Shown here piece by piece: positions 1 to 64,000 of a DNA stretch of 64,000 nucleotides; within the stretch, counting starts at the first letter, position 1, and every line of letters begins with the position of its first letter. The position numbers were made by a program, and so were the translations under genes. The notes below the pieces were generated by a model. It saw only the letters and a program-made list of their open reading frames with translations. It did not search any database and was not told the DNA's origin. Source of the DNA: Toxorhynchites rutilus septentrionalis (taxonomy: Eukaryota; Arthropoda; Insecta; Diptera; Culicidae); contig NC_073745.1 in assembly GCF_029784135.1 (NCBI RefSeq), positions 276,916,706 to 276,980,705 of the forward strand, in the 5' to 3' direction.

Positions 1-710
1 ATGGAACCAAATTAGGCATGCGAAGGTTTTAGGGGACACAAAACGTTTCTATAGCGAATAGACACTCCTCCCGTCGCTCTGAGTGGTGAGGGGGCTGCCA
101 TACAAATGAAGCATACATTTCCGCATAATTCAAAAACTAATCAAGGAAGCGAAACCAAATTTAGCATTTGGAGGTTTTAGGATGCAATAAATGTTTCTAT
201 GGTGGTTCGACACTCCTCCCCCTCTCCTAGGGTGGGCTTTCATACAAATGAAAAATCAATTTCTGCATAACTCGAAAACTAATCAAGCAAATTGAGCCAA
301 ATTTGGCATGTGAAGATTTTAGGGGGCACGAAACGTTTCTGTGGTGAATAGACACTCCTCCCCCTCTCTAAGGGGAGAAGAGGGGAGGAGTCTGTCTTTA
401 TTCTATCATATTTTCTGTATCAAACATTTATTCCATGTAACGGAGAAACATGTTAGTTGCGAGTGGTTGAAAAATCGTGAACGAGAATTGTGTCTGTAAA
501 TAATCTAATATTATAATGATAAGTTCTGGTAGAAGTACTAAGAATTTTTTAGTAAAAGGTAAATTCAACGGGGTCGATTAGAAGATCAATCAATGAACAG
601 TTCTGCGATTGGACTCATGAACTTGCGCTTAGTAAGAAAAAGTGAATGTTTGAAGGTATTGATAACAAAAAACAAATTTTGGGCGGGACAAAGTTTGCCG
701 GGTCAGCTAA
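1..710 (+). mobile_element. Helitron, 3' part (5' end outside window)
   Basis: This is the 3' portion of a non-autonomous Helitron. It ends GCCGGGTCAGCTAA followed by T, which fits the Helitron CTRR end. The last ~300 bases match the tails ending at 10317, 13302 and 16377. Bases 9 to ~390 are three degenerate tandem units of about 142-148 bp, each with a GGTTTTAGG-like motif and 'CTCCTCCC'. The same repeats lie in the Helitron nest at 12.2-12.6 kb. The short reading frame at 593-904 lies inside this tail and is not taken as a gene. No Rep/helicase is present. Confidence 0.72.
9..390 (+). repeat. Tandem repeat inside Helitron, ~145 bp x 2.6
   Basis: Units begin near 9, 157 and 299 with AAATTWGGCAT-like sequence. 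Each unit contains a pyrimidine-rich CTCCTCCC stretch and 'CATACAAATGAA'. Units differ by many substitutions, so the array is old. Confidence 0.7.
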
Positions 711-1039
711 TTTCATATACTTTAAATCTCAAAAAAATTAGACCACTTTTTGGAAAGGGCCGAAGTTTGTTTCTTAAATGTATACAAAAATTTCTAACTC
801 AAACCCTTTATGAGCTACATAAATTTGATCAAAGAATGAAAGTGGGAAATTTATATTTTCGTGAAAAAAAAAATAGGAAATGCACTGCAAAATTATTATT
901 TTAAAAATTGAAATTAATTTTTCTCAAAACATATAACCAACAAATTATCTATTATCTCACCGACAACGTTTCACTGCAATTTGAGAAGATGCTGCCAATG
1001 ACCAGACGAGTTGAAATTCGTCAATTACAAAAAAAATAT
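711..1039. other. AT-rich spacer, nothing recognised
   Basis: No reading frame, repeat end or RNA signal was recognised between the Helitron end and the TGA-B hairpin. Confidence 0.5.
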
Positions 1040-2905
1040 ATAGGAGGTTGTGTTCAAGACACGACCGCATTATTGACGTAGAACTTCGCTGTGGTTTAAT
1101 TCAAGTCGCTTGTTTATAACTGCAGATATTATTTTATAATGCTACGAAAATTTAGAAATAACCATTCTACCAGTTTGGTTGCCTTGAATTTTTTTTTATT
1201 GTAGAATCATTTGACGATAATTGTTTGATGATTTATTCTGGTGCTCGCAGAACAATACATGCTCTAGATAAGCGCAGCTGTCATCCTGAGTGGATAAAGT
1301 TTTGCTATTGGCAAGCGAAACCAAATCACATCCAAAATCCCAGAACGACATTTACTTTCTTGGCGACTAAATAAATGAAATAAACTCTATCTGTTAATCT
1401 CACCAACCTCGAAAATAGTAGCACTGCTTCATTATGATCAAGATTAGCGCAAATGCAATCCTAGTTGAAAGCAGTTTTGCGACTGGCACGCGAGCCCAAA
1501 TAAATTATTAACTTAATATAACTTATTGAATAACTTTATATTCCCCCATTAACACCTGCTTCACCATAGTGTCAGTTCAATGCATTGTTGACAGAAAAGA
1601 AACAATGTTAACTGCTTGGAAAAAGGCTGAATATTTACCTCAGCAGAGATTCATTACTAATACCCTAGCATAAATATTTCCGTTCCGCTCCCCTCCATGT
1701 TTATATTTATCATTTGCACAATTTGCATAATTTGCAACACCAAAAAATCGTCAAACATAGCATAAAAAAAATTAGGCGATTGTTGCATCGTTACAGGGCC
1801 AATGCACACGGGAGCAGATACAAATGGGGTTTCAGCGTAGCGAAGATGCACTATTTTTACGTACGGGTTATGAAGCACGCACGTACGCACACCAATATCC
1901 ATATATCGATGGCTCAAAGCAACTAAATATACACACACTTATCTCCGTTATGCGCTCTTCTCAGCAGAAGCCCTTTCTGTTATTATTGCCAGTCTAGATT
2001 AGCTTAGCTGTCATCCTTTGTATAGAGAGTTTTCCTACCGTCATGCGAAAACAATTCACTGACAAAATTCCAGAACATTTATTTTCTTGGTGAGCTGACG
2101 ATAGCCTAGCTTGATGATTCCCCACACAATTGTGTAGCTCAGAACCTTAATGCAATGGCGTCAGTTTAATGCCATGATTGCAATACCAGAGACATCAGCG
2201 AGTGAGTAATTTGGTTGCGTCCACAGCTCAATCCGAAACGAAAACAAGTGATGACGCAAAACAAGAAAAAACAAGCGATATTCATTGCTTTGAAAACAGA
2301 ACGATACTGAAAGTTTGCCTTCCTTCTTTGTTTGAGACTTTAAACTTCTTCAGTTCATTCGTCTCTAACCTTCAAAAAGGCCCTTGGAAAATTTTACTTT
2401 ATCTATCGTATTACTCCTCCTCCCCCAATGCCTTGAGAAAGGCATTCGATCCCTCGTCGTCCAGCTCGCCCAGCAACGATGTTGTTCAGTCGATTTCCTC
2501 ACGAAAAATGAAAGTTTGCCTCAGCGAGATCCACTGTTATACTCTAGGCAAATATTCCCCTTCGTTCTTCTTCTTTTCCTTTGTTCACGGAGACTTTACA
2601 TCTTACGATTTCCCCTTCGTTGCTCGTTATAGACAGCTCTGTTCGGGAAAGCACACAAATGAACAGAACAAATGTATGAGGAAATGAGAATGCTTCCAAT
2701 TTTCATAAATTTAAACCATATACAGACTATGGGATAGTAACGTATAGCATATCAAACAAATCTTAGGGAATTTCCGATTCGTTTGGTATATAAATCGCCA
2801 AAATCCGTTCACGGCAAAAATAGTTATTAGCGTTAACTTTATTTCATAAAAACGTGACCTTTTTTCTGATTTGGCACCCTTAATGAAAGACGTAGTTCTA
2901 CGTCA
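1040..2905 (+). mobile_element. TGA-B element, copy 1 (full length)
   Basis: The 5' end is ATAGGAGGTTGTGTTCAAG, whose GGTTGTGTT/GACACGACC arms form a hairpin, followed by TTGACGTAGAACT. The 3' end is TTTGGCACCCTTAATGAAA followed by the palindrome GACGTAGTTCTACGTC at 2889-2904. The body matches 59544-61684 over both flanks. It differs at 1650-2500, where that copy has a gag-like segment instead. A SINE-like insert sits at 2321-2508. The open frame at 2178-2687 spans the insert and is not taken as a gene. Confidence 0.75.
2321..2508 (+). mobile_element. SINE-like retroposon, 188 nt, 13-bp TSD
   Basis: The insert is flanked by direct repeats TGAAAGTTTGCCT at 2308-2320 and 2509-2521. TGA-B copy 3 (near 55560) has the uninterrupted site, so this is an insertion. 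It ends in a short A-rich run just before the second repeat. It shares the GTTTGAGACTTTAAACTTC-like start, two GCCTTGAGAAAGGC-like hairpins and a CGATCCCTCG box with the copy at 38610-38813. A pol III promoter is not clear. Confidence 0.7.
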
Positions 2906-5680
2906 AAATGTAGATTAAAAACTGATGACGCGGTTAAATGTGGTCCAACGCTAAAATTGCTTTTTTATCGTCATCTTAGTCACACAAATGTCGCTTTGAA
3001 CGAAATATTTATCATTTTCCTACGAAGAATCTCTAAAGCAACATAGTTGATTACCAATTTCTTGAAAGGCTCACTATTGATAATCTTCCTGAAATAAACC
3101 ATGATTTCAAATGTGGAAATATAAAAGTGGGTACACTTTAGAACTACCAGAGTTTCTAAAGCAAACAACTAAACATTGGGTTGCAGCAGCCAATTCAACG
3201 ACGAAGAAATCCAAATTAATCTATTCGGAAGTGGAGATTAGGAAATTACTATTGCGACAAAAGTGAGCATTTAGAAAAAAAAAAAAACGAAACAGCAATT
3301 GAAACTATACTTCACTTTAATGCAGCAATTTCCATCAGGTTTTATATAATGTTAGGTACAAACATAACAGAACTAGCATACATTCACAGCTATAATTGAA
3401 AGGTAACTCGCAACAAGCTAGCCCATCAATCGTAAGTGTATTTTTTTTCCTGTGCTGTTGGTACCCAACGGAAGCACACAAATTGGAACGAAAATAGTTT
3501 GGACGAGAACTACGGAAAACGACCAGGAAGCGATAGGCAATTAAACTGCAATCAGGAAAATTACTCAACGGTGAATATACACACATACAAATACACACAC
3601 AACCACTGAATACGCTTTCAGATCCTAAAAGTTGATTCTGGAGCGTTGTTGATTTTTTGTTTCCTCCCTTTGAGGTCTCTGTTAGCAGTGTTGATGTGCA
3701 CAGCAGCAAATGTTCGAAGAAGTCAAAGTCCCAATCGCTCCATCTCGAGACAGGGGAAGAAAAACAACGCTTCCAAGTTTCCAAGAATGACTGCACATTA
3801 GCCTAACAAATGGTTTTATTACAGGCTGTTGCTGTTTAGTTGTTTTTTTTTGCTTTTTCTTCTTCGGACTAATGAAAGAATTCAACCGCTTGTAGATTGA
3901 GTCGTACGATTAAACATTTCGAATGGTCAGCCCCGACTGTTGCCTGACCTCGAATGTGTTCGATTCGAAGATTGCAGTTTTGTGCTTGTTGATGTTGCAC
4001 CGGAGAATTACTTTATCAACAGGTACAGCAGTAAAAAAACTGCCACGCAAAAGTGAAGTTTTTCCGCTCAGAAATCAGTTACGTTCAGAGGAATTTCACA
4101 CAGTTATTCTGGGCAACCTGTGCAAAGCAAAAGCTAGAATAAATATTCTTTTCCGTTCGATTCAAAGAATACGGTTAAACTAACTAACACAATACCTCCA
4201 CATCACAATGCATACCTCACTTTCGAGCCGGTTCAATTTCCTGACGAAAGTAAGCAACTGAGCATCTCAAACTTTGCCCACCATTTTCACATCACTGTAA
4301 TGTCGGCGGTGAAGGTAGCTGAACAGATCTCGTATAATCCCACCTCGGAACGAGAAACAGAGTTGGTTGTTCACTCGCTTACACAAAATCGACCTTCTCC
4401 CATATTCGAATATTTCAGGATTTGTTTCCATACATTCCGCCTTGAAGCAACATCGCAGCAGCAGAAGCAGCAGAGCATCGACTGCACGAGCGTATTCACA
4501 ATATTGCATTTCCGTTCCGTTCCGGATCGGTGGTTTGGGACTGAAATTCAGGAAGCTTATTGTTCTAACGATTCTTGCCTCTTCCCGCCCTCCAAGCATC
4601 CTTCGCGATCGTGTGTGCAGCTATGCACATCTCAACGAAGCCCACACACAGCATTTGCTTGGACGAACACAAACAGCATGTTCGGATCTGTTGGCCTTCG
4701 TGCTGAGGATGGAGATTACCTTCAGGGATGTGTTCAAGATTTTCCACATTTTCCAGTGTGATCCTTTATCGCGGAGCCCACTGACAAGTGGAATGCGAGG
4801 CGGGGGGAGGCAACGAAACGGATGAAGTGTTTTTGTTTGCAAATATAATAATATTGTGTTTCGATAATAATCGAAGCGAAGTGGAAGCGTCTAGCCAGTG
4901 GGGGATTGCCAATGCTGCCTTTGAACTCGGCGGCATCAGCATCCACCTCTGCTGGGGACTCTAATGGCGGTGGTTTAGTTGGAGCCAAGTTAAGTAGAGC
5001 ATAATAACGGGCGGAGTTTGCCTTCAGTCTGTAGAAATGTTGCCACAAGGAATGATAGGAAAAGCGTGTGAGTGAGCATCAGCAGAATGGCTAAATATGT
5101 CGAAGCGTAGGAATTTGGATTGGAGACATCGACAGATAACAATTTACTCGCCAGATCCGACCGAGAAGTGGATCAGGGATTGACTGAGAGATTAGAGGAG
5201 TCTGCTGCAAGCATGACGTTGAATAGTCCAATGCAATTGTGCTTAATCGAACGAACGTAATCAAATTGTGTTGTTTAATTAAATTGATACACATTTGCAT
5301 TTGGGTACAACAAACTTCTAGCTCCGGTATGCAGCTGCTGAACAGTTGTTTATTGTAAAGTAATCATCTTATTTGGTAAATTAGATTGGGACGATTATCT
5401 CTAGAAACGAATTACATTTCACAGTCTGCATTTTGAATCACGTTAAATAACCTTCTTTTGAGAAGTAATTTGCCTAAGTGCTGTTAGTTAGCAGCCAAAA
5501 ATTTCGAAATATTATTCAGTATCATGTAAAGTTTCTCTCATCGTGGTCAAACCCAACGAATATGCACTTCGTTTTGTAAACAGTTTGAGTCAAACACACA
5601 GTAGAGTCAAAAGAACTATAGAAAACGGTCATTTGTGTGCTTATTTCCAAATTCTTCCATCAATATTTTCTGCTATTTTT
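2906..5680. other. Low-repeat region, no gene identified
   Basis: This is one of few stretches without recognisable mobile-element ends. Several open frames overlap on both strands at 4267-5048. The best looking is minus-strand 4734-5048, starting MWQHFYRLKANSARYY. I do not recognise it and see no flanking splice sites that settle it. Possibly host intergenic or untranslated sequence. Confidence 0.4.
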
Positions 5681-7051
5681 GGGGTCACTCTACAAAAAAT
5701 GTAACGTTTATTAAGAGTTTTCAAATGCATATTACGCTGGATCGTTCTGACGATGTATGTTATAATATATACCATTAGACGGCAAATTGATCCAGGATTT
5801 TTTTTTGCCTGAGACATCAACAGTGGAAATAATGAAACAGGTGAGCAATTTAAATAAAAAAAGAAAAAGGAGGTATGCGAACGGATGCGAAAGTAAATCT
5901 TGTATTATGCATTCTTTCATTCAACTTCGTTCCCATGAATGTTGTATGCAACACAAAATTGTGCGAAATAATTCTTTCTATCAAACAAGATGCAAGATTT
6001 CATGAATCTCTCAAATTTCGTGCAAGATTTCAGCAAAGCAACGAGGAAAGTGTCACCCATACAGTGATCTTTCGTTAATTGGGCCGGGAAATCAACAAAA
6101 TTATAGAATTTTACTCGCTAACTGGACTGCAAAACAGCAAAAGCAATACTTCGAATTGAAGATGACATCTATTGTTGATACATAACTGCTTTGCTGCCCT
6201 GCTATATATTAGTCCAGTTGAAGATAGTCCAGTAAGCGAATGATTTCTGTACATGACGGGGTCACGAATATCTTAAGCAAGTGTCTTCCGGGCTGCAGCA
6301 ACTTGGGCAATTGTACAGCGAAAAATGATATCAATACTAGGAGGATGGCAGCGATTATCATGCGAGGGCTTATTGAGATCGCCATTACATCGCATCACAA
6401 AAATGAAACGAACTGAAATATTAATAATCTTCATGACTCATATTCATAATTCTCAATGACTCAATTCCATCTATGATAGATTGAGCAGTAGAACCAATAG
6501 TCTACAAACGAACATTATTTAACCGAAAAAGCTACTGCTCTCTTTGCCTTAAAATAAGACTAATAATAAGAATAAGACAATGAAAAGAAATCACAATACC
6601 TTTGCTCTATATTTGATGGATAGCTGTATTCATCAAATATAAAGCAATTTCATAATTTCATGTGTATTTTACCTCAAAATATCATGAAATCGTGTTTTCA
6701 ACTTTTTCTTTTGTTTTTCCCCCCTAAACTTCATATTCGATGTAATCAATGACGATATATTGTTATTTGTTAACCGGTTCACATATACTTCATCTACCAT
6801 TCCACCTTGTTATGTATCACACTGATATTCATTAATCATTTTCAGTTAGACAGTCGAACTTCCTGCCAGAAGCTAGTTTTCTTTTTTTGTTCGTTACAAA
6901 CCGTTTGACGGTTATCAGTTCATATAACAAACGGCCCGTTTCAGGGCAACTGTTTGGAGTTTCAACAGAGTTAAACTAACAGATTTCTGAATAATGAAAA
7001 TTATTATATTTAAAAAAAACAACTGTTCAGAACAATCACAGTCCTACGTCA
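5681..7051 (-). mobile_element. TGA-F element, copy 1
   Basis: In minus orientation it starts TGACGTAGGACTGTGATTG at 7051 and runs to about 5681. Both ends of the body match the copy at 11097-11709 (for example TGTTCAGAAC near the start, AATAAACGTTACATTTTT near the end). The 3' palindrome is lost here. A histone-type stem-loop lies at 6933-6948. No coding region was recognised. Confidence 0.6.
6933..6948 (+). promoter_or_regulatory. Histone-type 3' stem-loop (degenerate)
   Basis: GGCCCGTTTCAGGGCA differs slightly from the metazoan histone mRNA 3' stem-loop (consensus GGYYCTTTTCAGRRCC). It lies about 105 bases inside the TGA-F terminus, antisense to the element, as in the second copy at 11200-11215. 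Confidence 0.5.
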
Positions 7052-8761
7052 TATTTCCGTCCGTGCTTTTCTACTTTTAAAATAAAGATCAATGGTGCGA
7101 AGTAAGAGTTTATTTATTTTGGCAGCTTGAATAGGTTCACGCGGTTTTTCAATAGATGAGTTTGTGAGAACCGCGTGGAAGAAGTTCTCAACAAACAAAC
7201 AAACAGCAACAGATTTTTTTAGTGTGAAATATCACCTTGACAACGAGCATAAATATGAAATTGTTTGATTGATTCTATACGAGATATGGATCACTACAGC
7301 CATTTACCGAGAAAATAATGGATTTCTTTTCTCCCAACCTAATATTATTGCTGGGAGAAAGCTTGTGTGCATTTAGAAGTGTTTCCGGACTTATAGATGA
7401 CTCTTCCCGATCGATCATTCAAGTTCCATGAGTTCGATGAGATTATTTCTAGGTTCTAAGAGACTGTCAAAGTGCAGCGCGTTTTAAGCCGGGTATGCAT
7501 AAATGCGTACAAGGATTTTTCCATCAAATATGATCCTTATCACTTCCTAAAGTTCTGAATAAGCTATAAGCACCCTGTATTCTATAATATAATTTTTTTG
7601 TAGATTTTGCGGATCTCAAACATTTTTTTTTTTGCTACCTAAAATTCGAAAAGAAGTGCGTACTGAATCAGATCTTCCCTCTAAAGCATTCTGTGTAACT
7701 GTGTATCATCTTCATCTCATAAATATGACCTGGTCTCATTGCCGAAAGCGAAAAGCTGATAATACCATTGCAAGATTAAACGTTCAATCAGCACAATCCC
7801 CTGACTCATTTGTAGCTCCCCGGGATCTGAGCGACAAATGATCAGACATAATTTCCTGGATTAATTTTGAATGGAGTTGCTGTTCCCGTCTGGTTTTGGG
7901 CTAAGCACCGCGCCGCGGAGAAGCTCCTCACCAAGTGTTTCGTCTCCGAAGTCGGTGGAACAGTCGTGTCTAGATTATCTCGAACAGGTTTCCGCTCTGC
8001 GATGGAAAAAGACGCATTGGCCGATTTAACTATTTTGTTTCCTCAAAACGCGTGCCTATGGCTCTACGCACTCGTTCAATCCCATCAGCATTTCGCTGGC
8101 CAGACACGTGTTTTGTCGTCACGTTGGTTCCGCGCAGCCTATGTTTTACATGACATTGTCGTGGATCGTGAAACACATTTTTCTTCATATTGACTTTGGT
8201 AAAGGAAGTTGGATGAAATCCCTCGAAAGTTGCACGGCGTTCCACGGGGTCTGCTAGGTGAACTAACCCGAAAATTTACAGCCCCATTGTGTGGCAGCGG
8301 ATGATGAATAGTGCGTAATTTTGTCTGGTAGCACCGCCGATAGACTAAGCACCCTGGCGACAGGCTTTCGTGAAGGGGTTATTCATGCCCATCATAAACA
8401 CATACATAACCATATACGAGTATGTATGAGGCTGGAAGCTTTAGCCGTCAGTCAGGACCGGATTGTGTTCGTTCGGCGGCTGACCCAAATCGTGCCTAGC
8501 GTTTGATTATCATCACGTTTGCTCTTTCCGTGGTTGTGCCCGGCTGGAAGCAATAAATCATTAGTCATAATTTCGAAACTTCTCCACTCGCACCCAATCC
8601 TATGGAGTCAAACAGAAGCCAATGGAGCGGCTGAGTGGAGGATTTAACGCTGTGTTCTACTTGAGCTTGATCTTGATGAAACGAACCACTTCGGCATACG
8701 CAAGACAAACCGGGTAATCATCGTGCATGCATGTCGGAAACGAAGTAATTTAAGGAGGAAA
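7052..8761. other. Low-repeat region, no gene identified
   Basis: Mixed AT-rich and more balanced sequence. Short open frames at 7632-7841, 7867-8193 and 8321-8506 have no recognisable similarity. The balanced stretch at about 7870-8700 could be unique host DNA. Confidence 0.4.
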
Positions 8762-9806
8762 AAACAGGAAGTGGGTTATATCTATGGTATAACCGCAAGG
8801 GTGACGTAGGACTATCGTTGATTTAGAGATCATTTGTATGAAGTTGAATCTGAATTCATTCTGAATGAATGAATATTTGGGGAACTTCGAAAATGAGAGC
8901 GTTACGTTGGAGGAACAAGGTTTATGCATCCAATATTGGATACGGAAATATCCTACTGATGGGGAAGAATAATCTTCAGAAGCTATCCTGTTGATTGCGA
9001 TTGATTGAAAAATCACAAAACCTAATGTATTTGGGAACAGTGTTACATGGATAGGAAACATTAAAATAAACTCTTTCATATGAATGTAATTTTAAATTCC
9101 CAGAGGAACTGGCAGATTATTTTCAGTAACGATTAGATATTTCCACATTTTCCTCGATACTGGAAGCCCACCAGTGGTTTATGCTAACTCGATAACCATC
9201 TGTTAATAGCACTTGATTGACACATATTTGGTCACAGTGTTACATGGATAGAAAACATTCAAATAAACTCTTTCACATGAATGTATTTCTAAATTCCTAG
9301 AGGAACTGGCAGATTATTTTCCGGATCTCTCTCGATCCAAACGGAAAGAATTCCGTGCGTGTATGTGTGTGTGTGTAGCGGCTGCTTCGAGATCTTCCCG
9401 GGGAACCGTTTGTAGCATCACTCTCCTCCTGATGGATTCCCTTCTGGCCTAAGGTGCACAAACAGGCTCTTGGTGACACCGTTCATCCGCGCTTTCATGA
9501 TAAATGAAGAGCTTCACCACAACAGCGACAACATGCTCCAATCGCTGTTCAATTAGAACTTAGTGGATTTCCGAGCGGCGCTCGCTTATATACCGATTGG
9601 TGATTTCAATAGCCTATTTTGAAAGCAAATTTAAGACTATTGAAACAAGTTTTTGGATCAGAAACTAACAAGTATAGAACGCGTAGACATTTTATCTTTC
9701 GAATGAAGTGTTTATCATACCATTTCGTTCAGTTGTTTAGGAGCTATTAACACTCAAATTTGATTTTACACCCCAGTATAGAAATGAAAGACGTAGTCCT
9801 ACGTCA
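8762..9806 (+). mobile_element. TGA-E element, copy 1
   Basis: It starts AAACAGGAAGTGGGTTATA. The arms GGTTATA and TATAACC form a hairpin, then GGGTGACGTAGGACTATCG. It ends with a GGTATAGAAATGAAA-like lead-in and the palindrome GACGTAGTCCTACGTC (9790-9805). Inside are two copies of a CTGGCAGATTATTTTC...ACATTCATGTGAAAG-like module, a TG microsatellite near 9363, and a TATA-like CTTATATACC near 9588. No coding capacity. Three more copies are in the window. Confidence 0.8.
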
Positions 9807-10097
9807 AAAAGCGTTATCGAATCGTGTGTCGGTTACGCGACATATTCGTGGATAAACGAGATAAATGGTCTTTTCGTAGACTATGTATGACATATTGGAA
9901 AGAGATATTCGTCAAAATGTGTTTCGATTAGGATGATGAAAAATTTAAACCACATAAAATTATGTTTTGGATGTGTCGAAATCGACATGCACTTTTCGTC
10001 GAAACCATCTATTGACAAACAGCGGGAGCTTAGTGTGTACCTGATAGGAGTTTGGGCTTTTGCTTTCTGACCGAAATTTTCCTATGTTACAGGATAG

Positions 10098-10317
10098 GGC
10101 GGGATTGTGTTTGAAAATAATCTGATATTATAATGTCGAGTTTTGGTAGAAGTACTGAAATTTTATAGTGAATAAAAAATAATTTAAAAGGGTAGATATG
10201 AAGATGAATCAATGAACAGTTCTGCGATTGGACCCATGAATGTGCGTTAGTAAGAAAACATGAATGGGATAACGGAAAATAAATTTTGGGCGGGACGAAG
10301 TTTGCCGGGTCAGCTAG
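10098..10317 (+). mobile_element. Helitron 3' fragment
   Basis: The fragment ends GCCGGGTCAGCTAG followed by T. Its last ~220 bases match 490-710 (ATAATCTGATATTATAATG, GAACAGTTCTGCGATTGGA). The 5' part is missing. Confidence 0.65.
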
Positions 10318-11096
10318 TTTTCGAATAAATTTGGCTATAACTTTGTAGTACGAAGTTTTGCATTATAATGTTTTGTACCATAATGAAGCTTACCTTTAAT
10401 TAAAAATAACCAGAGAGTCATTTATTTCACATTTTTCTTTTCTTTAACGTTTTTATATTTCATAATAAATTGACCAACTAATAGGCATGTTATTTTTGAG
10501 CAAATAAAAGGCGTTTTTCCATTAGAAGTTTTTCTTCTTTATAAATTAATCAATTAAATCAAAACAAAAACAGTTAAATCATGTAGTCAAGTAAAAAACA
10601 AATTAATGAAAATTTCAAATTCTCATCGTTGTTGGAAATTAGTTGGAATCAGGCAATCTTTTCCAGCACCAGAGATGCCAGGTTTGAAGACATATCTTCA
10701 TTTTGAAGACATTTGATTTTGTGAAGACATTTTTAAGACATTATGAAATATGTGATGAGATTTCAGTATGATAGCGTACATTGATTTTTGAAAGATATTA
10801 TTCCCATGAAATTCTTACTATTGGCCGAAAATATCGTCAAAAAAGTAGGGCTTTAGTCTCTAGAAGACATTAGTTCATTTGGGCTTGAAAATTCGAATGA
10901 TTGTGACATTGCATTTCTATTATTTTGGACCTATACTATACAATAGATTAACGCAGATCTTTCAAATGATCACTTCACAAATCGAAGGTTTCCCGGTTAC
11001 ATACCTTTTCAACAATTAGTTGTACGGATATAGTTTGACTTACAACCAAAACTTCAAAGCTGAAATAAACAAATAGAGTTATCACAGTTCCGTTTT
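10318..11096. other. AT-rich region with GAAGACAT repeats
   Basis: No gene was found. The motif GAAGACAT or a close variant recurs about five times between 10688 and 10870 without regular spacing, so it is neither CRISPR-like nor a clean satellite. Confidence 0.4.
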
Positions 11097-11709
11097 TGAC
11101 GTAGGATTGTGATTGTTCAGAACTCTTGGTTATTTTAAATGTAATTCTTTTCAATGTTCAGAAATCTGTTAGTTTATCTCTTTTGAAATACTAAATAATA
11201 GCCCTGAAAAGGGCCGTTGTACTCATAACCTTCAAACGGTTTGTAACGAACAAAGAAAGACAATAAGCATCTGGCAGGAAGTTCAACTATCTGACTGAAA
11301 ATGATTAAGGTATATCAGTGGGAAAAGAAACTAGTTAAAAATACTCACGATTTCTTGATATTTTGAGGTAAAATACATCATGAAGTTGCTTTATTTGTAA
11401 TGGATAACTATGGTGTTGTGATTTCTTTACGTATGATACGCTCGCAAAACATACCTCTTTTATTTGTTAAATTTCTCACTTGTTTTATTATTTCCTGTTT
11501 TTACTGTTTATTTACTGTTGATGTCACAGGTGAAAAAAATGCTGGATAAATTTTCCATCTAATGGTATACATATATTACAACATATATCGTAAGAACGAT
11601 TCTGCGTAATATACATTTGAACAATCTTAATAAACGTTACATTTTTACATTTTTCGTAGAGTAACACCCCCCCCCCCTACATACAAATCAAAGACGTAGT
11701 CCCACGTCA
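11097..11709 (+). mobile_element. TGA-F element, copy 2
   Basis: It starts TGACGTAGGATTGTGATTG and ends with a C-rich run, then CAAATCAAA and the palindrome GACGTAGTCCCACGTC (11693-11708). It is a shorter deletion derivative of the 5681-7051 copy. Unlike the other families, no hairpin is seen before the TGACGTAGGA in either copy, so the true 5' end may be absent or different. Confidence 0.65.
11200..11215 (-). promoter_or_regulatory. Histone-type 3' stem-loop
   Basis: Read on the minus strand this is GGCCCTTTTCAGGGCT, one base short of a perfect histone 3' stem-loop. It sits about 105 bases from the TGA-F 5' terminus and antisense to the element. Confidence 0.6.
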
Positions 11710-11871
11710 AAATCACCTGGCATACCTGCGGCGCAAAGCCAGTTCCTTGCATGCATTTGTTTTGATGAAATTTGCACTGTTCGCCCCAAAGTCTATTGAA
11801 ATAACCTCCAGGTATGCTACATTACTCGATGCATTATTGTGAGTTCTGATATTCAATGATAGCGTTTATTA

Positions 11872-13302
11872 TCTATATAAATAAAAATGTAAGGCAAAAT
11901 CTGTTGGTAAGCGGAAAACCCGGAGAACGGTTGGTCCGATTTTAGCCTTCATTATTTTGTTGTATTCGTCTCTTCCCGTAGATCAATATAGTGGAGAGAA
12001 AAACCGGAAAATTTTCGGAAAACTCTGAAGGAAGGTCGGAAAATCCGGAAAATTTAATTCCTTCATGTTCGAAAATTACATCATAATAAACGTTGTTAGT
12101 CAATTCGATATTTGCGCTATCGAAATTGATCTTTGTTCGTAAGTGGAAATGGATTTTCCGACGACATAACGCATTTCCATATCTTATATCTATCTTTTAT
12201 CTATTATATATATAAAAATGGATTTCTGTCTGTCTGTCTGTCTGTCTGTCTGATTCTTATGGACTCAGAAATTACTGAACCGATTAACATGAAAATTGGT
12301 ATATAGGGTTTTTTGGGGCCGGAGAAGGGTTTCGTTATTGTTTGAGACCCCTCACCCTCTCTAAGGGGGGCTGCCATACAAATTAAACACAAATTTCTGC
12401 TTTACTCGAGAATTAATCAAGCAAATGAAACGAAATTAGGCATTTGGTGGTTTTAGGGTGCAATAAATGATTCTATGGGGGTTAGACTCTCCACCACCAT
12501 CTTTAAGGGGGGGCTGCCACATAAATGAAACTCAAATTACAGGGGGCACACAAACACAAACTTTTGCATAACTCGAGGACCAATCAAGCACAATTTGGGA
12601 TGTGAGGGTTTTTGGGTATGAGAAATATTTCTATGATGGTATTACACCTCTCCCTCCTCTGGAATGGAGAGGGAACCCCAAAAAAATATTACACATATTT
12701 CAACCAAAAATATTCCAACCAATATTCCAAAAAAATTCGGAAAACTCTGAAGGAAAATGGGAAAATTCGTAAAACTAAATTCCCATATGTTCTACAATTA
12801 CATAGTGACAAGTGCTGTTAGTCCATTTGATGTTTGCGCTAGCGAAATTGATCTTTGTTCGAAACTGGAAATGGATTTTAATGTGATGAAACGCACATCT
12901 ATATCTTCTTCTTTCTATACACAAAAAAGGATCGCCGGATGTGTTGATAAGAGCAGAACTCGAGGAAGGAATTGTCCGATTTAGGTCTGTCTTTATTCTA
13001 TCAAATTTTCTGTATAACACATTTATTCCATGTAACGGAGAAACATGTTATTTGCAAGTGGTTGAGAAATCTTGAACGAGAATTGTGTCTGAAAATAATC
13101 TGATATTATAATGATGCGTATTGTTAGAAATACTAGCAATTTTAAAGTAAAAGGTATATTCAACGGGGTCGATTAGAAGATCAATCAATGAACAGTTCTG
13201 CGATTGGACCCATGAACTTGCTCATAGTAAGAAAACGTGACGTGAAGGTATTGATAACAAAAAACAAATGTTGGGCGGGACAAAGTTTGCCGGGTCAGCT
13301 AG
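11872..13302 (+). mobile_element. Nested Helitrons, TC...CTAG
   Basis: A first 5' end, TCTATATAAATAAAAATG, is at 11872. A second, TCTATTATATATATAAAAAT, is at 12200 followed by a CTGT microsatellite. The shared 3' end GCCGGGTCAGCTAG closes at 13302. The body contains the ~145-bp tandem units also seen at 9-390, and a segment (12.73-12.87 kb) repeating sequence from 12.03-12.18 kb, as expected if one Helitron is nested in another. No Rep/helicase. Confidence 0.72.
12226..12252 (+). repeat. (CTGT)n microsatellite
   Basis: About six tandem CTGT units lie directly after a Helitron 5' end. Such microsatellites are common near non-autonomous Helitron termini. Confidence 0.8.
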
Positions 13303-13398
13303 TCTATATAAATAAAAATGTAAGGCGAAATCTGTTGGTAAGCGGAAATTCCGAAGAACGGATGGTCCGATTTTAGCCTTCTTTATTTTGTTGTTTCC
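13303..13398 (+). mobile_element. Helitron 5' fragment, head-to-tail with previous
   Basis: TCTATATAAATAAAAATG follows the CTAG of the previous element with no base between. The 5' ~95 bases match 11872-11967, then the sequence is interrupted by the 36-bp-TIR element at 13399. Confidence 0.7.
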
Positions 13399-15762
13399 GG
13401 GCCTGATTCTCGAATACACTTCACGGTGGAAACGGAATTGACGAATTTACGTTGGATTTACAACCAGATGGCGCAGCGAGTAAAATGAGGATGTTTTGTT
13501 TTTTTGATATGAAATTCGTTCAAATTTTCTAGAAAAATCAGAATTTATCTTCAAATTTCCCGGTTTCATGAATTCTTTACACGCAGAAAAGGTTAGAATA
13601 TCATCATTTTACAATGTGCTATGTACATTACGAGGAATGGCTTGTTATAAGTATTGTAACCTTAATTTTTTTTGACGTAGGACTACGTCTTTCATTTCTA
13701 TACCGGGGTGTAAAATCAAAGTTTCGAAAACGAAAGCGTTACGCCGGAGACCGAGATTTTGAGCGTTAATAGCTCCTAAACAACTGAACGAAATGGTATG
13801 ATAAACACTTCATTCGAAAGATAAAATGTCTACGCGTTCTATACTTGTTACTTTCTGATCCAAAAACTTGTTTCAATAATCTTAAAATTGCTTTCAAAAC
13901 AGGCTATTGAAATCACCAATCGGTATATAAGCGAGCGCCGCTCGGAAATCCACTAAGTTCAAATTGAACAGCGATTGGAGCATGTTGTCGCTGTTGTGGT
14001 GAAGCTCTTCATTTATCATGAAAGCGCGGATGAACGGTGTCACCAAGATCCTGTTTGTGCACCTTAGGCCAGAAGGGAATCCATCAAGAGGAGAGTGATG
14101 CCACAAACGGTTCCCCGGGAAGATCTCGAAGCAGCCGCTACACACACACACACACATACACGCGCGGAATTCTTTCCGTTTGGATGCCATTCAGCATCGA
14201 GAAAGATCCGGAAAATAATCTGCCAGTTCCTCTGGAAATTTAAAAATACATTCATGTGAAAGAGTTTATTTGGGATGTTTTCTATCCATGTAACACTGTG
14301 ACCAAATACATTTGGTTTTGTGATTTTTCAATCAATCGCAATTAACAGAATAGCTTCTGAAGATTATTCTTCCCCATCAGTAGGATATTTCCGTATATTA
14401 TATGCGCTCGCAATCGCTTTCTGTTTGAATTCTTTCAGCATCGAGAAAGATCCGGAAAATAATCTGCCAGTTTCTCTGGGGATTTAAAAATACATTCATG
14501 TGAAAGAGTTTATTTTAATGTTTTCTATCCATGTAACACTGTGACCAAATATGTTTCAATCAAGTGCTATTAACAGATGGTTATCGAGTTAGCATAAACC
14601 ACTGGTGGGCTTCCAGTATCGAGGAAAATGTGGAAATATCTAATCGTTACTGAAAATAATCTGCCAGTTCCTCTGGGAATTTAAAAATACATTCATGTGA
14701 AGGAGTTTATTTGAATGTTTTCTATCCATGTAACACTGTGACCAAATACATTTGGTTTTGTTATTTTTCAATCAATCGCAATTAACAGGATAGCTTCTGA
14801 AGATTACTCTTCCCCATCAGTAGGATATTTCCGTATCCAATATTGGATGCATAAAACCTTGTGCCTCCAACGTAACGCTCTCGTTTTCGAAGTCCCTCAA
14901 ATATTCATTCATTCAGAATGAACTCAGATTCAACAAATGATATCTAAATCAACGATAGACCTACGTCCCCCTTGCGGTTATACCATAGATATAACCCACT
15001 TCCTGTTTTTCAACTAAGTAAACGATGAATATGGTGTTTTGCGCTAAAAACACTGCAAATCCTTCTCGTATCGGCCCCTACATTATCAATGATATCAGCC
15101 AATTTGAGATGATATCGATTTCATCGCAATTATACATAAATAGTATCAATAACCGGTATGCATTATCAAACTTAAAATTTTCGAATATTATCTATGACTT
15201 CGGTCAAATCGCGTGTTGACACCATCGTAAATATACAAAACTCCAACTTTCTTACCATATACAGACGACATTCAATGGCTGAAATGAATATAAATTTAAA
15301 TAAAATGAATAATCACCACCGAATCTTGCTTTTCAGTGCGTAAAATAAACAAACACCCTCACTTTTGTGGTTCTGAGCTCTAATGTAGATGTCGTATGAG
15401 CTGATTCAGCTTTGAGTAAATTCGTCAATGAAATGTATCCGCGATGACAACGGTACGGTGTCGACATCTGGATACGAGATTAGTTTCCCACTAAACTTAT
15501 CATTATAATATCAAATTATCTTCAGATGAAATTTTTGTATGAGATTATTATATCACATGAAAAAAACAAAGTTTTCCACTCACATTGAATACCAGTTTGA
15601 TACGAAGAAGTTAATTTTCATTAATGATTTTTTATTTGAAAAGTGCTCATTTTGCATGAAAACTCATTATTACCTTCGACATTTCACTAACTCGTAAAAC
15701 GTAGTTCAATGGCGTGCCGTTTATTTCGTTTCCACCGTGAAGTGTATTCGAGAATCAGGCCC
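13399..15762. mobile_element. TIR element with ~36-bp inverted repeats
   Basis: The left end GGGCCTGATTCTCGAATAC... (13399) is repeated inverted at the right end (to 15762). About 36 bases are identical, through the motif CACGGTGGAAACG. Removing the nested TGA-E copy (13673-15007) leaves about 1.03 kb without coding capacity, so this is MITE-like. I see no convincing target duplication and cannot assign a superfamily. Confidence 0.7.
13673..15007 (-). mobile_element. TGA-E element, copy 2
   Basis: Minus orientation: palindrome TGACGTAGGACTACGTC at the left, hairpin end ...CCACTTCCTGTTT at the right. Three copies of the internal 'ATAATCTGCCAGTTYCTCTG' module (near 14216, 14459, 14658) show expansion relative to copy 1. 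On the plus strand GGTATATAAGCGAGCG near 13921 looks like a TATA box. Confidence 0.8.
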
Positions 15763-15763
15763 C

Positions 15764-16377
15764 TTATATATATAAATAAAAATGGAAGGCCAAATGTGTT
15801 GGTAAGCGCAAAACCTGAGGAAGGAATGGTTCAATTTGAGTCATCTATATTTCGTTGTATTCGTCTCTTCCTGTAGATCAATATAGCGGAGAGAAAAATC
15901 GTAAAATTGAATTCCCATTTCCCAACGAAATTAAGTTTTGTTCGAAAGTGGAAAAGGATTTTCAGACGGAATAACGCATTCCTATATCTTCTATCTATAT
16001 AAACAAAAATGGAAGGTGTTGGTGTGCCCTAACCCCGAAAAAGGAATGGTCCGATTTGAGCTGTCTTTATTTTGTAATATTCTCTGCATCAAACATGTAT
16101 TCCATGCAACGGAGAAACATGTTATTTCCAAATACTTGAAGAATCTTGAACGAGAATTGTGTCTGAAAATAATTTTATATTATAAGAACGAATTTTTGTA
16201 GAAGTACTAAACAATTTATAGTAAAAGGAAATTGTAAAGGGTCAAAGGGTAATCAATGAATGAAGAGTTCAGTGTTTGGACTCACTAACGTTCATTTAGT
16301 AAGAAAACGTGGATGTTTGAAAGTATTCAAATCAAAAAATCTATTTTGTGCGGGACGAAGTTCGTTGGGTTAGCTAG
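15764..16377 (+). mobile_element. Helitron fragments, two 5' ends, one 3' end
   Basis: TATATATATAAATAAAAATG starts the first fragment, without the initial TC. A second 5' end, TCTATATAAACAAAAATG, is at 15994. The 3' end TTGGGTTAGCTAG closes at 16377 followed by T. The tail matches the Helitrons at 10317 and 13302 with many substitutions. Confidence 0.65.
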
Positions 16378-16967
16378 TATTTCATGAAAATTTTACATAT
16401 AAATGTGACAATTATATTGCAAGTGGTTTGTGCGGTGGTTGGTACCAGGTTGTCTCGTTTCAAATACGCAGGGTTTAGCAGTAAAACATATACTTTCTAT
16501 ATTTATTTATCGCTTGTGCAATGAAACGCGGCATACTTGAAAATTTTATATGCGTTGCTCTCAAATGATTAATTTCTACAACGGTGCTATTCGTATGCCC
16601 AACTACTTCCGCTGTTGTGTGACCAACTAAGCCCTTTATATATGAAAACGAGTACTCATGAATAAAAAATTTAAAAGCGATTTCCATTAACATTTAAAAC
16701 TAAAACATACAAGAATCTTTTGTTTTACGTTACAACCGATTTCATAATTATTAACCATTTTCAGAACCGATTTTCTAATGCGCAAACAGTGAATGATTTT
16801 TGGAAAAATCGGCATCATGTTCGTATTTTTTAACCTACTCAATAAAAATCTCTCCCAATTTGCTTTATTTATTACATCAGTAATTCGCTGTTTTTCATCC
16901 ATAGATCGCTAATTTTTTGGACGCTCAGATTCCAAGATATCGTCACTGACCAACTTACTCCTATGAA
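16378..16967. other. AT-rich spacer, nothing recognised
   Basis: Short minus-strand frames (16475-16693, 16687-16902) have low-complexity composition and no recognisable motifs. Confidence 0.4.
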
Positions 16968-18068
16968 AAACAGGAAGTGGGTTATATCTATGGTATAACC
17001 GCAAGGGTGACGTAGGACTATCGTTGATTTAGAGATAATTTGTTTGAAGTTGAGTCTGATTTCATTCTGAATGAATGAATATTTGGGGGACTTCGAAAAC
17101 GAGAGCGTTACGTTGGAGGCACATGGTTTTATGCATCCAATATTGGATACGGAAATATCCTACTGATGGGGAAGAATAATCTTCAGAAGCTATCCTGTTA
17201 ATTGCGATTGATTGAAAAATCACAAAACCAAATGTATTTGGTCACAGTGTTACATGGATAGAAAACATTAAAATAAACTGTTTCACATGAATGTATTTTT
17301 AAATTCCCATAGGAACTGGCAGATTATTTTCAGTAACGATTAGATATTTCCACATTTTCCTCGATACTGGAAGCCCACCAGTGGTTAATGCTAACTCGAT
17401 AACCATCTGTTAATAGCACTTGATTGAAACATATTTGGTCACAGTGTTACATGAATAGAAAACATTCAAATAAACTCTTTCACATGAATGTATTTTTAAA
17501 TTCCCAGAGGAACTGGCAGATTATTTTCCGGATCTTTCTCGATGCTGAATGGCATCCAAACGGAAAGAATTCCGCGCGTGTATGTGTGTGTGTGTGTGTG
17601 TAGCGGCTGCTTCGAGATCTTCCCGGGGAACCGTTTGTGGCATCACTCTCCTCTTAATGGATTCCCTTCTGGCCTAAGGTGCACAAACATGCTCTTGGTG
17701 ACACCGTTCATCCGCGCTTTCATGATAAACAAAGAGCTTCACCACAACAGCGACAACATGCTCCAATCGCTGTTCAATTTGAACTTAGTGGATTTCCGAG
17801 CGGCGCTCGCTTATATACCGATTGGTGATTTCAATAGCCTGTTTTGAAAGCAATTTTAAGACTATTGAAACAAGTTTTTGGATCAGAAAGTAACAAGTAT
17901 AGAACGCGTAGACATTTTATCTTTCGAATGAAGTGTCTATCATACCATTTCGTTCAGTTGTTTAGGAGCTATTAACGCTCAAAATCTCGGTCTCCGGCGT
18001 AACGCTTTCGTTTTCGAAACTTTGATTTTACACCCCGGTATAGAAATGAAAGACGTAGTCCTACGTCA
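16968..18068 (+). mobile_element. TGA-E element, copy 3
   Basis: It has an intact AAACAGGAAGTGGGTTATA hairpin end and an intact palindrome GACGTAGTCCTACGTC at 18052-18067. It is highly similar to the other three copies and has two internal modules. The TATA-like element near 17810 lies antisense to the element. Confidence 0.82.
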
Positions 18069-18529
18069 AAACTAGCACCGTCCTACCCTACGTCTCAATA
18101 AACTTATTTTATGAGATGTCTAAATCTCGAAACATTAGTTTCGACCACGCTTAACGTTACAACCAAGGCGCCTCTATATATACCATGTGAAACAATCATA
18201 CGAAATGCACTTTCAGCCATATTGGAATTGCTGTCGGTATTGTTCACAAACAGTTGCCGGTGGCTCTCTAAAAACTGCCACGACGCTTATTCGAACGATG
18301 CCTACTATGTTCGGCTTTCGCGAATTTATGTGAAAAAGAAGAAATGATTTTGTGGAATTTAATTCTCATCCAGTTCATCCACTACTCTCGCATGTGAAAA
18401 TGCAAAAATGGCGTATCCTAGCAATAACAAAACAAACAACTCCCGCTCCACAAACCGTAATCCCCTTCTTATTGAAGTGATGATGTTGCTTCACCTGTTA
18501 TACATTTATACAAGCACCTTGGTTACAAC

Positions 18530-18785
18530 CAAAGCGCCTAGAAGTATATCCTAAGGTGGGCCAACTTGCTAAAATCACTCTTCAGCCATCTTGGGAGTCT
18601 ATTGCGTTTTGTTGGTAAACAAAACACAATACGCTATTGCCGAAGGTCGCTCGTGATCAGTCTGTCTCTTTCACGCTTCAAGCAAATAATTCCTCTTCTG
18701 CTTTCTTCCGTACAGTTTTCATATACCGCTCCCCTAAACAACTTAGTGACGAAACGGCCTCACCTAGTACCATAGACCCGTCTTG
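18530..18785 (+). mobile_element. hAT-like MITE, 256 bp, 8-bp TSD
   Basis: The element is flanked by perfect 8-bp duplications GTTACAAC (18522-18529, 18786-18793). Its ends are CAAAGCGCCTAGAAGTAT and, inverted, CAAGACGGGTCTATGG. The second copy at 57287-57541 is inverted and has a 7/8 duplication. An 8-bp TSD and CAAG-type ends fit hAT. A more diverged relative may start at 18166. The overlapping open frames have no meaning. Confidence 0.75.
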
Positions 18786-18949
18786 GTTACAACTATCATT
18801 GCGAAACGAAGGAAGCGGAAGGAAGTGGAAGCGAAGTTGTTGCAAATGAAATTGAAACAAATTTACTGAAATTTTACCGAAAATACGACTTGTGTGAAGG
18901 ATAAAAGTTCTAGCGTATAAAAGTTTTTGTTGCATGCAAGTTTCTGTTC

Positions 18950-19345
18950 AATTGAAAGTCTCAACCGTTTTCCAATAGGAAATACCTTGTTCTGATTTGT
19001 TGAAATCGAAGATACAGGCTTCCTATTGTACTCACAATTATTGCTCAGTCATGTTCTGATAGATTTACGAGAGTTTTGCATCAATCATTTTGGGCACTCT
19101 TTGACAATTCATTAAAGTGAGAATTGATATAATAATATACTTCATGAAACGACAGACTTCAAAACCAAGGTGCCGAGGGAAATTGACGATGCAAATACAC
19201 GAAAGAAGGGAGAGCGTTCGTTCCCACCGAAATGTGTTCCCTAACAGAGATGTCAAAACCAAGGTGTCTGGCGAAATTGGCGTTGTAATTACATGCAAGT
19301 TGGAGGGATTTTTGTTCCCACAGAAATGTGTTCCCTAACATAGAC
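18950..19345 (-). mobile_element. TGA-C internal fragment
   Basis: Minus-oriented fragment of the TGA-C body. It includes 'ATTGCTCAGTCATG' and two units of the 85-95 bp internal repeat, recognisable by GTGTTCCCTAACAGAGAT and CAAAACCAAGG. Both termini are absent. Confidence 0.6.
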
Positions 19346-20208
19346 TTTGCGTAGGAAATAGTTTTAATTTGTAACGAGGACAAATTTGAACGCTGTGCAT
19401 AAGCATACTGCTACCGAATGAAGAATACCACTGGGTACCAGTCGTATCAAGATGAAAGTCAAGAGGATCGGATTCTACTGAAATTCTAATAAAAACCAAA
19501 ATAGACATTTTCAGTTCATTCAAATAAATCCAGCACAATTGCGTTTCCTCATCTAGCCTCAGAAGCCATCTTTCTGGCTGTATCGTCTGAAATACAATCT
19601 CGAAGATGTCTATCCAAATCAAACGAAAGTTGATTCTCATGAAGAGTGTCAATTTGGTTTAAGACGAAATCACGTGTGGTGGTTTTCAAAATTTCTTGTT
19701 GTAATCTAATTCTTTGTTTTCCCCGAATTTGTGAAGCCAATGGAGTTGGGTGAGAAATATTATCCATGTCATGCAGAATTTTGAAAAAAATGTCATCATC
19801 TTTCAAAGGATCAAAGGTAGTGATGAGCAAAAAACGTTCCCATGAATGAAACATGCAACGTGTAAACATTTTCCAATGGAACGTAATCTTGTACACATTA
19901 GAAATAAGTCTGACATGTACCATTAGGATGTCGGTTTAAATCATGGAATGTTGTATGTGGTTGCTGCTCTTCAAGACTGTCGAATTTAATTCGATCTTTT
20001 TAATCCAGTCTTGAACCTAATTAAGGTATTTTTCCCATCCAACAAACATTAAGGTTGCTCTCGTTTCCAAACGAGGAATTTTCCAGAATCCCAGGAATCT
20101 TTCTTTTTAAATTCTATGGACCAATTGTCCTTTTGCGGTGAATTAACAGGGTTGATATCATCTACCTTACCACAAGATTCTTGTGCAATTTGGTGCATCG
20201 TTTGCATC
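19335..20208 (-). pseudogene. Decayed protein-coding sequence, C-terminal part, BESS-like
   Basis: On the minus strand a coding-like stretch runs through several frames: ...FKKKDSWDSGKFLVWKRE (about 20.1 kb), then the open frame 19923-19549, then 19652-19335. The frame at about 19.83-19.68 kb contains DDDIFFKILHDM and IRGKQRIRLQQEILKT. Its acidic start, spaced hydrophobics and basic end resemble the BESS motif of MADF-BESS proteins. That similarity is weak and only suggestive. The sequence is interrupted at 20211 by the Harbinger element; the upstream part may be 23548-24130. Confidence 0.35.
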
Positions 20209-20407
20209 AAGGGTGTCTATTCTGTATTTCAATCGATTCGAAATATTTCGAACGACTTGGTAAATTCCATTCCCTGTTTCGTTCGAGGTGTTTTCAAATT
20301 CGAATACCTTTCGTTCGGACTGTTTTGTTTTCGAACATCTTTCATTCGAATCAAACCAAACGTCAAACCCACTTTGTTTATGAAGGAGTGAATAATTTCC
20401 GCAGCGG

Positions 20408-21290
20408 ATGAGCGGTGAACTGCAAAAATGTAAGCTAATTTTTAATCATTTTTTTCTTTAAATTAATTTTAACGTTCAACAGGGAAAAAAACAAAAACAA
20501 AACAACCACTAAAAATCAGTTCGAGCGGATTGTGCTGCTTCTGGAGCAAGAGCCGGACATAGCAAAGGGTTTCTCCCGAGGAAATTCCGGACCCTTCTGG
20601 GATGATCTGGCGGCAGAAGTCAATAGTTTGGGACCGCCTATTCGCGATGGAAGTGGATGGAAAAAGGTATATACTAAAACGAATCCGAAACATATGTTTA
20701 TAGTCTTATTTTTGCCCTGGTTTTCTGTGTAGGTTTGGGCGGACTATAAGTCCGGATTAAAGCGAAAACTCGCTCACAACAAACGGGAGCAGAGGGCGAC
20801 AGGTGGAGGACCCAATAAAATTATCAATTTGTCCGAGCTGGAGGAGCAGGCAGTTCTACTAACTGGGTTACTTGCGACCGTGGAAGGAATCCCGGGTACC
20901 TCATCTCATGGAACACAGTTGGGTTCGCCTTCGGGTGAACCTCAAGCTGCAGACCAGGAAAATTTTATATATTATGGTACTTCCGACGAGTGTGACGGTA
21001 TCAATAATACCATTCACTTCCAGCCCTCTCAGCCGAAAAAATCCAGACCTTCTACCACGAGGCTATTAGAGCTGCAAGTCGAGCAACAAAACAAATTTCA
21101 CACCAATGTGAAATCCCTGTTAAAAAACACAAACAAGAATTTGAGTGATCTGGTTCATTATCAGCGCCAATCAGCTCGAGCGATTCTTTCCGTGGATGCC
21201 ACACTCAAAGAACATCTGAGTGAACAAAAACGACATAACCACGAGATGGAGAAGATCGCGCCGGAGAAATCAATAGCGACAAATCCTTGA
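20408..21290 (+). CDS. Harbinger Myb/SANT-like DNA-binding protein
   Basis: This is the accessory protein of PIF/Harbinger elements, which in known family members binds element ends and brings transposase to DNA in the nucleus. Exon 2 ends at 20666 (TGGAAAAAG|GTATAT) and exon 3 runs 20733-21290 after TGTGTAG. Together they give about 246 residues. The N-terminal ~90 residues show the PF13873-type pattern: FERIVLLLEQEPDIAKGF, FWDDLAAEVN, WKKVWADYKSGLKRK and TGGGP. The C-terminal third is polar and helical (QQNKFHTNVKSLLKN), possibly for multimerisation. A likely first exon is 20408-20429 (ATG ... |GTAAGC), with an acceptor at 20482. As read it joins out of frame by one base, so either an A-run in exon 2 has lost a base or the start is elsewhere. 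Confidence 0.8.
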
Positions 21291-22153
21291 AACGCAGATT
21301 GCGTATATTTCAGAACATTAGAATAATGTTTCAAAATATCAGTGATCTGATTTTTTATCTTTATATTGTAACTCAAGTATAAAAAAATGAAAAAAGTTCT
21401 AATCGTATTTTTATATCTTTCCATGGAAGAAAAATCTTACTTAATTTTTTCTTTGAAGTTTGTTTGGAATAGCATCAAAATTATATAAACTTTTTTAAAA
21501 TTCACGAATTTCGCCTATAGTTTATGGAACTTCCTTAACCCCTTCACGTACAACATTGAACTTCACTCGTTGTTTCTCGATGTGAAATAATTACATAGCC
21601 TCAGGCATATGATGAGGATACCGACAACTGAAGATTATCAAATTTCCGTTATTTAAAAAAAAAATTGAATGAGCTAAAAATATAAAATATAATTTGAATA
21701 TTATAATTAAAATAAAAACGAACGAGTTAGTACGTAGTAATAACTCCTTCGTTTTTATTTTAAACACAACATGTATTTGCTCATCATAGGGCACCCATGT
21801 TAGATACCCACACTCAGCAGAGTAGCGGAACGACTCGAAATGCTCGTTTTGGGCCGTGCTGTTGGAAATTAAATCGTACAGCAAGGGGTTAAAACAACGC
21901 AAAAAGTATTAATAATGGTTATTTGAATACTTGGCCTGCTTACGAGAAATCGATAATGACATGTTCTCAAAGTGTTGGCAGGAATAAGAGTAAATAATTC
22001 TGCCGAAACCATAGTTAAGTAAGGAAGACACTTCCTTTTCCGGTGGTTGTTATTTATTTGAGCATTTGCAAACAAGTTAGATGAAATTTAACAGTCATAA
22101 ATATTAATTTAAACAAAAGTTTATTATGTAAACAGCTGCATAACATATTATAA

Positions 22154-23291
22154 CTACTGAGAACGACCAAATTCTAAGCATATATTGTGAAGTGCACAGC
22201 ATACATTTATAATTTGAGCGCATTTAGTAGGATTGTAGTGAAGTTGTCTCGCGCCAAGGATGCATCTAAACCGATTTTTTAGTAAACCGATTGTCCGCTC
22301 GACGATAGCACGACCCAAGGCATGCCTGCGATTAAAATCGCTCTCCAAACTCCCTTCCTCCGCTGCTCTGAATGGGGTAACTAACCAAGGTTCCGATGGA
22401 TAACCAGCATCACCTGAAAATATTTTATCACACAGTACATACAAGTATACTAAAATATTGTAGTTGAACATTACCTAGAATCTTAGTATTAACTTCACCA
22501 TTTTGGTGAAGCTGCTCAAAGTGAGTTCTTGCAGGGCTTACACGCCATATATGAGAGTCATGATTAGATCCCTGGAAGGTAGGATCAACGAAACGAATCC
22601 TTTGCTGATCGTCACAAACCTATGTTGATAAAAAAGAGTATTTGTTCATTGATTTGTTAATTCAAATACTAATAATACTTACAATCAGAACGTTGAGACT
22701 ATAAAATCCCTTCCGATTAAAAAACAAATTTCGATTCAGCTTAGGTGGAATAATTTTTACGTGGGTTCCATCCAAACACATAATAACACCCGGAATTGAT
22801 GTTTTCTGATAGAAGTGTAGTTTAGCACGCCGCTGTTCGTCTTCCGTCATATTTAGGGAAATCCATTTCTTACACAGTGTCCGCTCCAGAATGTTAAGCA
22901 TTTCAGTCAGCACCTTGGAAAATGTGGGCTGTGCTATGGCAATGTGACAATCTTGCCCTGCTCCATGTTGATAATTTCCTTCAGCAAAGAATCGCAAACA
23001 TGCTGCGAGTTTCACCTCCGTGGATAGACCACCTTTCCTTGTGGTAAGGCAGTTCTCAATTTCCTCTAAAACGTACCGAAAAGCTTCCTTACTTAGACGA
23101 AAACTTTTGATGAATCTGAATAAGGGCAAAATAATCAATAAGAGAAACAAACATGGGATTTTTGAGACGGATACTTACGCTTCATCAGAAAGTTTCATGA
23201 AGTCGGTTGATTTTCGGTGGTTTCGCCGATGGTAGCAAGGCATTCCAATTTCTTCTTGCTCCGCCAAATTCGGTAACAAAACGGAATCCAT
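22154..23291 (-). CDS. PIF/Harbinger transposase (HARBI1-like), 4 exons
   Basis: This DDE transposase (DDE_Tnp_4 type) cuts and joins Harbinger ends. Minus-strand exons are 23291-23179, 23115-22683, 22619-22475 and 22413-22154, all with GT/AG introns (donors GTAAGT, GTAAGT, GTAATG). They sum to 951 bases, giving 316 residues without interruption. That is slightly short of HARBI1 (about 350). The start MDSVLLPNLAEQEE is the first ATG. Visible motifs in order are the helical N-terminus FRLSKEAFRYVLEE, a first catalytic D in CLDGTHVKI, a second in FVDPTFQGSNHDSHIW, GDAGYP, and the final E in AIVERTIGLLKNRF. No stop or frameshift was found, so the enzyme may be functional or recently so. Confidence 0.9.
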
Positions 23292-23547
23292 TGAACGAGA
23301 AAATTTTCTCACAAATTTCTCTTAGGATCAAAAATTAACTGAAATTCAACTCGCACTCGCCGCTATTTAATACGGTGTTTCTTTTTGTTTATCGGTTTTT
23401 GACAGATCGATGCATATTCGAAATTTTCTAACACTTTCGTTCGAAACGAGCAAAACGATTGGAATAGGGAATGGTAAATTCGAAAACGATCGAAATATCA
23501 CTTTCGAACGAAATAGAAATCCGTCGGAATACAGAATAGGCACCAAG

Positions 23548-24130
23548 GTCATTTAAAGTATATACACTGTTCTGAAGTTCATCAAAGTTTGACACTCCAT
23601 CTTGTGTATAAGTGCGGTTACTTGTGTCACAACTTTAAACAACTTCCTGTTGTGACAATATACAATCCATTTCACAACTTTCGACGTTATTGATGACGCC
23701 GTTCGCTCCTGTGTTATCAAAATTATTATTTTCAGTTGAAGCAAAAGTTTGTATTGGATCCAAAAACTGCACGTCATTACAAATCGAATCTACATCATTA
23801 AATAATAATAATGACCCTCCTCTGACAGTTGAGAGGCAAAACGATGGCTTTTCAAGTGGGGGTCGCATGAAGGTAATTTCGAATGATGATTCATCGCATC
23901 ATCTTCCTTACCATGTTAATAACAGAAGACTCTTTAATTTTTCTTATTAGGGTCTGGACCTTCCAGTGATTGGATGCCGTAATTTTAATCCCTAATACTG
24001 TAAACGCATCAGGATCTCGCGTGTATTCTCGATCCAACCCTTAATGGTCTGCATTTGGTCGTAAAATAATTCCTCAAGCGATTTTCGTCAGAACTTCTCC
24101 GGTTGGATAACTTCTTCGGTTGCGCCATTT
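23548..24130 (-). pseudogene. Decayed protein-coding sequence, N-terminal part
   Basis: On the minus strand from about 24130 there is a possible start MAQPKK, then EELFYDQMQTIKGWIEN in a shifted frame. Next comes the open frame 23868-23635, which includes FNDVDSICNDVQFLDPIQ. It reaches the Harbinger insertion at 23547, beyond which 20208-19335 continues. Composition suggests once-coding DNA but I do not recognise the family. Stops and frameshifts are frequent. Confidence 0.3.
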
Positions 24131-24239
24131 TAAGTAAAAAGAACTGAGACGAAATTAAAAGTCATATCGATCGTTATTTTAATGTTTTATACTTGACAGA
24201 TCCAATTTAAAATGTTGAAAGTTTCATGAAGTCACAATA

Positions 24240-25455
24240 TTTTTTGGTGTTTAAAATTGTGGATTTTGTGCTTACGCACTGCGATCTGCTGATATCATTA
24301 TCCGAAGTGGAATTATATATGATGAAAACCGCCCTCCGCCGCCCTGGACGAGATGGATCCTGTATTATGTATGGATGAAATAAAGAAAAAACTCCTCAAT
24401 ATCATATAAAATAATTATCATTATCGAACACAGTTATCAATTTTTCTCACCAGAAAAAAACATGTTACTTTATTCTAGACAAAACACATTTAAAATGGGA
24501 AAGGTAATTTTCTTTTATAATTTTTACTTTCTGAGTGTTTATTCAACCCATTTCCACTTCCGCTTTAAACCCAACGGAACACATATATGCCTCAATGCGA
24601 ATTTCAGTTGGACTAACAGCACCTAATACGACAAGTAGAGCATATGGGAAATCAGTTTTCCAAATATTCTTCCATTTTTAAAATTTTTCTCGTCACATGA
24701 GCTTTCCTTTGGTGAAAATGAACGCAACAAAACAGACAGCATAAACCAGACGAACCGTTCTCGAGTGGGAACACACATTGGTTTTTATTTATGAAAATTG
24801 AAATGAATTGTTTCATATTTCATGTAACTCTAACACATCCGCTACAAAATACAATTTTTTCACTTACACTTGTACTAAGTATTTCACAATGCTTGATCGG
24901 TCATTGATGTGAAATTTTTCGAGAATTAAAGTTCAAAATTTAAATTTTATTTGCTCGGATTAATCGTATCAATGCCGATTTCCCCCAGGCACCTCTGTTT
25001 TGAAATCTCTGTTAGGAAACACATTTTGGTGGGAACAAAAGCTTCCCCTGCTTTCATGTATTTGCAATACCGATTTCTCCAGACACCTTGGGTTTGAAGT
25101 CTGTACTTTCATAAAATATTAAATTTTATTCATTTTTACTGTAATGAATTGTTATGGAGTGCTCAATTGACGCAAAATTCTCGTAAATTTATCAGAAAAT
25201 GACTGACTTAAAATTGTGAGTGCAAAAGGAAGCTTGTATCTTCAATTTCAACCAATCAACACCAGGTATTGCCTATCGGATAACGGTTGAGATTTTTGAA
25301 CTCTTCGATAGTTAGTTTCATGACATATATTATTTTATTCAATTAAAAAATTGTTTTGTAGTGCCGAAATCGATTGACGCAAAAATCTCATCAATCCATC
25401 ATGAAATGATTGAGCAATAAGCGTTTGAAATTTAACTGAAAATTGTAAAAAGCTT
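24240..25455 (+). mobile_element. TGA-C element, copy 1 (both termini missing)
   Basis: The body follows the full-length copy at 55973-57156: CCTGGACGAGATGG, TGTATGGATGAAATAAAG, CATGTTACTTTA, TTGGACTAACAGCACCTAA, the TTTATTTATGAAAATTG stretch, two units of the 85-95 bp repeat (about 24.98-25.09 kb), and 'CATCATGAAATGATTGAGC' near the 3' side. The hairpin and palindrome ends are missing. No coding. Confidence 0.7.
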
Positions 25456-25461
25456 CTCGAA

Positions 25462-25843
25462 TTGAACCAATGGTCGAGATCCATGGTTCTGTACTCTCAT
25501 TACATTTCTCAAGAAATAAAACCTTCAGCAGAAATCTTCAAAAATGATAGCTTCCCGAACTTCAGCAGATCTTCTGTTGATTTGGATCTTTCTATGAAGG
25601 AAGCAATTCGAGATATTTCAGATCATCTTCGATCGTCGACAATACCTTTTATTCTCGCTTCAAAATACAACCATATCAATTCTTCAGGAATGTTTTAACT
25701 GATGGTTCAAGAATCAACGGATCTACTGGTTTTGGTATCTTTAATCACATAAACTTGAAGGCCCTCGTTCAGTGTATGTTACCAAACTGGCTGCAATATA
25801 TCATGGAAATAATACCATTGAGTCCTTACCACCTGATCACTAT
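25462..25843 (+). pseudogene. LINE ORF2 fragment, RNase H domain (5' part)
   Basis: The frame at 25462-25698 continues into VLTDGSRINGSTGFGIFN (about 25.69-25.74 kb). After a frameshift it reads VYVTKLAAIYHGNNTIESL and PPDHY. The DGS and the ELAAI-like motif are those of the RNase H domain of I-/Jockey-group non-LTR retrotransposons, which removes RNA during target-primed reverse transcription. The domain is cut at 25843 by a TGA-E insertion and resumes at 27405. Confidence 0.7.
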
Positions 25844-27404
25844 TGACGTAGGACTACGTCTTTAATTTCTATACCGGGGTGTAAAATAAAAGTTTCGAAA
25901 ACGAAAGCGTTACGCCGGAGACCGAGATTTTGAGCGTTAATAGCTCCTAAACAGCTGAACGAAATGGTATGATTAACACTTCATTCGAAAGATAAAATGT
26001 CTACGCGTTATATACTTGTTACTTTTTGATCCAAAAACTTGTTTCAATAGTCTTAAAATTGCTTTCCAAACAGGCTAATGAAATCACCAATCGGTATATA
26101 AGCGAGCGCCACTCGGAAATTCACTCAGTTATAATTGAACAGTGATTGGAGCATGTTGTCGCTGTTGTGGTGAAGCTCTTCGTTTATCATGAAAGCGCGG
26201 ATGAACGGTGTCACCAAGAGCCTATTTGTGCACCTTAGGCCGAAAGGGAATCCATCAGGAGGAGAGTGATGCCACAAACGGTTCCGCTTGAAACATCGGA
26301 GCAGCCAACACACACACATACACGCGCGGAACTATTTTCGTTTGGATGCCATTCAGCATCGAGAAATTTCAGGAAAGATGCAATCGTTGTTGAAAAATAA
26401 TCTGCCAGTTCCCCTGAGAACTGAAAAATACATTCATGCGAAAGAGTTCATTTTAATGTTTTCTATCCATGTAACACTGCGACCAAATATTTTTCAATTA
26501 AGTGCTATTAACAGGTGGTTATTGAGTTAGCATTAACCACTGGTGGGCTTCGAGTATCGAGGAAAATCAGGAAAGAACTAATCGTTGCTGAAAAATACTC
26601 TGTCAGTTCCCCTGGGAATTTAAAAATACATTGATGAGAAAGAGTTTATTCTAATGTTTTCTATCCATATAACAATGCAACCAAATACATTTGGTTTTGT
26701 GATTTTTCAATTGATCGCAATTTACAGGAATGCTTCTGAAAATTATTCTTTTTCGGCGAGGAATCAAGGGATCGAGGGATTCATCACCTAGCCTGACCTG
26801 ACCTGAAAGACATGCAGTTTGTTTGGAACTGTGAGGGAGGGCAGAAAAGCCAGGAGGCAGGTGGCAGGAGAAGAAGAGAAGGTGACCAAGAGAGTATCAG
26901 CACCGAAAAACGGTTCCGATTGAGACATCAGAGCAGCCACCACACACACATACACGCGCGGAACTATTTTTGTTTGGTTGCCATCCAGCATCGAGAAGAT
27001 TCCGGAAAGATATTATCGTTGCTGAAAAATAATCTGCCAGATCCCTTGGGAATTGAAAATTACATTCAAGCGAAAGAGTTTATTTTAACGTTTTCTATCC
27101 ATATAATACTGCGACCAAATACAATTGATTTTGTGGTTTTTCAATCATGTGCAATTAACAGGTGGTTAACCACTGGTGATGGACTTCGAGAAGAATCCGG
27201 AAAGATATCGCTGCTGCAAAATAATCTGACAGTTCCTCTTGGCATTGAAAATAACATGCAAGCGAAAGAGCTCTCGTTTTCGAAGTGCCTCAAATATTCA
27301 TTCAGAATGGATTCAGATTCAACTTCAAACAAATGATCACTGAATCAACGATAGTCCTACGTCACCATTGCAGTTATACCATAGATATAACCCACTTCCT
27401 GTTT
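25844..27404 (-). mobile_element. TGA-E element, copy 4, inserted in LINE RNase H
   Basis: Minus orientation: TGACGTAGGACTACGTC at the left (palindrome 25845-25860), hairpin end ...CCACTTCCTGTTT at the right. The LINE reading frame is readable on both sides (GATCACTAT | TTTATTTTCTCG), which fixes the insertion point and shows no target duplication. It is the longest E copy because it has four internal modules (near 26395, 26590, 27023, 27215). Confidence 0.85.
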
Positions 27405-27520
27405 TTTATTTTCTCGAATAGTCTTAACAGTATACAAGCCATTTAATCCTTGAAACAAAAGATGAAAGCATCGTATTTTCTTATCAAAAGCCACTCACCA
27501 GTTGGCAAAACCAATGGAAC
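27405..27520 (+). pseudogene. LINE RNase H domain, continuation
   Basis: Directly after the TGA-E insertion the frame reads FIFSNSLNSIQAI, equivalent to the conserved DSLSAIQAI-like stretch of LINE RNase H, then a stop and SLKQ. It joins PPDHY at 25843 in frame. The catalytic-type aspartate appears changed to N. Downstream similarity fades. Confidence 0.65.
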
Positions 27521-28084
27521 AGAGATGAGCTTTGAAGATGACTATACTCTATTATCCCCAAAATTTCAACGAAGACCTGGGGTTGCATTGCGCATTTCGA
27601 AACGAGTAACTCGTGTACTGCTGCCAGTTCGCGATATCTTAGCTACCCGCGATCTTAAATTTATGTTCCCCGTATATGTCTCCCTAAGAAGCGCTAATAT
27701 TATCATTAAGTTCCCATCTCCTACTCCCACTTGTACATTCTCCCTTCCTTTCTTATTACATAAGCAGAACTTAGTACCCGTTGGGATAAGATCATTACAG
27801 GAGCTTTAAACATGGCAAAGAGGCACTCACTACCAAAGGATACCGATGCTTCATCACCTGGGGATGTGGCGATGTAGTTGTTACGACCCACCACAGGCAC
27901 TGTTCCTGACAAGGATAATATCGACGAAGCAACGAAGGAACAAATAATATATTTTTTATTGTTCTGTTGTTTTAGCTGATTAGACTTAAGTTAATGATTA
28001 CGTACTTATACTAGATTCAAACAGTTTAAAAATGTACTGCTTGTACTGCTATCTACTTGAGCCTAATTAAATAAATAAAGGGAA
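27521..28084 (+). other. Unrecognised sequence with LINE-like tail
   Basis: An open frame (27450-27809) has no recognisable domain. The end 'GAGCCTAATTAAATAAATAAAG' contains AATAAA-like signals near 28070 and may be the 3' end of the truncated LINE. Confidence 0.3.
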
Positions 28085-28181
28085 AAAACCCATTGAAATT
28101 GGAAATTTTCCACTATACGACAGATTTTCGTTTTACAATTTGTACCCCCAGTATGTTCCCGAAAGACGTAATCCTACATCA
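28085..28181 (+). mobile_element. TGA-C 3' end fragment
   Basis: It reads TTTTCGTTTTACAATTTGTA, then CCCAGTATGTTCCCGAAAG, then a decayed palindrome GACGTAATCCTACATC (28165-28180) and AAAA. Only the last ~100 bases of the element remain. Confidence 0.65.
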
Positions 28182-28911
28182 AAAAATTCAACAATTCATC
28201 CACGGTCGACGCTTTCCTCAATTGGTCAGTAAAGATTCACATCAAAGTGTGGATGATGCCGCAGGTTTTTCGGAAAATAATATGAACAATCAAAAGATCC
28301 CTGCAAAATTTTTTCAATGGCAAAATCTTTATCTCTGGCCAGCATGAAAAATACGAGGAAACAAACAAATTTTGGGAGAGTAGGTCTTTTTCAGCTGCGT
28401 GAAAAATGCCGTAAGATTGTAAAACAAAATAATAAGAATTTTAGGTCCAGAATATATGTAAGTCTGCCTATGAACATGATGCTTTAGTTCACATCGGCAC
28501 GAACATTCTCATTCTCTCTCACCCATTATGAGCTATCCTGATTGCTTTCTGATTTTTACTTTCATTTTGCTTGATTTTTGAGAGTTATTGTTGGTAACCC
28601 TGCTTCACACAAGTGGAAATATGCTCGTGCTCTTCGGAATCTTTATATAGAAAGATTTCACCCAAAATCAGCCGAGAAAAAGCAAATTTTTGACGCGACC
28701 CTCTTCGATTTTAATGAAACTTGGGTTCGATGGATGCTACCTAAATTTTCAATTTTCATCACCATATTTAAATTCAAAGTACGACTGATTTTTTAAAAGT
28801 GCATATTTAAAATAATTCAAAATCATCTTTTATTTCAAAAAATCATAACGCAGAATCCAGATGAATGATTGAAATATGATGTTTGATATAGATGTTGGAA
28901 AATTTATGACC
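28182..28911. other. AT-rich spacer, nothing recognised
   Basis: No element ends, RNA signals or recognisable coding were found between the TGA-C end and the DD37E transposon. Confidence 0.4.
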
Positions 28912-28913
28912 TA

Positions 28914-30163
28914 AAGGGTGTGTCACATCAAATTGCATCACGGAAAAAACGCTGTAGAAATTCGCCCAGTAGACCGATCCTTTTGAAAATTTTAGACATT
29001 AAAATAAAAACTATTAAACAACTTTTGGCATTTTCTTTTTATTCATACTTCGAGCCCAAGCCCGTATGCTCGCACCTTCCTCTTTACCCCGTCCATAAGG
29101 TTCTGTACAACGTCAGGTTGTAGTTTTTTTTTGAACAGAAATCCATTTTCTCTTGAAGTCCGCCCCCGATTTGACAACTTTTAGGTTCTACCGGAGGGCC
29201 TGCGGGTTCATTTCCTTTGGCACGAAGGTGACCCCGTTGGCTTCGTACCACTCCAACACGTCCTTTGAATAGTGGCACGAAGCGAGATCCGGCCAGAAGA
29301 TGGTCGGGCCCTCGTGCTGCTTCAGTAGTGGTAGTAAGCGCTTCTGTAGACACTCCTTAAGGTAAACCTGCCCGTTTACCGTGCCGGTCATCACGAAGGG
29401 GGGCGCTCCGCTTTCCGCAAGAGCAGATCGCTTGCCACACCATGTACTTTTTTGGCAAACTTGGATAGTTTCTGCTTGCGAATCTCCTCCGGAACGCTGA
29501 ATTTGTCCTCTGCGGAGAAGAACAACAGGCCCGGCAGCTGACGAAAGTCCGCTTTGACGTAGGTTTCGTCGTCCATTACCAGGCAATGCGGCTTCGTCAG
29601 CATTTCGGTGTACAGCTTCCGGGCTCGCGTCTTCCCCACCATGTTTTGCCTTTCGTCGCGGTTAGGAGCCTCCTGAACCTTGTATGTACGTAGGCCCTCC
29701 CGCTGCTTGGTCCGCTGGACGAATGAACTTGACAAATTCAGCTTGTTGGCGACATCTCGGACCGAACTTCTCGGATCACGTCTAAACTACTTAAATACGC
29801 TCTAGTGATCTTTTTCACTGACGGAGCATCCATTTTTGCCGTTCTTCACCTTCCGGTCGATGGTTAGGTTCTCGAAGTATCGTTTTAGTACTCTGCTGAC
29901 CGTAGATTGGACGATTCCCAGCATCTTACCGATGTCCCGATGTGACAACTCCGGATTCTCGAAATGAGTGCACAGGATTAATTCACGACGCTCTTTTTCG
30001 TTCGACGACATTTTTCCAAATTTACGAAAAATTGACAGTGAAGCATGGCCAACGTGATCTATACACTCTTATCTGATTATAAGCGAAAGCTGAAGATATA
30101 ATTCCTAAAAATGAAATTTCTACAGCGTTTTTTCCGTGATGCAATTTGATGTGACACACCCTT
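28914..30163 (-). mobile_element. DD37E Tc1/mariner transposon, copy 1
   Basis: The 49-bp terminal inverted repeats start AAGGGTGTGTCACATCAAAT and are identical at the two ends. They are flanked by the TA target duplication (28912-28913, 30164-30165). At 1250 bp the length suits the group. It carries a broken transposase gene on the minus strand. The second copy at 36786-38044 is nearly identical outside a few indels, so both are fairly young. Confidence 0.93.
29043..30011 (-). pseudogene. DD37E transposase, broken (copy 1)
   Basis: This was a cut-and-paste transposase. It starts MSSNEKERRELILCTHFENP with an N-terminal helix-turn-helix (SHRDIGKMLGIVQSTVSRVL) and a second one (VRDVANKLNLSSSFVQ). 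The first catalytic D is in VMDDETYVKADF and the second in FWPDLASCHYSKDV. Lesions: a stop after SEKDH near 29802, a frameshift near 29400, and a deletion of about 50 bases near 29190 that removes the PELRPIEKYW segment with the third catalytic residue. It cannot make active enzyme. Confidence 0.9.
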
Positions 30164-30339
30164 TATCTAGGGAATAAAACATTTCAAATGCAGTATTAAA
30201 AGATCTTACATAAAAGTTGAGTTCAGTATGAAAAACTTTTTTCTAACATTTCACGAACATGATTTTAATTATATTAAATTGGTTGTATCTCGAGAACGGT
30301 CACTCACTATTTGTAAGCAAAGTAAATCGGATTATCATC

Positions 30340-31029
30340 CATACTCCGTTTTTCACGACGTTCTTGATGGATTTCCGAGCGGGCCCTAGTTTATATACAT
30401 ATTTGTGTGATTTCAATAGCCTCTTTTAAAATTATGTTTTAAGTTATCGGAAGAATTTTTCGAGTCAATAAGTAGCAAGCATATAACTCTATTGTATAAA
30501 ATGATTACCATACCATTCTGTTGAGCTGGATTAATTTTGAAAAAATATTTAAATTTCAAGTTAAATATGACAAAAAACAGTGTGATGAATGAACCTGGTG
30601 ACTTCCTACAAATCTAATGTAATCTCTTGAATTAAATTACTAGTTGAGTATATTATCATACAAATTTCAGAATGCAAATGAATGTACTTTTCGGATTTTT
30701 CATGTTGTACGAACTTATGTTCGCTCATCTACCACTATCAATTCCATAATCAATGGCATCGGTCTGTATCGAATTATCATCGATACTAAATGCTCCGTTC
30801 AGTCCGAAAAGAGATGGTATTGGGAGAGAATAGCATAATGCATTGGCGTGTGAGCGTGATCACCCTCATGACACATCGCAATCACAACCAAATGGAATTC
30901 AGAGCGGGCACCAGCTTATATACAGATTTGTGTGATTTCAATAGAATGATTTCAAAGCAACAAGTTTTCGAGGTTGAAAATTAACAATTATTTAACTATT
31001 GGACACATTATCGTTCGAATGAAGTGATT
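30340..31029 (+). repeat. TGA-E-related fragments with TATA-like motif
   Basis: Two diverged segments (about 30365-30540 and 30890-31040) resemble the part of TGA-E near its palindrome. They share a GAGCGGGCMC-like motif, then TTATATACA, ATTTGTGTGATTTCAATAG, and TTCGAATGAAGTGATTATCA. Termini are absent. Confidence 0.5.
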
Positions 31030-31345
31030 ATCATAACGTTTTATCCTAGGACTAACCGTTCTCGAGATATAACCGTTAATAATGTTAATAATGTTAATAA
31101 TGTTAGTGAAATTTCTATACCACACATATTTCAACCGAACATAACAATTGAAAATTTTTGGAATTGTGGAGGAAAATGGGAAAAATCGGAAAATTGTTTT
31201 ACAATTACATCGTGATAAGTGTTGTTAATTCAATTGATGTTTGCGCTCATGAAATTCATCTTTGCAAGTGATTGAAGAATCTTGTCTAAAAATAGATTTA
31301 GTTTTATAACTACATGACCTGGCGAACTTCGTCCCACCCACAATT
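31030..31345. mobile_element. Degenerate Helitron fragments
   Basis: GGAAAATGGGAAAAATCGGAA and TGATGTTTGCGCT match the Helitron nest at 12.73-12.84 kb. The end CTGGCGAACTTCGTCCCACC is the inverse of a Helitron 3' tail (GGGACGAAGTTYGCC). The fragments therefore lie in both orientations. Confidence 0.5.
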
Positions 31346-31509
31346 GATATTTTGATTTAAATAATTTTGAACACTCAAGTTCCCACAGAAATTAATTTTA
31401 TGCACGTGATCTATACTCGCGGAATATAATTTCTTTTTTGATCCTTTGTTTTGAGAAATTGGTAAAAAGGGAGCGTTAGGTTGAGGTTGCGACTAGCTAA
31501 GATCTCTCT

Positions 31510-31860
31510 AATCGGTAAGTCAGATAGGTGTACCTTCCGATAGATGAGCCCTGACAGTATGAAGGTTTATATAGGACCAGACCACATGCTCGATGTCATG
31601 ATAACTATCACCACAAACACAAATTTTACTATCAACGATCCCAATGCGATACAGATGTACATCTAACAAGTAATGATTAACCATAAGGTGGAACATCACG
31701 CGAATGAAGTCCCGATTTACATTCAATCCCTTGAACCATTGGTGTATCGATACCTTGAAAATAATTGTATATAAGCAGCAACTCATATTATCTTCACTCC
31801 AATTGTGTTGCCAATTAGAGAGTACATACCGTTCTTAGCTAGCGAGTCCGCTTGCTGGAA
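31510..31860 (-). pseudogene. LINE ORF2 C-terminal fragment
   Basis: The minus-strand frame 31786-31520 contains NRDFIRVMFHLMVNHYLLD and HLYRIGIVDSKICVCGDSYHD, then EHVVW. This is the cysteine/histidine-rich C-terminal region typical of RNase H-bearing non-LTR retrotransposons of mosquitoes (I/LOA/Loner group). QADSLAKNG just upstream could be the end of the RNase H domain. The rest of the LINE is missing. Confidence 0.65.
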
Positions 31861-32080
31861 TGTGAATTTTTTGTGACGATATCCAGGCAAAAACGGTAGG
31901 AGAGAGGATTTTAGAACATGTATCTAATCCTTGAATGATGTGAAGGCTATCTTGAGCTTTCCAGTTGCACAGAATCCCGCCCAAACCATACACGAGCCTC
32001 CACCAAAATTCCTGATTGAAAAATACTGTTCCTCCTTTCGTAAATCACGCCAATTCTCGTTGAAACCATAAGGACTATAC
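31861..32080 (-). pseudogene. Tc1-type transposase fragment
   Basis: Minus strand: SPYGFNENWRDLRKEEQYF, SIRNFGGGSCMVWAGFCATG, KLKIAFTS and LLPFLPGYRHKKFTFQQ match the central catalytic region of Tc1-family transposases (GFNxYWxDLRKE, GGGSxMVWG). The second catalytic Asp, normally after FQQ, is lost at the junction with the LINE fragment. Several frames are needed. No inverted repeats are visible. Confidence 0.65.
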
Positions 32081-32289
32081 AAATTGAACTTTTTTTCGTT
32101 ACTGAAGATAAACTAGCAAAGATAAAAATAAAAAAGTAATTGAAAAACTTTTCGTTATAGTATATAGCAAAATGTATTATTTTGAAAATGTTCTTTATCG
32201 TGACATACCATGTCCCACTGTTGATTCAAGTGAGCTTAGGCAATACTCAGACGTCTTTCGATGTGGGATAGTGTAAGATTAGGAGCTTT

Positions 32290-32324
32290 AACCTTTCAAC
32301 ACGGATTTGATCTTGGGGAATAGA
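32290..32324 (-). pseudogene. Mariner transposase fragment, downstream of insertion
   Basis: Minus strand FLFPKIKSVLKG followed by a stop is the mariner sequence that normally follows PDLAPCDF. It continues the frame that ends at 33692, the two parts being split by TGA-B copy 4. Confidence 0.7.
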
Positions 32325-33691
32325 AAATTTCAACAATTCAACGAGTTGTATCCGAGACACGACCGCTTGGGACGTAAGACAACGCAATCTTTTTTTTTTC
32401 TCGAAATCTGTTGGTTTATCATTTCGGATATTATTTATAAATAACTCTTTAGTAAAAAGTTCCGAGGACCCTGAAAAGGTTTAATGATTTGCGTGGTTTA
32501 GTAGAATAATTTCAAGAAGCAATTCTTTCTTGCCTTGACGAGAACAATACATTAAGGAAGGCCCCGGTCTGGAAAATAAAAAAAATTAATTTTTGTTTTT
32601 TGCCCTCAGAAATGTTGTCCTGAAATTTTTTTTTCAATATTTGATTTCGTTGGAAAGTTACAGCCAAAAGTCTGAAGTCACCTCAAGGCATATAGTATTG
32701 CTGTACAAATTTTAAAACGCGTTTTTCTCGAAACCATTTTATTTCAACCGGTGGTATCGATGTCTCAGGATCTACTCGACTGATTCTGCTGAATTTTTTT
32801 TTCAGCATGTAAAAATGAATTATCAGAGGCGGTACATAGCCGTTCTTGATAACTATTTTTTTCGATTTTTTTAAAATCGCTATTTAAAAATTTCCATGAA
32901 AAATATCTAATTTTTAACAAAAATGGCCGCTGTTTTGGCGAATTTTCAAACCCCCTATGTGACGCTTTAGGTATTGTCCTAAAGTTTCAATATATTCATT
33001 GGAATTTGTTCTACGACACCCCTTTGCTTCAGAACGGATACCACACGCAAGGTACCGATTTTCAGACAGCATCGACAGAATATTGATTATGGCGCTGTCA
33101 ACAGCACCATAATCATTATTCGCGCACTCAAAAAATGGAAAATACATCTTCAAATATACCTTAAACAATGATTAAATTTCCCGAACTTTACTTTATTCCT
33201 AGCATCCGAATAAAAATTACGAAACACAAAACGAGCAGAATAAGCGATCTTCGTTGTTTCGGACGCAGAAAGATACTGAGAATTTTCCTCAGAGAAGATG
33301 CAATACTTATACGCTAGTGACAGCTAACTTACTTTGCAAGGGTGGAGTTTACTTCGCAAATATTCTCTTCTCACTATCCCCTTTTTTTGTTTCTATTCTG
33401 ATGGCTGCATAAGTTGCCCGTTATTGACAGCTCTGTTCTGGAAAGCACATAAATGGACAGAACAAATGTATGGGTAAATGGGAATGCTTCCAATTTAAAC
33501 CATATACAGACTATGGGACTGTAATGTATAGCATATCAAACAAATCTTAGAAAATTTCCGTTTCGATTGATATGAAAATCGTTAGAATCCGTTCGCAGCA
33601 AAAATAGTTATTATTATGTTAACTTCATTTCATGAAAACGTGACCTGTTTTCGGATTTGGCACCCTTAATGTAAGACGTAGTCCTACGTCA
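32325..33691 (+). mobile_element. TGA-B element, copy 4, inserted in mariner
   Basis: The 5' hairpin GTTGTATCCGAGACACGACC lies near 32345, then GGGACGTAAGACAACGC. The 3' end is TTTGGCACCCTTAATGTAA and the palindrome GACGTAGTCCTACGTC at 33675-33690. The interior differs from copies 1 and 2: 32.58-33.3 kb is unrelated to them and unrecognised. The 3' 330 bases match well. A degenerate histone-type stem-loop (CCCTGAAAAGG) is near 32466. The true 5' end may be up to 20 bases inside the stated start. Confidence 0.7.
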
Positions 33692-33925
33692 GAAGTCGCA
33701 TGGGGCTAAATCTGGTGAGTACGGGGCATGTTCGAGCACTGGAATGCCCTTATCGGCTAAAAATTGCTTCACCGACAGAGCGTTTTGGACAGGTGCGTTG
33801 TTGTTCGTGTTTTTCGTCACACATGATTTCCGACGCGCACTACAAACCACGTTCCATTCAAACCACTGCTCCTCACAAACTACTATAGTGACGAAAACGT
33901 GTTTTCGTACGTTTATAGCACACAC
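33692..33925 (-). pseudogene. Mariner (DD34D) transposase fragment
   Basis: Minus strand NAPVQNALSVKQFLADKGIP, VLEHAPYSPDLAPCDF. The PYSPDLAPCDF motif with its terminal Asp is diagnostic of mariner transposases. The frame is interrupted directly after CDF by TGA-B copy 4 and resumes at 32324. Upstream sequence is decayed. Confidence 0.8.
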
Positions 33926-34002
33926 TTCAAGCTACCGAACGCACTATTCGTGTTCCCTCCCCCACCCCTCTACGGCGCCCTCCAGGCGCGCGGTCTCGTT
34001 AT

Positions 34003-34317
34003 TTAATAGCCATACCTCGTATGTAAAGACTTTTTACCAAAATTTGACGAATTGTGTCCCGTGAAACATGTAAATTCAAAGATTGCTTTATTTGCATAAG
34101 TGATTTTGAAGTATTCGAAACTAACTATTTTCCGATTATCCCGGTCAGAGACTTTCGATTTACGTGGAGCTCTCTTCTTTTTGCCGTATCCTTGAGGATT
34201 CATCAAATAATTGAGAACTACTTGATGAGATCGTCCAATCCGACGAGCAATTTCTCTAATTCTAACATTTTTTCGGTGAAATGCTTCGATTTCTCCTTTT
34301 TCTCTATCCGTGAGCAC
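34003..34317 (-). pseudogene. Tc1-family transposase N-terminus
   Basis: It starts MLTDREKGEIEAFHRKNVRI and continues REIARRIGRSHQVVLNYL, GYGKKKRAPRKSKVSDRDN: the paired-like helix-turn-helix and AT-hook-like linker of Tc1 transposases. After a frameshift it continues LNLHVSRDTIRQILVKS, the second helix-turn-helix. The catalytic domain is absent. It adjoins a mariner fragment on the same strand but is a different family. Confidence 0.75.
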
Positions 34318-34584
34318 TTTTCCTTTCGGAATTTTCCAGATTTATTAATCAAGCTAACTAAAAACAACGGAAAACGTAACTGGTCTTATAGAAACTTGAC
34401 ACTTGAAAAATACCAAAACATTTGTTTACGCTCAACGCTTGCACACACACATATGAAAATCATGCAGGGTAAGATAGTTACGAATGCAAATACACTAGAA
34501 TATAAATTGAAGCGTTGTTTGTTCACAATGACACAAAGCAGCAAGATCATCACCTGGTCTTATAGAAATTGGACAGAGTGTAGC

Positions 34585-34656
34585 TTCCAAACGTGAATGT
34601 TTGGAGGTATTCATATCAAATTAATTTTGTGCAGGACGAAGTTCACCAGGTCAACT
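34585..34656 (+). mobile_element. Helitron 3' end fragment
   Basis: GTGCAGGACGAAGTTCACC, AGGTCAACTAG and a following T match the last ~70 bases of the Helitrons in this window, with decay. Confidence 0.5.
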
Positions 34657-36432
34657 AGTTTACAATAAAAGTCTCAACCGAATTTTGGGATTTGGTCTTC
34701 TATTGGTGAGTGCAGGGCACATAAACTGGTCCACACATTGACCACGGTATGCTGTGAATTGGACGAAGGACAAGGGATCTAAACTTAACGATCACGAAAT
34801 CAAACGCTTGCGTTAGGGAACATGAGAAAGCAAATGGAGAACGGTTGAGTGCATGTCCACCGCGGGTGATGCAGATGCAAATAGTGCATAATATTAATAA
34901 ACGCATCACTGAATGTGACGCCAGGGAACGGAACGGCCGGCGGTGCGGAGAGCTATTCCGCCGTATCACGACAACGGTTTTGGATGATGATGGTGACGGC
35001 GCGGAATAGTCCAATCACGATGCGTTGTTGTAGATTCTACACCCGTGTGTGGGTATAGTGGAGGTGGATGGGATCCAGCGCGGGGGCAGACATATTTGCA
35101 TTGCTAGGCTCGTGCGCGCCACGGTGAGTATTTCAGTGGAACGGTTCTTCCATCGCGGGACCTGCAGCCGTATGCTAACGCTGGTGCTGTCGTGGAAAGC
35201 TGACGTACGATTTATAAACAAGAATAAAACCGTTTTATTAATTATAATAATAACCGTGCTGACATTGACAATGATTTCTCCGTTACGCGTGTCAGTGCCA
35301 GTCAGCGTGGGTGTGTAAACGCTGTGTGCGCTGTAATCCTGGGGGCCCATAGGGATTAACACGCAATACGCGTAGCAGGAGATAAATGCGGATAATTGAT
35401 TTTTCCGTAAACCCGGTATGTTCATGAATTTAGAAGTAAAGTCTAAATCTAATCTGTTCTCTGCAACATTTTGCGTCGTTATTTGTTTTTCGTTTTTCCT
35501 AAACTCAAACGGTTTTGAAAGACCAGCCGTGGGAAAAGGCCATCAAAAGAACAACTTTTCAAGTGTCCCCCTTTTTTGTTGGAGGTTCATGTATAAGTTG
35601 TGGGATTTGTCGTTATCCTCGTTATTGTCGTTGGTTGGGTGAAAAACTTTTTTTTTGCTGTTCCTCACGCTGCTAGACGGAAAGGAACTCGACGTCTCGA
35701 CGAATTTATTTCGATTCCTGCCCTTCTGTGCGGGAACATACAATGTAAACCCTTCTCAGAGGAGACCACAATCGAAACTGCTTCACTCCAACGCGAGTAT
35801 AGGCGAATATGGATGAAAGCTATGATACTTGATTATGTATGCTTGTTTTCTTTTTTTATGGAAAGCAGCCAGAAGAATTATGTGTTCAGACGGGGAAAGT
35901 TTTATTTTCAACGATTTCTCCATTCTTCCGCGTGCTTTATTCGCTCTCTTTCAGGCATCGGTCATTTACGACAGGGATTTTCCGCTTTCCAGCAGCAAGT
36001 TCCGTTCGGTATATATGAATGTTGATTTGGTAATCTTTTTTCTACAATTCGGTGAAAGTTTTCGGGATGAGTGACTTTGCAGGCCTTAGCGCGAATAGGC
36101 TCACGTGTGACCCAAAGTTTGTTTATTCATCATTTGGATAAGGTCTAAAGGGGCATAATAATACTTGGTGACCTGTTTTCGTATTCGAAAACTAATGCTA
36201 TGAATATTTGTATTGCAGCACGCGATGCGACAGAAAAAAGTTTAAGATATAGATCATTCATAAATATGATAGAATCAAATGCGCGTATTTCTGCAGTCAT
36301 CTTGTTTATAGTGGTTTCCTGATCCATCTCTGAAAATATACTGAATAATTCGTTTCAACTGTATCCATAACGCATTTTAACGTCATTTTTTGAAATGCAT
36401 TAATTAAAAATGATCGTTACCAATAAAAAGAC
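34657..36432. other. Low-repeat, more GC-balanced region; no gene identified
   Basis: No mobile-element ends were recognised. Overlapping open frames on both strands (34700-35425 minus, 35600-36074 plus) have no recognisable domains. Together with 2.9-5.7 kb and 49.0-49.9 kb, this is a candidate for unique host DNA. Confidence 0.4.
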
Positions 36433-36785
36433 ACAGGAGGGTTGTGTCTGACACACGACCGCATAGTTGACGTAGGATTCCGTTAGGCTATCTCTTGATT
36501 TTGGAAATGTTTGATGAATTACATCGTTGAACTCTTTGATAATGATTTGATGGCCTCCTGAGAAGGACTGTTTTGTTTGGTTGTTGGGTATTGTTTGTTC
36601 ACTCCACCAGTGTTTACCGAGTGATGATGACAGAAGGATGGTAAACAGTCGTTGGATGGTGCGTACCAGATAAAAGATAATGAAGTGGAACGTGATATGA
36701 TTAAAACCACCCTCTGTGATTCTAGACGATGCCTTCTGTGATATGTATGGATTAAATAAAGAATAATAAACTCACTAATGTAATA
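36433..36785 (+). mobile_element. TGA-C element, copy 2 (5' part)
   Basis: It starts ACAGGAGGGTTGTGTCTGAC, with hairpin arms GGTTGTGTC/CACACGACC, then TTGACGTAGGATTCCG. Continuing to TGTATGGATTAAATAAAG it follows copy 4. It is interrupted at a TA by the DD37E transposon and resumes at 38045. A decayed histone-type stem-loop is near 36550. Confidence 0.75.
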
Positions 36786-38044
36786 AAGGGTGTGTCACAT
36801 CAAATTGCATCACGGAAAAAACGCTGTAGAAATTCGCCCAGTAGACCGATCCTTTTGAAAATTTTAGACAGTAAAATAAAAACTATTAAACAACTTTTGG
36901 CATTTTCTTTTTAATCATACTTCGAGCCCAAGCCCGTATGCACGCACCTTCCTCTTCACCCCGTCCATAAGGTTCTGTACAACGTCAGGTTGAAGTTTTT
37001 TTTGAACAGAAATCCATTTTCTCTTGAAGTCCGCCTCCGATTTGACAACTTTTGGGTTCTTCCGGAGGGCCTGCTTCATAATCGCCCAATATTTCTCTAT
37101 TGGGCGAAGCTCCGGCGCGTTGGGCGGGTTCATTTCCTTTGGCACGAAGGTGACCCCGTTGGCTTCGTACCACTCCAACACGTCCTTTGAATAGTGGCAC
37201 GAAGCGAGATCCGGCCAGAAGATGGTCGGGCCCTCGTGCTGCTTCAATAGTGGTAGTAAGCGCTTCTGTAGGCACTCCTTAAGGTAAACCTGCCCGTTTA
37301 CCGTGCCGGTCATCACGAAGGGAGCGCTCCGCTTTCCGCAAGAGCAGATCGCTTGCCACACCATGTAGTTTTTGGCAAACTTGGATAGTTTCTGCTTGCG
37401 AATCTCCTCCGGAACGCTGAATTTGTCCTCTGCGGAGAAGAACAACAGGCCCGGCAGCTGACGAAAGTCGCTTTGACGTAGGTTTCATCGTCCATTACCA
37501 GGCAATGCGGCTTCCCCACCATGTTTTGCCTTTCGTAGCGGTTAGGAGCCTTCTGAACCTTGTATGTACGCAGGCCCTCCCGCTGCTTAGTCCGCTGGAC
37601 GAATGAACTTGACAAATTCAGCTTATTGGCGACATCCCGGACCGAACTTCTCGGATCACGTCTAAACTGCTTAACTACGCGCTTGTGATCTTTTTCACTG
37701 ACGGAGCATCCATTTTTGCCGTTCTTCACCTTCCGGTCGATGGTTAGGTTCTCGAAGTATCGTTTTAGTACTCTGCTGACCGTGGATTGGAAGATTCCCA
37801 GCATCTTACCGATTTCCCGATGTGACAACTCCGGATTCTCGAAATGAGTGCGCAGGATTAATTCACGACGCTCTTTTTCGTTCGACGACATTTTTCCAAA
37901 TTTACGAAAAATTGACAGTGAAGCATGGCCAACGTGATCTATACACTCTTATCTGATTATAAAACCAAAGCTGAAGATATAATTCCTAAAAATTAAATTT
38001 CTACAGCGTTTTTTCCGTGATGCAATTTGATGTGACACACCCTT
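36786..38044 (-). mobile_element. DD37E Tc1/mariner transposon, copy 2
   Basis: It has 49-bp perfect terminal inverted repeats identical to copy 1 and a TA duplication (36784-36785, 38045-38046). It is inserted in a TGA-C element whose sequence reads through on both sides. Length is 1259 bp. Confidence 0.94.
36915..37891 (-). pseudogene. DD37E transposase, nearly intact (copy 2)
   Basis: The same protein as at 29043-30011 but better preserved. Both helix-turn-helix regions are present, with first D in VMDDETYVKA and second D in FWPDLASCHYS. The E of PELRPIEKYW follows after exactly 37 residues, which defines the DD37E group. Two lesions: an in-frame 39-base deletion (13 codons, between NMVGK and PHCLV), and loss of one C near 37469 that shifts the frame after ETYVKA. 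The C-terminus VRAYGLGLEV is intact. Not functional as it stands. Confidence 0.92.
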
Positions 38045-38158
38045 TATAACATGATTACCAATACCGAACAAAATTATCATTTTTTCTCATCAGTAAAAAC
38101 ATGTTACTTTAACATAGAGAAAACATATTTGAAATGGAAAAGGTATTTTTTTATATTT
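38045..38158 (+). mobile_element. TGA-C element, copy 2 (continuation)
   Basis: Reads ACCGAACAAAATTATCA, CATCAGTAAAAACATGTTAC as in other TGA-C copies, then is interrupted by TGA-D in a run of T (TATATTT|TGACG). Confidence 0.7.
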
Positions 38159-38573
38159 TGACGTAGGACTACGTCTAACCGGAAGATATAGGGGGTGAAA
38201 AGGAAATCTAGGCACTGAACAAGTAGGAAAAAAATGCAAGATTTGGAACGCTTATAACTCGAGCATTTCTCAATAGATCGCAAAGGTTTTTGCATCAATT
38301 GATAGGAAATATATCTACGCATCTATCATAACGAATAACATTTCATTTTTCTTGAGATAAATAATTGAATAATTGTGAAATATCAAGCATTGTCAAAATG
38401 CACTATGTGCCCATTTTTGATTGGTCCATTTTGTGCTCCTCAAATCGTACCGACCAAAACGGGCAACCAGAGCAGCAGCGAATTAGAATGAAGCACGATT
38501 GGAAAGGAAAAAGAAAAAAATGAACGAAACATTGGTCGCAGTCTCACACATGCGTAATTCTCGAGCCAGCCAG

Positions 38574-38609
38574 TCAGCTTAAAAATCCCCGCTCCCTGTC
38601 GTAACGATC
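38574..38609 (+). promoter_or_regulatory. H2A promoter-like segment (CCAAT and TATA-like)
   Basis: CAGCTTAAAAATCCCCGCTC is a TATA-like box. GATTGGTCC near 38420 and ACATTGGTCG near 38530 are CCAAT-like boxes. All lie upstream of the H2A start at 38893 on the same strand. A SINE-like insert (38610-38813) separates this from the leader. Activity is inference. Confidence 0.45.
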
Positions 38610-38813
38610 CATTTTTTGTGTGGACACCGACTGGACAACATCGTTGCTGGACGGGCTGGACGGCGAGGGATCGAGTGCCTTTCTCAAGGCAAGAGTGCGG
38701 AGGTGGTAGCGCTGGAGTAGAATAGAGTAGAGTTTTCAAAGGGCCTTTCTCAAGGCTAGAGACGAATGAGCTGCAAAAGTTTAAAGTCTCTATAATACAA
38801 TACCTTCCTTCCT
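38610..38813 (-). mobile_element. SINE-like retroposon, 204 nt, 11-bp TSD
   Basis: It is flanked by TCGTAACGATC at 38599-38609 and 38814-38824. The other TGA-D copy (54607-54615) has a single uninterrupted site. It matches the insert at 2321-2508 in the opposite orientation, with GCCTTTCTCAAGGC hairpins and CGAGGGATCGAGTG. Confidence 0.72.
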
Positions 38814-38892
38814 TCGTAACGATCATTCTCATTCAAACCGTACACCACATCGGTTCGCATCACAACACATCAACAAACCAACCCAAGCAGCC

Positions 38893-39350
38893 ATGTCTGG
38901 ACATGGTTAAGGAGGAAAAGTGAAGGGAAAGGCAAAATCCCGCTCGAACCGTGTTGATCTGGAGTTCCCCGCAAGGGTAGCTAGGCCGAGCGCGTTAGTA
39001 CCAGTGCACCAGTCCACCTAGCCGGCGTTATATAGTTTCGGCCGCCGAAGTGATCGAGTTAGCTGGCAAAGCTGCTCGCGACGATAAGAAAACCCGCATT
39101 CGGAACAGAACACATTCGGTTCGCGGACATCAAGACAACAGGCAGTTGCAGCGAGTGGCGAGTGGCAAATGCAATCGCAAAACGACATCAGGTAGCCGAA
39201 GAAAAAAGTTTGTTCTTTATACAAACTGCTTTGGTGGCAAATCCAGAACAAGGCGGCATCGAGGGCGTTCGAAATGGTGTTTTTCAAAACCACGAGTACT
39301 AAGTTTTCTAAATTGGAACCATTCCATAAAACAAGGCGCTTTTCAGGGCC
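38893..39350 (+). pseudogene. Histone H2A pseudogene 1, inside TGA-D
   Basis: Canonical H2A forms the H2A-H2B dimer of the nucleosome. Here ATG at 38893 gives MSGHG, a stop, then GGKVKGKAKSRSNR, matching the H2A N-terminus. AERVSTSAPVHLAGVI corresponds to AERVGAGAPVYLAAVM, and after a one-base shift EVIELAGKAARDDKKTRI corresponds to EVLELAGNAARDNKKTRI. Part of the RIHRLL region is deleted and the C-terminal third is hard to align. The leader ACAAACCAACCCAAGCAGCC precedes the ATG and a histone stem-loop ends it (39335-39350). It therefore looks like a DNA-level capture of a replication-dependent, intronless H2A gene. Multiple stops make it non-functional. Confidence 0.9.
39335..39350 (+). promoter_or_regulatory. 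Histone 3' stem-loop of H2A pseudogene 1
   Basis: GGCGCTTTTCAGGGCC has one mismatched stem pair. It is preceded by ACAA and followed by ATTAAA. It matches the histone mRNA 3' processing stem-loop in loop sequence (TTTC) and stem length (6). Confidence 0.8.
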
Positions 39351-39925
39351 ATTAAACCTTCCAAAAAAGAGTTTAGGAAATACAGTTCAACGCTTTCTAA
39401 AACAATATCCAAAATAATAATAAAACACAAATAGATTTTTTCATAATTTGTTTGCCAGGATATGATGAGTATGTGAATTTGGCAGTTGTTCTGAGCTTAT
39501 TGATTTTCACCAATTCTTAAATTGCTTCTAGATTGAAAGTACAGTAATTTACACTTATCTCGACATTTAGCTAATTGGACGGACCTGTAATGCGAGATAT
39601 TTTGTTGAACATTTTTGTAAACATAGAGTTCGGGGTCCAAATTATGACCCCACATTGAAAGTCGACACTGTACCACTGTCATCGCAAATGTTCAATTACA
39701 GGTTAAAATTACCTCCAATCCGACACTGAGTGGTGGTAATGCGACGTGCCATTGAATGTAATTTACTGTAAAATATGTCACAAGCTGGATGGGAAGAAAT
39801 TTTCCAACTGTGAAAGCTGTGGCGAGTGGCAAATGCAATCGCTAAACAGAAAGGTTTAGCCGAACAAGATGGGGATATCGAGTGATAACAAAACAATAAA
39901 CTCTTTAGATTGAAGATAATTTTGT

Positions 39926-39941
39926 GATCCTGAAAAGGACC
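39926..39941 (-). promoter_or_regulatory. Histone-type stem-loop, opposite strand
   Basis: On the minus strand this reads GGTCCTTTTCAGGATC, close to the histone stem-loop consensus but opposite to the H2A copies in the same element. It may mark a second captured histone 3' end. Confidence 0.5.
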
Positions 39942-40097
39942 CTTTTTAGCCTGCATGTGAATCCAACGAGCGAACAAATCGTGATGAATGTATTTTTTTG
40001 CCATCGCTCCCTTTTAACGCTCATTCGTTCGTCTCGTTGGACTTGCCCCTCTGGCTGAGTCTGCCGATTTGTCTCTATCCTGTGAGTGTGTACCGCT

Positions 40098-40110
40098 AGA
40101 GTATAAAACA
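40098..40110 (+). promoter_or_regulatory. TATA box upstream of H2A pseudogene 2
   Basis: GAGTATAAAACACG lies about 78 bases before the H2A-like start at 40177, a plausible distance for a histone promoter and leader. Confidence 0.5.
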
Positions 40111-40176
40111 CGTGGACCCCAAAAAATATCTTATTTTCTTCCAAACCGTAAACCCGTGTGGTTGTACGGCATCGGC

Positions 40177-40663
40177 ATCGTGGACGTAACAAAGGAGGAC
40201 AAGTTAAGGGAAAGGCAAAGTCTCACTCGAACCGTGCAGGTCTCCAGTTCCCTGTTGGTCGCATTCACTGATTGTTCCGCAAGGGTAACTAGGCCGAACG
40301 GATTGGTGCCGGAGCACCAGTATACCTAACAGCGATTATAGAGTTTCGGTCGTCGGAGTGCTCGAGTTGGCTTGCAAAGCTGCTCACGACAATCAGAAAA
40401 CCCGCATCAAGAACAGAGCAGCTTCGGTTCGGCGCTCATCAAGGTAACAGTTAGTTTCAGTGAGTGGCAAAGTGTTTCTCCGGCACGTCGCATTGAATGG
40501 AATTTACTGAACAACATGTCACAAGCTGGATGGGAAGAAATTTTCCAACTGTGAAAGCTGTGGCGAGTGGCAAACGCAATAGCTAAACAGGAAGGTTTAA
40601 CCGAACAAGATGGGAATATCGAGTGATAACAAAAACACAACACCAAAGGTTCTTTTCAGAACC
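40177..40663 (+). pseudogene. Histone H2A pseudogene 2, inside TGA-D
   Basis: After a damaged start (ATC for ATG, two bases lost) the frame reads [30 protein letters not shown], stop, LFRKGN, stop, AERIGAGAPVYLTAIIEF. A shift follows, then a stretch equivalent to LAGNAARDNKKTRI. This is closer to canonical H2A than copy 1, and its RIHRLL region is present. The two stops are consistent with CGA to TGA and TAC to TAG single changes. The 3' part is diverged, but the element ends in a perfect histone stem-loop. An upstream TATAAAA is at 40101. Confidence 0.9.
40648..40663 (+). promoter_or_regulatory. Histone 3' stem-loop of H2A pseudogene 2 (perfect)
   Basis: GGTTCTTTTCAGAACC: perfect 6-bp stem and TTTC loop, preceded by ACCAAA and followed by ATCA, exactly the metazoan histone 3' end pattern. 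Confidence 0.88.
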
Positions 40664-40843
40664 ATCAACATATTCATAAAGAGTAAACAGTAAACTAATC
40701 CATTTTTCAGATAGATTGGTAGGTATTCACGTAGGAGAAGAAAATAAAACAATATATTTAAAATATATATTTAACAAAAGCTGTCCCCTTTGTATAGTCC
40801 TACGTCACTCCGGTTATGTCCCCGACATTACCCACCCGTCTTT

Positions 40844-41130
40844 TTTTTATTCTAGTGTCTGCATAAGTTGCCCGATATTGACAGCTTTGTTCGAGAAAGC
40901 ACACAAATCGACAGAACAAATGTATGGGCAAAGGGGAATGCTTCTAATTTTAATAAATTTACACCATGTACAGACTATGGGATTGTAATGTATAGCATAT
41001 CAAACAAATCTTAGAAAATTTCCGATTCGATGGGTATGCAAATCGTTGAAATCCGTTCGCAGAAAATAAAGTTATTATCGTTAACTTTATTTCATAAAAA
41101 CGTGACATGTTTTCGGTGAATTTTCGGTTT
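40844..41130 (+). mobile_element. TGA-B 3' fragment
   Basis: TGTCTGCATAAGTTGCCC through TATAGCATATCAAACAAATC to AACGTGACATGTTTTCGG matches the last 300 bases of TGA-B but lacks the palindrome. It directly follows the TGA-D end in a T run. Confidence 0.65.
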
Positions 41131-41479
41131 TCGAAAAACTCAAACTTCAACGCCTGCGACACAAATAAATGAAGTCCGAATGGGCTAATATTGTGCATAA
41201 GGTTTATCATCGTGCAAATCAACATTTCGCAGCAAGTTCCGAACAAAATCGTGATAGCTATTTCTATTGGCACCCAAAACCTTTTTTTTTCGAAAACCCC
41301 GATTTCTTTTACTCCCCCTTGGATGATTTTTCAATTTTCAAAAAAAACTCAAACTTAAACCACTTAAGTCCGATTGAGTTGATATTTTGCATAGGTTGTT
41401 CACTCGAGGTGGTGAACATTTTCATGGGGTAACTTTTTGGAAATTCGAGATGACCATTTTAATTGGCACCTTAGAGCGC
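41131..41479. repeat. Diverged direct repeat, ~165 bp x 2
   Basis: Two diverged units, each with AAACTCAAACTT and a CATAAGTCCGAWTG-like motif, lie near 41135 and 41340. No gene. Confidence 0.35.
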
Positions 41480-41639
41480 ACATTCTAATCAGTCACAGTG
41501 AGAAGACACAGTAAGACTGATGCAAACCTCCCGCTACCACAGCTTGATGCATACTGAGCGTAGGAATCTTTTGCCGCCAAGAACACGACTCTGACCCCGT
41601 CAACTTTCGCGTTAGCTAGAAACGTCTGCTTTTTTCTGG

Positions 41640-42952
41640 ATGACGAAAAAATGTTCTGCTTCTCACTGCTTCACTACATCGTCCCGGAGCAGCAAAATTA
41701 CGTGTGCCAGATGCAGGAAGCCATTCCATCTGAAGTGCGTCGGATTGGCTGCAGCGCTCTCCGTGACTTTCCCGGCGCTGAGTGGTTCTGTCCCGCTTGT
41801 CGGAACTCGCCGTTCGACCTCGACCAGTCTTCGATCAATCCTGTACTGAATTTGATCTTGGCACGCCTTGCATCTATCCTACGCTTAGTAGGAAGCCAAA
41901 TTGATGTTACCCGTGCTCTTTGCCGTGCGCTAAACGACAGCAACCTCCGTTCGAGTAATTGTTTGCACGAAGCTCGTCCATCTGAATCCCGTCCATCTGA
42001 AGCTGCCAACGAATTGAGAAGTTTCGAAGATGCAACAGACAACATTCAGTTCGAGTTCTCGAATGTGTTTGGCTCTTTTATCGCTGATGCAGAAAATGTC
42101 TCCGATGGGAAAAGAGATCGTACCAGCAGTCCGTCATCATCAAATATGACGTCATCCAGATCCGGCAAGAAACTGAGAGTTGACGTTCCAGTTGATACAA
42201 TCGATTTGCCAAACATTATAGTTTCCTCTATTCCAGGCGATTCGTCCGTGGTAATCTCTACATCAATAACTGTTAGCGAAGCTACCGTAACCGATACGAA
42301 CGGTACTAATACCATCATCACCACCTCCAGCGGAGGAAATATCATCTCAACCGGTGCTACCTGTGCTAACCATACTGCAATCAATACCGTCGTCAGTACC
42401 TCCGCCTCCAATTCAACAGCAATCGCTGTTACTAAAGCAAGTACAGCCATCGCAAGCCCTCCAATTTATACACATCACATTACCACAGCCAACGCTATCG
42501 CCGCCACGAAATCTATCGCCTTCACAAGCATTCAAACCTGCTCAAAGCCGATACGCACTGCCCGAAGCTCACCAATACCCCCCGCCATCATCACCACAAG
42601 TAACAACATAATGAATCTCGCCACTACCAGCTCTGCCAGCACAATCACCACTCCTATCATTCAACGTCCGCCGCCTTACCATCCGGCCCCCCGATCCATC
42701 ACTACGTTGCTGGGTCCATCAACATCCTTCAGACAGTCAACACAACAACCAAATGCAGTTCTATCGTATGCTATTACGTCAGGTGAGAACGTACGCACAA
42801 CAAATTACAATACGAGTAATAGTTCAAGTGGTAACAATAGTCCTATACCTCGCTTGGCAATTGCACCAATGCCATCAATTACAAATGGCTATAATAGTAG
42901 GAATTGGTTTTATCTTACTAGGTTTCAACCCCTGAAACTGAAATCAATGTAA
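41640..42952 (+). pseudogene. LINE ORF1 with PHD-type zinc finger
   Basis: ORF1 proteins of CR1-group LINEs bind nucleic acid and act as chaperones. It starts MTKKCSASHC and a PHD-like finger ITCARCRKPFHLKCVGL continues, after a one-base frameshift near 41750, as WFCPACRNSPFDLD. The order of cysteines and histidine fits. The remaining ~330 residues are Ser/Thr-rich (TTSSGGNIIS, NTVVSTSASNST), low complexity, and end at the stop 42950. Repaired length would be about 435 residues. Confidence 0.75.
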
Positions 42953-43324
42953 TCAATTACATCGCTCGCCGCACTCATTGCGAGCCCGCTTCGATAGCTT
43001 GTCATAAATTGATCCGGACCACTGACTTACCTGTCGTTTAAACTCAATGTACCTTCAAATATCGAAAATGATCTGCTCTCAGATGGTTTTTGGCCAAATG
43101 CAGTCTCTATCATTCCGTTTTTAGACCGACAATCCAACAGTCGGAAACCGGACGGTACTCAACCTTCACTTCGTCCGAATCATTTCATTTCCAATGCTAC
43201 CAATCTACGAAAACCGTCGTCCCGACCTAAAGCTTTACGTCCTCATCCCCCCGTGCCAATCAACAAAACTTCTGTTCCACAACCAGCATTCCGGCAGTCG
43301 AACCCTACGCAACCCGGAAACAGA

Positions 43325-46300
43325 GAAATCCTGGTGTGAATGGTATTGTCTGCTCTTATCAAAATTTAGGAGGCATGAATACTAATGTTGTGCTCCCTTG
43401 GCCGAGTGGTTAGCGTCATAACTAACATGCATGGGTGTTCGGGTTCGATTCCCGTTCTGGTCGGGGGAATTTTTCGTCAAAGTAATTTCCTCCGACTTGC
43501 ACTGTGATCACGCGTATTCTAGAGCTTGCCACTCAGAATGCATTCAAGGCGTGTTATTTGGCATAGAAATCTCAACTAAGTACTAATAAAAATGACGCAA
43601 GTAATACTACGTTGAGACGGTGAAGTTCCTCTAGGAACGTTAGTGCCATTGAATAAGAAGAAGAAGAAGAAGAAGAATACTAATGTTACGAAATACTCTC
43701 TCGCGTGCTCGGATGCAGCGTATGACATTTTTGGTTTTACGGAGACTTGGCTCAATTGCAACGCACTCTCCTCACAAATATTTCGAAGTGCTTAAACGGT
43801 CTTCTGCTCCGACCTCTCAAGTCTTACCAGTACCAAAAGAACTGGTGGAGGTGTGCTTCTGGCTACTCGTTCCAGCTATAAATGCCGTTTGTTGCAGCCT
43901 CCAAACTGTACTGCAGTCGAACAGTTATGGGCAGAACTTGCTGTCCCCAGCTAAATGCTATTCATCTGCGTCATATACGTCCCCCCTGATCGCGTCAATG
44001 ACACAACTCTGGTGTCACACCACTGCGAATCATTAGAATGGATTACCTCACGTATGACTTTATCGGACAAGATACTCATTATGGGTGACTTCAACATGCG
44101 TTCTATCAGCAGGCCCCAAGGTACTTCGGGCTATCTCTATCCCAACCTTGCTCGCTCATCGATGAATCCCGTTCAAAAACAGCTTTTGGATGACTACAGC
44201 ACCGCAGGGCTCGTCCAACTCAACTCGGTTCACAACTCTAACGGTCGCCTTCTCGATCTCTGCTTTGTCAGGCGAGAACTCTCTAATGACACAACTGTAT
44301 CGAGTGCCCCTGCCCCGCTAGTAAGGGACTGCCAGCATCATCCGACTCTCAACCTGTTCATAAACGAATGTGTTCCGTCTGAATTCACCTCAACAGCGGA
44401 AATAACCTGTTTTAACTTTAAGAAAACGGACTTCAACAGAATGAAACATTTTCTGTCCTCTGTCAACTGGAATGACTTGCTACGCGACCTGTCCGTTGAA
44501 GCATCGGTTGATATTTTCACTTCCGTCTTAATCTACGCAATTGGCCAAGCTAGTTAGTAGAAGACCACTATATCCTCCCTGGTCAAATGCCACTCTCAAA
44601 CGTCTCAAGTCGATTAAAAGATCAGCCCTCAAAAAACTGTCGCGAAATCAAAATGCCTATGGACGGTCATATTACATCGCTTGTAACAACAGATACAAAC
44701 GGCTCAATAAAAAGCTGTTCACTTCATATTTGTACGGGATACAACGGAGCCTCACACTCAACCCTCGGAAATTTTGGTCTTATATCGACGAACAACGGAA
44801 GGAGGTAGGTCTTCTTGTGTCCATGAGTCTGGGCAGAAAGGATGCTGCTTCTCTCTCATCGATTGGTGACCTCTTCAGGGAACAATTTTCAGCTGTGTTC
44901 ACAAATGAAATGCTTGATCCACAACAGGTGTCTGAAGCAGCAGTCAACGTACCACTTCGCCCAGCCATCGGCCCACATCCACAGATGTCGCTTAACAATA
45001 TTGAATCCAGTTGCGCTCGTTTGAAATGTTCAACAAATCCAGGTCCAAATGGTATACCATCTATTGTTTTAAAAAGGTGTTGCTCTGCAATTTCCCAACC
45101 TTTGGCAACTATTTTCAATCGCTCTCTGTCGACAGGAACATTCCCGAGTATGTGGAAGAAATCTTTCGTCACATTTAGGTGATAAACGTGAGATTTCCAA
45201 CTATAGAGGAATCGCTGCTTTGTGTGCCACGTCAAAGCTATTTGAACTAGTTGTTTTGGACTTTCTCATACATAACTGTCTAAGCTACGTGTCTGAAACT
45301 CAACATGGGTTTATGCCCAAAAGATCCACTTGCACCAATCTCACCTACACAAGGTTAACCAACACGGTGGTTAACATACAATATATAAGTATTTCCCAAC
45401 ATTCTGCATCATCAAAACCATTGAAGATCGCAAACAGGTCGATGGTCTACACCGAATTTTCAGCTGCCTTCGATAAACTGAATCATGAAATCATGATAGC
45501 GAAACTCGAACGTCTCGGTTGCTCTAGTACTCTACTCAGCTGGCTCAATTCCTACCTGGTTGGTCGCTCAATGTCTGTCAAGATCGGTGACACTATATCG
45601 GAACCATTCTCAGTCACATCGGGTGTTCCACAGGGCAGCCATATCGGACCTTTCCTATTTTTACTATACCTGAATGATGTGAACCTTACACTTAAATGTT
45701 TCAAGCTCTAATACGCCGACGATTTTAAACTTTAATGCGTAATAACCTGTCCAGAAGAGGCACTTTATCTTCAACACGAACTTAATATTTTCTCCGAATG
45801 GTGCTCAACTAATCGGATGAGTTTGACGCTCCCCATATTACCTCAGTTATACCATCGCCAATACGTCTCTCAAACGTGAAACCATCGTTAAGGATTTGGG
45901 TATTCTCCTAGATGCACGCCTAACCTTCAAAGATCACGTAGGTTATATAACCACTAAAGCCTCAAGAAGTCTTGGGGCTTCATCTTTCGTGCTGCAAGAC
46001 AATTCACTGATGACCACTGCCTGAAGATTTTGTATTGCTTGTTGGTTCGATCCTCACTGGAGAATGCAGCAGTTGTATGGGCACCACATTACCAAAACGG
46101 TATACAACAAATAAAGGCCATTCAACGCAAGTTTATCCGCTTTGCTCTCAGACGTTTGCCTTGGAACGATCCTTTCAATCTCCCACGATATGAGGATCGT
46201 TGCCAGTTAATCGATCTGGATCTTCTTTTGAATCGAAGAAATGTTGCCAAGGCTTGCTTTGTGTCTGATATGTTGCAATTCCACATCGACTGTTCTGCTT

Positions 46301-46503
46301 TGTTAAACGCGTTCAATTTTGATATTCGTCGTCGTACCCTTCGTTCGCACGATTTCCTTCGAATTTCGACATTCCGCACAAACTACGGCCACAATGAGCC
46401 AATCAGTAGTATGTATTGTGTGTTTAATCGTTGTTATTATGTTTTTGATTTCCATTTGTCCCGCTCTGCTAATAAAAGTAGATTTCGTGAAGTGCTCCGT
46501 TAG
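43325..46503 (+). pseudogene. LINE ORF2: endonuclease and reverse transcriptase
   Basis: ORF2 nicks DNA and copies the element RNA at the nick. Apurinic-type endonuclease motifs: VNGIVCSYQNLGGMNTNV, then after the SINE DIFGFTETWLN, MGDFNMRS and RDCQHHPTLN (44.33 kb). Reverse transcriptase motifs: NPGPNGIPSIVLKRC, SNYRGIAALCATSKLFE, EFSAAFDKLNH, SGVPQGSHIGPFLFLLYLND, and YADDF at 45712 bracketed by stops. The C-terminal part (46030-46503) is open. Frameshifts near 43.78, 44.55 and 45.18 kb and stops around YADD make it inactive. Confidence 0.85.
43390..43674 (+). mobile_element. tRNA-derived SINE, 285 bp, 13-bp TSD
   Basis: The 5' head GTGCTCCCTTGGCCGAGTGG has an RNA polymerase III box A (TGGCCGAGTGG) and a perfect box B (GGTTCGATTCC at about 43443). 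A tRNA-unrelated body follows and the tail is (AAG)n. The 13-bp duplication GAATACTAATGTT lies at 43377-43389 and 43675-43687. It interrupts the LINE endonuclease between NTNV and TKYS, so it is younger than the LINE. Type and structure are like Feilai of Aedes; I do not claim identity. Confidence 0.9.
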
Positions 46504-46700
46504 TTTAGTTTAGCTTATTATATTGTGTCCCATTAGTTTAGTCTAGGTTTACCATTAAGTAGAATAAGATATCTGATGTTAAATTTACATTATGTGTCAT
46601 TATGATTATTTAAATCTGTTGATGCTTAAAAGGAGGAGGTTTTATGCCCATTTAAGAAGAATAAGCAATGAGCCACTTAAATGGGTTTTTCCCTCACTCC

Positions 46701-46724
46701 AAATAAATAAATAAATAAATAAAT
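46701..46724 (+). repeat. (AAAT)n LINE tail
   Basis: Six AAAT units end the LINE. Tetranucleotide tails are usual for CR1-group elements instead of poly(A). Confidence 0.8.
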
Positions 46725-46725
46725 A

Positions 46726-47399
46726 GCCCTCGAACGGGTATTTTTACGATAAAACCATTTATATAATTTTTCATGCTCGATGATGATGATGGTACCGCCT
46801 CCTTCCCCTACAGAGGTTAGAGCAAGACGAGTTGTCTAAAAGATAATTTATTTATTTTCTCTCAACATTGAAATCAGCTTAGCGAACACAAAAAACGCAC
46901 TGATTTTATTCACAGATATAAATTTAAAAAAAATTGCTATGTCAAAAGACAAGCCAATACTCAGTCATGTCCGCCACCGAGCCGATACGGTCCCGACGAG
47001 GCCCTTGCAGCCAAGTGGTCCACCAGAGCACAAGTCCAACCGCCAGCCTTATTTTGGATTGACTATGAATATCCTCATTCAGAGAAATCGAGAAAATTTC
47101 CTTTACGAAAAATTCCTAGACCGACACTTAAAAATCATTCAATTTAATATCCTTTATATCTGTGGCACGCACGCGACCCTCAAACTTTTGTAGACTACAA
47201 CTATAAAAACAACAGAATAAAAATAGTCCATCATCACCAGATCATGACAGACATAATAGAGATCAATACAAATTATAAAAAAAAGATAATTTGAAAAATT
47301 TAAATAGTCTACATAATATAATCCGTTCAAAGAACTTCGTCAGGTTAATTGAAACTATTAAAACGAACTACAAAAAATTGTCCACATTAATGATCCGTT
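46726..47399. other. Unrecognised spacer between two LINEs
   Basis: Open frame 46939-47193 shows no motif; the rest is AT-rich. Nothing identified. Confidence 0.35.
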
Positions 47400-49000
47400 C
47401 GTATAAAACTTAGTCAAAAAAAATCTTCGTCATATAATTAAAAAAAAATCGTTCGACTGTTAATAAAACACAGTGTGAAATACTGTTACTCCTCAATTCT
47501 GTAAGTGTTGTTGCGCTTTTAATATGTCTTGGCATCGAGGTGGAAACATTTATTCCTTTGTAGTACAACGAATTTTGTGAAGCACGTGACAATAAATTTG
47601 GTGTTCTTAATTCATTCGCGTTTCTAGTGTTATATCTATGCAAATCACTTCCTCTTTCAACTCGATCACACAAGTATCGAGGCAGCAAACCTTTAACTAC
47701 ATTAAAAATGAACACCATAGTTAAATAAACAATTCTTTGCTTCACGGATAACCATTTTAGAGCGTCCAGCATCAAAGATGAGGAAGTAAGTCTATTACAT
47801 TTTAGAAATAACCGCATTATTTTATTCTGCAAACGCTGTAATCTCGATATTTGTGTATAATTGGCTAAAAATAATATGAACAAGAACAAAAGTCTAAATG
47901 AGGAGAGATGATTAATTTGTATAGCTGTATTTTGCTGCACATAGTTAAATCGTTTTTCAATCGGCATGAGATTCCATACTTCATGGCAATTTTCTTGATA
48001 CATTGTCAATGTGAGTATTGAACTTGAGTTTGTCATCAATAATCACGCCAAGATATTTAATCTCCCGAACGCGATCAATGGTCTCATCATCAATTACAAT
48101 AGAGACGTTTTCGTTAGATCGATTTCGCGAGATTACCATAATTTTAGTTTTATTTATATTCAACTTCAATCGCTTATACTTCAACCATCTACTTAAAGAA
48201 CGCAAATCTCCATTAAAATGAAAAACGACCTGATTCAAATCATTAGCTGCAATGAATAACACAGTATCATCTGCAAAAAGGTTAATATCACAAAATTGTA
48301 AAACCCGTCGCATGTCGTTGATGTACATAATAAATAAAAGGGACCCTAATACACTTCCCGGAGGTGCTCCAAGATTATTCCTCACGGGACTGGAAATTGA
48401 ATCATTAAAAATAGTCCGTTGAGTTTTGTCATACAAATAACTTTCAAACCATTTATATGCAGTACTTGTAATTCCAAAGCACTTAATCGTATTCAACAAC
48501 AAGGGCCTAGAAATTGTCTCGAAAGCGCGTTTCAGATCCAAGAAAACAGCAATGATGGTATCTTTACATTCTAATTTCTCTTTCCCTTTTGCTAACACCA
48601 AGTTCAATGCGGTTTCACAGGAATGTCCTTCCCGATATCCCGATTGTTATGGTATTAGCAAAGCGTTCATATTTAATTATTCTAACAGCTGGTCTTTAAC
48701 AACTACTTCCAATATTTTCTCTAATGTATGCAACATGTTGATGGGACGAAACTCTTCGGCTTTAATCGTTCCAGCAACCTTTTGAATAGGAACTATGAAA
48801 TCCACACCATCCACACCTGAGGCACATGCCCAGTTAAGAAAGACTTATTAATGAGGTCCAGCAAGATGTGATCAATGACATGAAAGTAATCTTGAATAAC
48901 TCTAGCATTGACATTATTCCCTTCAGTCGTTTTTCCTAAAGAAAAGCAATTGCATGTAGATTCTATTTTTAGATTCTTTTTTGGCAAAGTATTGCAATTT
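47400..49000 (-). pseudogene. LINE 2: reverse transcriptase, 5'-truncated
   Basis: Minus strand from about 48987: IDHILLDLINKSFLTGHVPQ, then VDFIVPIQKVAGT, EEFRPINMLHTLEKILE, then after two stops SCETALNLVLAKG. The frame 48607-47981 holds IAVFLDLKRAFETISRPLLL, GAPPGSVLGSLLFIMYINDM, NLFADDTVLF and YLGVIIDDKLKF. These are RT domains 0 to 7 of a CR1/L2-group non-LTR element, with FADD as catalytic box. The 48039-47410 frame is the C-terminal region (YNTRNANELRTPNL, YYKGINVSTSMPRHIK). Endonuclease and ORF1 are missing, as in most 5'-truncated LINEs. Confidence 0.85.
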
Positions 49001-49955
49001 TATCAGTTTTCCATACATGTCTTCATTTTGGTGAGCCCAACACAGAACCACTTTGTTATATTTCAAGCTTAACCTCTTGTTAAATTCAAACGGAGCATTG
49101 TGTAACTTAGCAGAGTTAATTTTCTCAATTAGCTAACTTCTACAATAAAAAATTGACTCTCAGAAAGAAAAACTGACACTCGCAACCACTCAACCCTGCA
49201 AGCCACTGCACCAAGAACAAAGTATCCTTCAATTCAAGGAAGTAGAAACTGATGACAATAGATAATCGGTCGTCAAACCTAAGCTCTTGTCTGGCGCTAC
49301 CCAGAAGCGCAGGTGGAAATGTACCACGAACAATACCAACACTGTCACCAGTCCCAGTCATAATTAAAGTCGTAATAAAATAATCAGCGTGACTCCTCCC
49401 ATGGTCCTTGAGTGCAACTTTTTGTTATTTCATCCATCGGCATTGTCCCATCATTTCCGTCATTTCACCATCAGTGGCGGTGGCGCGGCGCGGCTTGTTT
49501 TGCGTATGGCTTGGAACACGTATCGCGTATTCAATAAAATCCACTCCCGCACTCACGTCCCATCCCGCGGATGAGTAATATGGAAATTAATTAAAATATA
49601 AAAGAAAATAATGATAATTTACGTTGACATTCGCACCCCATTCCGGCTGCCGCCGGGGACACCCGAACGCGCGGAGGATTCACTAGTTAGGGCCGTAAAT
49701 TTATTGCGCATCTCTCTAGCAAACGGAACAAAAACGAGTGGAAGAGAGATTTCTTTGCGCGAAAGTTTAGCGCGTGTGATTTGTGGTGACACTACCGGAC
49801 AACCGGCCGCCAAATCGAAGCTTGTCCGGGATGAATTATCACTTGCATGCATACATAGACCGCGGCCGCAGCAGCAGCCGCAGATGTTGTTTCGCACGTG
49901 TCTTAATGGAGCGCGGATATCGGTGCTGGTGTACACGACACAATTTGGAGGACCA
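49001..49955. other. GC-rich, low-repeat region; no gene identified
   Basis: Bases 49390-49955 are far richer in G+C than their surroundings (GGCGGTGGCGCGGCGCGGC, CCGCGGCCGCAGCAGCAGCC). An open frame 49611-50147 runs off into a MITE and has no domain. This could be a host regulatory or untranslated segment. Confidence 0.4.
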
Positions 49956-50072
49956 TTGACACTAGGTTTACGCGTCATTTTGACGCAATTCGAATTTTAT
50001 AAGGAAAATTGCAAAAATCGGCTGCATTTATATTCCATCTCCACAAATTCCACTTTTATGCATTCATCGAGG

Positions 50073-50256
50073 CAGTGGCGTCGAGTGAAGCTTTCTTACC
50101 CGGGGCGGAGGAGTCGTTTTGAACCCCCACCACCCGCCAGAAAATGAATAAATCATATTTATCCAATTTATTCATATAAATTCGGTTCATTCCGCACCCC
50201 TAAAATCATGCACCCGGGGCGGTTCGCCCCCTCCGCACCCCCAGTCGACGCCACTG
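50073..50256. mobile_element. MITE, 184 bp, TIR CAGTGGCGTCGA
   Basis: CAGTGGCGTCGAGTG at the left and, inverted, CAGTGGCGTCGACTG at the right. The interior is almost palindromic and C/G-rich (CCCGGGGCGG). CAGTGGCG-type ends suggest hAT, but no clear 8-bp duplication is visible. Confidence 0.7.
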
Positions 50257-50272
50257 CGTTAAGTTCAATATA

Positions 50273-51153
50273 CACTCGATAAAAATTAGCGGAACAGAGT
50301 GCGAAATCGGAAATTTCAAGTGATTTTTGACATGCTGTAACTACGTGAAAAATCAACGCATATCGATGAGATGCGCATCATTTTGAGGCTACAACTTTCA
50401 GGTATTAGAATATATTACATATATATTTTTATCTTGGTATGTGTAAGTGTAGTGGGCAACAATATCGTTGAGAAATGAAAACTCGATTTTTCTTTGTTTT
50501 TTCAAGAATATTCTGGACTAACACCATTTTTTGCTGGCCAACTCAAAAGCAAATCCAATTAACCTCATCAACCAGCTTTCATTTGGTTCCAAGAACGTTC
50601 CTGTAGGACCTTCCCACACAGAGATATTTCAGTTTGAATGAAAAATCACCCCTTCGTCTTTGATAATGAATAATTCAATAAACAACCATCGCACTGCAAA
50701 TCGAAAGCCAGTTTTGCAAACTGCAGTAAATTCTACACTAGGATAATTTGTTACCTTGACAAAAAACAAAATATTTGAATTTTTTGCATGGATTTCAAAA
50801 AAATGCAAAACACTGGATTTTTATAGAGCTTTACAAAATTTACTGTTATTCTACAAATATCGCTGTAAGATCTAAAATTTCCAGGCAAATATTTGGCCTA
50901 GTGTATTCTCTGTACATCTGTGAACGTTTCGTATTGATAAGTTAAGCCGTTTTTTCTAGAAGATTTTTCAATGTTTTGAGTAAAGGAGGAGCATCTAATC
51001 ACAAATCGTATCAGCAGTACAAAATCCTACCCGACTCTCATTTCATCTCATCTCATCGATATGCGTTGATTTTTCACGAAGTTACAGCATGTCAAAAATA
51101 ACTTAGAATTTCCGGCTTTGCACTCTGTTCCGCTATTTTTTTTTTGTCGAGTG
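50273..51153. mobile_element. Tc1/mariner-like MITE with ~120-bp TIRs
   Basis: The left end CACTCGATAAAAATTAGCGG returns inverted at the right end (to 51153), with similarity extending about 120 bases (GACATGCTGTAACTACGTGA, ATATCGATGAGATG). TA flanks both sides. The 880-bp body has no coding capacity. Confidence 0.8.
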
Positions 51154-51240
51154 TATATTGATGACTATTTTCTTTTTTCTTCCTTCAAATTGAAGCGTGT
51201 TCGTAGAGATAGGTGTATAGAAACGTCCGTGAACCTAGTG

Positions 51241-51625
51241 TTAATGTTTCAACTTTGAATATTGATTTTACTTCCGTAGAAAAGCTCGGATACATCATTT
51301 TTTCGATTTTTTTACAGGTAAGGATTATCCAAAATAAGGTCTCGTGGCTTTATTTTTTTGGTACTTTGACTCTTTTGTTTCGGAAATTGTTTGTGGTGTA
51401 CGGGAATGCATCAATTTTCGCCGTTTCGTTTAGGGGAATAATTGCTATAAATGTACTTCTTTTTATCGTGTACAACACTCAAATTGTTACCAAAGAGCAG
51501 AATCGGACACATATTTCGTGAGTTTTTCTTGTTCGTGAGTCATTGACAGTGAATCGAGATCGAACCTCGCAAATCATTACATGTGACATTTTTATAGGCA
51601 GTTGTCACATGAATTAATTACAGTT
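51241..51625. other. Low-repeat spacer
   Basis: One open frame (51213-51521) overlaps the MITE end and is hydrophobic. No recognisable protein. Confidence 0.3.
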
Positions 51626-51638
51626 TATTGCTATTCCC

Positions 51639-51787
51639 CCCACGTGGAGGCGATCTGCCGTAGTGGTAACATCCATACCTCTCACGCAGAGATCATGAGT
51701 TCAATTTTCTCTCCCGACATGGAAGTAAAAGTGACGAACCAGCCGAAATGTTTTGAAAGTCACTATAATAGAGAAAGAAGAAAAAAG
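51639..51787 (+). mobile_element. tRNA-derived SINE, 149 bp, 13-bp TSD
   Basis: The 13-bp duplication TATTGCTATTCCC lies at 51626-51638 and 51788-51800. Box A-like TGCCGTAGTGG and box B-like GAGTTCAATTTTC lie in a tRNA-like head (GAGGCGATCTGCCGTAGTGG). The tail is A-rich (AGAAAGAAGAAAAAAG). It is a different family from the SINE at 43390. Confidence 0.85.
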
Positions 51788-51800
51788 TATTGCTATTCCC

Positions 51801-52456
51801 GTAAACACGATAAGATGTAATTTAACACGGTCACCATCTTATTCCGATTTGTGATATTTGGAGTATTCGGGTTAATATATTATGTTGGGGGTCACAAGTC
51901 TTCGAAAGTTCTTCTTATCTAATCGGTTTATGACTCATATCATTCTCATTGCATCCAATCTACACTCCGGGTGAGAATGACGTTCGACAGTTGCCCGTCA
52001 TTGCATCTAACCGACGGAGATTGCGACGTGACAAACGTAGCTTCATAACAAGTTCGTAGTAAACCCATCAATCTTGCCACAACTTCATACTTTGTTTGTT
52101 GTTATTACTTCCAGTTGAACACATTAAAGCCCATTGACAACCCCGTGGGCTGTAGAAATCACACGAACACACGTATTCTGTCACTTCTAGTGCAGCCCCC
52201 CGTGCGGTCAGAATAAATTTCCCTTTCAAAATTGCTTACGGAAGCATATCGGTTCCCGGAAGAAGAAGGCAAAACAATCGTCAGATGTTGCGAACTTCAA
52301 ACCCTGGAAGTGAATTTGTCATCGAGAGCGTAAACTAACGCGCATTTATTAAATTGCACGTTCCAGTTGCTTGCCGGTTTACCCAACGTGGCACGAGCAG
52401 GCCTGAGGGCGCGATAACGAGCCCTCACTGAAATACGTTTCAACCGGATACAGTTT
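51801..52456. other. Low-repeat spacer
   Basis: No element ends or recognisable coding. A minus-strand frame 52297-52482 runs into the TGA-B end. Confidence 0.35.
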
Positions 52457-52598
52457 TGACGTAGAACTACGTCTTTCATCAAGGGTGCCGATTCAAAAAA
52501 CAGGTCACGTTTTAGTTAACGTTTATAACTATTTTTGCCGCGAACGGATTTTGACGATTACCATACCAAACGAATCGGAAATTCCCTAAGATTTGTTT
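52457..52598 (-). mobile_element. TGA-B element, copy 3 (palindrome end)
   Basis: Minus orientation: palindrome GACGTAGAACTACGTC (52458-52473), then TTTCATCAAGGGTGCC and 'AACGGATTTTGACGATTACC'. It breaks off at ATTTGTTT where TGA-C copy 3 is inserted. The rest is at 55413-55930. Confidence 0.75.
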
Positions 52599-53404
52599 TG
52601 ACGTAGGATTACGTCTTCCGGGAACATATTGGGGTACAAATTGAAAATCGAAAATCGAGTACATCCTGAAAATTTTCCAATTTCAAACGCTTATTGCTCA
52701 GTCATTTCATGATGGATTGATGAAATTTTTGCGTCAATCGATTTCGGCAGTTCATAACCATTTTTTATATTGAAGAAAATTATATATGTCATGAAACTAA
52801 CTATCGAACAATTGAAAAATCTCAACCTCTATCCTAACGGAAATACCCACTTCTGATTGGTCGAAATTGACGACACATGCGGCGGGACCCTAACAGAGAC
52901 ATCAAAACCAAGCTGCCTGGGGGAATTCGGCATTGCAAATACATAAAAGTAGGGGGAGCTTTTGCTCCCACCGGAATGTGCTCCCTAACAGAGACATCAA
53001 AACTAAGCTACCTGGGGGAAATAAACATTGCAAATATATGACGGTAATAATACTATGATAATGATACTATTAATTCTAGCAAATAAAATTTAAATTTGGA
53101 AATTTAATGTTGGTTGCTTCGTGAAATTTCATATCAATGACCGATCGTGTATTGTGAAAAATTTAGCACAAGTGTAAGTGTAAAATTGTATATGGTAGCA
53201 GTTGTTTTAAAAATGACTCGATATATGAAACGATTTATTTCAATGTTCATAAATAAACACACCAAGGTTTGTTCCCGCTCAAGAACGGGTCGTTTGGTTT
53301 AAGCTCTCTGTTTTGTTGTGTTCATTTTCACCCAAGGAAAGTTATACGGCGAGAAAAATTGGAAAAGTTAAGAAATATTAGAAAAAGTGATTACGTTAAA
53401 AAAA
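52599..53404 (-). mobile_element. TGA-C element, copy 3 (palindrome half)
   Basis: Minus orientation: TGACGTAGGATTACGTC, TTCCGGGAACATATTGGGG, two 85-95 bp repeat units (52.90-53.04 kb), TTGTTCCCGCTCAAGAACGG. It is interrupted by TGA-D copy 2 and continues at 55059. Confidence 0.78.
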
Positions 53405-53581
53405 GACGGGTGGGTAATGTCGGGGACATAACCGGAGTGACGTAGGACTATACAAAGAGGACAGCTTTTGTTAAATATATATTTTAAATTTATTGTTTTA
53501 TTTTCTTCTCCTACGTGAATACCTACCTATCTACCTGAAAAATGGATTAGTTTACTGTTTACTCTTTATGAACATGTTGAT

Positions 53582-53597
53582 GGTTCTGAAAAGGACC
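53582..53597 (-). promoter_or_regulatory. Histone 3' stem-loop
   Basis: Minus strand GGTCCTTTTCAGAACC, the counterpart of 40648-40663 in TGA-D copy 1, about 180 bases from the hairpin end of the element. Confidence 0.75.
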
Positions 53598-54079
53598 TTT
53601 GGTGTTGTGTTTTTGTTATCACTCGATATTCCTATCTTGTTCGGTTAAACCTTCCTGTTTAGCTATTGCGTTTGCCACTCGCCACAGCTTTCACAGTTGG
53701 AAAATTTCTTCCCATCCAGCTTTGTGACATGTTGTACAGTAAATTACATTCAATGCGACGTGCCGAAGCGCCACTCAGTGTCGCATTGGAGGCGATTTTA
53801 ACCTGTAATTGGACATTTACGATGACAGTGGTACAGTGTCGACTTTCAATGCAATGTCCAATTACCTAAATGTCGAACTAATAGTAAATTACTGTACTTT
53901 CAATAATCAGGAAAGTCCCCAACTATCAATAAGCTCAGAACAACTGCCAAATTCACATACTCATCAGATCCTGGCAAACAAATTATGAAAAAATGAATTT
54001 GTGTTTTATTATTATTTTGGATAATGTTTTAGAAAGCATTGAACTTTATTTCCTAAACTCTTTTTTGGGAAGGTTTAAT

Positions 54080-54095
54080 GGCCCTGAAAAGCGCC
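54080..54095 (-). promoter_or_regulatory. Histone 3' stem-loop of H2A pseudogene 3
   Basis: Minus strand GGCGCTTTTCAGGGCC, identical to 39335-39350. Confidence 0.8.
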
Positions 54096-54538
54096 TTGTT
54101 TTATGGAATGGTTCCAATTTAGAAAACTTAGTACTCGTGGTTTTGAAAAAAAAACATTTCGAACGCCCTCGATGCCGCCTTGTTCTGGATTTGCCACCAA
54201 AGCAGTTTGTATAAAGAACCAACTTTTTTCTTCTGCTACCTGATGCCGTTTTGCGATTGCGTTTGCCACTCGCCACTCGCTGAAGCTGCCTGTTGTCTTG
54301 ATGTCCACCGAACCGAAGTGTTCTGTTCCGAATGCGGGTTTTCTTATCGTCGCGAGCAGCTTTGCCAGCTAACTCGATCACTTCGGTGGCCGAAACTATA
54401 TAACGCCGGCTAGGTGGACTGGTGCACTGGTACTAACGCGCTCGGCCTAGCTACCCTTGCGGGGAACTCCAGATCAACACAGTTCGAGCGGGATTTTGCC
54501 TTTCCCTTCACTTTTCCTCCTTTGCCATATCCAACCAT
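54080..54538 (-). pseudogene. Histone H2A pseudogene 3, inside TGA-D
   Basis: Minus strand ATG at 54538: MVGYGKGGKVKGKAKSRSN, CVDLEFP, with no stop in this N-terminal part, unlike copy 1. After the same internal deletion as copy 1 the matched sections reappear in other frames, including VIELAGKAARDDKKTRIRN (near 54.38-54.33 kb). It ends in a stem-loop at 54080-54095. Shared deletion with 38893-39350 shows both descend from one captured gene. The leader CCAACCCAAGCAGCC precedes the ATG. Confidence 0.88.
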
Positions 54539-55058
54539 GGCTGCTTGGGTTGGTTTGTTGATGTGTTGTGATACGAACCGATGTGGTGTACGGTTTGAAT
54601 GAGAATGATCGTTACGGCAGCGGAGCGGGGATTTTTAAGCTGACTGGCTGGCTCGAGAATTACGCATGTGTGAGACTGCGACCAATGTTTCGCTCATTTT
54701 TTTTCTTTTTTCTTTCCAATCGTGCTTCATCCTATTTCGCTGCTGTTCTGGTTGCCCGTTTTGTTCGGTACGATTTGAGGAGCATAAAATGGACCAATCA
54801 AAAATGGGCACATAGTGCATTTTGACAATGCTTGATATTTCACAATTATTCAATTATTTATCTCAAGAAAAATGAAATGTTATTCGTTATGATAGATGCG
54901 TAGATATATTTCCTATCAATTGATGCAAAAACCTTTGCGATCTATTGAGAAATGCTCGAGTTATAAGCGTTCCAAATCTTGCATTTTTTCCTACTTGTGC
55001 AGTGCCTAGATTTCCATTTCACCCCCTATATCTTCCGGTTAGACGTAGTCCTACGTCA

Positions 55059-55412
55059 AAAGTAGTATCAGGTGTTGTTAGTCCAATTAAAATTCGGATT
55101 GAGTTGAATAAACACTCAGAAAGTAAAAATTATAAAATAAAATAACCTTTTCCATTTCAAATATGTTTTCTCTATATTAACGTATCATGTTTTTTCTGAT
55201 GAGAAAAATTGATAATTGTATTCGGCATTGGTAATTATTTTATATTACATTGGTGAGTTTTTTTTAATTCATCCATTCATAACACAGGTGGTATCTCGTC
55301 TAGGATCACAGAGAGTAGTTTTCATCATATCTCGTTCCACTTCGGCATCTTTTATCTGATACGCACCATCCAACGAATGTTTACCATCGTTCTGTCATCA
55401 TCACTTGGCTTC
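55059..55412 (-). mobile_element. TGA-C element, copy 3 (hairpin half)
   Basis: After TGA-D the TGA-C body resumes: GGTGTTGTTAGTCCAATTAA, ACTCAGAAAGTAAAAATTAT, CTCGTCTAGGATCACAGAG, GATACGCACCATCCAACG. The hairpin terminus is missing. A short stretch (about 20 bases) was lost at the TGA-D junction. Confidence 0.7.
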
Positions 55413-55930
55413 CCTACCCATGTCGTCAATAACGAAAAACTTATCGGCGATCAATGAGGGGGAATGATTCAAAATCTCCGTGAACAAAGAAAAGAAGGAG
55501 AAGAAGATCGAATGAAGGGGACTATTTGCCTAGAGCATAAATATTGGATCTCGCTGAGGCAAATTTTCAGTATCGTTTTACATACGAAGCAATGAAAACC
55601 GCTTGTTCTTCCTTGTTTGGCCTTGTTTTCTTCTTCGTTTCGGATTGAGCTGTGGACGCGACCATATTACTTACTTGCTTACACAATTGTGTGGGGAATC
55701 ATCAAACTAGACTATCATCGGCTCACCAAGGAAATAATTGTTCAGGAATTTTGTGTGTGATTTGGTTTCGCATGACAGTAGCAAAACTATCTCTACCAAG
55801 GATGACAGCCAAACTAATCGAGACCGGAAATATTAACAGAAAGGGGGAAACTAATTAAAGGTGACTTGAACCAAATAACAGCGTAATTCTACGTCAACAA
55901 TGTGGTCGTGTCTTGAACACAAGCTTCTAT
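55413..55930 (-). mobile_element. TGA-B element, copy 3 (hairpin end)
   Basis: Resumes TGA-B with TTCTCCTTCTTTT-type sequence inverted, GATCTCGCTGAGGCAAATTTTC (the empty site for the SINE-like insert), CGTAATTCTACGTCAACA and the hairpin GGTCGTGTCTTGAACACAAG. It completes the element begun at 52457, with about 100 bases lost at the junction. Confidence 0.72.
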
Positions 55931-55972
55931 GATTTTTCAAGTAAGACTCAAGATTCTCAAATCAAAAAAGTT

Positions 55973-57156
55973 ACAGGAGGGTTGTGTCCAAGACACGACC
56001 GCATAGTTGACGTAGGATTCTGTTACGCTATCTACTGCATGCCTCTTTTGGATATGTTTGAAGAATTACATTGTTAAACTCTTCGATAATGATTTGGGTC
56101 CGTTCTGTCTGGTTGTTAGGTATGGTTTGTTCACTCCACCAGTGTCCATAACCGAGTGATGGTGATTGGTCATTAGATGGTGCGTATCATGTACCAAAGC
56201 CGCCCTCTGTGGTCCTGGACGAGATGACTCCTGTGTTATGTATGGATAAAATAAAGAAAAAAAAGCTCATCAATGTAATATAAGATAATTATCATCAGAC
56301 ATATACAATTATACATATTTAATTTTACAATTACAGTTGTGCTAAAAGTTCTACAATACATGATCGATCGTTGATATGAAATTTCACGAACCAATCAACA
56401 TAAAAGTTCTAAATTTAAATTTTATTTATATTCTATCAAGCATAAGTTCTATTCAGTTCATTGAAACATCATTCTTCAATCAAGCCATCGGAAGATCCTT
56501 ATTGGAACGAAAAAACACTTGCTCATCGCTCCCAACTTATTCGCCAGCACGTATGCAATCAGCAATGCCCACGCTAGTTACAATGAGCACTATCAATTTG
56601 TGCACGTCGTCTGTTAAACTAACGACCACGAGGGTATTTACATGCTGATTTCCCCCAGACACCTTGGATTAGAAATCTCTGTTAGGGAATACATGAAAAA
56701 AGCTGCCCCTACTTTTATGTATCTGCAATGTCGATTTCCCCCAGGCAGCTAGGTTTGATGTCTCTGTTGGGCAACACATTTCGATGAGAACAAAAGCTCC
56801 CCCTACTTTCATGTGTTTGCAATCCCGATTTCCCCCAGGAAGCTTGGTTTTGATTTCTCTGTTAGGGACCCGCCACATGTGTCGTCAATTTCGACCAATC
56901 AGAAGTGGGTATTTCCGTTAGGATAGAGGTTGAGATTTTTCAATTGTTCGATAGTTAGTTTCATGACATATATTGTTTTATTCAATGTAAAAAATTGTTA
57001 TGGAGTGCCGAAATTGATTGACGCAAAAATCTCATCAATCCATCATGAAATGACTGAGCAATATGCATTTGAAATTGGACAATTTTCACGGTGCGCTCGA
57101 TTTTCGATTTTCAATTTGTACCCCAATATGTTCACGAAAGACGTAATCCTACGTCA
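55973..57156 (+). mobile_element. TGA-C element, copy 4 (full length)
   Basis: This is the reference copy. It starts ACAGGAGGGTTGTGTCCAAG, hairpin arms GGTTGTGTC/GACACGACC, then TTGACGTAGGATTC. It ends TATGTTCACGAAA and GACGTAATCCTACGTC (57140-57155). Length is about 1.18 kb, with no coding capacity. An AATAAAG signal lies near 56250. Three units of the internal repeat are at 56647-56870. Confidence 0.82.
56647..56870 (+). repeat. Internal minisatellite of TGA-C, 85-95 bp x 2.6
   Basis: Units start GATTTCCCCCAGRCA at 56647, 56732 and 56827 and contain TCTCTGTTAGGGAA and CCCCTACTTTYATGT. The same unit occurs in the other TGA-C copies (19.2, 25.0, 52.9, 58.8, 62.3-62.9 and 63.8-64.0 kb) in varying number. 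Confidence 0.8.
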
Positions 57157-57161
57157 AAATC

Positions 57162-57286
57162 ATAGGAGCGTTGTGTCCGAGACACGACCGCATAGCTGAC
57201 GAAGGATTCTGTTAGGCTATTTGTTGTATGCTGATTTTGTAATAAATCGTGTCACTCACCTAATACAAAAATGTCCTCAATTTAAT
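57162..57286 (+). mobile_element. TGA-C element, copy 5 (hairpin end)
   Basis: ATAGGAGCGTTGTGTCCGAG begins only a few bases after the palindrome of copy 4, so two elements are arranged head to tail. It is soon interrupted by a hAT-like MITE (57287-57541) and continues at 57542. Confidence 0.7.
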
Positions 57287-57541
57287 CAAGACGAGTCTAT
57301 GGTACTAGGTGAGGCCGTTTCGTCACTATGTTGGATAGGGGAGCGGTATATGAAAACAGTACGGAAGAAAGCAGAAGGGGAATTATTTCCTTGAAGCGTG
57401 AAGAGACAGACTGATCACGAGCGAGCTTGGGCACAAGCGTATTGTATTTTGTTTACAAACAAAACACAGTAGACTTCCAATATGGCTGAAGAGTAGGTTC
57501 AGCAAGTTGGCCCACCTTAGGATATACTTCTACGCGCCTTG
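57287..57541 (-). mobile_element. hAT-like MITE, 255 bp, 8-bp TSD
   Basis: Ends CAAGACGAGTCTATGG and, inverted, CAAGGCGCGTAGAAGTAT. Flanks AATTTAAT (57279-57286) and GATTTAAT (57542-57549) match at 7 of 8. Inverted relative to the copy at 18530-18785, with high similarity along the body. Confidence 0.75.
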
Positions 57542-57970
57542 GATTTAATATAAGCAAATCGGGGACATTTTGTATTTAGTATTTGTATTACATATTAAGA
57601 AACACATTTCGGTAGAAACTGAAGTTCCCCCAACTTGCATGTTGGTTTTAATTGCTATTGCCAATCGGCCTATCACAACGCGTGATTTCCATTGGGATAA
57701 TGTTTAAAATATTTATTTTGTTTGATTATTAGTTTCATCAATTATATTATCTTATTCATTTTCACAGTAATGAATTGTTATGGAGTGCCTAAATCGATTG
57801 ATTCAAAACTCTCGTAATCTATCAGAAAATGGCTGATCAATAATTGTGAGTACAAGAAGAAGCTTGTATCTTCGATTTCGACGATTTGACTGAGCAATAA
57901 GCATTTTTCACGATGCGAAAGATTTTCGTTTTTAAATTTGTGCCCCCAATATGTTCCCGAAAGACGTAAA
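57542..57970 (+). mobile_element. TGA-C element, copy 5 (remainder, truncated)
   Basis: One partial minisatellite unit, GAATTGTTATGGAGTGCC, then CCCAATATGTTCCCGAAAG and GACGTAAAT, where the palindrome is broken off. Confidence 0.65.
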
Positions 57971-58487
57971 TATTTTTTAACGGTTTTAAAATGTTATTTT
58001 TTCTGAACAGTTTATTAATTTTGCAACAACTTTGTCTAACATCTTATTTTAATCAGACCTCTGGATTTTGAGTTACGATTTTTTTAAGGAAAGATCAGTG
58101 ATTGTGAATACGCCCTTTTAAAAAATCACTCATAATTTAAGTTGGTCGTACGATAATGAAAATTGATATTTTAGGTTTTGCTGTTTTTTGGCTGATTTGA
58201 AATGAAATTGCTCTAGTGCAGTATCTCAAAGCTTGTGAAGCGTGGATTCAAGAAAATGTTAGAAAAAATCATACCAGAGAAATATCATCCGGATAACAAA
58301 TTTTGTAAAATTGTGTTTGCGTCTTTGTCCAATATGCGATACGAATGCGATTCCTCTGACCGTTTGTCATACTTTTCTTAAAAGAAGATGTATCAATACC
58401 AAGTGATAAAGAACATTGCACTGAACGTAACGCTTTTGGCGCAGAAAATTGTGATGATTTCAGGACAATATATCAGTCAAGTTCTCT
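57971..58487. other. AT-rich spacer, nothing recognised
   Basis: No recognisable ends, RNA or coding. Confidence 0.35.
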
Positions 58488-59265
58488 TGACGTGGGACGA
58501 CGTCTAACCGAAATATATGGGGGATACAATAAAAACCTAAACACAGGACATAAAGGAAAAAATTAACATTACGAATGCTTATAACTCAGACATTTCTTAA
58601 TAGATCGGAAGGATGTTTGCATCAATTAATAGGAAATATTTCTACGCATCTATCACAATTAATAAAATGTTTTTTTTTTTCCTGAAATAAGCAATTGAAC
58701 AACTGTAGAAGGTTAAGCATTATCTAAATGCCCTAATTGCCTCGTTTTGATTGGCCCGATTTACGGTTTCCCCAACACAAACTTAAAAACCAAGGCTCCT
58801 GCGGAAATTGGTATTGCAAATACATGCAATCAGGCGAATGTTTTGTTTACACCGAAATGTGTTCCCTAACACAGTCATCAAAACCAAGTTGCCTGGGGAA
58901 GTTGGCATTGCAAATGCAGTAAAACACCGATTATCTGCAAGCGGATGATCCGCGATGCGATAATAAGTATTATCCAGAAACACAGTACGTAGAATTGAAG
59001 CTAAGATTCAATCGATCAAAGGATGGGACTATTGAAGAATATCACAAGAACATAAAATGTTATTGACAATCAAGATCGGCTAAGTTAAGTTAAGTTCCAA
59101 TCATTAAAAGATTCAAACTGCGAGAGCCAAATACGCGAATTACAAGAATGAAGTTTTTTTTTTCACGACCTGATACAACAGCCAACATCATTTTTCCTTT
59201 CATGTTCTATGTTTAGGTTTTCATTTTACCCTCCTTATACTCCGGTTAAACGTAGTCCCACGTCA
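58488..59265. mobile_element. Two TGA-D-like palindrome ends facing outward
   Basis: The left end TGACGTGGGACGACGTC plus TAACCGAAATATATGGGG and the right end (inverted) TGACGTGGGACTACG plus TTTAACCGGAGTATAAGG are two copies of the same terminus in opposite orientation. Both continue with 'AAAACCTAAACA'. The left arm resembles the TGA-D body for about 250 bases (TCTACGCATCTATCA). Between them are TGA-C minisatellite units (58.78-58.92 kb). No H2A is present here. Confidence 0.6.
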
Positions 59266-59332
59266 AAATATGAAAATTATATTGGAAAGCTAAATCTCGT
59301 TGAAGCTTCCAAGCGGTCGTGTCTCGGACACA

Positions 59333-59543
59333 ACAGGAGGGTTGTGTCCGAGACACGACCGCATAGTACTCCATAAGTGTTTACAACCGAGTGATGATGA
59401 CAGAAGGATGATAATTAGTTGTTAGATGGTGCGTATCATGATAGAAGATGCCGAAGTGGAATGAGATATGATGAAAGCCGACATCTGTGGCCCTGGACGA
59501 GATGGCTCCTGTGTTATGTATGGATGAAATAAAGAAAAAAATT
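59333..59543 (+). mobile_element. TGA-C element, copy 6 (hairpin half)
   Basis: ACAGGAGGGTTGTGTCCGAG with a perfect hairpin, but the following ~180 bases including the stem-loop are deleted (joins ACTCCATAAGTG). It reaches GGATGAAATAAAG, where TGA-B copy 2 is inserted, and continues at 61685. Confidence 0.7.
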
Positions 59544-59979
59544 ATAGGAGGTTGTGTCCAAGATACGACCGCATTGTTGACGTAGAACTACGCTGTTATT
59601 TTTTATAAATCGCTTGTTTATACCATCGGATATTATTCTACAATGCTGTGAAGTTTTAGAAACAACTGCTTAGTAGAATAATCTCTTAAAGGGTTTGAAA
59701 TGGTTGACGATGATTGATTGATGATTCATTCTTGCCCTCGCAAAACAATACACTAGCTAATCGCATGTCGCAATTTATTTCATGTCAATGCATTGAAAAT
59801 TTACCTCGAACGCTATTCCGGTGGCCTTTTTCGCAATTGTCATAAACTCGACTACAGTTGATTATATACATGTTGCACCAGCACCATTATTCCACATCTC
59901 ATAACTACATCAATATATCTTTGGCACCGAATGGAAACAACAACAATGACAACACTTGAAAGTATCAAATATCATGTTA

Positions 59980-60087
59980 AAGAATTAATGAAAAATGTTT
60001 ATATATACTTGTAACAATACAGATAGGAGTTTTGCTCCTTTAAACTTATGTAACTGAGCCTGTAAAAATAAACGATTTATTAAAAAA
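59980..60087 (+). mobile_element. Short 5'-truncated retroposon with poly(A) tail
   Basis: Flanked by AAATATCATGTTA at 59967-59979 and 60088-60100 (13 bp). It ends TGTAAAAATAAACGATTTATT and an A run. A polyadenylated LINE 3' end is likely; the family is unknown. Confidence 0.7.
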
Positions 60088-60739
60088 AAATATCATGTTA
60101 CATGTTATTTAGTATCGCCTCAAAGCAATCGCACCTCTAGGCATCGTTCGTACAACGTAAACCAAGCGCCAAACAAGCGTTCGACATAGCATGCATACAG
60201 AGCCATACATTGGTGGCTTGAAACTACTAGGAATATAAACACTTCGCATCATTTTGCGCTATTCTCAAAAGATACGCTCCTTTTAATATTACTGGCCTCG
60301 AAAAAAAGCATTACTTTCTCATGCTCGAGAGAAGCGCAGCTGTCACCCTTAGTGGAGGAAGTTTTGCTACTGGCAAGCGAAACCTAATCACATACAAAAT
60401 TCCAGAACGACATTTGCTTTCTTGGTGACTAAACAAGCGAAATAAACTCTTTTTGTTAATAACAACCTTGAAAACAGTAGCAATACTTCATTATGATCAA
60501 TATTAGTGCAAATACAATCCTAGTTGAAGGCAGTTTTGCGACTGGCACGCGAACCCAAATAACATATAACATTCCAGTAAGACATTCAAGATACTTGGTA
60601 TTCCCCAAACAATTTTTTGGCGCACAATATTAACGCCTGCTTCGCCATAACGTCAGTTTAATGAATTGATACATTCTCAAAAACTCCAACGAACCCTTAT
60701 GATGACGGAAAACAGACAATGTTAACTGTTTGGAAAAAA

Positions 60740-61088
60740 ACTGAATTATGCCACACAGCTTGTACTCTGCTGTAGCACCCATCGATGCGAATTCGCTGAT
60801 GAGTTTTTCAAGAGCGACCGCCTTCACCACTTGCGGGGGGAGCTTGATTTTTGTTACTGTCTGGGTAACAGCGTTTACATTTTCGACCGACGCGCTGAAA
60901 TCGCCTACTTCGCTGTTGTTCGATGCGGTGTCACACTCACGAAGGCTCGGTTCAGAGCGAGCGCTTTTCACTGCATCAACATCGCGTGCATCATTGGATG
61001 ACGCTTGCCTCGAAATTTTATTGCCCCTGGCAATGCGTTCGTTTTTTCCAGGACTCGAGCCTGCCTTCCTCTTCTTCTTGCTCATCAC
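60740..61088 (-). pseudogene. LINE ORF1 (gag-like) N-terminal fragment
   Basis: Minus strand MSKKKRKAGSSPGKNERIAR (ATG at 61085 preferred), a polar stretch, then TVTKIKLPPQVVKAVALEKL and ISEFASMGATAEYKLCGI. The last part resembles the PRE_C2HC-type region before the zinc knuckles in Jockey/I-group ORF1 proteins. The zinc knuckles are missing because the sequence ends at the junction near 60745. A possible leader lies at 61089-61260. LINE copies normally keep the 3' end, so a preserved 5' end inside another element is unusual. Confidence 0.6.
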
Positions 61089-61684
61089 ACACTACGTGAA
61101 GCGTCCAATTTATGACGCGGAAAGAAAAACACACGATACGAATAACGCGAAAAACGAACAGAAAAACCAAACGACGATATCCAAGTTGGATTACCACTGG
61201 AGGGGTCCAATCTTAGATCGAAGCGCAGCGAAAGCAAAGTGAACTGGATTACTCAACAGTCCGATGCCGAATGAAAGTTTGCCTCAGCGAGATCCACTGT
61301 TTATACTCTTGGCAAGTATTCCCCTTCATTCTTCTAATTTTCCTTTGTTCACGGAGACTTTAAATCCTACGATTTCCCTTCCGTTGGCCGTCGATAGGTT
61401 GCTCGTTATTGGCATCTCTGTTCGGGAAAGCACACAAATGAACAGAACAAATGTATGGGAAAATTGAAACGCTTAAAGTTTTCATGAATTTTAACCATTT
61501 AAAAACCAGGGGATTCTAATGTATAGCATATTAAACAAATCTTACGGAATTTCCGATTCGTTTAGTATGTAAATCGCCAAAATCCGTTCGCGGCAAAAAT
61601 AGTTATTAACATTAACTTTATTTCATAAAAACGTGACCTGTTTTCTGATTTGGCACCCTTAATGGAAGACGTAGTTCTACGTCA

Positions 61685-62418
61685 AAAAACAGTGTGATAT
61701 CAGATTATTATCACTATCGAACACAATTATCAATTTTTCTCACCAGAAAAAAAATCATGTTACTGTATTATACAGAAAACATATTTGAAATAGAAAAGGC
61801 AATTTTCTTTTATAATTCTTACTTTCTGAGTGTTTATTCAACCCATTTCCATTTTCGCTTCAAACCCAACGTAACACGATGCTATATGCCTCAATGCGAA
61901 TTTTAATTGGACTAACAGCACCAAATACGATATGTATAGCATATGAGAGATCACTTTTTTCGAATATTCCTTCACTTTTCAAATTTTTCTCGTCGTAAAA
62001 ACTTTCCTTGGGGGAAAATGAATACAACAAAACGGACAGCTTAAACCAAACGACCCGTTCTCGAGCGGGAACACAGCTTGCTTTTTATTTATGAAAATTG
62101 AAATAAATCGTTTCATATATCAAGTCATTTTTAACACAACTGCTACCATATACAATTTTACACTTATACTTGTGCAAAATTTTTCACGATACACGATCGA
62201 TCATTGATATGAAATTTTACGAAGCAACCAACATTAAAGTTCCAAATTTAGATTTTATTTGCTAGAATTAATCGTATCACTCACCTTACTTGCAATACAA
62301 AAAAGCCTCCGACTTGCATATATTTACAATGCCGCTTCCCCCCCAGACAGCTTGGTTTTGATGTATCTGTTAGGAAACACATTTTGGTAGGAACAGAAAT
62401 TCCTCCTACTTTCATGTA
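61685..62418 (+). mobile_element. TGA-C element, copy 6 (continuation)
   Basis: Resumes TGA-C after the TGA-B insertion: CACTATCGAACACAATTATC, CATGTTACTGTATTATAC, GTTCTCGAGCGGGAACAC, then a minisatellite unit (62.34-62.41 kb). It is interrupted by a pogo-like insertion. Confidence 0.72.
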
Positions 62419-62735
62419 CAGGAGAACCCCGATTAACCGCGGAATGGTTGGGCTAGCTCACCACGGATCACAAAAATCGCGGATAAGACAACAAATGATT
62501 AAAAATGAGGTGCAAACACAAAAAACAGATATTTCAGTATGAATACATTGTTTTATCAATACAAGAATCATTGAACTATCCATCTGTAATGTCGTATACA
62601 CCAGTTTTCAAATAATGTGAAAGTCATGACCAAAACAAGAGAACGAAAACCTACCACTCATTGTCAAATTTAGGGTAGGTTCATAGAATTACTATGGAAC
62701 TCGCTTTCGCGGATAAACAGCACCGCGGATTTGCA
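62419..62735 (+). mobile_element. Pogo/Tigger-like MITE fragment
   Basis: It begins CAGGAGAACCCCGATTAACC GCGG directly after TA, which resembles pogo/Tigger terminal repeats (CAGTRGAACCCCGATTA). CACCGCGGATTTGC near the right side is a partial inverse. The right terminal repeat is not intact. No coding. Confidence 0.5.
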
Positions 62736-62870
62736 AAATTTTGTTAGGGAACACATTTCGGTAGGAGCAAAAGTTCTCCCTACTTTTATGTATTTGCAAT
62801 GCCGATTTCTCCCAGGCAGCTAATTGATGCCTCTATTAGGGAACACATTTCGATAGGAACAAAAGTCACA
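62736..62870 (+). mobile_element. TGA-C minisatellite segment of copy 6
   Basis: TTGTTAGGGAACACATTTCG and CGATTTCTCCCAGGCAGC units, ending where the next TGA-C element starts inside the minisatellite. Confidence 0.6.
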
Positions 62871-64000
62871 GGAGGGTTGTGTCTGTGACTCGATCGCTTA
62901 GTTGACTGAGGATTCCGTTAGGATATCTGTCCATTTTGAATATGTTTGAATAATTACATCATTAAACTCTTCGATAATGATTCGGTGGCCCTGAAAAGGG
63001 CCGTTTTGTTTTGTTGTTGGTTATTGTTTGTTCACTCCACCAGTGTTTACAACCGAGTGATGATGACAGAAGGATGATAATTAGTTGTTAGATGGTGCGT
63101 ATCAGATGGAAGATGCCGAAGTGGAATGAGATATGATGAAAACCGCCCTCTATGACTATGACTCTAGACGAGATGCCTCCGGTGTTATGTATGGGTGAAA
63201 CAAATAAAAAAAAATTCTTCAATGTAATATAAGATAATTATTAATATCGAACACAATTATCGATTTTTCTCATCAGTAGAAACATGTTACTTCAATATAG
63301 AGAAAGGAAATGGGAAAGGTGATTTTATTTTATATTTTTTACTTTCTGAGTGTTTATTCGACCCAATACGAGTTTTAATTGGACTAACAACACCTAATAC
63401 TAAATGTAAAGCATATGGGAAATCACTTTTTCGAATACTTCTTCACCTTTCCAACTTTTCTCGCCTTATAAACTTTCCTTGGGTGAAAATGAACACAACA
63501 AAGCAGACAGCTTAAATCGAACGACAAGTTCTCGAGCGGAAACACACCTTGGTTTCTATTTATGAAAATTGAAGTAAATAGTTTTATATATCAAGTCATT
63601 TTAAACACAAATGCCACCATACACAATTTTGCACTTACACTTGTGCTAATTTTTTTAAATACACGATCGATCATTGATATGAAATTTCACGAACCAATCA
63701 ACATTAAATTTTCAAATTTAAATTTTATCTGCTGAAATATTTCGTATCACTCACTTCACTTGCAATATAAAAGATGCCCCAAACTCACATACATTTACAA
63801 TGTCGATTTCCCCCGGGCACCTGGGTTTTGATGTCTCTGTTAAGGAACACATTTCAGTGAGAACAAAAGCTACCCCTACATGAATACATGAAATACATGA
63901 AGCACTGCTGATTTCCCGTAGTCAGCTTGATTTTGATGTCTCTGTTAGGTAACACATTTCGTCGGGAAAAAAGCTTCCCTCCTTTCATGTATTTGCAATC
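62871..64000 (+). mobile_element. TGA-C element, copy 7 (runs off window)
   Basis: Starts ACAGGAGGGTTGTGTCTGTG (hairpin arm partly decayed) and CTGAGGATTCCGTTAGG, followed by the best-kept histone stem-loop of this family, the AAATAAAAAAAA stretch, the CTCGAGCGGAAACACACC region and two minisatellite units at the window end. Confidence 0.78.
62987..63002 (-). promoter_or_regulatory. Histone-type 3' stem-loop (perfect) in TGA-C
   Basis: Minus strand GGCCCTTTTCAGGGCC: perfect 6-bp stem with TTTC loop, preceded by AACAAAAC and followed by ACCGAA, matching the histone 3' end including the ACC after the stem. It lies about 115 bases from the hairpin terminus and antisense to the element. No histone coding sequence is recognised next to it. 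Confidence 0.8.

Follow-up and report, generated by a model that had tools for sequence, protein, structure and literature searches.

Helentron-Cq-32A, an element of the mosquito Culex quinquefasciatus, carries fragments of the H4 superfamily together with H15 fragments. Eight copies have been reported, and the histone fragments contain stops and frameshifts (Thomas, Vadnagara and Pritham 2014, PMC4067079). The Helentron-Cq-32 family has identical subterminal inverted repeats (subTIRs) of at least 11 bp. The same paper sets out the anatomy of HINEs, which are non-autonomous and have their ends in common with autonomous Helentrons encoding Rep, helicase and endonuclease functions. HINE subTIRs are palindromic, 12-15 bp long, close to the end on the 5' side and subterminal on the 3' side; a further palindrome of 5-10 bp is found 8-35 bp from the 3' end, and insertion occurs at T-rich targets without target modification (PMC4067079). 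An initial annotation of the locus described here was aware of no family founded on a histone gene, a statement overtaken by the Culex element.

The locus lies in a window of 64,000 nucleotides from Toxorhynchites rutilus septentrionalis, which contains two full copies of an element carrying sequence derived from histone H2A (Table 1). The limits first given for them, 38159-40843 and 53405-55058, did mark elements, the bodies of which have been corrected slightly. The reading favoured, at a probability of roughly 0.87, is that these are non-autonomous HINEs with dead H2A remnants, for whose movement an autonomous Helentron likely supplied the rolling-circle protein; no such Helentron was found in the window.

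Table 1. Positions of the H2A-carrying elements, their parts and related elements, counted from the first letter of the 64-kb window.
Feature	Position	Strand	Basis and remarks
HINE-like element, copy 1	38160-40840	+	self-BLAST boundaries, alignment with copy 2, border letters
5' palindromic subterminal repeat GACGTAGGACTACGTC	38160-38175	+	follows T-run
5' element body of copy 1	38160-38431	+	self-BLAST; 76% like 58487-58762
TATA-like TTAAAAAT, copy 1	38579-38586	+	upstream of relic A; read from sequence
SINE-like insertion, 205 bp	38610-38814		strand not assigned; absent from copy 2
Initiator-like TCATTC and H2A leader	38823-38892	+	read from sequence; conserved in copy 2
H2A relic A, copy 1	38893-39166	+	tblastn, frameshift-tolerant alignment; 3 stops, 4 frameshifts; residues 27-34 missing
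Stem-loop of relic A, copy 1, with downstream purine-rich element	39330-39375	+	24.0 bits, below gathering score; one broken pair
150-bp module	39744-39893, again at 40485-40634	+	92.7%; self-BLAST, alignment; possible H2A C-terminal relic, match not significant
Weak stem-loop-like site	39900-39946	-	opposite strand; 18.0 bits, E 2.3; doubtful
TATAAAA	40102-40108	+	upstream of relic B; read from sequence
H2A relic B, copy 1	40182-40408	+	tblastn, frameshift-tolerant alignment, PDB match; keeps 11-residue stretch
Stem-loop of relic B	40643-40687	+	RF00032, 41.0 bits, over gathering score; all pairs intact
3' subterminal inverted repeat TAGTCCTACGTC	40795-40806	+	34 nt before element end
3' hairpin GGTTATGTCCCCGACATTACC	40812-40832	+	8 nt before end; z -1.49 vs shuffles
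S/W HINE hosting copy 2	52600-55935	+	53405-55057 inside; right end inferred, approximate
HINE-like element, copy 2	53405-55057	-	self-BLAST boundaries, alignment with copy 1, border letters
B-type stem-loop kept in copy 2	53558-53602	-	29.5 bits, below gathering score; one broken pair
Stem-loop of relic A, copy 2	54055-54100	-	24.7 bits, below gathering score
H2A relic A, copy 2	54265-54538	-	tblastn, frameshift-tolerant alignment; 27-34 deletion as in copy 1
TATA-like box TTAAAAAT, copy 2	54631-54638	-	30 nt before TCATTC (54603-54608)
5'-end fragment of related HINE	58487-58763	+	self-BLAST
S/W-type HINEs	62861-63229, 36426-36785, 55966-57155
Histone 3' stem-loop in S/W family	62961-63007	-	36.9 bits, over gathering score
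D family, HINE-like, four copies	about 8760-9809, 13669-15012, 16964-18071, 25843-27409

The assignment rests on the element ends. The 16-nt palindrome at the 5' end is present in both copies (at 55042-55057 in copy 2). A 12-mer of it, GACGTAGGACTA, stands at the start of the element and recurs, inverted, as TAGTCCTACGTC 34 nt from the 3' end, where it is followed by the hairpin and then by Ts. Both copies are bordered at both sides by T-runs in element orientation, with four T before copy 1 and eight after it. Across the window there are 12 sites with the palindrome GACGTAGNNYTACGTC, counted as 22 strand hits, whereas 100 shuffles contain none; TTTT precedes it at ten of these sites, TT at one and a single T at one, again in element orientation. 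Copy 2 has a fold equivalent to the 3' hairpin of copy 1, and the four 3' hairpins that were folded, with z from -0.84 to -1.53, were matched by 16-41 of 200 shuffles, such that folding is only mildly better than in shuffled sequence. The fold predicted for 36420-36480, in an S copy, differed from the hairpin read by eye. Palindromic subTIRs, a 3' palindrome and a T-rich target without target duplication are thus all found here, the last with an uninterrupted site for copy 2 only. The ends match published HINE anatomy and support the rolling-circle type of carrier proposed in the initial annotation.

Other elements in the window have related ends. The 5' palindrome of the H2A element is present in all four copies of the D family and its 3' 12-mer in three of the four; in the fourth the 12-mer, at 14961, differs by one base. 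The D family has a 3' hairpin of its own, and the S/W family has a variant of the end layout. None of the 24 listed stop-to-stop open reading frames of at least 140 aa in the window gave a Pfam match to Rep or helicase at E 0.001, which indicates that the copies are non-autonomous, although a badly decayed Rep could have escaped detection. Scans for the element-end pattern gave no hits in viral contigs and none in bacterial or archaeal contigs.

Short inverted repeats are also a property of terminal-inverted-repeat DNA transposons, MITEs or Pack-TIR elements, and gene capture of the Pack type is known in animals (PMC8277862). A capture of this kind might also be read from the interval 58489-59264, a relative of the H2A element with two outward-facing 5'-type ends, an inverted pair that gives it a TIR-like look. 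In the H2A element, however, the repeat is terminal at the 5' end yet lies 34 nt inside at the 3' end and is followed by a hairpin, and the borders are T-runs on both sides. The insertion site of copy 2 bears on the same question. When its flanks are joined (660 nt), positions 1-657 align with 63073-63733 at 82.7%, and most of their length aligns with 61690-62266 at 79.2% and with 24302-24955 at 74.0%. No target duplication is seen at this uninterrupted paralogue; the alignment fails over around 15-20 nt at the junction, so that the site is to be regarded as near-empty rather than perfect. Pack-type capture is therefore considered very unlikely, and the HINE assignment is retained.

For copy 1 a clean empty site is lacking, as its right flank is another repeat. 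Its left flank is S/W sequence as at copy 2, ending about 69 bp away. A transposon with a DDE_3 domain, at 36784-38047, is inserted in the S/W HINE adjoining copy 1; a second copy, 90% alike, lies at 28912-30166, and both are Tc1/mariner-like.

The two H2A-carrying copies could in principle be a single segmental duplication, possibly of sequence left over from the tandem histone array of the host. The H2A relics with their histone stem-loops would fit such an array, as would the weak stem-loop found once on the other strand. Against this, the flanks are HINE and other repeats, and tblastn searches of the 64-kb window gave nothing credible for H2B, H3 or H4 (best E 0.38); H1 gave nine matches at E of 10 or less (best 0.45), none of them in either H2A element. 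Divergence between the copies argues in the same direction. The element ends differ by K2P distances of 0.023 and 0.026 and the relic A block by 0.046, whereas the flank common to both copies differs by 0.123 over 106 sites (Fisher p 7e-5 for ends against flank); counts left out 39479-39743 and 39894-40484, which align poorly or have no counterpart. As the flanks are far more diverged than the elements, and the junctions in the host HINE lie some 69 bp apart, the copies do not represent one segmental duplication. The cargo is slightly more diverged than the ends (29/655 against 19/805 sites, p 0.04), and this difference is unexplained. A histone array and a segmental duplication were the two outcomes that the initial annotation had named as fatal to its reading; neither is borne out, and this explanation can be given next to no weight. 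What the copies have in common, namely their ends and the H2A deletion, instead bears out the earlier proposal that copy 2 holds a third H2A segment, spread with the element after capture.

The H2A segments, promoter-like boxes, leader and stem-loops previously noted in copy 1 are upheld by tblastn, by the Rfam model and by the sequence itself. Relic A of copy 1 is recovered by tblastn as three pieces (E 1.8e-16 for the set) and its counterpart in copy 2 by a match inside 54538-54265 (E 1.4e-15). Relic B gives a match at 40182-40358 (E 1.9e-26) with an extra segment at 40358-40408 (E 0.008), and a 24-aa piece of it matches H2A chains in the PDB, the best being 2pyo (E 2.7e-9). In frameshift-tolerant alignments, for which the reference was a fly H2A sequence, identity extended to 56 of 99 columns for relic A of copy 1, 57 of 108 for relic A of copy 2 (2 stops, 3 frameshifts) and 69 of 133 for relic B (3 stops, 3 frameshifts). 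None of the three has an open H2A reading frame and, with two to three stops and three to four frameshifts in each, they are relics and not genes; the description of the elements as carrying histone genes does not hold.

Relics A and B are 76% alike over 238 sites. In relic A of both copies H2A residue 26 is joined to residue 35, which leaves a 25-nt gap relative to relic B. Both A and B have TAG at the position of H2A Y39 and a net deletion of 1 nt just before AAEV. As read from the alignment, they also have in common an M to I and an N to K change and a junction after KTRI; the two replacements are scored relative to fly H2A and could be native to the donor. No significant match to the H2A C-terminus came from the frameshift-tolerant search, in which 10, 4 and 6 of 40 shuffles did equally well, nor from tblastn restricted to this part, which placed 40518-40577 at E 23. 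That this last interval, within the second copy of the 150-bp module, is a decayed C-terminus is only a suggestion from the sequence.

Upstream of relic A in copy 2, the TATA-like box precedes TCATTC at the normal TATA-to-start spacing. TCATTC is an arthropod start motif. In copy 1 the SINE-like insertion sits within the H2A promoter region and splits the box from this motif; it is flanked by a perfect 10-bp duplication, CGTAACGATC, at 38600-38609 and 38815-38824. A relative of part of this insertion is found at 2334-2510 on the minus strand. The 3' ends were scored with the histone 3' stem-loop model RF00032 (Rfam), the gathering score of which is 34. The stem-loop of relic B meets this threshold and so represents a replication-dependent histone 3' end, while three further loops of the two copies fall under it. 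The stem-loops are followed on the 3' side by AG-rich sequence, and such a stretch after the stem-loop resembles the histone downstream element.

Histone genes are intronless, so the coding part alone does not discriminate between capture of DNA and the landing of a reverse-transcribed histone mRNA in the element. The sequences on either side do, with promoter-like boxes ahead of the start and a purine-rich stretch beyond the 3' side of the stem-loop. Both the TATA-like box and the purine-rich sequence are foreign to mature histone mRNA. Retroposition is thus a decidedly remote explanation, and capture of the histone at the DNA level, as the initial annotation had also supposed, is likely.

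The stop, the 1-nt deletion and the KTRI junction common to A and B point to a single capture, dead by the time the two diverged. Capture and amplification of a complete H2A gene, as had been thought, is not supported, for the stop, the frameshift and the loss of the stretch after KTRI predate the A/B split. The course of events was probably as follows. A stretch of genomic DNA that comprised an H2A promoter and leader, the coding sequence, the stem-loop and the downstream element entered a HINE during rolling-circle replication, by template switching or by repair. The captured unit then lost function and was duplicated inside the element to give A and B, and the dead unit travelled as passenger DNA when the element was copied to two or more sites. 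The 150-bp module occurs twice in copy 1 and once in copy 2, and copy 2 retains both types of stem-loop. Copy 2 is therefore probably a deletion derivative of a form like copy 1, most of B having likely been lost when the two 150-bp direct repeats recombined with each other.

A histone 3' stem-loop is also present in the S/W family. It is in sense orientation, near the 3' end of the element, and is intact in one of five aligned S sequences. It is degraded in the 36-kb copy; in the 56-kb copy the loop is lost and its flanks are kept, and the remaining two sequences do not extend over this position. Searches by tblastn gave no histone coding sequence next to the stem-loop. It is likely to be an independent capture of a histone 3' end by a second HINE family. 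The window also contains remains of non-LTR retrotransposons (43955-45711 on the plus strand and 47981-48646 on the minus strand), in which Pfam shows two reverse transcriptase domains and, under its cut-off, a match to an endonuclease. A protein search with reverse transcriptase sequence gave 130 matches; among the 120 that were listed, one named an animal, a beetle, at 32% identity.

The H2A segment, with its promoter-like and 3' processing sequences, joins the histones known in Helentron-type elements, and two histone-bearing HINE families in one window suggest that captures recur. An unlikely extension is that histone uptake by this lineage has been repeated, with the histone locus a preferred and useful donor rather than a random one. 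The reason proposed is that a promoter and a stem-loop would give the element or its partner transcripts in S phase, when rolling-circle replication can run. Were this so, H2A in the present family, the other histone 3' end in S/W elements and H4 and H1 in Culex would be instances of it. If copies are many, S-phase promoter-like sequences and histone-like RNA would be scattered through the genome. Histone H4 piRNAs whose function is unknown are reported from mosquitoes (PMC11286205); it may be speculated from this that element copies are a source of small RNAs matching histones.

Of the systems described in the accessible portions of PMC4067079, DINE-1/INE-1 of Drosophila has the same non-autonomous Helentron layout as the H2A element. 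Its subTIRs are not palindromic, however, and it has an inverted repeat and a core sequence that are not seen here. HINE-Mo of Metaseiulus occidentalis is similar in having palindromic subTIRs of 12-15 bp, 2-4 nt from the 5' end, a palindrome near the 3' end and insertions in T-rich sites. Its 3' subTIR lies some 38-60 nt from the end, so that the 34 nt plus Ts of the H2A element fall at the edge of this range, and those portions describe no host gene in HINE-Mo, whereas the H2A element carries remains of one. Helentron-Cq-32A, likened by its description, agrees in palindromic subTIRs, a 3' stem-loop, a T-rich target and broken histone fragments. It differs in its cargo, which is of the H4 superfamily and H15 rather than H2A, and the same portions do not describe capture of a histone promoter or 3' stem-loop, whereas promoter-like boxes and histone stem-loops are present here. 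Histone capture by a Helentron is already known in a mosquito. Among the titles and opening lines of abstracts that were searched, none showed a Helentron with H2A, and within that scope the new part is the H2A cargo with its promoter-like and 3' sequences.
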